Positions 1 through 35,641 of a stretch of DNA of 35,641 bases are shown one piece after another. The translations under genes and the position numbers were made by a program. Source of the DNA: Synergistaceae bacterium OttesenSCG-928-I11 (lineage in GTDB: Bacteria; Synergistota; Synergistia; Synergistales; Synergistaceae); contig JAJDHV010000009.1 of NCBI GenBank assembly GCA_030266365.1, forward strand, positions 1 to 35,641, in the 5' to 3' direction. Within the stretch, counting starts at the first letter, position 1, and each line of letters begins with the position of its first letter. Under the pieces are notes generated by a model. That model saw only the letters and a list, made by a program, of their open reading frames with translations, was not told the origin of the DNA and ran no database searches.

Positions 1-214
1 GATCGGTCGCGAAAACCGCCGCGTCGAAGCGCTCGGCGAGGAACATCGACGTGAGGCCCGTGCCGCACCCGAGATCGAGGGCCCGCACGCATCCCGGCAA
101 ATCGAGATCTCGCGTCGCCTCGTCTGCGAGCATGACGCAGTTCGGGCCCATGAGCAGCGGCCGGTAGAACTGTTCGTCGCGCATCGCTTCCGTGAAATTT
201 TTTGCGGTTCTCAT
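1..214 (-). CDS. Class I SAM-dependent methyltransferase (5' part, runs off the window)
   Basis: Reading the minus strand from an ATG at 214 gives 71 codons, open to the window edge. GGAGG lies six bases upstream of the ATG. Residues about 48-56 read ALDLGCGTG, which is the glycine-rich motif I that binds S-adenosylmethionine in Rossmann-fold methyltransferases. The preceding stretch FYRPLLMGPNCVMLADE resembles the N-terminus of a small family of stand-alone class I methyltransferases. The acceptor is unknown because the substrate-binding part is outside the window. A promoter, short ORF and intrinsic terminator lie upstream on the same strand, so expression may depend on readthrough of that terminator. 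The enzyme class is secure; the substrate is not. Confidence 0.8.
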   Translation of the reverse strand, partial: MRTAKNFTEAMRDEQFYRPLLMGPNCVMLADEATRDLDLPGCVRALDLGCGTGLTSMFLAERFDAAVFATD

Positions 215-313
215 GTTCGCCTCCATTCTCCACAACGGCGGATATCGAAAATGTTTCAAGTCTTCCATGTCGTTCCCATCCCTTCATTCGTTCCATTCCA
301 CTCCGCGCCGAAA

Positions 314-344
314 TAAAAAAACGGACACGGAGAACTCCGTGCCC
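314..344 (-). terminator. Intrinsic terminator ahead of the methyltransferase
   Basis: On the minus strand GGGCACGGAG and CTCCGTGTCC pair over ten positions with one G-U wobble and a very short loop. GTTTTTTTATTT follows. It ends the short unit that starts at the promoter at 510-538, and lies about 100 bases before the methyltransferase ATG, so it could also act as an attenuator. Confidence 0.75.
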
Positions 345-367
345 GCAGATATACGCATAGGATACCT

Positions 368-484
368 CTATTCAAAAAAAGGCATGTCCGATCCACAACA
401 TCTGCAAGGCACAACAACCGGCCTCAAGGCAATCCGCCCGGGCCGACGTCGACAAAAAAACCTTACAGGGTTACGGTCAAACAC
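368..484 (-). CDS. Candidate 38-codon Cys-rich small ORF or leader
   Basis: A GTG-initiated reading frame of 38 codons ends CRCCGSDMPFFE and carries four cysteines in all. It lies just downstream of a near-consensus promoter and a GAGGAGG Shine-Dalgarno, and upstream of an intrinsic terminator. The spacing from GGAGG to this GTG is only three bases, which is short. A TTG four bases further in (codon at 480-478) has ideal spacing but gives only a five-codon peptide ending at 463. Transcription here is well supported. Which frame is translated, or whether the RNA itself is the product, cannot be decided from the sequence. I do not recognise the peptide. Confidence 0.3.
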   Translation of the reverse strand: MFDRNPVRFFCRRRPGRIALRPVVVPCRCCGSDMPFFE

Positions 485-509
485 ACACCTCCTCAGAAAT
501 TCCAAAAAA

Positions 510-538
510 ATTGTATCGGTCGTCTCGCGGCGTGTCAA
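510..538 (-). promoter_or_regulatory. Near-consensus sigma-70 promoter for the short leader unit
   Basis: On the minus strand TTGACA (538-533) and TACAAT (515-510) are separated by exactly 17 bases. This is the strongest promoter I see in the window. It starts 22 bases after the stop codon of the regulator gene and points to the Cys-rich ORF and the methyltransferase. Confidence 0.8.
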
Positions 539-559
539 GGGGTGGCGTTTTGCCGCAAG

Positions 560-1846
560 TTACGTCGAACTTCCGCTATCCGCCGGGGAAAAAACGATGG
601 CCTGCTCGGAGAAAGCCTCGTCAGCGTCGTTCAACAACATCGCGCGGCATGAAATATAAAACGATATGAGCTGGCCAAAGTCGGAGAAATCGACGCCAGC
701 GAGCTTTTCGAGTTTATTCAGGCGATAGATGAGTGTGTTGCGGTGGATGAACAGTTTTTCTGCGGCGTGCAGTTTGTTGAACATGGACTGACAGTAGGCC
801 ATAAACGTCTCGATCAACTCATCCCCACCCGTAGTGTTCCGTGCTTTCGCGACTCTATCCCACAGGAAAGAGTGCTTTCTGCTCGGGCGCAACGCCATAA
901 GGAGCTGTTCTAGCGGCATCTTGTCGTACCGGAATATGCCCGGGCTGATTTGCATTTTTTCGGCCAGGTTCACGACGTCGACGGCATTGTCGTATGAAAC
1001 GGGTATCTCATATAGATTCTTAGCAGGGGAACCGATGCCCACGCACGTGTTGATCGACCGCTTCTGGAGGTTTGTGAAAATTTCCTCACATTGTTCATCG
1101 AGCGCTTCATAGCACTCCTCCATATTCACGGGCATCGCCTGAAACGCCCTCATGATGACAAACTTGTCCCTCGCCGTGGTCGATACCACATCCTGAGAAT
1201 TCGAGAACGTCTGCCGAATGACGTTGACTACGTTGCTCTGGGTCGATCTGTACTCCAGCTCCTCGAAGAATGGATCCTGCTTGTTGCTGTACGGCAATCC
1301 GAGATCGTTACACGCGGGATTCAACTCGCTGAAGCTCGAAAAGGCTACGGCGATGACGACGCGAGGGATGTCGAGGCGAATGTTCACTTTTTCCGCCCTC
1401 GAGAAGAGCAGCCTGGGATTGTCGCGGCTCTGGTCGAAACAGTAGATGTCCTTTACCAGTTCGTCCAAATATCCCTGCGAAGAGGAGCGCGATTCGATCA
1501 GCACTTTCTCGCGCAGGATGCTCTCGACCTGCTTTTTCACCAATAACGAGAATTTACTGACCACTTCCGGCTCACCCGCAATGCCGACCGATCCGACGAC
1601 GCTGCCATGGAAAAAAATCGGTACGGTCGCCCCGGGGTACCAAACGCCCATCCGTCTAGCAGCTTCGTTGTCGTCAAAGCTCATTTTGCCGTATTTCATG
1701 ACAGGAATCGACGGCGGATGTGCAGTCCCGATTCTTTCCTTAGCCGGGGCCCCTATGATGATTCCGTCTATGTTGGTTACGACCACACTCCTCTCCAGGG
1801 TCTCGGAAAGGAGATCGACGATTTCCTGCGCATAAATTTCCAGCAT
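560..1846 (-). CDS. CdaR/PucR-type transcriptional regulator
   Basis: This 428-residue protein has the layout of the sugar-diacid regulator (CdaR) family. Residues about 1-135 form the putative diacid-recognition sensor region (MLEIYAQEIVDLL...). A degenerate GGDEF-like middle follows. The C-terminal helix-turn-helix is the PucR type, with FIHRNTLIYRLNKLEKLAG at about residues 365-385. Such proteins sense small organic acids or purine breakdown products and usually control an adjacent catabolic operon. It is divergent from the B12-protein/hydantoinase-like pair, which makes that pair its most likely target. AAAGGA precedes the ATG by about ten bases. The family is clear; the ligand is unknown. 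Confidence 0.85.
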   Translation of the reverse strand: MLEIYAQEIVDLLSETLERSVVVTNIDGIIIGAPAKERIGTAHPPSIPVMKYGKMSFDDNEAARRMGVWYPGATVPIFFHGSVVGSVGIAGEPEVVSKFSLLVKKQVESILREKVLIESRSSSQGYLDELVKDIYCFDQSRDNPRLLFSRAEKVNIRLDIPRVVIAVAFSSFSELNPACNDLGLPYSNKQDPFFEELEYRSTQSNVVNVIRQTFSNSQDVVSTTARDKFVIMRAFQAMPVNMEECYEALDEQCEEIFTNLQKRSINTCVGIGSPAKNLYEIPVSYDNAVDVVNLAEKMQISPGIFRYDKMPLEQLLMALRPSRKHSFLWDRVAKARNTTGGDELIETFMAYCQSMFNKLHAAEKLFIHRNTLIYRLNKLEKLAGVDFSDFGQLISFYISCRAMLLNDADEAFSEQAIVFSPADSGSST

Positions 1847-1888
1847 AGCTTTTTTATCCTTTCGGCATAAACCGTCACAGTGTTGTCG

Positions 1889-1894
1889 ATTATA
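1889..1894 (-). promoter_or_regulatory. Extended -10 element for the CdaR-type regulator
   Basis: TGTTATAAT on the minus strand gives a perfect TATAAT with the TGn extension, 43 bases before the start codon. No good -35 is visible. Confidence 0.5.
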
Positions 1895-1935
1895 ACACGC
1901 CTCGCGGCGCTCTTTCTCCCGTTAAGCTTTGTCGA

Positions 1936-1947
1936 ATTTGCACAAAT
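1936..1947. promoter_or_regulatory. Palindrome in the divergent promoter region
   Basis: ATTTG-CA-CAAAT is a perfect 12-base palindrome midway between the regulator and the divergent catabolic pair, a plausible operator. A TTGACA at 1979-1984 on the plus strand has no convincing -10 at normal spacing. The plus-strand promoter of the pair is therefore not identified. Confidence 0.3.
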
Positions 1948-2096
1948 GATCGTTTTTCGGCTTCGGACAGCTCGTTAATTGACACGATCACCTTCTGGAA
2001 TCCACTTCGTCCGGTTATTTTTGTTCATATTATTCATGACTAGGTTTGTGGAACGGATAAACTGTTCGTATAAGCATATCGTTCGGAGGTATCGTC

Positions 2097-3857
2097 TTGC
2101 GAGCAGAGGAATTCAACGAAAAAGTGGCACGTATCCTGACGGCGGACCTGCCGTCCGAAAAGGAGATCCACCGACGGGCGAAAGACATGGCGGAAAATCT
2201 TTCGATCGGTCGAACCGCGTTCATGCGAAAAATGGGCGTCGCTTCCGAAGTCGAGTACAAACGCGCCTGTATAAAAGGGCGGCGGATTATGTACCACGCA
2301 CACGTCGGCATGAGTACGTGGGCAGAAACCTCTCACGCCCTTAAACGCCTTTACGCGGAAATGGAATCGAGAGGGTTCGTCCAGGACAGAGCGGGCATCT
2401 GCCTCGACAGGAGGATGGGATTGCCCTCGGCGATGCGACATGCCGTGCCTGCGGAGACCGGGCCTATTCTCGAGACGGATGAAGATTGGCGCGACGTTGC
2501 GCTCGCAGCTCCGATCCAGCCGCACATGGGAGATTTCATGATCGGCTTCCCCGCCTCTGCCGAGAACGCGTCCAAGGCCCTCCGGGTAGGTGTGACGACT
2601 GTCGGCAACCTGTCGCAGTTTTTCTCGCACGAGGTGCCGATGTGGAAAGACCCTATATATACGACCGCCGAGACAACACTCGCCATCGCTCTGATGGGTC
2701 GCTTCCGTGATAGCGGAACGCTTCTGCATTCCTATCTCGACGACGGCTTCGGAGCACTCTTCTTCGACTCTGCCACTGTTGCCGGATGGGCGTTGTTGGA
2801 GCGTTATATCGTCGAGGAACTCTTGGGCGCGAAACTGGGGCACTGCATGGGCGGGTTGATATCAGACCCCATCAAACGTTCCGGCTGGATTTTCGCCCTC
2901 GACGAGATCCACGATCACGACTGTATCGGGACCATGTTCTTCGGCGACACCATCTCCTTTAGCCACGATTTCGACAAAAACAGGGGCCTCGTAGCGGAAT
3001 ACCTCACCTGGGATATTATGACGCAACTGGAGTGCCCAACTGGGCATGGCGTTCTCTCCATGCCGGTCACGGAAGCTGTACGCGTTCCGTCTATCGAGGA
3101 GATCGTGGAGGCACAGGTGTTCGCCAGGCGAATCGAAGAGGGTGCACGACGGATGCACCGCTACGTCGACTTCTCGGCGCCGAGGGCGTTTGCGCGACTC
3201 GTATGCGACGGCGGACGCAGAGTCTATGAAAACGCCATAGCCGGCTTAGGCGACGCCGGCGTAAATCTTAAGGATCCCGTACAGATGCTCTACGTCCTGA
3301 AACGGATCGGCCCTGCCGACTTCGAGGAGATGTTCGGCGCTGGCGAAGCGGACGAAAACAGCCCCCGCGGACGAAGACCAGTCGCCAGAAACGACGTCTT
3401 CGTCGAGTCGGACCGTCGGATCGAAGTCGAGTCGAAGTGGTTCACATCCTCGGCCATCCGTGCCGCAGTCCGCTCGCGGCGCTTTCTGCTTGCCTCGACC
3501 GATGTGCACGAACACGCGCTATACGTCATGCGCACCATTATCAGGAATTGTGACGGGATTGTCGTCGATATCGGCCCAGAGAAAAACCCCGACGAAGTCG
3601 CGGAGGCGTGCCTGGAGCGCGGCGCGGACGTGCTGCTCATAAGTACGCACAACGGAATGGCCCTGGAATACGCTCGCCTCCTACTGGAGGAATTGGAGGA
3701 GCGAAACGTAGATATCCCCGTCGTAATGGGCGGCGTCCTGAACCAAAAGATCGAGGAGGCGGCGATGCCCGTCGATGTCGACGATGCGCTTGTTTCTTTG
3801 GGCATCCACCCCGCAAGGACCCTCGAACGCCTCGCCTACATTCTCAAGGGGTTATGA
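2097..3857 (+). CDS. Cobalamin-binding mutase-like protein (glutamate mutase E-like barrel plus B12 domain)
   Basis: The protein has 586 residues. The start is TTG, preceded by GGAGG at seven bases. The C-terminal part (from about residue 460) looks like a B12-binding Rossmann domain: D469-x-H471 for the cobalt-ligand loop, S516 and GG at 545-546. Two positions deviate from the usual DxHxxG...SxL...GG motif: the loop glycine is Ala and SxL is SxH. Residues about 60-370 resemble the TIM-barrel subunit of methylaspartate (glutamate) mutase, for example GFPASAENASKALRVGVTTV. This would be a single-chain fusion of what are separate E and S subunits in glutamate mutase. The stop overlaps the next ATG (ATGA), so the two are translationally coupled. 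A carbon-skeleton or amino-group mutase is inferred; the substrate is unknown. Confidence 0.6.
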   Translation: MRAEEFNEKVARILTADLPSEKEIHRRAKDMAENLSIGRTAFMRKMGVASEVEYKRACIKGRRIMYHAHVGMSTWAETSHALKRLYAEMESRGFVQDRAGICLDRRMGLPSAMRHAVPAETGPILETDEDWRDVALAAPIQPHMGDFMIGFPASAENASKALRVGVTTVGNLSQFFSHEVPMWKDPIYTTAETTLAIALMGRFRDSGTLLHSYLDDGFGALFFDSATVAGWALLERYIVEELLGAKLGHCMGGLISDPIKRSGWIFALDEIHDHDCIGTMFFGDTISFSHDFDKNRGLVAEYLTWDIMTQLECPTGHGVLSMPVTEAVRVPSIEEIVEAQVFARRIEEGARRMHRYVDFSAPRAFARLVCDGGRRVYENAIAGLGDAGVNLKDPVQMLYVLKRIGPADFEEMFGAGEADENSPRGRRPVARNDVFVESDRRIEVESKWFTSSAIRAAVRSRRFLLASTDVHEHALYVMRTIIRNCDGIVVDIGPEKNPDEVAEACLERGADVLLISTHNGMALEYARLLLEELEERNVDIPVVMGGVLNQKIEEAAMPVDVDDALVSLGIHPARTLERLAYILKGL

Positions 3858-5833
3858 GCGAGTCGGCGATCGGGATCGACGTTGGCGGGACGTTTGTCGA
3901 CGTCGTTCTTATGCGTGGCGGAGACGTTGCCTGGAGTTCCAAATTCCCCTCGTCGTCGCCCGATTTCGGCGACAGGCTGGCTGAAACGTTGCAACAAGCG
4001 GTGCATTCAGCGAAAGGACTTGAGATCAATGAAATATCGCGAGTGTGTCTCTGTTCGACGCTTGCCACAAACGCGCTCGCAAAAGGAGGATTTCGCCCCG
4101 CGCTGCTCGTTCTTATCGGCTATCCCCAAAACTGCATCGACGACGTCCTGAGCGAGACGCACAACATGCCGGACCTCCTGGTCGCCCGCGCGCAGGGCGG
4201 ACATGACAGGAACGGAGACGAGCGTGCGCCGCTCGATGAAAGCGCCTTACTGGAAACGGCGAAAAAAAATGCCGAGCGCGTCGAGGGAATCGGAATCTCC
4301 TCTTTTTACAGCACTAGAAATCCCACACACGAGATCGAGGCAAAAAAAATTTTTGACGACGCGTGTGCTGCGCCGTGCGTCTGCGGCAGCGAGCTCTCGA
4401 ATGGGTTGAACGCTGTACGGCGCGCCGTATCATGCGCGCTGAACGCCTCGCTGATTCCAATCGCCAAGGATATGATCGACGGCGTACGTCGATCCATGCA
4501 GTTCGCCGGGCTGAATGTCCCACTATTCATTGTAAGAGGCGACGGAAACCTGATGGATGCCCGCACAGCGGAATTACATCCTATACAGATGCTGCTATCT
4601 GGCCCCGCAGCGAGCGCAATCGGCGCGATCGAATCCATGAAGCGCTCTGTGCACCTGGAAGAAAGAGATTTCCTCGTGCTCGACATGGGCGGGACTACGA
4701 CAGACATCTCTTATATTTCGAACGGAGCATTCCACATAGCATCGTGTGGTGGGTACATCGAGGGGTATCGCACAATGGTCCGGACCGCGAATGTCCATAC
4801 TTTCGGGCTCGGTGGGGACAGCCTCGTCGACTTCTCTTCGGAGCCGTTCGCGATCGGCCCCGACCGCGTCGCACCCATTTCCTCGCTTCCATATCATACC
4901 TGCGATTGGCGCCTGCTTCTCGATAGATCGAAGGGGAGCAATCCAGTGTTCGTCGTTCCCGGCGAGCGATTCGCGTCTTCCGGTACTAATTCGGATATCT
5001 TTCTCGAGCACCTGCAAAAGGTCGGTGCAGACGAGTGGGAGAGTGTCGTCGCGTTGACGTCGGAGCGCGACTACGCAGAAAAAACACTTCGTTCGCACGA
5101 AAACGCTGGCCGTATCCAGCGCTGTGCTTTCACCCCTACGGACGCGCTAATTCTGCTTGGAGTGTACCAGACCGAAAGCGTCGAACCGGCGCGAAAAGCG
5201 GCAGAATGCATCGTGGAAACACTCGATTCCAGCACAATCCAAACACCGCTCGACTTGGCCCGCCGCGTCCGGTCGCTCGTCTCCACTGCACTTGCAGAAC
5301 GAATCTTTCGTTTTTTAATGCTTCATGAGGGATTCTCCCCAGCCTTTCTCGACGGGCCGGACGGGCGACTGATGTTGGACGTCATCCTAGGGGGAACATG
5401 TGAGATGTTCGCGCTCAAGCCATGGATACGCCGCCCCATTGCCTGCTTGGGTGCGCCGACCCCGGCGTTTGCAGGCGCACTCGAAGAGCTGACCGGGACA
5501 ACGTGCGTCCGCTTCGAGCACGGCGCGGTCGGAGGCGCTATCGGGGCTGCACTGGCCAGCCGGCACGCACACTACACGGTGTGGATACAATACCTGCGGG
5601 ACGCCGCCTTGTATCGTGCGCATCTCCCTAACGGAATCGCGGATTTCGAAGATCTGGAAACTGCGGTCGACGCGACGCACGAAAAAATGCTCGCGTATCT
5701 CCTCCACGCGTCGGACATTTCCCTCTCGATCCGGTGCGAGCGGATCGACCGAACCGCACATATCGGGCCGCGTGTCAAAGGCGGTAAAACGCTCTACTTC
5801 GGAACCGAACTGTTCTTTTCCGTCGAACGATAA
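3854..5833 (+). CDS. Hydantoinase/oxoprolinase (HyuA)-family protein
   Basis: The 659-residue protein starts at the ATG that overlaps the preceding stop. AAGGGG is the Shine-Dalgarno. Residues 6-13 read IGIDVGGT, the phosphate-1 motif of the Hydant_A_N ATPase fold. The second phosphate motif DMGGTTTD is at 277-284. Family members are ATP-dependent hydantoinases, 5-oxoprolinases or acetone-carboxylase-type subunits and share the actin/Hsp70 fold. No HyuB partner is visible. Its partner is instead a B12 mutase-like protein. The glutamate-mutase helper MutL/GlmL also belongs to this ATPase superfamily, so a reactivase role is possible but unproven. An ATP-dependent ring-opening enzyme for a lactam or imide is the alternative. 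Confidence 0.75.
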   Translation: MSESAIGIDVGGTFVDVVLMRGGDVAWSSKFPSSSPDFGDRLAETLQQAVHSAKGLEINEISRVCLCSTLATNALAKGGFRPALLVLIGYPQNCIDDVLSETHNMPDLLVARAQGGHDRNGDERAPLDESALLETAKKNAERVEGIGISSFYSTRNPTHEIEAKKIFDDACAAPCVCGSELSNGLNAVRRAVSCALNASLIPIAKDMIDGVRRSMQFAGLNVPLFIVRGDGNLMDARTAELHPIQMLLSGPAASAIGAIESMKRSVHLEERDFLVLDMGGTTTDISYISNGAFHIASCGGYIEGYRTMVRTANVHTFGLGGDSLVDFSSEPFAIGPDRVAPISSLPYHTCDWRLLLDRSKGSNPVFVVPGERFASSGTNSDIFLEHLQKVGADEWESVVALTSERDYAEKTLRSHENAGRIQRCAFTPTDALILLGVYQTESVEPARKAAECIVETLDSSTIQTPLDLARRVRSLVSTALAERIFRFLMLHEGFSPAFLDGPDGRLMLDVILGGTCEMFALKPWIRRPIACLGAPTPAFAGALEELTGTTCVRFEHGAVGGAIGAALASRHAHYTVWIQYLRDAALYRAHLPNGIADFEDLETAVDATHEKMLAYLLHASDISLSIRCERIDRTAHIGPRVKGGKTLYFGTELFFSVER

Positions 5834-5876
5834 AAAAATCGCGGTCGTCAGGAAAAATTTCTCCGACGGACCGCGA
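5832..5876 (-). terminator. Intrinsic terminator for the cyclodeaminase-family gene
   Basis: The minus strand has TCGCGGTC pairing with GACCGCGA, with a partly paired inner region, followed by TTTTTTT. It lies between the convergent stops of the hydantoinase-like gene and the cyclodeaminase-family gene and serves the minus-strand gene. Confidence 0.75.
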
Positions 5877-5911
5877 CCTCCAAACGGGCTGCCAACCAGC
5901 CTGCACTATAC

Positions 5912-6898
5912 TTATATATCCACCTCTGTACCTATGCCTCTTGTTATCGCGTTTTCGTACACTATATTGGCAGCCACCACGTCCAGAACCGCGTATCCCA
6001 CAGTTTTCAGCACGGTTATCTCGTCGTCGGAGCTTCTGCCCACCAATTTGCCCGCAAGTACGTCGCCTATCTCTCCTGCAATTTTGTCAGCTTTGTAGTC
6101 GCCATTTTTTATCGGTATCAGGAAGTCCCCAGCTTCGGCCATCACGGTTTCACGATTATCCACGAATACCCTCGCTCGATTTAAGAGACGCGTATCAAGC
6201 TCTTGCGTGGTTGGAAGGTATGAACCCACCCCATTTACGTGCGCTCCTTTTTTCACCATGGTTCCATCGAATACAGCCGTGCTGGATGTTGTCACCGTCG
6301 TTATTACATCCGCACCGTCAATTGCCTCTGCAGGTGATTTCGCCGCAACCAGCCCTGCTCCGTACTTCTCTGCGAGGGCGCGGTTCGCCTCTATGAAGGT
6401 CGATATTCTAGCCGCATCTACGTCGAAAATGCGTACTTCCTTTATATCGCGGACACACAACACGGCTTCGAGCTGAGAAACGGCCTGCCCTCCCGTTCCA
6501 AATAGCGCGAATACACTTGCGTCACGGCGAGCCAGAGTGTCCGTGGCCACTCCCGATATTGCCCCCGTGCGGATTCTTGTCAACTCCGTGCCAGCCAGCA
6601 TTACCTTTATGAATCCGGTCTGCAAGTCGAAGAGTAACACCTGCGCAGGAACGGATGTCAAGCCGCGTTTAATATTTTCGGGGAACACAGAAACGAGCTT
6701 CACCCCCACCTGCTTCACATCGCCCTTGACATACGCAGGCATAATCAGCACGAGGTCGCGCCCATCCAAATCGAAGCATGTTCTCACCGGTACCTCAGTT
6801 TCTCCAGCCGAGTGAAGAAGGAACGCTTTCTTGTTGGACTCAATAGCTTCCTTCATTGAGAGCAGTTCTCGCACTTCTTTCGCGTTTATCAATAACAT
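5912..6898 (-). CDS. Ornithine cyclodeaminase/mu-crystallin family, probably an imine reductase
   Basis: The 328-residue protein is full length for the family. The dinucleotide-binding loop FGTGGQA is near residue 135. The substrate-side residues GVKLVS and TRIRTGA are also conserved. At the position of the catalytic Asp of true ornithine cyclodeaminase (Asp228 in the Pseudomonas enzyme) this protein has GSYLP with Tyr227. GS(Y/F/H)xP is typical of family members that reduce cyclic or linear ketimines, such as pyrroline-2-carboxylate reductase. I therefore favour an NAD(P)H-dependent imine reductase over a cyclodeaminase. GGAGG lies eight bases before the ATG. It follows the TRAP/epimerase block on the same strand, separated by a repeat copy. 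Confidence 0.8.
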   Translation of the reverse strand: MLLINAKEVRELLSMKEAIESNKKAFLLHSAGETEVPVRTCFDLDGRDLVLIMPAYVKGDVKQVGVKLVSVFPENIKRGLTSVPAQVLLFDLQTGFIKVMLAGTELTRIRTGAISGVATDTLARRDASVFALFGTGGQAVSQLEAVLCVRDIKEVRIFDVDAARISTFIEANRALAEKYGAGLVAAKSPAEAIDGADVITTVTTSSTAVFDGTMVKKGAHVNGVGSYLPTTQELDTRLLNRARVFVDNRETVMAEAGDFLIPIKNGDYKADKIAGEIGDVLAGKLVGRSSDDEITVLKTVGYAVLDVVAANIVYENAITRGIGTEVDI

Positions 6899-6933
6899 AC
6901 GGCAGGCCTCCAGTCTTTATTTGTGTGAATTTA

Positions 6934-6955
6934 GGTAATAATTTTTTTTATTACC
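6934..6955. promoter_or_regulatory. Inverted repeat upstream of the cyclodeaminase-family gene
   Basis: GGTAATAA and TTATTACC form a perfect 8-bp inverted repeat around six T residues, about 35 bases before the start codon and between the gene and the repeat copy. It could be an operator or a leader hairpin. Confidence 0.35.
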
Positions 6956-6972
6956 TTACCTAGATTATTTAA

Positions 6973-7186
6973 TCGAATGATCTATGAACGTGGACAGATT
7001 GTCATTGTCAATCTGCACAACAAAACGGAATGCTATTTGTCGGGAAAGGCGAGATCGCCATAAAACGCGCAAAGCAATTCTCGCTACATTTTTTTATACA
7101 AAAAGCCCCAAAGACCTCGCGCATTGCTCATTATGCGTTGTGCCAAACAAACAACGGACGAACCTGAAATACAAGATAATGCCGCG
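6973..7186. repeat. Long direct repeat, copy 1
   Basis: About 214 bases match 12550-12763 in the same orientation. The first 85 or so bases are roughly 90% identical by eye and the rest is more diverged. Identity starts abruptly at tcgaatgatctatgaacg. It fills the gap between the epimerase stop and the cyclodeaminase-family gene. On the minus strand it carries TTGACA (7011-7006) near the edge facing that gene, so it could contribute a promoter. A 28-codon frame beginning MIYERG on the plus strand has its stop conserved in both copies, but has no Shine-Dalgarno. It is not a recognised insertion sequence. Confidence 0.75.
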
Positions 7187-7193
7187 TATTGGC

Positions 7194-8210
7194 TTATTTC
7201 CTGAGAATAAATCCACCGCCGCGCGGATCGTGCGGATCGTAGGTAAACGTGTTGAAGCCGGTCATATATGCACTCCCCGTAACTTCAGGTATTATCGCTT
7301 TCCGATCGTAGTAGTCGATCACGTCGATTATCTTCGCGGAGAATTGCGTGTTGATTATACTTCGATGCTTCAGCACCTCTCCAGGTCCGATAAGCCCTTT
7401 GTCGTAAAGCAATGCCAATCTACCGCTCGTTCCGGTTCCGCACGGCGACCTGTCCACCTCTCCAGGGGGATATATGACCGCGCTTTTCGAATCCAGTCCT
7501 TTATCGGCCCTGCTTAACGGCGCGGTTATCTGAACGAGGCCAACACCTTTGAGGTATGTTTTTTCAGGATGCGTCAGATCGTACCGACTATTGATGCTGT
7601 TGTATATTTCCATGCCGGCAGCTATGACTTCTTCGACATTTTCTTCCTCCACCGCAAGCCCGAGGTCCTCCGCACTTACCACGCCGTATATATTGCCGCC
7701 GTACGTGACGTCGGCTAGTATCGTTCTGCCACGGAATTCAACCTCCAGGTCCCTGGCTATTACTATCGCGGGGGCGTTGACGAACGTAACTGATTCCACC
7801 CTGCCGCCTACAACGTTGACTTTAGCGCTCACCAACCCGGCAGGCGTTTCAATCTTTACCTCCGTTACCGGCTCCATTACCTCAACCATTCCGGTTTCGA
7901 CCAGCATAGTCGCCACGCCTATGGTGTTGTGTCCGCACATCGGCATATAGCCGTGCGACTCGCAAAAAAACACCCCGACATCCGCCTCGTCGAGAGTGGG
8001 CTCCGTCAATATCGCAAGAGATGTGTTGGAGCGTCCTCTTGGTTCCGATATGAGAAACGTACGAATATAGTCATAGTGCTCTTTCATGAAGAGCATCTTC
8101 TCCGACATATCGCACCCGCGCAGGCGCGGCATTCCGGCGAAGACGGTTCTCGTCGGCTGTCCGGCCGTGTGGGTATCTGCAGTCCAAATCATCTTTTTAT
8201 AACTAATCAA
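7194..8210 (-). CDS. Proline racemase-family epimerase (Cys/Cys type)
   Basis: The family motifs are complete: DTHTAG near the N-terminus, the first catalytic cysteine in MCGHNTIG (Cys92) and the second in DRSPCGTGTSG (Cys257). Two catalytic cysteines mark a racemase or epimerase (proline racemase, hydroxyproline 2-epimerase). The trans-3-hydroxyproline dehydratases of the same family have Thr at one site. I chose a TTG at 8210 because GGGGGA lies eight bases upstream; an in-frame ATG at 8192 is possible but has no Shine-Dalgarno. The length of 338 residues is normal. It lies downstream of the DapB-like gene and the TRAP genes, which supports a role in imino-acid catabolism. Proline versus hydroxyproline cannot be told from these motifs. 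Confidence 0.85.
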   Translation of the reverse strand: MISYKKMIWTADTHTAGQPTRTVFAGMPRLRGCDMSEKMLFMKEHYDYIRTFLISEPRGRSNTSLAILTEPTLDEADVGVFFCESHGYMPMCGHNTIGVATMLVETGMVEVMEPVTEVKIETPAGLVSAKVNVVGGRVESVTFVNAPAIVIARDLEVEFRGRTILADVTYGGNIYGVVSAEDLGLAVEEENVEEVIAAGMEIYNSINSRYDLTHPEKTYLKGVGLVQITAPLSRADKGLDSKSAVIYPPGEVDRSPCGTGTSGRLALLYDKGLIGPGEVLKHRSIINTQFSAKIIDVIDYYDRKAIIPEVTGSAYMTGFNTFTYDPHDPRGGGFILRK

Positions 8211-8325
8211 GATTTTATTCCCCCAAACTTCAAACGACAAAATTGTGCCCAGGTATAGACAAACGCTACTAGTAGGCTCGCGGATTCGAGAGAGCCAGAT
8301 GGTTTCACGATGAAAATTTGGGATT

Positions 8326-8386
8326 CGACTTATCGGTTTTATAGAACCGCGACTTATTAAATCAACGGTTCTCTATATAAGTCCGT
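8326..8386. promoter_or_regulatory. Long interrupted inverted repeat between the DapB-like and epimerase genes
   Basis: GGACTTATATAGAGAACCG and CGGTTCTATAAAACCGATAAGTC (minus strand) form an imperfect stem around a loop of about 16 bases. It sits at the start of the roughly 180-base gap between the two genes. No T-run follows, so it is more likely an mRNA-processing or regulatory stem than a terminator. Confidence 0.4.
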
Positions 8387-8392
8387 GTTGCT

Positions 8393-9184
8393 TTATGCTT
8401 CGATGATTTTCATCAGATTGGTAATAAATGTGCCCGCCGGCATTGCAGCCAGCTTTTCAGCCGTCATAAGTACGCCGTTCGTATAGATTTCGCTGGAGTA
8501 ACCTTCAACGGTTATTTTTACCGTCTCATCGCCGCAACTCATCAAAATCTCGTGTTCGGCAAATGCCCCCGGCCATGGAAGTCTCCGCGAAAGCAGCCTA
8601 ACGTCGTTCACGGTGGCGCCCATCGCGCCAGGGTAAACCTCGCGAGTTTTCGCCTTGCAGACGTCCCCCCCTATCACCTCCGCCAGCCAGCAAGCCGTAC
8701 CACTCGGAGCGTTGGCCATCTCGTCGGTAAACTGATCGAGTACAGAGACGTATGGGTAATAGGCGCGCATTTTGCGGACAAAATCTGCGATCATGTTCAT
8801 GCCAATGCTGTAGGTTGCAATAACGGCCCAGCGCAGTCCCTTTTCCTCTACGCGAGCACGGCAGGCTGCCTCATCTGCTTCGGTCAGTCCGGTCGTTCCG
8901 ATAACAGCATTCAGATTTGCGTGTAAATACGACGTGAAATTTTTCTGCAACAGATTGGCCGACGTAAAATCGATGACGATATCCGGGCGAGTTTCTGCCA
9001 ATCCCTCGTCAAGGTTCGAAGATGCAGTAACCTCCAGAGGCTCGATGCCGGCAAGAATTCCCAGATCTTTACCTACGTCCAAGCACCACCCTCCGACAAG
9101 CTGAATGTCATCGCGAGCTGCTATGGCACGCACAATTGCCTTACCTACATTGCCGGAAGCACCGGACAAAAAAACTCGTATCAT
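8393..9184 (-). CDS. DapB-like dehydrogenase lacking the DapB catalytic residues
   Basis: The 263-residue protein matches dihydrodipicolinate reductase (DapB) along its length: GASGNVG for the cofactor, IDFT and GTTG in the Rossmann half, SIGMN, APSGTA and the C-terminal NG motif. The segment aligned with E. coli HHRHK (His159, His160, Lys163) reads FTDEM here. The catalytic His and Lys therefore become Phe152 and Met156, and His160 becomes Thr153. It probably does not make tetrahydrodipicolinate; another NAD(P)-dependent reaction on an amino or imino acid is inferred. GGAGG lies seven bases before the ATG. It is placed between dctM and the epimerase gene. Confidence 0.8.
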   Translation of the reverse strand: MIRVFLSGASGNVGKAIVRAIAARDDIQLVGGWCLDVGKDLGILAGIEPLEVTASSNLDEGLAETRPDIVIDFTSANLLQKNFTSYLHANLNAVIGTTGLTEADEAACRARVEEKGLRWAVIATYSIGMNMIADFVRKMRAYYPYVSVLDQFTDEMANAPSGTACWLAEVIGGDVCKAKTREVYPGAMGATVNDVRLLSRRLPWPGAFAEHEILMSCGDETVKITVEGYSSEIYTNGVLMTAEKLAAMPAGTFITNLMKIIEA

Positions 9185-9273
9185 ACCAATTCCTCCTTGA
9201 TTTAATGTTTATGCCGTTAATATCTCAATATGGATTTCGACTCAAACAATATTTGTCAAATCCCAATATCCGC

Positions 9274-10575
9274 CTATTTAGAAAATGCAAGGCTTGGAAG
9301 CCATGTGATAAGCTGCGGTACGAACGTAAAAATAAGCACGCAACCGATCAACAAGAACATTAAAGGCAAAACACCTCTTACTACATCCTCATATGATTGT
9401 CCGCTTATCGAAACTGTGGCAAATAGATTATGCCCGAACGGTGGCGTCACGTATCCCACAAGCAGATTAATACAGAACAAAACACCCAGATGCAATTCAT
9501 CGAGTCCCAAGGCAACACCAATAGGAATCAGAATAGGAGCGAATACGATAATGCCAGCTGCGGTTTCCATAAGACAGCCCACAACGAGCAAGACCATCGT
9601 CAACATGATAAGATACATAATCTTTCCGGTCAGCAACGGAACAATCGCGTTTGCGATATTATGAGGAATTCTGGCAGTTGCCAAGCACCAGCCAAATATG
9701 CCGGAAGCACCGATCAAAAAACCAACCATGGCGCTGGTCTCCACTGTCTTCAGCAGTGAATCCCACAGAATTTTCAGGTTCACAGTTTTATAACACAACC
9801 CCAGCAGAAGAGTGTATGCCACTCCGAATGACGCTGCTTCGGTTGGTGTGAATATGCCGCCGTAAATGCCCCCCATAATGATAATGGGCACGCATAATGT
9901 TGGTAAAGCCTTATATGTAAGGATTAAAAACCCCTTCGTCGTATAATTACGTTCAATTTTTTTAACATTACATTTACTTGTGATGAAAAGGTTCGCGGCT
10001 ATCAGAACTCCCGTGATGAAAAGACCTGGAATTATGGCACCTACAAACATTTTAGGGATAGAGAGGTTCATGGTTGCACCGTAAATCACCATGGTAATGC
10101 TAGGTGGAATAATGGGACCTAGTGTGCCTGCGGCTGCAACAAGCCCAGCCGCAAAACGTGGCTGATAACCAGCTTCATTGATCATTACCGGTAACATAAT
10201 AGTTCCTATAGCAGCAACAGTCGCAGGCCCCGAACCGGTTAGCGATGCGAAAATGGCACAAGCCACAACAGTTACCGTACCCAAGGCACCTGGCAATTTG
10301 CCACATGCTGCCATCAACCAGTCAACAAGCCGTTTGGATAAACCGGCTTTTTCCATCAAGTACCCCATCAATACAAACAGCGGTATCGCAAGTAGTGGAA
10401 ATGAGTTCATTGCCACAATAATACGTTGAGGGGTGACTATTAGCGGGCGCAGCTGCGTGACCAGTAAAAATACGACGCCTGACATTTCAATTGACAGAGC
10501 AACGGGCAGCCCCATAAACATAAAAACAAACAAAGCACCAAAGACCAATAAGGTCATTTCAGCTAATCCGAACAT
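9274..10575 (-). CDS. dctM: TRAP transporter large membrane subunit DctM
   Basis: The 433-residue protein is very hydrophobic with about a dozen membrane segments. It shows the DctM features GLPVALSIEMSGV near the N-terminus, PLFVLMGYLMEKAG, the TGSGPATVAAIG loop and GPIIPPSI. It forms the sodium-coupled channel of a tripartite ATP-independent periplasmic transporter. GGAGG precedes the ATG. It is downstream of the dctQ gene by 15 bases and upstream of the DapB-like gene. The substrate is set by the DctP protein; a carboxylate or amino/imino acid is likely. Confidence 0.93.
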   Translation of the reverse strand: MFGLAEMTLLVFGALFVFMFMGLPVALSIEMSGVVFLLVTQLRPLIVTPQRIIVAMNSFPLLAIPLFVLMGYLMEKAGLSKRLVDWLMAACGKLPGALGTVTVVACAIFASLTGSGPATVAAIGTIMLPVMINEAGYQPRFAAGLVAAAGTLGPIIPPSITMVIYGATMNLSIPKMFVGAIIPGLFITGVLIAANLFITSKCNVKKIERNYTTKGFLILTYKALPTLCVPIIIMGGIYGGIFTPTEAASFGVAYTLLLGLCYKTVNLKILWDSLLKTVETSAMVGFLIGASGIFGWCLATARIPHNIANAIVPLLTGKIMYLIMLTMVLLVVGCLMETAAGIIVFAPILIPIGVALGLDELHLGVLFCINLLVGYVTPPFGHNLFATVSISGQSYEDVVRGVLPLMFLLIGCVLIFTFVPQLITWLPSLAFSK

Positions 10576-10590
10576 TTCATCCTCCCCAAA

Positions 10591-11073
10591 TTATTCAGGT
10601 TTATCCGGGAATAAAACATTAAACATGTCGGATAACGCGTGTATGAAGATCCCAGCACTGCCAACAGGAACGGCCATATATACATACGACATCGGTATTC
10701 CTGTGGCAGGACTGAGTTGCTGCGCTACGACAGGTATCAGTAAAACGCTGTAATAAATCAAAACTCCGGCGGCTATCAATGTAATGACGCTGATTACAAC
10801 CGTATGGATACGCCTTTTAACGCCTTTTAGATTCTTGACAAAGAAATCAATTGCCGCATGACCTTTTTTCTTGGACAGAATAGATGCTCCCAGCATATTA
10901 ATCCATATAAAGCAGTATCTAGCCACTTCTTCGGTCCAAGATGGCGATGCGTTTAATAATCTTGTAAATACTTGTATGACACACGATGCCGTAAGTACAA
11001 CAAGAAAAATTATCGCTATTGGTTTATATATCCTATCGAGAATATCGCTGCACTTTTTTATATAGCTACACAA
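10591..11073 (-). CDS. dctQ: TRAP transporter small membrane subunit DctQ
   Basis: The 160-residue protein has four predicted membrane segments and the family signature around TEEVARYCFIWINMLGAS. Translation starts at TTG (11073); AGGAGG lies eight bases upstream. It partners the DctM protein in the membrane. The 170-base gap to the dctP gene contains a strong hairpin, so it is probably expressed at a lower level than dctP. Confidence 0.88.
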   Translation of the reverse strand: MCSYIKKCSDILDRIYKPIAIIFLVVLTASCVIQVFTRLLNASPSWTEEVARYCFIWINMLGASILSKKKGHAAIDFFVKNLKGVKRRIHTVVISVITLIAAGVLIYYSVLLIPVVAQQLSPATGIPMSYVYMAVPVGSAGIFIHALSDMFNVLFPDKPE

Positions 11074-11091
11074 AAACTACGCCTCCTGTGC

Positions 11092-11159
11092 GGAAAAAAC
11101 TAGGGCCAGGACTAGTATTGTCTAACTAGAAAGTGGTATATAAAACTAGTCCTGGACCC
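11092..11159 (-). terminator. Partial terminator/attenuator between dctP and dctQ
   Basis: On the minus strand GGGTCCAGGACTAGT pairs with ACTAGTCCTGGCCC (one bulged base), followed by TAGTTTTTT. Placed between the solute-binding gene and the membrane-subunit genes, it likely reduces readthrough. This gives excess DctP over DctQM, as is common in binding-protein-dependent systems. Confidence 0.7.
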
Positions 11160-11246
11160 TTTAGCTTAGCATGTACTCGAAAGACGCGAAAACCTCAGAG
11201 ATTAAATACCGTTCATTAAAAGCAGAAACCGTTCACGTCCTTAACA

Positions 11247-12248
11247 CTATTTGGTCAATTCCAGGACAGCGTCAATCAAGTCCGAGCCGATTTGATCTCT
11301 AAATTTGTCGTAAACAGGAAGAACTGCTTTTTTAAACGCATCGATATTGACGTCACCCTGATTCACTTTCATCCCAAGATCCGCAAGTTCCTTAAAAATA
11401 GCTTGTTCGCGTGCGACGACAAAGTCCCACTGTATGGCTGCCGCTTCTTTGGCTGCCTTTATAAAAAAGTCCTTTTCTTCTTGTGAAAACGTATTCCACA
11501 AGCGCCCGGATATGATCATCGCTACGGGGTTCATGAAGGTATAGGTCCCAGATAAATAATCAGCTGCCTCGTAAAAACGCTCATTGAGTATAGCCTGGAC
11601 TGCATTTTCTGCGCCATCAATAGTGTTTTGTTGAAGCGCCGTGAAAACCTCCGACCACGACATTGGCAACGCGTTGGCCCCAAGAGCTCGGTAGGTATCC
11701 ATATAAAGAGCGTTTTCAGGAACACGAATCTTTAAACCTTTGAAGTCTTCCAGTTCTCTGATTGGCTTTACCCTTGTGAATGCATGTCTGAATGCTCCTT
11801 GTCCCCTGGAAAGCACAACCAAACCCTTTGACGCCATTGCATCATCCACGGGTTTTACAACATCGGAGTAAACGACCTTTTTGGCGTTATCGTAACTTGT
11901 AAAGACATAAGGCAGGTCGAAAAGCATAGCTTGAGGCACAAATGGACCTAGGGCCATGTTGCTGATTATAGCCATGTCAATAGTACCAATCTGCATACCT
12001 TCGATCATGTCTCGCTCCACACCAAGTTGGCTGTTACCAACTATGTCGATTTCTACGCTGCCTTTTGAGTAGTCATGTATCCTCTTCGCAAATTCCACAG
12101 CAAAATAATGATAGAAGCTATCCTCTGTCTCGATCAATACATGCCCTAATTGGAAGGTCTTTGCGGGCTTTTGGGCTGCCGATGCGGCGCTACTTTGAAG
12201 GGAGAACATCAATAGACCGATGACACACAGCATTAACATTTTTTTCAT
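11247..12248 (-). CDS. dctP: TRAP transporter solute-binding protein DctP
   Basis: The 333-residue protein has a typical signal peptide (MKKMLMLCVIGLLMF..., cleaved near SAASA). The DctP-family core follows: the QLGVERDMIEGMQIGTIDM stretch and, later, the conserved Arg of LKIRVPEN, which contacts substrate carboxylates. I chose the ATG at 12248 because GAGG lies nine bases upstream; an ATG twelve codons earlier lacks this. It heads the operon dctP-dctQ-dctM-dapB-like-epimerase. The ligand cannot be read from the sequence; the companion enzymes suggest an amino or imino acid. Confidence 0.92.
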   Translation of the reverse strand: MKKMLMLCVIGLLMFSLQSSAASAAQKPAKTFQLGHVLIETEDSFYHYFAVEFAKRIHDYSKGSVEIDIVGNSQLGVERDMIEGMQIGTIDMAIISNMALGPFVPQAMLFDLPYVFTSYDNAKKVVYSDVVKPVDDAMASKGLVVLSRGQGAFRHAFTRVKPIRELEDFKGLKIRVPENALYMDTYRALGANALPMSWSEVFTALQQNTIDGAENAVQAILNERFYEAADYLSGTYTFMNPVAMIISGRLWNTFSQEEKDFFIKAAKEAAAIQWDFVVAREQAIFKELADLGMKVNQGDVNIDAFKKAVLPVYDKFRDQIGSDLIDAVLELTK

Positions 12249-12549
12249 CTCATTCAACCTCTTTCTGAATTGTAATTTATTCATAGCATCAACGGCACAT
12301 CAAAACCACACAATGAAGTATCCCCCCTTGTCATGACACGAAATTGGACCCACGTAGCTTGTCAAATGATATGCGACAGCTTCCTGAGTTTGTTCAAGAC
12401 GAATTGGAGTAGATAAACCCAATTCAGCGCAAACAGTGTGGATTGGTCGTCTTGGTTCTGATATTGTTCGAGCTGCCTGTTGGCAACTTCAATGCTAAAA
12501 AAGATTATAATTCTGTAAAATAGGGTTTCGAGAGTTACGAGAGCTCTCA
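12249..12549. other. AT-rich upstream region of the TRAP operon
   Basis: I see no convincing gene in these 300 bases. They contain the candidate dctP promoter and, next to the repeat edge, a CGAGAG-tta-CGAGAG direct repeat and the palindrome GAGAGCTCTC (12540-12549), which are possible operator sites. A 77-codon minus frame crossing the repeat edge has no family resemblance that I recognise. Confidence 0.4.
12504..12531 (-). promoter_or_regulatory. Candidate promoter for the TRAP operon
   Basis: TCGAAA (12531-12526) and a perfect TATAAT (12509-12504) are 16 bases apart on the minus strand. This is about 255 bases upstream of dctP, leaving a long leader. The -35 matches the consensus at four of six positions. 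Confidence 0.45.
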
Positions 12550-12763
12550 TCGAATGATCTATGAACGCGGACGCATTGTCATTGTCAATCTGCACAACAA
12601 AACGGAATGCTGTTTGTCGGGAGAGGCGAGATCGTCATAAAACACACGGGGCAATCCTCGTCACAATTTTTTTATACAAAAAGTCCAAAAGACCTCACGT
12701 ATTGCCCATTATGCGTTGTGTCAAACAAACAACAGGCATCATGAAATACAAGAAAACGCAGCG
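12550..12763. repeat. Long direct repeat, copy 2
   Basis: This is the second copy of the repeat at 6973-7186. It lies upstream of the TRAP operon and downstream of the last M42 gene. Its far end runs into the terminator of the peptide operon. The two copies bracket exactly the five-gene block from dctP to the epimerase. TTGACA on the minus strand is conserved here too. Confidence 0.75.
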
Positions 12764-12795
12764 AGACCGGTCACATCTCAACCGGTCTCGCTGCG
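12750..12795 (-). terminator. Intrinsic terminator of the opp-peptidase operon
   Basis: A perfect 15-bp stem (CGCAGCGAGACCGGT with ACCGGTCTCGCTGCG) around a nine-base loop is followed on the minus strand by TTTTCTTGT. It lies 35 bases after the last M42 gene. Confidence 0.9.
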
Positions 12796-12830
12796 CCTTT
12801 ACGCCGCAATAGTACGGCAATCAAAAAAAT

Positions 12831-13805
12831 CTATTTCATATACCCTCCAGCAAACGCGGCGAGCGTCCGCGCCGTTTGTTCGGCGTCGGACAGGTTCGCG
12901 ATCTCGTTCGCGGTCAGGCGGTAGCGCACCGGGATGCCGAGTGCGGCGGCCGGGATTCCTGCGGCGAGCAAATGTCCGCCCGCCGTCTCCGTGTCGGCGC
13001 GGTCGAGGATCTCGTGCTGCAGGCCGACCGCTTCGGCATGTGCCGCGTCCTCCAGGCGTTGCAGGACGTCCCTGCAATAGACGGCGGAGCGATCCTTCCA
13101 CTTTAGTACTGGCCCGGCGCCGGTTTTGAGTGCACTCGAGGCGTCCGATATGTCGATTGCCACGCCGTACTCCGCTTTCAGAGAGAACGATGCCGCCTTA
13201 GCGCCCCTCTGCCCGACCTCGCTCTGCGAGGCGAAGACGACGGCGACGCCCGCGTCGCTATTGCAGGTCGTCTGCAAAAAACGGATCGCAGCTGCACATG
13301 TCGCGACGGAGCCAACCGAGGGCCCCATAGCAACGTCGCCCTGCAGGAGTGTCTCAGACGCGAAGGACGCCGTCGAACCGACCTCCACCCCGTGGGAGGA
13401 GAGGCCGGTGTCGACGAAGAGGTCCGCCATCGTCGGTTTTTTTGCCTCGTCGGCGGGAAGTCCCGAGAGAAGGACGCCGCAGAGGCCGTTTTCGAATCGG
13501 ACGCGCGCGCCGACAATGGCGCCCGGGTCGAGCGCGCCGAGCGGCATCAGGCGGATACGCCCGTCCTGCTCCACATATTTCACCATGAATCCGGCGTCGT
13601 CGAGTCTGACGAAAACGGCGACGCGGATATTTTTTGCGTCGCCCCTGCGGGCTACCAGGCTGCCAAGTGCGTCGAATGCAATTTCGTCTGCGAGACCCCG
13701 CACGAGGTCCGCCACGACCTCCGCGCGCGCGCGCGCGAAACCGCACACGGCTGGGACGGAGGCAATTTTTTCGAAAATCGAGAAGATCGAACCGATATCG
13801 CTCAT
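12831..13805 (-). CDS. M42 aminopeptidase homologue, predicted catalytically inactive
   Basis: The 324-residue protein aligns with its two neighbours over its whole length but has lost the chemistry. The metal ligand His of AHTDEVG is Arg67 (VRLDDAG). The bridging Asp of DDRLGC is replaced (GPSVGS). The catalytic Glu of CEEVGLRGA is Ser (QSEVGQRGA), and the final His of YIHSAN is Leu (YRLTAN). The second Glu and the distal Asp remain. The frame is intact with no frameshift, so the protein seems to be kept. M42 peptidases form dodecameric TET shells; a structural or regulatory subunit that co-assembles with the two active paralogues is a reasonable inference. Confidence 0.85.
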   Translation of the reverse strand: MSDIGSIFSIFEKIASVPAVCGFARARAEVVADLVRGLADEIAFDALGSLVARRGDAKNIRVAVFVRLDDAGFMVKYVEQDGRIRLMPLGALDPGAIVGARVRFENGLCGVLLSGLPADEAKKPTMADLFVDTGLSSHGVEVGSTASFASETLLQGDVAMGPSVGSVATCAAAIRFLQTTCNSDAGVAVVFASQSEVGQRGAKAASFSLKAEYGVAIDISDASSALKTGAGPVLKWKDRSAVYCRDVLQRLEDAAHAEAVGLQHEILDRADTETAGGHLLAAGIPAAALGIPVRYRLTANEIANLSDAEQTARTLAAFAGGYMK

Positions 13806-13808
13806 ACG

Positions 13809-14837
13809 CTACTCTCCCATCGTTGCGATGAACAGCGCGGTCAGGTCGAGCACGGCCTTCGCGTCCGGCATGTACACGACGTTGTTCGCACTGTGGATGT
13901 ATCTCGTCGGCGCGGAGACCCCGAAAGTCAACGATCCTCCGGCGCGGACGTGGATCGAGCCGGAATCCGTCCGACCGCCCATGCCGGAGCGCGGCTGCCA
14001 GGGAATCCCCGCCGCATCAGCCGCACACGTCATCTTTTCGATCACCTCGCGGTTGTACACGGTTCCACCGTCGGCGACGGAGACGACAGCGCCCGCACCT
14101 TGCCTCGTCGCGCGCAGGTCGGGCCGGACGGACGGCATGTCGCCCGCGCTCGTCCCCTCCAGGACGAGCGTCATGTCGGGGCGGACCCGCTCCGTGAGGG
14201 CGGACGCGCCGCGCAGGCCGACCTCCTCGCAGGTGGAGAAGGCGAACCAGGTGTCGAACGGGATGTTTCCGCGGATCAGCGAGACCATCACGGCGCAGCC
14301 CAGACGATCGTCGATCGCCTTGCCGCGGAATCGCCCCTCGCCGAACGCGCCCGGTTCGTTGTCGAACATGACCGGGTCGCCGACGCGGACGTGCGACGCC
14401 GCCTCTTTTTTGCTGCGCGCGCCGATGTCGATGTAGAGCGCGTCGATCGGCGGAGAAATTTTTTTCTCGGCCTCGCTCGTCAGATGGATCGCCTTGACGG
14501 CGACGACGCCGGGCAGTCGGCGTTCGCCGATCCGCACGCGCTGCCCAAGCAGGACGCGCGGATCCAGCGTGCCGACCGGGACGAACTTGAGCAGCCCCTC
14601 GTCCGTGATGCGGAAGACGAGCATGCCCACCTCATCTGTGTGCGCGCAGACCATCAGCCTGCGTGCGGGGGCGCGCGCTCCTTTTTTGAGGGCGATCAGA
14701 CTGCCCATCGCGTCGACCGTCATCTCCTCCACGTGCGGCGCGATCATCCCCTCTATTGCCTCACGCACGCCGTCCTCGTATCCCGAGACGCCGTCGAGCG
14801 CGCAGAGGACTTGCATCAACTCCATCATGTCTGTCAT
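13809..14837 (-). CDS. M42 family (TET-type) aminopeptidase
   Basis: The 342-residue protein has all family residues: His and Asp in CAHTDEVG, the bridging Asp in AIDDRLGC, the Glu pair in CEEVGLRGA, the acidic ligand in LVLEGTSAGD and the last His in YIHSANN. It is a cytosolic dimetal aminopeptidase that removes N-terminal residues from short peptides. The start ATG overlaps the stop of the upstream paralogue (ATGA). Three bases separate its stop and the start of the inactive homologue. Coupling with oligopeptide import genes indicates a role in peptide nutrition. Confidence 0.92.
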   Translation of the reverse strand: MTDMMELMQVLCALDGVSGYEDGVREAIEGMIAPHVEEMTVDAMGSLIALKKGARAPARRLMVCAHTDEVGMLVFRITDEGLLKFVPVGTLDPRVLLGQRVRIGERRLPGVVAVKAIHLTSEAEKKISPPIDALYIDIGARSKKEAASHVRVGDPVMFDNEPGAFGEGRFRGKAIDDRLGCAVMVSLIRGNIPFDTWFAFSTCEEVGLRGASALTERVRPDMTLVLEGTSAGDMPSVRPDLRATRQGAGAVVSVADGGTVYNREVIEKMTCAADAAGIPWQPRSGMGGRTDSGSIHVRAGGSLTFGVSAPTRYIHSANNVVYMPDAKAVLDLTALFIATMGE

Positions 14838-15889
14838 GCCGCCTCGCCTCCGCGCACACGCAAGCCCTTAAAATCGCGGCAGAATGCGTAAAGCAGGCGC
14901 GCCAGGGTCTCCGCGTCGTCGACGCAGAGCGTCTCCACCGGCGTGTGCATGTACTTCACCGGCAGGGAGATCACCGCCGTCGTCGCGCCGACCCCGGCGA
15001 TCTGCGCGAGCCAAGCGTTCGTGTTGCTCGTCTTTGGAATAGCCTCCAGCTGATAGGGCAAGCCCCCCCGCTCCGCGGCGTCGATCAGGTGCTCAGCCAC
15101 GCGCGGAGAGCTGTTCGCTCCCCTGCCGACTACCGGGCCGCTGCCCGGCTCGTGCACCCGCGCGTACCGCTCCGCGTCGCCGGTCCGAGCGTGGCACGCA
15201 TCGACAACCAAGATATAGTCGGGCCGCTCCTCCGTCGCACACTGCACAGCGCCGTAATAACCCGACTCTTCCCTAGTCGTCGCTGTGACGACGAGGTTGC
15301 AGGGCGGATTCGTGTTCGCGAGCAACTCCAACGCGCGCACGACGCAGGCGAAGCCGGCGCGGTTGTCCATGGATGGGCCCGCGATATTGTTGCCCAGAAG
15401 CTCCACCGGATCTGCGTCGAAAGCGACGAGGTCGCCCGGGCGCACGAGCTCTCGCGCCCGGGCGCCGGTCATGCCGAGGTCGAGCGTCATCTCGCCGACG
15501 GGAACCGGTTTCAGGTCGTCTCCCTCGTTCTGGAGATGGGGGGGGAGGGCGCTGATCACGCCCTTTATCGGCCCTCCCCGCCCAAGCACAATCATTTCAT
15601 TCGAGAGCAGCGTCCGCGGGTCGACGCCGATCGGCACGAAGTGCGCGAATCCGTCGTCCGTCACGTCCGCGATCATCAGTCCCACCTGGTCGATGTGAGC
15701 GTCGAGCATCAGCGTCGGCGCACCGGTCTCGGCACTCCGCATGTAGCCGACGACGTTGCCGAACCGGTCGACACGGACCGAGTCCACGAACGGCCGCATT
15801 CTCTCGGCAGCGGCGCGCGAAATTTCGCCCTCGCCGCCCGAGACGCCGCGGATCGCAGACAGTTCCATGATTGCCCTCTTCAAGTCCAT
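14834..15889 (-). CDS. M42 family (TET-type) aminopeptidase
   Basis: The 351-residue protein has DAHIDQVG, MDNRAGF, TREESGYYGA, VVDACHA and YMHTPVE, so all metal ligands and the catalytic Glu are present. It has diverged from the next gene (DAHID for AHTDE), suggesting a different side-chain preference. The Shine-Dalgarno AGAGAGG lies about seven bases before the ATG. It follows the oligopeptide-binding-protein gene by 55 bases in the same probable operon. Confidence 0.92.
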   Translation of the reverse strand: MDLKRAIMELSAIRGVSGGEGEISRAAAERMRPFVDSVRVDRFGNVVGYMRSAETGAPTLMLDAHIDQVGLMIADVTDDGFAHFVPIGVDPRTLLSNEMIVLGRGGPIKGVISALPPHLQNEGDDLKPVPVGEMTLDLGMTGARARELVRPGDLVAFDADPVELLGNNIAGPSMDNRAGFACVVRALELLANTNPPCNLVVTATTREESGYYGAVQCATEERPDYILVVDACHARTGDAERYARVHEPGSGPVVGRGANSSPRVAEHLIDAAERGGLPYQLEAIPKTSNTNAWLAQIAGVGATTAVISLPVKYMHTPVETLCVDDAETLARLLYAFCRDFKGLRVRGGEAA

Positions 15890-15944
15890 CGAAACACCTC
15901 TCTGCCGCAGCGCGCCGCACAGGTGCGACGCACGCGATACGCCG

Positions 15945-17444
15945 CTATTTCCAGTTGAAGTCGAAGACGTAGTAGAAGCCGAGGCCCATGTCGGCGTTCA
16001 GGTCCTTCGACCACGCGAACGGCTTCGTCCGGAAGAGGATGGGGATCATGCCGCAAATGTCCGAGAGATAGTCGTTCAGCTCGCGGTAGATCGCCTGACG
16101 CTTCGTGTGGTCGAGCTCGACCGCGCCCCTGTCGAAGAGCTCGTCGATCTTCTTGTCGCGGTACTTGACCGCCGCGATTTCGACCGAGCGGGAGTGCGCG
16201 GAGCGCGCGAAGAAGCTGTAGTCGCGGTCGCAGGTCAGCCCCATGAGACCGAAGCCGTACGTCCCCTTGCGCATGTTCTGGATGACGGCGCTCGTGTCCA
16301 TCGGCTGGATCGTACATGTCACGCCGATGTCCGCGTAATTTTGCTGCAGCACCTGTGCAATCTTCGGCCAGTAGCTGCTGCCTATGATGAGCATCTCGCC
16401 GAGATCCACGCCGTCCGGGTAACCCGCTTCGGCGAGCAGCGCCTTCGCCTTCTCCGGATCGTACGTGTACTTGATGCCGTCGTTCGGCGCGTCGACGAGG
16501 TACTCCGGGTTCATCATGAAGTCGGCGATCTCTGCCAGCCCCTCGTACGATGCGATGACGACGGCCTCTTTGTCCATTGCGTAGGCGAGCGCCTGGCGCA
16601 ATTTTTTGTTGTCGAACGGTTTGCGGTCGATGTTGATCGCCATGTAGCTGATGTGGTTTTCCTTGCCGAGCTTGGTCGTGTATTTTTTGCTGTCGACGAT
16701 GCCGCCCCAGTTGGAGAGCGGAATCTGCACCATGTCGAGCTCGCCGCTCTCGAACGCGATCAGCGCGCTCGACGTGTCGGTCATGATGCGATAGGTGATC
16801 GTCTTGATCGACGGCGCGCCTCTGTAATAGTCGTCGAACGCCACGAACTCCACCCGGCTGCTGGGGTCGTACTTCACGACCTTGTACGGACCGGTGCCGC
16901 AGTCGACCGGCGTCGTGCCGAACTTGTCGCCCGCCGCCTCGACCGCCTTACGGTTCAATATATCGATGCCGACGATGTAGTTGAGCGCCGCGGTCATGAT
17001 CTCCTTCGTCTTGATCTCGACGGTCTTGTCGTCGATAGCGCGCACGGTGTCGACCGGCATCATGCGGTTCGCCATCGCAGGGGCCTTCTTCGCGCGCTCG
17101 AACGAGAAGACGACGTCGTCCGCTGTGAGCTTCTCGCCGTTGTGGAACTTCGCATCGCGCAGCTTGAACGTGTACGTCATACCGTCGTCCGCCAGCGTGT
17201 ACGACTCTGCGAGCCGCGGCGAGAGCGACGTATCGTCCTCCATGAAGAACATGCTCTCGTACATCTGCGCGAGCAGTTGCAGGTCGGCAATCGCCGTCGT
17301 GTAGTACGGGTCGAGGGACGTCATCTCGCTCGGGATCGTCAGGTTGATGTGCGTTTTGTTCGTCGCAGCACACGCGGCGAAACCGGCCGACAGCAGCAGA
17401 AACACCGCCATTGTCAGTGCAACGAAAGCCTTCTTCCTATACAT
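15945..17444 (-). CDS. Oligopeptide ABC transporter substrate-binding protein
   Basis: The 499-residue protein is of the SBP_bac_5 (OppA/DppA) family. It has an N-terminal signal sequence with a Cys in LSAGFAACAA that may be a lipoprotein site, although Phe at -3 is atypical. Family landmarks include the SLDPYY segment, LAESYTLADDGMTYTFKLRDAKFHNGE with the usual TADDVVFSFERAK, and DPEKAKALLAEAGYPDG. The ATG at 17444 was chosen because GGAGG lies seven bases upstream and the signal peptide follows directly. It sits between the M20 gene and the M42 trio and should deliver peptides to the OppBCDF permease. Confidence 0.93.
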   Translation of the reverse strand: MYRKKAFVALTMAVFLLLSAGFAACAATNKTHINLTIPSEMTSLDPYYTTAIADLQLLAQMYESMFFMEDDTSLSPRLAESYTLADDGMTYTFKLRDAKFHNGEKLTADDVVFSFERAKKAPAMANRMMPVDTVRAIDDKTVEIKTKEIMTAALNYIVGIDILNRKAVEAAGDKFGTTPVDCGTGPYKVVKYDPSSRVEFVAFDDYYRGAPSIKTITYRIMTDTSSALIAFESGELDMVQIPLSNWGGIVDSKKYTTKLGKENHISYMAINIDRKPFDNKKLRQALAYAMDKEAVVIASYEGLAEIADFMMNPEYLVDAPNDGIKYTYDPEKAKALLAEAGYPDGVDLGEMLIIGSSYWPKIAQVLQQNYADIGVTCTIQPMDTSAVIQNMRKGTYGFGLMGLTCDRDYSFFARSAHSRSVEIAAVKYRDKKIDELFDRGAVELDHTKRQAIYRELNDYLSDICGMIPILFRTKPFAWSKDLNADMGLGFYYVFDFNWK

Positions 17445-17509
17445 TGTGGGACCTCCTCGAAAAATGTATTTATTGATCCGTCCGAAGACGTTCAATACGA
17501 AATTTTGAG

Positions 17510-18685
17510 TTACAGCGAGCTTCCAAGCGCGGCTATCGCGAACACTGCGGCCCCCATCGGCAGGACGCCTTCGTCGAAGACGGCGGATGGGTTGTGCAGC
17601 GGCAGAGGCTCCGCCGTGCCTGGCGGCCTGCACCCTATCGTCATGTAGCACGACGGGACGCGCGACGTCACGTGTGCGAAATCCTCGCTGCCCATGCTCG
17701 GCGCCTCCCTCGGAGGAAGAATGCGCGCCTCGCCGAACGCCTCCCGCAACGCATCGTACGTCGCGTCGACAAGGCGATCGTCGTTCCGCAGGGCGGGGGC
17801 GCCGCCCTCCAGCTCCATCGAGGCGGAGCAGCGGTACGCGCGCGCCGTGTTCTGCGCGGTTTCTTCCATTCGCCGCAAAATTTTTTCTCTGTCGCCGTCG
17901 TCGAGCATCCGCAGCGTACCGCCGAACGTGCAGACGGACGGGATGACGTTGTGCGCCGCCCCGGCGTGGATGAAACCGATCGTCAGCACCGAGCGGCTCA
18001 TTGGGGAAATTTCGTATCCACGCAGGTCGCTAAACGCGCCTACGATTGCCGTCGCCGCAGGGATCGGGCTGATCGCCTTGTCGGGGTGCGCGCCGTGCCC
18101 GCCGCGACCCTCCACTGAGATAGTAAAGCGGTCGCAGGAGGCCATCAGAGTACCGCGCTTGATCAACAAGCGCCCGACGTCGAGGGAGTAGGGGTCGACG
18201 TGCATCGCGAACGCACAGTCGGGCTCCGGTGTTAGAAGGCCGTCCTCGATCATGGACAGTGCGCCGGTCAGCCCTTCTTCGTCCGGTTGAAAGACCAAGG
18301 CGACCTCGCGCGCCAGATCGTCCTCGCGCCGCTTCAGAAGAACCGCTGCGCCCAACAGCATCGCTGTGTGCAGGTCGTGCCCGCAACTGTGGGACGCCCC
18401 GTTTTCGGAGGCGAACGCAAGCCCGCTTCGCTCCTCCAGCGGCAGCGCGTCCATGTCGGCCCGCAGAAGAACTCGTCCTTCATCCGGCCTGCCGATTACG
18501 GCGATCGTGCCGCCGCCGCATGCGCGCCACGGGATGCACAGGTCGGTCAGGACGGCGCGCACCAGTTCGGTTGTGTCGGGAAGCTCGCGCCCGACCTCCG
18601 GGTTGCGGTGGATCTTTCTGCGCCACTCCGTCATGCGGCGCGCAAGCCCTTGCGCCTCGGAGAGCAGAGCCGTCACGACGCTCAC
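17510..18685 (-). CDS. M20D family amidohydrolase/carboxypeptidase
   Basis: The 391-residue protein starts at a GTG that overlaps the stop of the upstream ATPase gene (GTGA), so translation is coupled. The M20 metal-binding residues are visible: SCGHDLHTAM, PDEEG with the catalytic Glu, HVD and MGSEDF near the C-terminus. The dimerisation insert starts near SVEGRGGHGAHPDKA. Relatives hydrolyse N-acyl or N-aminoacyl amino acids (hippurate hydrolase, aminoacylase, aminobenzoyl-glutamate hydrolase). In this operon it probably trims imported acyl- or dipeptide substrates. Confidence 0.9.
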   Translation of the reverse strand: MSVVTALLSEAQGLARRMTEWRRKIHRNPEVGRELPDTTELVRAVLTDLCIPWRACGGGTIAVIGRPDEGRVLLRADMDALPLEERSGLAFASENGASHSCGHDLHTAMLLGAAVLLKRREDDLAREVALVFQPDEEGLTGALSMIEDGLLTPEPDCAFAMHVDPYSLDVGRLLIKRGTLMASCDRFTISVEGRGGHGAHPDKAISPIPAATAIVGAFSDLRGYEISPMSRSVLTIGFIHAGAAHNVIPSVCTFGGTLRMLDDGDREKILRRMEETAQNTARAYRCSASMELEGGAPALRNDDRLVDATYDALREAFGEARILPPREAPSMGSEDFAHVTSRVPSCYMTIGCRPPGTAEPLPLHNPSAVFDEGVLPMGAAVFAIAALGSSL

Positions 18686-19662
18686 CCGTCCATCAGGGTA
18701 CAGGCGACGAAGTGCCCATCGCCCATGTCCCGAAATTCCTGATCGCGCTCGGTACACGCGGGCGTGCAGTAGTCGCACCTCGCCGCGAAGCGACAGCCGG
18801 CCGGGGGATCGATCGGGCTGGTGACCTCGCCGCGGATGATGTCCGAGTCGCGCAGGCACGCGTCGAGCCTCGGCTCTGGGATCGCTGCGATCAGCGCCTT
18901 CGTGTACGGGTGCAGCGGGTTGGAGAAAAGCTCCTTCGACGGCGCGAGCTCCACGCACTTGCCCAGGTACATGACGGCGATGTCGTCGGAGATATGCTTG
19001 ACGACGGAGAGGTTGTGCGTGATGAACATGTAGGTCAACTCCCGCTCGTCCTGGAGGTCCATCAGAAGGTTCAGTATCTGAGCCTGGATGGAGACGTCCA
19101 GCGCCGACACCGGTTCGTCGCAGACGATGAAGCTCGGGTCGAGCGACAGGGCGCGGGCGATGCCGATGCGCTGTCTGCGCCCGCCATCCAGCTCGTGCGG
19201 ATAGGCGTCGGTCAGGCGCGAGGCAAGACCGACGGTGTCCATCAGCTCCGCCGTCCGGTCGTCGATCTCCCGGCGCGTCGGATAGGTCCGGTTGACGATC
19301 ATGAATTCCGAAATAATTTGCGACACGGTCATGCGCGGGTTGATGCTCGAGTACGGGTCCTGGAAAATAATCTGCATGTGGCGGCGCATTTCCCGCATCT
19401 TCGATTTTCCGTAACCGACGATGCTCTCGCCACCGTAGCGCACATCGCCGGACGTGTGCGGTATCAGGCGGAGGATCGTCCGCCCCAGCGTGCTCTTGCC
19501 GCACCCCGACTCGCCGACGACGCCCAGGGTTCGGCCGCGCATGATTTTCAGGTCGACGCCGTCGACAGCGTGCAGCATGCCGCGCGACGTCTTGAAATAT
19601 TTTTTCAGGTCGACGGTCTCGATCAGCGGCACTTCGTTTTTTCGAATGCGAGGCCCGGTCAC
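18682..19662 (-). CDS. oppF: Oligopeptide ABC transporter ATPase OppF with unusual signature motif
   Basis: The 326-residue protein starts at a GTG that overlaps the oppD stop (GTGA). Walker A is GESGCGKST, the Q-loop is IIFQDPYSSINP, Walker B is IVCDEPVSALD and the switch His is in ITHN. The C-terminal oligopeptide extension has Cys residues (CRFAARCDYC...C) typical of OppD/OppF, which may bind an iron-sulfur cluster. The ABC signature reads LDGGRRQR, where the family has LSGGQRQR: the conserved Ser is Asp and Gln is Arg. Confidence 0.93.
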   Translation of the reverse strand: MTGPRIRKNEVPLIETVDLKKYFKTSRGMLHAVDGVDLKIMRGRTLGVVGESGCGKSTLGRTILRLIPHTSGDVRYGGESIVGYGKSKMREMRRHMQIIFQDPYSSINPRMTVSQIISEFMIVNRTYPTRREIDDRTAELMDTVGLASRLTDAYPHELDGGRRQRIGIARALSLDPSFIVCDEPVSALDVSIQAQILNLLMDLQDERELTYMFITHNLSVVKHISDDIAVMYLGKCVELAPSKELFSNPLHPYTKALIAAIPEPRLDACLRDSDIIRGEVTSPIDPPAGCRFAARCDYCTPACTERDQEFRDMGDGHFVACTLMDG

Positions 19663-20657
19663 CGCGAACGCCCCCCTTCGCCGTAAAGATGACATAGGAT
19701 CTTGTGGGTGCCGTCGGTCGTCTCGGGCGGCTCTGTCGTCCGGCATATCTCCATGCACCTGGGGCATCGCGGCGAAAAACTGCAGCCCGGCGGCAGGTTC
19801 GTCGGATCGGGCATGAGGCCGCCGATCGGGCTCAAGCGCGTCGTCTCCGAGTGGATGTCGGGAATCGATCCGAAGAGGCCGACCGTGTAGGGGTGGTGAC
19901 GCCCCTCTCGGAAGAGATCCTCCCTCGTCCCGCACTCGATGATCTTCCCCGCGTACATGACCGCGACGTCGTCGCAGGTGCACGCCACGACGCCGAGATC
20001 GTGCGTAATCAGGATCATCGAGGTATCGAGCCGCTCCTTCAGGTCGCGCATCATCTTCAGGACCTGCGCCTGGATCGTCACGTCGAGCGCGGTCGTAGGC
20101 TCGTCCGCGATCAGGAGGTCCGGCTCGCAGGCAAGCGCGATCGCGATGACGACGCGCTGTTTCATGCCTCCCGAGAACTGATGCGGGTACTCGTTCTTAC
20201 GCGTCGGCGGGATGCCGACGAGCGAGAGGACCTCGTCGACCTTTGCCTGGACGACTTTGTCCCTCGCCTTCTCCCCCTCGCCGTGCAGAACGAGCGCCTC
20301 CGCGATCTGGTCGCCGACGGTGAGTACCGGGTTCAGGCTCGTCATCGGGTCCTGGAATATCATGGAGATACGATTGCCTCGGATTTTTCTCATCTCGGTG
20401 GGCGGCAGAGACATCAGGTCCTCGCCGTCGAAACGAATCGATCCGCCTGTCACGATCCCTATCCGTTCCGGCAGGAGGCGCAGTAACGCCAGTGCCGTCG
20501 TCGTCTTGCCCGCGCCCGTCTCGCCGACGAGGCCGAGCGTCCTGCCTCGTTCGAGGGAGAACGTAATGCCGTTCACGGCATGGACCGTCTCGAGGTCGGT
20601 TTTATATATAATCGCCAAGTCGTCCACACGAAGCAATTCTTTGGATTTTTCGGCCAT
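19659..20657 (-). CDS. oppD: Oligopeptide ABC transporter ATPase OppD
   Basis: The 332-residue protein has Walker A GETGAGKTT, Q-loop MIFQDPMTSLNP, signature FSGGMKQR, Walker B LIADEPTTALD and the switch His in ITHD. The C-terminal Cys motif is CSFSPRCPRCMEIC. The ATG at 20657 is preceded by AGGGGG at about eight bases. Unlike its OppF partner its signature keeps the Ser, so one of the two composite ATP sites looks canonical and the other altered. Confidence 0.95.
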   Translation of the reverse strand: MAEKSKELLRVDDLAIIYKTDLETVHAVNGITFSLERGRTLGLVGETGAGKTTTALALLRLLPERIGIVTGGSIRFDGEDLMSLPPTEMRKIRGNRISMIFQDPMTSLNPVLTVGDQIAEALVLHGEGEKARDKVVQAKVDEVLSLVGIPPTRKNEYPHQFSGGMKQRVVIAIALACEPDLLIADEPTTALDVTIQAQVLKMMRDLKERLDTSMILITHDLGVVACTCDDVAVMYAGKIIECGTREDLFREGRHHPYTVGLFGSIPDIHSETTRLSPIGGLMPDPTNLPPGCSFSPRCPRCMEICRTTEPPETTDGTHKILCHLYGEGGRSR

Positions 20658-20669
20658 CGTACGCACCCC

Positions 20670-21542
20670 CTACGACTTCAACTTCGGGTCGAGCGCGTCG
20701 CGCAGCCCGTCGCCCATGAGGTTGAATGACAGCGCAGACAGCACGATCGCCATGCCGGGGAAGATCATCAGGTGAGGGGCGACGCGCATGAACTCGCGCG
20801 CGTCGTTGAGCATCGCGCCCCACTCCGGCCGCGGCGGCTGTACGCCCATCCCGAGGAAGGATAGGCCCGCGGCTTGAAGAATGAGCATGGAGATGCTCAT
20901 CGTCGCCTGGACGATTATCGGCCCCACCGCGTTCGGGATCACGTGGCGCACGATGATGCGCGTGTCGCTCGTGCCGCCGGCCTTCGCCGCTTCGATGAAC
21001 TCCTGGTCAACGATGGAGAGCACCGCCGAGCGCACGATGCGCACGAAGGCGGGGACGCGCGAGATGGTTATCGCGATGATCAGGTTTCGGATGCCCGCCC
21101 CCAGGGCGGACACGATCGCAAGCGACAGCAGAAGGCTTGGGATAGACGTGAGGACGTCCATCAATCGCATGATAATGTCGTCGATGCGCCCTCCGAAGTA
21201 CCCCGCCACCGCACCAAGCACGCCGCCTACCGAGAGCGCGACCAGCGTGGTCATCACGCCCAGCGCAAGCGAGGCCCGAGCGCCGTGTACGACACGCGCG
21301 AAAACGTCGCGCCCGAATTCGTCCGTGCCGAAGAAGTGTGCCGCGCTCGGCCCCTGGAGGCGTGCGCGGATGTTCTGACCCGTCGCCGTCTTGTACGGCG
21401 CGATGACGTCGCCGAACAACACGCATGCGATCAGGATCAGCACGAACGCCAGCCCGATCATGGCGGCCGGGTTTTTGCGATATCTCCGCCACAACTCCTT
21501 CAACCTGTTCTGTTTTTTCAGCTTCGTTCCCTGTCGGCTCAT
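20670..21542 (-). CDS. oppC: Oligopeptide ABC transporter permease OppC
   Basis: The 290-residue protein has an N-terminal cytoplasmic segment, one membrane helix, the FGTDEFGRDVFARVVHGAR motif and five further helices. The EAA loop that contacts the ATPases is EAAKAGGTSDTRIIVRHVIP. It pairs with OppB to form the channel. Twelve bases separate it from the OppB stop and from the oppD start. Confidence 0.95.
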   Translation of the reverse strand: MSRQGTKLKKQNRLKELWRRYRKNPAAMIGLAFVLILIACVLFGDVIAPYKTATGQNIRARLQGPSAAHFFGTDEFGRDVFARVVHGARASLALGVMTTLVALSVGGVLGAVAGYFGGRIDDIIMRLMDVLTSIPSLLLSLAIVSALGAGIRNLIIAITISRVPAFVRIVRSAVLSIVDQEFIEAAKAGGTSDTRIIVRHVIPNAVGPIIVQATMSISMLILQAAGLSFLGMGVQPPRPEWGAMLNDAREFMRVAPHLMIFPGMAIVLSALSFNLMGDGLRDALDPKLKS

Positions 21543-21553
21543 CCCGTCGCCCC

Positions 21554-22486
21554 CTACCTCGTGTACTTCGCCTTGATGCGCGGATCGACGAAGGCGTACA
21601 TCAGGTCGACCGCCAGCATGATCAGGCAGAAGAAGACGGCGAGGAACAGAGTGGTCCCCATGACGACCGGCACGTCCTTCATCTTTATGCTCGAGACCAG
21701 GAGCATGCCGAGGCCGGGGATGGAGTATACCGTTTCCGTGATCATCGCGCCGCCGAGCAAGCCGCCGAAGTTGATGCCGGTGATCGTGATGACCGGCAAA
21801 AGCGCGTTCTTCAAGGCGTGCTTCCATATAACGGTGTGCTCGCTCGCACCCTTTGCCCGCGCGGTCCGGATGTAGTCCTGCCGCACCGACTCGAGCATCG
21901 TGGAACGAGTGAAGCGGAGCTGGTGCGCCGCAAAGGGCAGCCCTATTGCAAACATGGGCAGGATATAGTGCCGCCAGCTGTCGACGCCGTTGCTCGGCAG
22001 CCAGCCCAGTTTGAGCGAGAAGATGTACATCAGCATCATCCCCAGCCAGAACGACGGCACCGCCGCAAAGAACATCGCCGTCGTCGTCGACATCGTGTCC
22101 GTGGCCGAGTACTGCTTCACCGCCGAGAGAACCCCCAGCGGGATGCCGATGATACAGGCGCAGAGCATGCCGTTAAACGCGATCAGGACGGACGTCGGCG
22201 CGCGCCGCAGCACGATTTCCGACACGGGCATCTGACTTCGGTACGACCTGCCCATGTCCTGATTGACGACGAGGTCGTAGATATAGCGGGCGTAACGGAT
22301 GAAAAATGGTTTGTCGTAGCCCAGCTCGCGGTTCAGGGCGTCGATCGCCTCGAGCTCCGCGCCGGTGCCGAGGATGAGCGTTGCGGGGTCGCCCGGCGTG
22401 AGCGCCGTGATGAAGAACACGATAAACGAGACCCCGAGAAGAATCGGAATAATAAGTATCAACCGTTTCATCACATACCTATGCAT
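21554..22486 (-). CDS. oppB: Oligopeptide ABC transporter permease OppB
   Basis: The 310-residue protein has six predicted helices, an N-terminal RLILIIPILLGVSFIVF helix typical of OppB/DppB, PGDPA, and the EAA loop RTARAKGASEHTVIWKHALKN. The ATG at 22486 follows AAGGTG at about seven bases. It is the first gene of the nine-gene peptide operon. Confidence 0.95.
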   Translation of the reverse strand: MHRYVMKRLILIIPILLGVSFIVFFITALTPGDPATLILGTGAELEAIDALNRELGYDKPFFIRYARYIYDLVVNQDMGRSYRSQMPVSEIVLRRAPTSVLIAFNGMLCACIIGIPLGVLSAVKQYSATDTMSTTTAMFFAAVPSFWLGMMLMYIFSLKLGWLPSNGVDSWRHYILPMFAIGLPFAAHQLRFTRSTMLESVRQDYIRTARAKGASEHTVIWKHALKNALLPVITITGINFGGLLGGAMITETVYSIPGLGMLLVSSIKMKDVPVVMGTTLFLAVFFCLIMLAVDLMYAFVDPRIKAKYTR

Positions 22487-22758
22487 ATCCGTCACCTTCC
22501 TGCGTCGTCCGGCATTTAAAAATTTTCTGCGATTGTCCGATGGTGACATCGTAGCAATTTTTCGATGCGCCGTATATTGACCAAAATTAGGATACGAATT
22601 GCATCGCTCGACTTGGTTCAAAATATTTAAAATGAAAGGATTATGAGGGGTTATTATTGCTTTACGGGAGGATTTAATGGCCGCAACGCAAAAAAGAAAA
22701 ATCGAATTTTCCTATTGCCGCACTCGAGAGGTTTATGCGCAATATTTCCCGGGAATTA
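22487..22758. other. Upstream region of the peptide operon
   Basis: The 270-base gap must hold the opp promoter, but I see no well-spaced -35/-10 pair on the minus strand. CGATG-GTGA-CATCG (about 22539-22552) is a small inverted repeat near oppB. AATATTTCCCGGGAATTATT (22741-22760) is a 20-base palindrome with one mismatched pair at the end of the upstream regulator gene. A short plus-strand ORF is listed separately. Confidence 0.4.
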
Positions 22759-22778
22759 TTATCCTAAGTGAAGGTTGA
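22677..22778 (+). CDS. Candidate 33-residue small ORF
   Basis: ATG at 22677 is preceded by GGGAGG at five bases. The frame encodes a basic N-terminus (ATQKRKIEFS) and ends at TGA 22776-22778, overlapping the 3' end of the convergent regulator gene. No family is recognised and no clear promoter is visible. The support is the Shine-Dalgarno alone. Confidence 0.25.
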   Translation: MAATQKRKIEFSYCRTREVYAQYFPGIIILSEG

Positions 22779-24084
22779 CGCGTATGATCCGCCCGGGACG
22801 TCCCTGCTTCGCCGTCGCCTCCTTTCCAACGACTGTCACATACCCCTCTTGCTCCAGTTTTAGCAAAATACGGCTCATGCTGCGGATATTGACGCCATAG
22901 AGGTCCGCCAGCTCGCGCGCCGTGGTGTTCATAACCTGATACTGGCGAAGTATGCCGTCGAGGCGGCTCAATGTGCGCGCTCCGATCCCCGTTCGCTCGG
23001 ATATCCGGTGCAGCGATTCGTCCACCATGCGGGAGCCCTCGCCGGCGCCGCTCGTGATCGGTCCGATCATCGACCCGTTCTCCTGCACAACGTAGAGGCA
23101 GTCGACGCCGCTCTGCCGGGCCGCACGCCGCGCCGTCTCCGCGTTGCGCTGCGACTGGTTGGCGTCGTTCCCCAGGCCGACGCCGACGAACGCGTTCTGC
23201 ACGATATCGCGCGCCATGATCCGCCCGAGCAGATCGAACCGCCGGAAGTTGTCCGTGTCGTTCTGGATTGCCGATTTCGTCGTGAAGAGGTAGAAACGTT
23301 CGCCGGGCGACTCGATCACCGCCGCGCCCAGCTTCTGCGCGTACATGTAGACCTGCTCGCTTACGCCGCTCTTGTTGTAGAAGACCTGGAGCGTGCTCTG
23401 ACTGTACGCCGAGTGTTTCGCCCGGTAGGCGATCTCGATCGCGACGGTCGCGAGCTTCGCGTCGTCCGCCATCTTCGCCTGGAGGTCGAGGCGAAGTTTG
23501 TTGACCTGTTGCACGATGACCTCCATCGCGTTCTGGATGATGATGCAGGGGATCCGCCGCTCGAGAAGGTACGAACGCACGTGCTCGATGCCCGTGACGC
23601 AGCAGGACGCGCGCTTCGTCTCGTACATCTGCCTGTGGTACTGGCAGAGCATCTCGATGTAGTCCTCGTCCAGCAGGTTGAAGGCGGCGAAGTAGAGCTC
23701 TACGTCCTCGCGCGAATAGCCCGCTTCGCGGTACGCGCTGTAGATCAGTGCCTCCTCGTACGAATCGAAGCTCGCCCGGCTGATATCCCAGCCCTTGATG
23801 TAGACGGCCTGCATGAGTGAGCAGACGAGCGAGAGCTGGCTTTGCGGGAGGTACTCCCAGGGACACGTCGGCTGGAGGTAGTGACTGGCGTACCGATAGG
23901 GCGTCGACCCGCTGAAGAGGACGCAGTCGAGCGAGCCCTGCCGCTCGCGAAGGATGTCCACAGCCTCGGGGAAACGGTCGTACGGCAACAGCACAGGTTG
24001 CACGTACATGACGCGCTCCTCGATCGCGTCGCGTATCTTGACGATGCTCCGCTCCGGACCGACGATGCCGATTGTCGTGCTCAT
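22759..24084 (-). CDS. Winged-helix transcriptional regulator with an unfamiliar sensor region
   Basis: The 441-residue protein has a C-terminal winged helix (about residues 385-425, ARELADLYGVNIRSMSRILL then the GRPGRIIR wing). The N-terminus (TTIGIVGPERSIVKIRDAI) looks like a response-regulator or PrpR-N-like alpha/beta fold. The middle has GVGLGNDANQSQRNAETARR, reminiscent of the degenerate nucleotide-cyclase/GGDEF palm found in several regulators. GGAGGGG lies before the ATG. It is 24 bases downstream of lrgB and upstream of the opp operon, so either or both may be its target. The DNA-binding role is confident; the signal is unknown. Confidence 0.7.
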   Translation of the reverse strand: MSTTIGIVGPERSIVKIRDAIEERVMYVQPVLLPYDRFPEAVDILRERQGSLDCVLFSGSTPYRYASHYLQPTCPWEYLPQSQLSLVCSLMQAVYIKGWDISRASFDSYEEALIYSAYREAGYSREDVELYFAAFNLLDEDYIEMLCQYHRQMYETKRASCCVTGIEHVRSYLLERRIPCIIIQNAMEVIVQQVNKLRLDLQAKMADDAKLATVAIEIAYRAKHSAYSQSTLQVFYNKSGVSEQVYMYAQKLGAAVIESPGERFYLFTTKSAIQNDTDNFRRFDLLGRIMARDIVQNAFVGVGLGNDANQSQRNAETARRAARQSGVDCLYVVQENGSMIGPITSGAGEGSRMVDESLHRISERTGIGARTLSRLDGILRQYQVMNTTARELADLYGVNIRSMSRILLKLEQEGYVTVVGKEATAKQGRPGRIIRVNLHLG

Positions 24085-24108
24085 TCCGCCCCTCCTCTCG
24101 CCTCTCCG

Positions 24109-24813
24109 TTACACCAGAAACATCATGTACAGCGCCACCGTGATCATCCCCGCGACGCAGATCGATACGCTGCCTGCCGCCCCTTCCGTCTCGCCGATTT
24201 CTACCGCCTTCGACGTGCCGACGACGTGGCTCGCAACGCCGTACGCCGCGCCGACCGCGAGCGGGTCCGTGATGCCCATCAGCTTCGTGATGACCGGCCC
24301 GAAGACGACGCCGCACATGCCGGTCAGGAGGACCGACAGAATGGCGATCGGCATGATGCCGCCCGAGATGGCGGCGAGCTCCAGCGCGATCGGCGTCGTC
24401 ACCGACCGCGGCATCATCGACAGCGCGACCGTCCTGTCCAGTCCGAGCGCACGCGACAGTAGCCAGACGCTCGCCAGGGACGTCGCGGAGCCGACCAGCC
24501 CGCCGACGACGAGCGGGACGAAGTTCTGCCGCAAAAACGCGCGGCGGCTGTAGATCGTCGTGCCGAGGATCGCCGTCGCGGGCACGAGCATCATCGTGAG
24601 GAGGTCGGCCCCCGACCGGTAGTGCGACAGGGGAATCCTGCCGAAATGGAGCGCACCGACCACGAGGACGAGCGCGACGATGTATGGGCTGGTAATCGGG
24701 GACCTGTACCGCGCGTTGGCCCACTTGCCGACGGCGTAACAGAAAATCGTCAGCGAGATGCCGAAAAACGGGCTCGCCAGCGCAGCGTCGAGGGAGAGAA
24801 AAAAGCGTTCCAC
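24109..24813 (-). CDS. lrgB: LrgB/YohK family membrane protein
   Basis: The 234-residue protein has six or seven hydrophobic segments with family landmarks: SPYIVALVLVVGAL, the LGTTIYSRR loop, SMMPRSVTTPIALEL and GVASHVVGTSKA. The start is a GTG five bases after the lrgA stop, with GGGGG as Shine-Dalgarno. LrgAB/CidAB-type pairs are linked to murein hydrolase control; bacterial and plastid relatives transport pyruvate or glycolate/glycerate. A small-carboxylate exporter or importer fits a fermenter, by inference. Confidence 0.92.
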   Translation of the reverse strand: MERFFLSLDAALASPFFGISLTIFCYAVGKWANARYRSPITSPYIVALVLVVGALHFGRIPLSHYRSGADLLTMMLVPATAILGTTIYSRRAFLRQNFVPLVVGGLVGSATSLASVWLLSRALGLDRTVALSMMPRSVTTPIALELAAISGGIMPIAILSVLLTGMCGVVFGPVITKLMGITDPLAVGAAYGVASHVVGTSKAVEIGETEGAAGSVSICVAGMITVALYMMFLV

Positions 24814-24817
24814 GCCG

Positions 24818-25180
24818 CTACCCCCGCCGCCGCGCGGCAAGCATCCGCACGGTGAGCCGAACGGCCACGAGGGTCGCGGCGAACGTGAGAACCATCGAGA
24901 CGGCACAGACGACGAGGAGCTTTGGCCCGTCTCCGCGTATCAGGTCGATGTGCTCGAGGATCGCCACGCCCGGCGGCACGAAGAAGAGCGCCATATTTCC
25001 CAGCATGAAATCCGAAACCTCTCGCAACGCCTCCGGCCGAATCGCCCCCGCCAGAAGCAGAAAAAACATCAACATCATGGCGGTCACGCTCGCGGGGAGC
25101 GGGAAGGGAAAAAGTCCCGACAGAAATACTCCTGCCATGCAGACGACGAACAAAATCGCAAATTGCCCAGCAACCTTCAC
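24818..25180 (-). CDS. lrgA: LrgA/YohJ family membrane protein
   Basis: The 120-residue protein has four hydrophobic segments and the family motifs FPLPASVTAM and LGNMALFFVPPGVAI. Translation starts at GTG 25180 with GGAGG seven bases upstream. It forms a two-gene unit with lrgB. Confidence 0.92.
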   Translation of the reverse strand: MKVAGQFAILFVVCMAGVFLSGLFPFPLPASVTAMMLMFFLLLAGAIRPEALREVSDFMLGNMALFFVPPGVAILEHIDLIRGDGPKLLVVCAVSMVLTFAATLVAVRLTVRMLAARRRG

Positions 25181-25213
25181 CGTAACACCTCCGGAGAAAT
25201 CATTTCGCCGAAA

Positions 25214-25219
25214 ATCATA
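25214..25219 (-). promoter_or_regulatory. Candidate extended -10 for lrgAB
   Basis: TGATATGAT on the minus strand gives TATGAT with a TGn extension, 34 bases before the lrgA start. No clear -35. The rest of 25181-25340 shows no gene. Confidence 0.4.
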
Positions 25220-25340
25220 TCACGCATGGACCCAAAGAATCGGGCGAATTTTCGGCAACGATTCCGTCGGCGCACGAACGCAGCCGCCTCGCACACCGCG
25301 CAGTGGGTACGCACAAAGCGTGTCCGGAGAGCGCCCCTCT

Positions 25341-25724
25341 TTACAGCGTCTTGCAGTATGCGGCAAACGCCCTGTCGTGAACGAGAATATGTTCCTTGAG
25401 CCAACCCAACACCGTCTTGTTGAGCGCCATATTGTTGCTCAGCGTGGGCCCTTCCGCGATATATTTTTCCTTGAGCTTGCGAAAAACGACGATGTAGTTG
25501 TCGTGATACTTCTTGTGCTCCACCGCCTTCGGATATTTTTTCTCCTTGTGCAGGCGCTGTTCGTCCGTAAAGTGCTTCACGATGTAGTTATCGAGAAAAT
25601 CAAGCGTTGATTTGATCCTCTCGCCGTTACTGGTGTCTACGAGAATATCGATCTGGTTGAAAAGTTCCTTGTGCTGCTCGTCAATGCTTGCGATTCCAGT
25701 TTCCAAAGAACTGCTCCAAAACAT
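25341..25724 (-). CDS. Bacteriohemerythrin
   Basis: The 127-residue single-domain protein has the diiron ligand set: an early His (in DEQHKELF), the HFTDEQRLHKEKKYP stretch with His and Glu, HKKYH, and the HILVHDRAF segment with His and Asp. It binds O2 reversibly, or senses or scavenges it, in anaerobes. The ATG at 25724 is preceded by GGAGG at seven bases. It has its own promoter with a palindrome and lies next to rubrerythrin on the same strand, an oxygen-defence pair. Confidence 0.95.
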   Translation of the reverse strand: MFWSSSLETGIASIDEQHKELFNQIDILVDTSNGERIKSTLDFLDNYIVKHFTDEQRLHKEKKYPKAVEHKKYHDNYIVVFRKLKEKYIAEGPTLSNNMALNKTVLGWLKEHILVHDRAFAAYCKTL

Positions 25725-25770
25725 GGCCCTGCCTCCTCGTGTGATTGTCAAGAGACGATTAACTAAAATG

Positions 25771-25799
25771 ATTATAATTTAACATCGTTAAATAATCAA
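25771..25799 (-). promoter_or_regulatory. Hemerythrin promoter with a palindromic spacer
   Basis: TTGATT (25799-25794) and TATAAT (25776-25771) are 17 bases apart on the minus strand. The whole spacer is the perfect palindrome ATTTAAC-GAT-GTTAAAT, ideally placed for a repressor that would occlude RNA polymerase. Confidence 0.75.
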
Positions 25800-25848
25800 C
25801 ATCGCCCCTTGCCGAAAATATTCGCGCGAGTCGGCGATGCGTCACAAC

Positions 25849-25890
25849 AACAAGGGCGGGGAATCCGTAACAGGATCCTCCGCCCTTGTT
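25849..25890 (-). terminator. Hairpin terminator after rubrerythrin
   Basis: AACAAGGGCGG pairs with CCGCCCTTGTT, with a partly paired inner part, about 24 bases after the rubrerythrin stop. The T-run on the minus side is weak (TTGTTGTTG), so termination may be partial. Confidence 0.6.
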
Positions 25891-25913
25891 TCTTTGTGTC
25901 GTCAGGCGTTTTT

Positions 25914-26495
25914 CTACCAGTTCGTCGCCTTGAGCTCGAAGTGGGCCTGCGGGTGGTCGCACGCGGGGCATTTGTCCGGCGCGGACGCCCCTTCGCACGT
26001 ATAGCCGCAGTTGCGGCAGCGCCACGTGACCTTCGCGTCCTTCTTGAACACCTTGCCGTCCGCAATGTTCTTCGCGAACGCGAGGAAGCGCTCCTCGTGC
26101 GCCTTCTCGGCAATTGCAATGTTGCGCATGACCGTCGCGATCTCGGGGAAGCCTTCGGCATCGGCGACATCGGCATACTCGGGGTACATGTGCCCCCACT
26201 CGTGGTTCTCGCCCGCCGCCGCGTCCTTCAGGTTCTGCATCGTGTCGCGCTCCGGCCCCGCCGGCAGCGTCATCGTCCCGGTGATCTCAGCCCCGGCCTC
26301 GCCCATAAAACGGAAGAGCCGTTTGGCGTGCTCCTTCTCCTGGTCGGCGGTCTCGGCGAAAATCGCCTCGATCTGCTTGTAGCCCTCGTTCTTCGCGACG
26401 CTTGCGTAGTATGTGTAGCGGTTGCGCGCCGCGGACTCGCCGATAAACGCGTTCATCAGGTTCACTTGTGTTTTTGTCCCTTTGAGACTCTTCAC
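25914..26495 (-). CDS. Rubrerythrin
   Basis: The 193-residue protein has the ferritin-like diiron domain (ESAARNRYTYYASVAKNEGY; DQEKEHAKRLF; EKAHEERF) and a C-terminal rubredoxin-like iron site (CRNCGYTCEG, then CPACDHPQAHFEL). It reduces hydrogen peroxide in the cytosol of anaerobes. Translation starts at GTG with GGAGG eight bases upstream. It has its own sigma-70-like promoter. Confidence 0.97.
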   Translation of the reverse strand: MKSLKGTKTQVNLMNAFIGESAARNRYTYYASVAKNEGYKQIEAIFAETADQEKEHAKRLFRFMGEAGAEITGTMTLPAGPERDTMQNLKDAAAGENHEWGHMYPEYADVADAEGFPEIATVMRNIAIAEKAHEERFLAFAKNIADGKVFKKDAKVTWRCRNCGYTCEGASAPDKCPACDHPQAHFELKATNW

Positions 26496-26538
26496 AGCAA
26501 ATTCCTCCTGCCGTCATAAAAAATTTTGGGTATTCACA

Positions 26539-26566
26539 AGTATAGCCGCTCTTTCGGCGAAATCAA
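26539..26566 (-). promoter_or_regulatory. Rubrerythrin promoter
   Basis: TTGATT (26566-26561) and TATACT (26544-26539) are 16 bases apart on the minus strand, about 45 bases before the start codon. The -35 hexamer is identical to that of the hemerythrin promoter, but the palindrome is absent. Confidence 0.65.
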
Positions 26567-26574
26567 CCCGAAAA

Positions 26575-26720
26575 CTACATGTGCACCGGCGTGCCGGAGC
26601 CAAGCGGCAACCCGATGGCACACCAAACGAGAAGCTGCGTCAGGAAGACGATCAGGTAGACGACGCCGTATCCCACCAATTTCGTTGTATCCCTTGGCTT
26701 GCTTTACCCTGTGGGGGTAA
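26575..26720 (-). pseudogene. Possible 3' remnant of a membrane transporter gene
   Basis: One minus-strand frame ends TKLVGYGVVYLIVFLTQLL and then a Gly-rich tail to a TAG at 26577-26575, which looks like the last membrane helix of a transporter. It is closed upstream by an in-frame TAA near 26695. A neighbouring frame just before that contains ITPTG, reminiscent of the SPTG-type loop of DASS/SLC13 anion transporters. A frameshifted, truncated remnant is the simplest reading, but the match is short. Confidence 0.3.
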
Positions 26721-26770
26721 TGAAAAATTCTCAATAAAAAATAAAAATCATGAACGCATATTGTGAATCA

Positions 26771-28399
26771 TCACTTATCGGGTTGCTCGCTCAGTATCCG
26801 CTGAAAATGACGAAGCCCCAAGGTCAACGACGCCTTTGCCCAATTTAACGGACAAATCGGACTCGCCGCAGCAAACAATTCCCCGTCACGCTCTAAAAAA
26901 TTGTAGCTCTCCGGAAGTGCGAACTTTCGGGCCAATCGACCATCGGCCTGAAGAGTTGCCTCGCCCGTTATCTGCCCAAGGGCCCGATTCAAATGCTTGG
27001 TCGCAAGGGAAAGCAACTCCCGATCGCCCGTCTCGTCATACAAGTGAAGTGCGCAATTTGCCAACCACGAATCGAAAAACCACTCTGCCTCGGTGCCCGG
27101 AATGAAATTCCGCCGACGCTCCTCATGACTCGCCACATCGGTATCGGTTCTGATACCCTTGAACCAAAAATTCGCAGACTGGTAATTGTCGCCGGCATAA
27201 CGGGCAATCCCGAAATCGCCGGTCAACGTCGCAACCAACGCCAACGCGGACAACTTGTCCTCCGCACGCAAACGCTCCAGGCGCGCCGGATAAATCAGAT
27301 TCAACAAAGCGGCATCCGCAGTACGGAAATGCTCGTCGTCCGGTTCATAATCCGGCGACTCGCCCCCCAACGCCAGTTGGGAGTGGATGACGCCGTAGCC
27401 GTTGAGCAACATTTTCGCCAACGTAAAAGGGTGCGCAATCTCCGCCTTACCAAACGTTTTCGCCGCATTCTCAAACGATTTTGCAAATGTCCCGTCCTCA
27501 TCCGACTTAAGAGCGGCGAACAAATTGGTCACAGCGGATGTCACCAGGCCAATCGACGACGTGTTTCGACGGGCAATTTCCTCCCAAGCGCCCGAGTCTT
27601 CCATCAAATGAAAATCTACCGCGTCCAAATATGCGAACAGCCCAGCCATCGCGACCAGACGATCGTTCTCCTTCAACTCCGCCAGGGTGACAAGGCCGTC
27701 CCGATATGCGCTCAGGGCGGCGTCGAGAAGAAGCCCAAGGGCATCGTTCTGCTTGTGTTTCCACGGCTGCGGCTGGCCGTTCTCCTGAACGTCCAGGAAT
27801 TCCCTGGACTTGGAATCGAAACGGATATGCACGGCATTCATATCGCCCGCATCCCCATCGACAAGAGCCGGGTTCGAAACAACCAGACGCATTCGCTGCA
27901 ACTGCGCACTCGTCGCCATATAATCGAGCAGAGTAAGAAGAACCGCCTTCGCGTCGGCGCGCGTCTCCTCCTCTGCCGCCAGGGCAAAGTACGCCCAGAC
28001 GCTGTCCCGAACCCAAATTGCATCGTAATTCGTCGCCTCGCCCATGTCAGCCGACTCGAATGACGCCGCTTGGACAAACGTCCCCCACGGACGGACGACG
28101 ACATCGATTTTCCGGGCGGCACGGGTTGCTTCCAAAAGATCGTTTATACCTTCAAGCGTATATACGTTCTTCAGTTTGAGGCCGACAGCTTCCGAACGCA
28201 CGGTGACGTCATAAGGCGGAACCGTCTCGGAACCGACGAAGCGCCTCACCGAAGCCTGCGCACCCAAACGCAACTTGTCAATTGCGTCGTTAAAGATGGT
28301 ACCCTGCTCGCTTTCGCCGGCATGAGACGCGCGGCAGAGTGTAAGGATGACGAAAAAGACGGTGACAATTTTGTACAGAGCGTTTTGCATGTTCATCAT
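26771..28399 (-). CDS. Secreted GH15/phosphorylase-kinase-like (alpha/alpha)6-barrel protein
   Basis: The 542-residue protein has an N-terminal signal peptide (KIVTVFFVILTL, cleaved near SHA-GE). The body resembles glycoside hydrolase family 15 and the phosphorylase-kinase regulatory family: NYDAIWVRDSVWAY, WKHKQNDALGLLL and DSGAWEEIARRNTSSIG occur in the expected order. These place it in the (alpha/alpha)6-barrel group of glucoamylase-like proteins, acting in the periplasm or outside. Whether it is a hydrolase or a binding protein cannot be settled. AAGGA precedes the ATG by four bases; the second ATG, one codon later, is an equal candidate. It appears monocistronic. Confidence 0.65.
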   Translation of the reverse strand: MMNMQNALYKIVTVFFVILTLCRASHAGESEQGTIFNDAIDKLRLGAQASVRRFVGSETVPPYDVTVRSEAVGLKLKNVYTLEGINDLLEATRAARKIDVVVRPWGTFVQAASFESADMGEATNYDAIWVRDSVWAYFALAAEEETRADAKAVLLTLLDYMATSAQLQRMRLVVSNPALVDGDAGDMNAVHIRFDSKSREFLDVQENGQPQPWKHKQNDALGLLLDAALSAYRDGLVTLAELKENDRLVAMAGLFAYLDAVDFHLMEDSGAWEEIARRNTSSIGLVTSAVTNLFAALKSDEDGTFAKSFENAAKTFGKAEIAHPFTLAKMLLNGYGVIHSQLALGGESPDYEPDDEHFRTADAALLNLIYPARLERLRAEDKLSALALVATLTGDFGIARYAGDNYQSANFWFKGIRTDTDVASHEERRRNFIPGTEAEWFFDSWLANCALHLYDETGDRELLSLATKHLNRALGQITGEATLQADGRLARKFALPESYNFLERDGELFAAASPICPLNWAKASLTLGLRHFQRILSEQPDK

Positions 28400-28512
28400 T
28401 TTTCCTTTCTAGCCAAAGGCCCCTATGACTGTGGTCTGGATGTAAAACCCCTCAAAGACCACCCCGAGTGACGTGTTACAAAAAACGGCATCTTGTAGAA
28501 TGCTTCTTCAAT

Positions 28513-28541
28513 AAGATAAAACAGTTTCGTCGTATAAGCAA
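28513..28541 (-). promoter_or_regulatory. Candidate promoter of the GH15-like gene
   Basis: TTGCTT (28541-28536) and TATCTT (28518-28513) are 17 bases apart on the minus strand. The resulting leader would be about 110 bases and would contain the 7-bp inverted repeat at 28432-28463. Confidence 0.45.
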
Positions 28542-28578
28542 GGGCTGATACGTCAAAAACGAATCACGCCAACGTCAA

Positions 28579-28612
28579 ACGGGCCGCATCGCAAATTCGC
28601 GACGCGGTCCGT
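28579..28612 (-). terminator. Terminator-like hairpin after the metallo-beta-lactamase-fold gene
   Basis: ACGGACCGC pairs with GCGGCCCGT (one G-U) and an inner TCGC/GCGA adds length. The T-run is weak on the minus side (GTTTGAC) and better on the plus side (TTTTCTTT), so direction is uncertain. Confidence 0.45.
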
Positions 28613-28638
28613 TTTCTTTGCCCAAATTTTTTTTGCCT

Positions 28639-29520
28639 CTATGCGCAGGTCATCCAGAGCAGGCGGTTCTCCTCGAACGAGACGTCCATGCGGCCCTCGT
28701 CGCGCAGGTAGGCGAGCATCGAGCGCACCGTACTGCCGACGAGCACGTACTGGTCGAAGTTCATCGACAGGCCGTAGCCGTCAAAGACGCGCTTCAAAAT
28801 TTCCTCGAACGGCGTGGGCGACGCGCAGATTTCCTCCAGCCTCGCCAGAATTTCGTGGATTTTTTCCCGATTGACCGCGACGAGCGGTCGGATGTTCTCT
28901 ACTGGTGCCGCGTGCGACGGGATAAACAGCTTCCCCTCCAGCCCCTCGATCGTGTCGAGCGTGCGCAGATATTCGCGCGTGTCAAAGAGGAAGGGAATGT
29001 GATATTTTTCGAGGATATGCGGGCTCGTCAGCGCGTCCGCCAGAAACCAGACGTCGTCCGACGTATGGAAGCCGACCATCTGGAACATGTGCCCGTCGAG
29101 GCGGATCGGCTCGATCCCCTCCGGCAGGACGGCCTCCGAAAGATCGCGCACGTCGCTCGGTTCCGCAACCAGAAATTTGTGGCGCAGATCGCGCGGCGGG
29201 TACCCGCCGTACAGAAACGCGGGCTCCATGAACGTCGACACAGAGAGCACCGCCTCCAGCCCGACGGAGTAGGCGGGCGCGCCCGTGCGCTTTTGGAGAA
29301 ACGCATTGCCGCCGATGTGGTCGCAGTTGGAGTGCGTGTTCAGGATCATGCCGAGCTCCCACCCGCTCTCGTTGATGCGCTTCAAAATCCGCCGCCCGGC
29401 CTCCTTGTCGTTGCCGCTGTCGACGAGGCAGATTTTGTTCCCGTCATAACGGTAGAGCCCCATTCGCGACGGGCACTCGATATAAAACGTGTTCTCGCCG
29501 ACCTGTATCAGTTCGTACAT
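28639..29520 (-). CDS. Metallo-beta-lactamase-fold hydrolase
   Basis: The 293-residue protein has the fold's metal motif as THSNCDHIGG, so the usual HxHxDH has Asn for the second His. Further ligand positions are GFHTSDD with LAD, and SHAAP near residue 200. A C-terminal helical part resembles the extension of hydrolase-type members. The ATG at 29520 has GGGAGG about seven bases upstream. The substrate is unknown; thioester or phosphodiester hydrolysis are common in the superfamily. It is divergent from the ProC-like gene. Confidence 0.82.
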   Translation of the reverse strand: MYELIQVGENTFYIECPSRMGLYRYDGNKICLVDSGNDKEAGRRILKRINESGWELGMILNTHSNCDHIGGNAFLQKRTGAPAYSVGLEAVLSVSTFMEPAFLYGGYPPRDLRHKFLVAEPSDVRDLSEAVLPEGIEPIRLDGHMFQMVGFHTSDDVWFLADALTSPHILEKYHIPFLFDTREYLRTLDTIEGLEGKLFIPSHAAPVENIRPLVAVNREKIHEILARLEEICASPTPFEEILKRVFDGYGLSMNFDQYVLVGSTVRSMLAYLRDEGRMDVSFEENRLLWMTCA

Positions 29521-29563
29521 GAGAACCCCTCCCTGAAAGATACTGTCGAAAGCCAATTGAAAA

Positions 29564-29569
29564 ATTATA
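29564..29569 (-). promoter_or_regulatory. Extended -10 of the metallo-beta-lactamase-fold gene
   Basis: TGCTATAAT on the minus strand gives a perfect TATAAT with TGn, 44 bases before the start codon. Confidence 0.55.
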
Positions 29570-29580
29570 GCATCGCAACA

Positions 29581-29609
29581 TTGACAATCGCCGCACGGGA
29601 TTGTATCGT
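29581..29609 (+). promoter_or_regulatory. Candidate promoter toward the ProC-like gene
   Basis: TTGACA and TATCGT are 17 bases apart on the plus strand, close to the divergent -10 at 29564-29569. The leader to the ProC-like start would be about 285 bases; that stretch (29610-29899) shows no gene. Confidence 0.45.
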
Positions 29610-29899
29610 TGGCAGCTCAGTTCCGCTGAAAGAGGTGACCCGCAGTGACGCTTCAAACAACGTCCATACGACGAAACGACAGAATACGCTCCTCCACCCA
29701 TACGGTATCCGCACGACCTCGACCTACCCGGTAACGCACCTCGAACGGGCCGTCGCACTTCTGCGCGCCCGACCATATTTTTCACTCTGATTCTTTTTAT
29801 CGTTTTTTAACGACACGAACGAAGCGCCGCAGAACGTCGTGCCTATGCGCATGGGCGATTCTGTGGACTATTTTCTGTTTCCGAAAGGATGGATAGATC

Positions 29900-30709
29900 A
29901 TGATATTCGATATGAAAAAAACGACAATCGGCATTCTCGGCCTCGGCCACCTCGGCGCGTCGCTCGCCTTCGCCGCCCTGAAAAACGGCATCGCAGCAAA
30001 AAATCTATACGTCTCCCATAGAGGCAGCAATGCCTCCGTCCAGGCCGCGGCGAAACTTGGATTGACGGCGCGCGTCGTCCGGGCGGAGCAACTGACAGCG
30101 TCGGCAGACATCGTCGTACTGGCCGTCAGGCCCCAGGACGCGCTCGCACTCGCCCCTTTTCGTGCGAAACCGGGGACTGTCGTCGCGTCGTGCATGGCGG
30201 GGCTGCAAACGGACTTCCTCTCGTCGGCCTTTGGTTTCGGCACGCGCCGGATCATGTGCAGCGGCCCCGGGACGATCAAGATGGGCATCGGCACGGCAAC
30301 GCTCTACCCGCACGATGCCGCCGTCTGCGCATTGCTCCGGCGGATCGGCTTCGACGTATTCCCCTCGTCCAGCGACGAGGAGTTGGACTCGTTCACCGTC
30401 GGCATCTGCATCCCCGCGCTGATTCGCGCGCTTCGCATCCCGCGAGGCGACGTCGCCGCCGCGATGGAGGCCATGCGCCGCGACTACCCGATCTACGGCC
30501 CACTCGCGGGGTGGCTGGACAAACTTCCCTCGGACGTCGAGGAACCGGGCAACGTCGCGACGAAAGGCGGTGTCACAGAGACGATGCTGCGCCGGCTCGC
30601 CGACGGCGCTTCGCTCGAATCCGCCCTGCGCAGCGGCATCGCGCGAGGGAGAGCGATCGCAAACGAGGTCGCCTCCGAAGCGGCGACGGCGATGAAAAAA
30701 GCCGGATAG
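29900..30709 (+). CDS. Pyrroline-5-carboxylate reductase-like protein
   Basis: The 269-residue protein has the ProC layout: an N-terminal dinucleotide fold (IGILGLGHLGASLA), VVLAVRPQD for the VKPQ motif, ASCMAG, and the C-terminal dimerisation region with GGVTETMLRRLADGAS. The usual RxMPN active-site segment reads RIMCSGPGT, so it is a divergent member and may act on another imine. AGGA lies about ten bases before the ATG. It is the only plus-strand gene in this half and is followed by a strong bidirectional terminator. Confidence 0.75.
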   Translation: MIFDMKKTTIGILGLGHLGASLAFAALKNGIAAKNLYVSHRGSNASVQAAAKLGLTARVVRAEQLTASADIVVLAVRPQDALALAPFRAKPGTVVASCMAGLQTDFLSSAFGFGTRRIMCSGPGTIKMGIGTATLYPHDAAVCALLRRIGFDVFPSSSDEELDSFTVGICIPALIRALRIPRGDVAAAMEAMRRDYPIYGPLAGWLDKLPSDVEEPGNVATKGGVTETMLRRLADGASLESALRSGIARGRAIANEVASEAATAMKKAG

Positions 30710-30746
30710 CGAGAAATCACCTTGCTCGTTAAAAACGCGAAATCAC

Positions 30747-30790
30747 AAAAAAATTTCCGCACTTCAGGGTCGAAGTGCGGAAATTTTTTT
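30747..30790. terminator. Bidirectional intrinsic terminator between the ProC-like gene and smc
   Basis: AAATTTCCGCACTTC and GAAGTGCGGAAATTT form a perfect 15-bp stem around a six-base loop, with an A-run on the left and a T-run on the right. It serves both convergent genes. Confidence 0.93.
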
Positions 30791-30830
30791 GAGGGTTCTC
30801 GATTTTTCGTGGCGCGCCTCATCGTTTTCC

Positions 30831-33800
30831 CTACGCCCAATCCTCGACCCGGACGCCGATCACCTGCGACAGGCCGGGCTCGGCGAGCGTCACGCCATAC
30901 AGCACGTCGGCGCGCTCCATCGTCACGCGGCGGTGCGTCATGACGAAGATCTGGCGTTCGCGCGACGCGTCCTTCGCGAGGTCCGCGAAACGCCGCAGGT
31001 TGACCTCGTCCAGCGCCGCGTCGACCTCGTCCAGCACCGCGATCGGGCACTGCGCCACCTCGAGCGAGGCGAAGAGCAGCGCGATCGCCGACAGCGACTG
31101 CTCGCCGCCGGAGAGCTGCGCGATGCTCTGCGGGTGTTTGCCGGGCGGGCGCGCGACGACGTCGACGCCGCTCTCCCAGAGCGAGTCGCCCTCGATCATC
31201 TCGAGCCGCGCGTCGCCGCCAGTGAAGAGGCGCTGGAAGAGGTCGTTGAATTTTTTGTCGATCTCCTCGAGCGCGCCGGTAAAAACCGTCCGCGCCTGTT
31301 CGTCCGCATCTGCGATGAGGCGCTCCAGCTCGATCATCCCGCCCCGGACGTCGTCGAGCTGCTCGCCCAGAAACGCCAGGCGGTCGCGCAGGTTGCGGTC
31401 CTCCGAGAGGACGCCCATGTCGACCTCCCCGAGCGATTTCAACTGCCGGTCGCGCTCGCGAATGCTGCGACGCAGCGCGTCGGGGTCGGTATCCTTTGCC
31501 GCGCCCTCGAACGCGTCCTCGCCCGGGTACGGATACTGCTCCTCCCACGTCTGCACGAGTTCGTCGTGTTCGCGCGCGAGTTCCGCCGCGCGAAGGTCGA
31601 ACGTGCGCGCACGCTCCGCCGCCTCGTGCGAGGCCGCCTTCGCCGCCTCCATGCGGGCCTCCCGCCGGTCGCGCCGATGTGAAATCAGCTCGTAGCGGTC
31701 CGAGAACTCGGCCATCTCAGCCGCGACCACGCGACGGCGCGACGCGACCTCCGCGTAGCGTCGCCCGAGCCGGACGAGGTTCGCCCGGTTCGTGATGATC
31801 TCCTGCTCGCAGGACGACATCTCCTCATCGAAGTCCGCAAGGTTTTTTTCGAGGGACCGCAGCTCGGCGATCACGCGCTCGGAGAGGACGAAACCCGAGC
31901 GCTGCTTTTCCTCCATCAGGGCAACGGCGCTCTTGAGGCGCTCGACCTCGCGGAAGAGTTCCGCGTCGAGGTCGGCCGCATCCGCGCCGGACTCCGTCTC
32001 GGCAAGTTCGCGCTTTTTCCTCGCGAGCGCGGCATACGCCGCGGCACCCTCCTTCAAAGAGGCGGTCATGGCGTCGCGCTCCGTTTTCATCCTCGCCCGC
32101 TCGCGCAAAATTTCCTCGCGGCGCGCGTCGAGCTCGCTGCGCTTCGACGACAGTTCGCGAATCTCGGCAGAGACGGTTTCCTTTCGCCCCGCCGCCGCGA
32201 GTTCTTCCTCCTCGGGGCGCGCGAACTCCACGGACAACGAATCGACGAGACTCCGTGCCGCCCGCGCCTCCGCCTCGAGCTTCGAGAGCGCCGACTTGAT
32301 CTCGATCGCCTTGCCGGACTTCTGCGCGCGTCCGCCGGAGATGCTGCCGCCGGGCTGGAAGACGTCGCCGTCGAGCGTTGCGATCGGCCCGCGGAAGCCG
32401 CCCCGGACGAGGCGCTGCCCGACCTCGTAGCTCTCGACGATCAGCAGGTCGCCCATGAGGTGTTCGAGCGCCGGTCTCCAGTGTTTTTCCGGTTTCACGA
32501 GTTCCATCGCCCAGCCGACGATGCCCTCCGTCGGCAGTTTGTGCGAGTAGTCGGGCGTTCGCGGCCTGCTCCGCTCAAGCGGCAGGAATGTCGCGCGCCC
32601 CATCTGATTTTTTTTGAGCAGGTCGATGCACTCGCCCGCCTCGTCCATCGTCTCGACGAGGAGCCAGAACTGGCGACCGCCGAGAAACGCCTCCATCGCC
32701 GACGCGAGCTCTCCGTCGCACGAGAAGGCGTCGATGACCGCCACGGGCTTCACCTTCGTCCGCCCGAGGCGCGACGCGGAGAGCACGTGCTGCACGGGGC
32801 GCGGGTACATCTCCGCCGCCGCCTGCTCCTGCACCTCGGAGAGGCGCGAAGAGAGGCGCGACGACTCGCGCCGGTTCTTCTGCAAATCCGCCGAGACGCT
32901 TTGCAGCTTCGCATAGACGTCCCGGTGCCGGCTTGCCACGTTCTCCTGCTCCTCCAGAAGCGCGGCATGGCGCTTCTCGAGGGCGTCCATCTCCTTTTTG
33001 ATCGCCCGAACCGGATCGTCGCGACCCGGCTGATTTTTTTTCTCGCTCTGTTCCTCGAGCGCGCGCACGGTGGCTGCGATCGACTTCATGCGTCCTTTGA
33101 GGGCCGCGATCTCGCCGTCGACCTCGCCCAACATGCGGTTGCGGGTTTCCCGTGCGGCACGCGCGTCCTCGATCGCCGCCAGAGTCGCGGCGTAACGCCC
33201 CTCGGCGTCCGCGAGGGAAGTTCTCGCTGCGCCGAGCTCCCGCTCGAGCGACCGGCTCTCGTCCGCCGAGCGGTCGCGGTCGGCGCGCAGTGCCTCGATT
33301 TTCGCCTGCAACTCCTCGCGGTCGGAGGCGATCTGTGTCGCCCGCCGACGCGCGTTCGAGAGCGTCGAACCGTAGGTGTACGCCGTGCGCGTGAAGTTCG
33401 AGAGCGCGCTCTTCGCCTCGTCGAGCTCGCGAATCTGGTTTTGCCTCGTCTGGGAGAGTTCGGAGATATTGCCCTCGAGAAACGCGAGCGCCCGCTCCCA
33501 GCGATAGCGCCAGATTTCTTTCCTCTGCACGAGGCTCGCGATGCGTTTTTTTTCAATGTCCACCTCGCGGAGCGCACACTCATTCCGCGCCCGCCGAACC
33601 CAATAGAGCAGGCGGCGCTCCTCCTCGAGCGCGTCCAACACGGCGCGCGCCGCCTCCGCGCGCTCGACCTGCGGCGCGATTTCCGCGCGCCGCGACGACA
33701 GCTCCGCCGAGAACGTGCGCAGGCGGTCGTACTCCTCCCGCGCCTCCGCCAGACGGTCCGCCGCATCGGTGCGGCGCTTGCGATAGACGTCGATCCCGAA

Positions 33801-34268
33801 GAGCGACTCGAGCAGCATCCTGCGCGCGGAGGGCCGTTGCTGAATGACCTCCGCCACATCCCCCTGGCCGATGAACGCGAACTTGTCGCCCGCGAGCTGC
33901 CAGAGGCGCTTGACCTCGTCGAGCTCGGCGAGCGTCACGCGCGATCCGTCGACGGTGACGACCGCCCCCGCCTCCGACACGCGCCGTCGGATCGTGCAGA
34001 CGCGCGTCCCTTCGCGCATCTGGATGGCGACCTCGCCCTCCGTCGCCTGCGGCCGCGAGGCCGAGCCGTGGAAGATCAGGCCACCCTGTTTCGTCACGCG
34101 CAGTTTCGACGCGTGCGAGTCGCCCAGCACCCAGCGCAGCGCGTCGAGCAGATTGCTCTTGCCGCTGCCGTTGGGCCCGACGATCGCCGTCATCCCGGGG
34201 CCCAGCGGCAGGTCGTGAGACCCGCCGAAACTCTTGAACCCCTTAAGCTGAAGTCGTGCTATGTACAA
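30831..34268 (-). CDS. smc: Chromosome segregation ATPase SMC
   Basis: The 1145-residue protein has Walker A GPNGSGKSN at 31-39, the N-terminal FIGQGDVAEVIQQRP segment, two long coiled coils, a hinge around residues 480-650 (with GGSISGGRAQKSGK), the C-motif LSGGE at 1052-1056 and Walker B DEVDAALDEVN from 1080. It is slightly shorter than the roughly 1190 residues of typical bacterial SMC. The start is a TTG inside the last codons of the RNase gene, with GGGAGG about nine bases upstream, a 26-base overlap. It compacts and segregates the chromosome with ScpAB, whose genes are not in the window. Confidence 0.97.
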   Translation of the reverse strand: MYIARLQLKGFKSFGGSHDLPLGPGMTAIVGPNGSGKSNLLDALRWVLGDSHASKLRVTKQGGLIFHGSASRPQATEGEVAIQMREGTRVCTIRRRVSEAGAVVTVDGSRVTLAELDEVKRLWQLAGDKFAFIGQGDVAEVIQQRPSARRMLLESLFGIDVYRKRRTDAADRLAEAREEYDRLRTFSAELSSRRAEIAPQVERAEAARAVLDALEEERRLLYWVRRARNECALREVDIEKKRIASLVQRKEIWRYRWERALAFLEGNISELSQTRQNQIRELDEAKSALSNFTRTAYTYGSTLSNARRRATQIASDREELQAKIEALRADRDRSADESRSLERELGAARTSLADAEGRYAATLAAIEDARAARETRNRMLGEVDGEIAALKGRMKSIAATVRALEEQSEKKNQPGRDDPVRAIKKEMDALEKRHAALLEEQENVASRHRDVYAKLQSVSADLQKNRRESSRLSSRLSEVQEQAAAEMYPRPVQHVLSASRLGRTKVKPVAVIDAFSCDGELASAMEAFLGGRQFWLLVETMDEAGECIDLLKKNQMGRATFLPLERSRPRTPDYSHKLPTEGIVGWAMELVKPEKHWRPALEHLMGDLLIVESYEVGQRLVRGGFRGPIATLDGDVFQPGGSISGGRAQKSGKAIEIKSALSKLEAEARAARSLVDSLSVEFARPEEEELAAAGRKETVSAEIRELSSKRSELDARREEILRERARMKTERDAMTASLKEGAAAYAALARKKRELAETESGADAADLDAELFREVERLKSAVALMEEKQRSGFVLSERVIAELRSLEKNLADFDEEMSSCEQEIITNRANLVRLGRRYAEVASRRRVVAAEMAEFSDRYELISHRRDRREARMEAAKAASHEAAERARTFDLRAAELAREHDELVQTWEEQYPYPGEDAFEGAAKDTDPDALRRSIRERDRQLKSLGEVDMGVLSEDRNLRDRLAFLGEQLDDVRGGMIELERLIADADEQARTVFTGALEEIDKKFNDLFQRLFTGGDARLEMIEGDSLWESGVDVVARPPGKHPQSIAQLSGGEQSLSAIALLFASLEVAQCPIAVLDEVDAALDEVNLRRFADLAKDASRERQIFVMTHRRVTMERADVLYGVTLAEPGLSQVIGVRVEDWA

Positions 34269-35641
34269 CGACGCGGTCCTCCCGCCGTTCCATCAGTTCG
34301 ACCCGGTGCACGACGCGGGTCAGCGTCCCCTGAAAGTCGATGCGGTACTTGTCCCACGCGAACTCGGGGCACTCGACGAGGTAGAACCTGCGGTCGAACT
34401 CCTCCTCCCACATCGAGAGGTACGTCTCCGCGATGTAGCGCGCGATCGTCGGGTGCAGCTCGACGATGAACGCCTCGGAGAGCGAGCCGTGTACCGCCTT
34501 GCGGAGGAAGCGCTTCACCTTCATAGCGACGGTCTCCTCCTTGTCGACCCAACCGAGGCCGCCGCAGAACGGACAGCCGCGGCTCATGACCGTGCGCATG
34601 TCGAGCCGCGCCCGCTTGCGCGTGATCTCGACGAGCCCCAGTGCCGTCACGCCGTAGACGCGCGCCTTGCAGCGATCGTTCTTGAAGAGCTCCTGCAACT
34701 GCGCGACGAGCTTGTTGCGGTCCTCCTGGTTCTCCATGTCGATGAAGTCGATGACGACGATGCCGCCGATGGCGCGGAGCCGCAGCTGCCGCGCGATCTC
34801 CTCCGCCGCCTCGAAGTTCGTGTGGTAGACGGTGTCCTGCAAGTCCTTCGACCCGATGTACTTGCCCGTGTTGACGTCGATGACGGTCAACGCCTCCGTC
34901 TGGTCAATGACGAGGTACGCGCCGCTCGGCAGCCAGACCTTGCGGTCGTGCATCTCCTCGATGGCGCGCTCGACGCCGTAGACGTCGAAGATCGGCATGC
35001 TCCCCCGGTAGAGCGAGAGCTCGGGGCGCGACTCGTCGCTGAATTTCTGGATGAAGGCGGAGATCGTCTCGTACTCGTCGGGCGAGTCGACGACGATCTC
35101 GCCGGTGTTGCCCGTCAACTCGTCGCGCAGGATACGCTCGACGAGCCCGATGTCGCGATGCAGCAGACAGGGCGCCGAATTTTTTTTCGCCTTGCGCTCG
35201 ACCTCCGCCCAGCTCTCCATGAGGTCGTTCACGTCGCGTGCCAAGCTCTCCTCGTCGCAGAACTCCGCAACGGTACGCACGATGAGGCCGTAGTTCTCGG
35301 GGCGGATACTGCGCGCGATGTTGCGCAGCCTCGTCCGCTCCTCGTCGTCCTCGATGCGCTTCGACACGCCGACGTCGTTGTTCGAGGGGACGAGCACGAG
35401 ATAGCGCCCGGCGAGCGACACGCGCGGCGAGACGCGCGCGCCCTTCCCCTTGCGCGCGGTCTTCATGACCTGCACGACCATGTCCATGCCGGGCTTGACC
35501 GTCGTGTCGCGGACGTCGTTCAAGTACAGAAACCCGTTCCGCCCGTCGCCGAGGCTCAGGAACGCCGCGTTCATGCCCGGCAGCACGCTGTCGACCCGGG
35601 CCTTGTAGATCTCGCCCGCCCGCTGCCGCTCGAGCATGTGC
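34243..35641 (-). CDS. rng: Ribonuclease E/G (5' end beyond the window)
   Basis: At least 465 residues are present. The S1 RNA-binding domain begins at once (KARVDSVLPGMNAAFLSLGD), so only a short N-terminus is missing. The DNase I-like catalytic part has the metal-binding Asp residues in VIDVNTGK and VVIDFIDM, and the zinc-link CPFCGG. No long acidic C-terminal tail exists, so RNase G is the better name than RNase E. An ATG at 35637 is internal by family comparison. The 3' end overlaps smc, suggesting co-transcription. Confidence 0.93.
   Translation of the reverse strand, partial: HMLERQRAGEIYKARVDSVLPGMNAAFLSLGDGRNGFLYLNDVRDTTVKPGMDMVVQVMKTARKGKGARVSPRVSLAGRYLVLVPSNNDVGVSKRIEDDEERTRLRNIARSIRPENYGLIVRTVAEFCDEESLARDVNDLMESWAEVERKAKKNSAPCLLHRDIGLVERILRDELTGNTGEIVVDSPDEYETISAFIQKFSDESRPELSLYRGSMPIFDVYGVERAIEEMHDRKVWLPSGAYLVIDQTEALTVIDVNTGKYIGSKDLQDTVYHTNFEAAEEIARQLRLRAIGGIVVIDFIDMENQEDRNKLVAQLQELFKNDRCKARVYGVTALGLVEITRKRARLDMRTVMSRGCPFCGGLGWVDKEETVAMKVKRFLRKAVHGSLSEAFIVELHPTIARYIAETYLSMWEEEFDRRFYLVECPEFAWDKYRIDFQGTLTRVVHRVELMERREDRVVVHSTTSA

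Follow-up and report, generated by a model that had tools for sequence, protein, structure and literature searches.

The window, namely the whole stretch of 35,641 nucleotides of contig JAJDHV010000009.1 from Synergistaceae bacterium OttesenSCG-928-I11 that was analysed, holds a mutase-like gene followed by a HyuA-like ATPase gene, with a divergent regulator on one side and a set of minus-strand genes on the other. The features are as follows.

560..1846, minus strand: CdaR/PucR-type transcriptional regulator with sugar-diacid recognition, GGDEF-like and HTH_30 parts (PF05651, 2.8e-29; PF13556, 6.9e-16)
1847..2096, unstranded: divergent intergenic region, which holds the mutase ribosome-binding site
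2097..3857, plus strand: single-chain AdoCbl-type mutase-like protein, 586 aa, TTG start
2274..3161, plus strand: mutase barrel half, residues ~60-355 (model DSSP, conservation, Foldseek)
3474..3854, plus strand: mutase C-terminal B12-binding Rossmann domain, residues ~460-586 (PF02310, conserved columns)
3854..5833, plus strand: HyuA-like ASKHA ATPase, 659 aa (PF05378, PF01968)
3878..3901, plus strand: phosphate-1 motif D9-VGGTFV-D16 of the ATPase (CapA Asp11 equivalent)
4682..4705, plus strand: phosphate-2 motif D277-MGGTTT-D284 of the ATPase (CapA Asp295 and Asp302 equivalents)
4811..4822, plus strand: G320-G-D-S323 loop of the ATPase (alignment)
5912..6898, minus strand: ornithine cyclodeaminase (OCD)/mu-crystallin family protein of cyclic-imine or ketimine reductase type (PF02423, 9.5e-73)
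7194..8240, minus strand: proline racemase-family protein with a Cys-Cys pair (PF05544, 2.2e-101)
8393..9184, minus strand: DapB-like reductase (TIGR00036, 121.8 bits versus a cutoff of 122)
9274..12284, minus strand: TRAP transporter DctM, DctQ and DctP (profile matches)

The TGA of the mutase gene, which ends at 3857, is overlapped by the ATG of the ATPase gene at 3854 (ATGA), as an earlier note on this DNA had read it. A GTG at 3608 was considered as start of the HyuA-like open reading frame and rejected as an upstream extension, the ATG at 3854 being favoured by the homology start and the overlap. GGAGG at 2085-2089 forms the ribosome-binding site of the mutase gene; a scan of 1847..2096 reveals no sigma-70-like promoter, and sigma-70-like sites in the region are not clearly above chance. 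The divergent CdaR-type regulator that the earlier note had pointed out is real, and 43-47% homologues of it stand next to the mutase at eight further Synergistota loci (L010, L052-L055, L062, L063 and L093). Additionally, a 62% homologue of the proline racemase-family protein lies directly 3' of the mutase-HyuA pair in L004/L092. The OCD/mu-crystallin gene is convergent to the pair and possibly belongs to the same pathway, of which the DapB-like reductase is also a possible member. Most relatives carry another DctP gene 3' of the mutase, the two DctP types having no close match.

Sequence and fold of the two proteins

The 586-aa open reading frame encodes a single chain with a C-terminal B12-like domain, as the earlier note proposed. 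Specifically, PF02310 matches residues 468-564 (E=1.1e-8, above the gathering score), and the domain carries the motifs D469-x-H471, S516-T-H-N-G and G545-G. Among 39 homologues, D469, H471, N519, G520, G545 and G546 are invariant and S516 and T517 are kept in at least 90%, and the window protein has A where the classical motif has G behind the His. By its domain and motifs, the protein belongs among the B12-binding (cobalamin-dependent) proteins. No Schiff-base Lys for PLP is invariant in residues 460-586 of these 39 homologues. The family ranges over Synergistota, Desulfobacterota, Proteobacteria (including rhizobial plasmids) and Bacillota. Annotated plasmid copies bear the sole name "cobalamin-dependent protein".

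The barrel half, in which H67, H69, R98, H143, D146, N171, H211, D216, E326 and R329 are near-invariant, matches no Pfam or NCBIfam model in the profile search. In particular, PF06368 (glutamate mutase epsilon) does not match the window protein, and hhalign of the barrel against glutamate mutase E, using one sequence and then twelve, is not significant (probability <1%). Sequence profiles therefore fail to join the barrel to glutamate mutase E, and the link rests on fold. In a Foldseek search of the PDB, the AlphaFold2 model of the protein (pLDDT 93.5) matches methylmalonyl-CoA mutase at 9e-13, glutamate mutase E at 5e-9 (1cb7_B), ornithine aminomutase at 4e-8 and lysine aminomutase at 2e-6, and its top 23 matches are chains of methylmalonyl-CoA mutase, GlmE and ornithine aminomutase. 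The model thus predicts the AdoCbl-mutase fold class, a TIM barrel plus a B12 Rossmann domain. Glutamate mutase holds its substrate with an arginine claw of R66, R100 and R149, together with E171 and Y177 (PMC10947579). By topological reading only, R98 lies on strand 2 of the window barrel, and a His and an Asn would occupy the places of R66 and R149. The "glutamate-mutase-E-like" barrel of the earlier note hence stands as a predicted fold only; profile alignment at the sequence level fails, and of the three arginines that bind the substrate two are apparently lost.

The second gene encodes a member of the HyuA family (PF05378, 1e-23; PF01968, 7e-32), and neither the window nor the examined mutase loci of Synergistota contain a HyuB-like gene, which bears out the earlier claim of a HyuA/oxoprolinase-type ATPase lacking a HyuB partner; canonical HyuA/HyuB pairs at L075 and L076 do show HyuB. 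Its model (pLDDT 85.6) matches N-methylhydantoinase, acetone carboxylase and caprolactamase A in the PDB. Both HyuA phosphate motifs are present with the ATP-site Asp residues preserved, and D9, G11, G12, T13 and D16 of phosphate-1 are invariant in the HyuA-like set A2; the D11A mutant of CapA has almost no activity (PMC8453981). The alignment shows no conservation of the caprolactamase A adenosine motif GxxPGP, and a GGDS loop separates this subfamily from HyuB-accompanied HyuA proteins, whose loop is GAGGGS. The MutL/GlmL family model PF13941 scores 12.1 bits on the window ATPase versus a cutoff of 27, so the protein is not a member. The HyuA-like and MutL ATPase cores show weak homology (hhalign E=7e-4, probability 26%; Pfam cross-hits), and the two families appear to share a distant common ASKHA core only.

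Partners of the mutase in Synergistota and beyond

The earlier note had asked whether the two genes always co-occur. Among 188 Synergistota genomes, which hold 18 clade-I mutase loci and five complete clade-II loci, a same-strand HyuA-like gene directly adjoins the clade-I mutase in 18/18 (14 upstream, 4 downstream). The clade-II mutase, a paralogue ~35% identical, is followed directly downstream by MutL/GlmL in 5/5 loci (PF13941, ~430 bits), and this partner is a genuine GlmL family member (TIGR01319, ~320 bits, above cutoff). As with a GlmL-like helper, a dedicated ASKHA ATPase gene adjoins the AdoCbl-type mutase in both clades. Partners do not cross between clades, and five genomes hold both pairs. 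In addition, the mutase and HyuA trees mirror one another (r=0.956; as high in 0/5000 permutations), and adjacency outlived rearrangement, the gene order differing between two sub-groups with the neighbourhood kept. The pairing is not chance; the 18 loci form one clade and, being related by descent, do not count as 18 independent events.

Outside the phylum, mutase orthologues of Desulfobacterota and Proteobacteria (~50-58% identical) have neither a HyuA-like nor a MutL gene adjoining, and MutL is mostly absent elsewhere in the proteobacterial mutase genomes. The proteobacterial orthologues imply that the ATPase is not universally or strictly required, and a reactivase-free ethanolamine ammonia-lyase provides a precedent for a B12 enzyme without an ATPase (PMC9426561).

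Other strong HyuA-like genes in Synergistota lie beside a corrinoid protein, MttB or a RACo activator in 9/10 cases, versus 0/16 control loci, and two Desulfobacterota copies, fused to DUF1638, lie near MttB. In strain DCMF, an N-methylhydantoinase-A-type protein of 668 aa and the corrinoid methyltransferases for glycine betaine are co-abundant (PMC9768040). The claim that the HyuA subfamily is always corrinoid-linked was rejected outside Synergistota, where most full-length homologues inspected, in proteobacterial genomes, are solo genes with no corrinoid link.

Proposed function and competing readings

Because the HyuA-like gene always stands beside the clade-I mutase and GlmL fills that slot for its sister, a maintenance role of the HyuA-like protein is suggested. 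GlmL/MutL are proposed to release damaged cobalamin or to load AdoCbl, and EutA is an ASKHA-type reactivase for which such a role is shown. On balance, we favour the reading that the mutase is an uncharacterised enzyme of AdoCbl type and that the HyuA-family ATPase acts as its exchanger or reactivase in GlmL's stead. Gene 1 would then encode a one-chain mutase that uses, as we infer, adenosylcobalamin rather than methylcobalamin, with B12 held base-off/His-on via H471 and the barrel above the corrin holding an amino-acid-like substrate for rearrangement by the 5'-deoxyadenosyl radical. The product would probably be handled by a cyclic-imine reductase, because ProC-like genes are the commonest mutase neighbours across phyla and the window carries, close to the mutase, an OCD-like reductase, a DapB-like one and a gene of the proline racemase family. 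Gene 2, a HyuA-fold ASKHA ATPase without the hydrolytic HyuB, would target and physically contact the mutase rather than the substrate, and ATP binding and hydrolysis would release damaged cobalamin or load fresh AdoCbl.

The earlier note had offered two roles for the hydantoinase-family protein, that of MutL/GlmL and a ring-opening route. The first is well supported by context, namely the GlmL of the paralogue and the sister HyuA-like genes beside corrinoid methyltransferases and RACo, and reactivation itself is its conjectural part. B12 and barrel similarity were found, and the HyuA-like gene occurs with this mutase and without HyuB, so that the idea survives. The ring-opening route is less supported and, in our view, unlikely: the HyuA-like protein would itself be catalytic, phosphorylating with ATP (or carboxylating) a cyclic amide or some other compound, and ring opening or rearrangement would be left to the mutase or a further enzyme to finish. 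Proline racemase, OCD-like and ProC-like neighbours do point to cyclic amino acid chemistry, and proteobacterial mutase loci hold an AIG2/GGCT-like gene, of a family linked to 5-oxoproline. The chemistry of the HyuA family is indeed ATP-dependent lactam activation (PMC8453981). However, the HyuB-type metal subunit and the GxxPGP motif are both missing, close mutase orthologues with ProC-like genes manage without an adjoining ATPase, and both GlmL in the same slot of the paralogue and the sister genes beside methyltransferases argue against it. The catalytic-glutamate position of the AIG2/GGCT-like neighbour varies.

Rather less probable is that the HyuA-like protein serves as a cofactor chaperone, loading or proofreading corrinoid in the manner of MeaB/MMAA, and not as a rescuer of inactivated mutase. 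Its position beside RACo in methyltransferase clusters fits this, since RACo covers reductive activation and the HyuA-like role there would be non-reductive; corrinoid delivery is also a need common to the mutase and methyltransferase contexts. That gene 1 is instead a corrinoid methyltransferase of TIM-barrel plus B12-domain build, with the HyuA-like protein belonging as in methylamine/betaine systems, seems very improbable: Foldseek also matches methionine synthase folate and cobalamin domains (3e-7 to 1e-6) and sister HyuA-like genes adjoin MttB systems, but methylmalonyl-CoA, glutamate and ornithine mutases score better, none of RACo, MttB or a separate corrinoid protein lies near the mutase loci checked, and GlmL, to our knowledge found with AdoCbl mutases only, accompanies the paralogue. 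Adjacency from shared descent alone, without a functional tie, would suit the single clade but is hardly credible given its persistence through changed gene order and the mirrored trees.

Returning to the maintenance reading, we tentatively extend it, at less than even confidence, to the proposal that the GGDS-loop, HyuB-less HyuA subfamily is a line of ATPases, so far unrecognised, that maintain corrinoid enzymes in Synergistota. It would serve a radical B12 mutase in GlmL's stead and, next to RACo, corrinoid methyltransferases; the mutase would be a new AdoCbl enzyme of amino acid catabolism. The number of known AdoCbl mutase reactions is small, and the neighbours (ProC-like reductase, racemase, amino acid/peptide transporters) offer a handle on a new one. 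Moreover, two paralogues with different ATPases in one genome make HyuA-type and GlmL function directly comparable. If HyuA-type ATPases do the job of GlmL, a role is suggested for hydantoinase-like proteins expressed with betaine methyltransferases.

Relation to known systems

Like glutamate mutase GlmES with GlmL/MutL, the locus combines an AdoCbl-type barrel and a B12 domain with DxH with an adjoining ASKHA ATPase gene. Unlike GlmES, which has two subunits, the window mutase is one chain, its barrel is unalignable by profile and two of the three claw residues are apparently replaced, and the ATPase is HyuA-type, not MutL-type. Ornithine 4,5-aminomutase (OraE) likewise has its barrel and B12 domain on a single polypeptide and comes with an accessory gene, the GlmL-related Or-4 (NF040744); with it and with lysine 5,6-aminomutase the window mutase shares the amino-acid context. 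Distinct from OraE and KamDE, the Rossmann domain of the window mutase has no invariant lysine for PLP, and a small subunit is not seen. Methylmalonyl-CoA mutase with MeaB/MMAA is the best fold match, with a one-chain barrel, a C-terminal B12 domain and a nucleotide-driven helper, yet the window barrel has no CoA-mutase sequence-family match, and its helper is an ASKHA ATPase whereas MeaB/MMAA is a G-protein.

On the ATPase side, HyuA/HyuB amidohydrolases (N-methylhydantoinase, 5-oxoprolinase, caprolactamase CapAB) share the HyuA fold and both phosphate motifs, and the window protein differs from them in lacking HyuB and GxxPGP, in having a GGDS rather than GGGS loop and in its C-terminal sequence (VGAP). 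The hydantoinase-A-like protein of Candidatus Formimonas warabiya DCMF, listed as unknown, resembles it by description in its similar size (668 aa) and its corrinoid-enzyme cluster (PMC9768040), the context being a methyltransferase in DCMF and a mutase in the window.

Architecture of the gene pair

The two genes and their regulator are arranged as follows:
560-1846, divergent: CdaR-type regulator
2097-3857, + strand: mutase-like protein, 586 aa, TTG start, GGAGG seven bases upstream
3854-5833, + strand: HyuA-like protein, 659 aa, start within the mutase stop codon (ATGA overlap)

The ORFs, the overlap and the Pfam domains confirm the pairing of a B12 mutase-like protein with a HyuA-type gene described in an earlier note, which had also placed the regulator correctly. 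Specifically, the B12-binding domain covers mutase residues 468-564 and both HyuA domains are matched in the second ORF, and residues 1-460 of the mutase give nothing above cutoff among Pfam or NCBIfam models.

The AlphaFold2 model of the mutase (mean pLDDT 93.5) matches methylmalonyl-CoA mutase (9e-13), glutamate mutase E (5e-9), ornithine aminomutase (4e-8), lysine aminomutase (2e-6) and methionine synthase (from 3e-7) in a Foldseek search of the PDB. The barrel, earlier called glutamate-mutase-E-like, thus earns that name by fold but not by sequence: profile comparison detects no link to glutamate mutase E, so the likeness is one of fold, without placement in the sequence families of those enzymes. 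Relatives occur at 31 loci in the genome collection and in many Synergistaceae genomes, and the annotation of homologues on rhizobial plasmids goes no further than "cobalamin-dependent protein" or hypothetical. In an alignment of 39 sequences, every member keeps the B12 fingerprint (D469-x-H471, N519-G520, G545-G546, N549), S516 and T517 are close to invariant, and invariant barrel residues include H143, D146, H211 and E326. This alignment shows no invariant lysine in the B12 domain, which argues against an OraE-type PLP aminomutase. Additionally, H67 and H69, kept in 38 of the 39 sequences, form with H143, D146 and H211 a near-invariant His/Asp cluster on barrel strands 1, 3 and 5, which could bind metal or substrate.

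The HyuA-like model (pLDDT 85.6) matches HyuA-type structures. Its subfamily as a whole conserves two ATP motifs, D9-VGGTFVD and D277-MGGTTTD; they are equivalent to CapA Asp11 and Asp295, where mutation nearly abolishes caprolactamase activity (PMC8453981). In the subfamily alignment the adenosine motif GxxPGP is unconserved, and a GGDS loop replaces GGGS. As the earlier note had observed for the window, the lactam-hydrolysing metal subunit CapB/HyuB is absent from the Synergistota mutase loci examined. The window's HyuA-like protein shares only about 20-26% identity with the canonical HyuA proteins encoded beside HyuB in Synergistota genomes.

Partners of the mutase in Synergistota

Separate searches of 188 Synergistota genomes located the mutase, HyuA-like and MutL genes, whose coordinates were then compared. 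The HyuA-like gene directly adjoins the window-type mutase on the same strand at 18 of 18 loci, upstream in 14 and downstream in four, including the window. In a second clade of mutases, with about 35% identity, MutL/GlmL, the classical helper ATPase, instead lies directly downstream at all five complete loci (PF13941 near 430 bits, TIGR01319 near 320 bits, above cutoff in the two tested). The partners are not exchanged between the clades at any locus, and both pairs coexist in five genomes. Such separation would arise by chance at 3e-5 (1 in 33,649) for independent loci; since the loci are not independent, this value is descriptive only. The HyuA-like tree closely matches the mutase tree (r=0.956, 0 of 5000 permutations), and the two share the split between upstream and downstream arrangements. 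A partial, intermediate mutase cut by a contig end (L064, genome G017, 4-1048; 42% identity), outside the five complete loci, adjoins a membrane transporter and a CdaR-type gene.

Of the interpretations in the earlier note, the first has the strongest support, and we judge it slightly better than an even bet that a HyuA-family ATPase occupies the place of the mutase helper, where it may act as a reactivase. Confidence in the predicted mutase-type fold by itself is far higher than in this whole statement.

Neighbouring genes and other HyuA-like proteins

Across phyla, a ProC-like reductase accompanies the mutase more often than any other gene: it is present at 18 of the 24 loci outside Synergistota, as well as near the mutase in L002, L004, L054 and L056 and on rhizobial plasmids. 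The mutase is further accompanied by transporters (dipeptide, branched-chain amino acid or TRAP), by GntR or CdaR regulators, by proline racemase-family genes and by an AIG2/GGCT-like protein, which is variable at the site where its catalytic glutamate would be expected. OCD-like and DapB-like reductases also occur in the window, whose proline racemase-family gene is 62% identical to the gene following the mutase-HyuA pair in L004. These neighbours suggest that the mutase might rearrange an amino acid, the product of which would then close to a cyclic imine. In L018, the AIG2/GGCT-like sequence comes after an M19 dipeptidase in one frame.

Neighbouring features:
L003:9230-9682, L014:11778-12233 and others: 150-aa AIG2/GGCT-like gene beside proteobacterial/Desulfobacterota mutases
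Window 12831-21827, minus strand: peptide-scavenging island (three M42 aminopeptidases, M20 peptidase, oligopeptide-binding protein, Opp-type permease)

Away from the mutase, Synergistota genomes contain another ten strong HyuA-like genes. For nine of them, the surrounding stretch examined includes a corrinoid protein, an MttB methyltransferase or a RACo activator, against 0 of 16 control loci; the tenth sits on a 5.4-kb contig. In strain DCMF, a 668-aa N-methylhydantoinase-A-type protein, listed without function, is highly abundant with glycine-betaine methyltransferases (PMC9768040).

Other HyuA-like arrangements:
L130:5780-8659, L131:5611-8472, L073:4345-7146, L074:7771-10582: HyuA-like with DUF1638, MttB nearby
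L087:7958-10955, L132:6595-9614, L133:3907-7067, also L134-L136: HyuA-like gene of 560-600 aa in a conserved pairing with a gene of ~437 aa (FFPAFDWAISPTHPEREERLLYT)

The HyuA-like gene adjoins the DUF1638 gene in Synergistota, with MttB genes nearby, and appears fused to it in Desulfobacterota (953-959 aa); these proteins may represent a second corrinoid-linked HyuA lineage. The L087 pair adjoins putative ethanolamine ammonia-lyase and EutA genes, identified by reading.

Mutases outside Synergistota

The constant pairing seen in Synergistota does not extend to the orthologous mutases of Desulfobacterota and Proteobacteria, which have no adjoining ATPase gene. MutL is mostly absent from these genomes, and the full-length HyuA-like genes inspected there are mostly solo, without a corrinoid link. 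A helper is thus not universally required, a situation paralleled by the Acinetobacter ethanolamine ammonia-lyase, which functions without EutA (PMC9426561).
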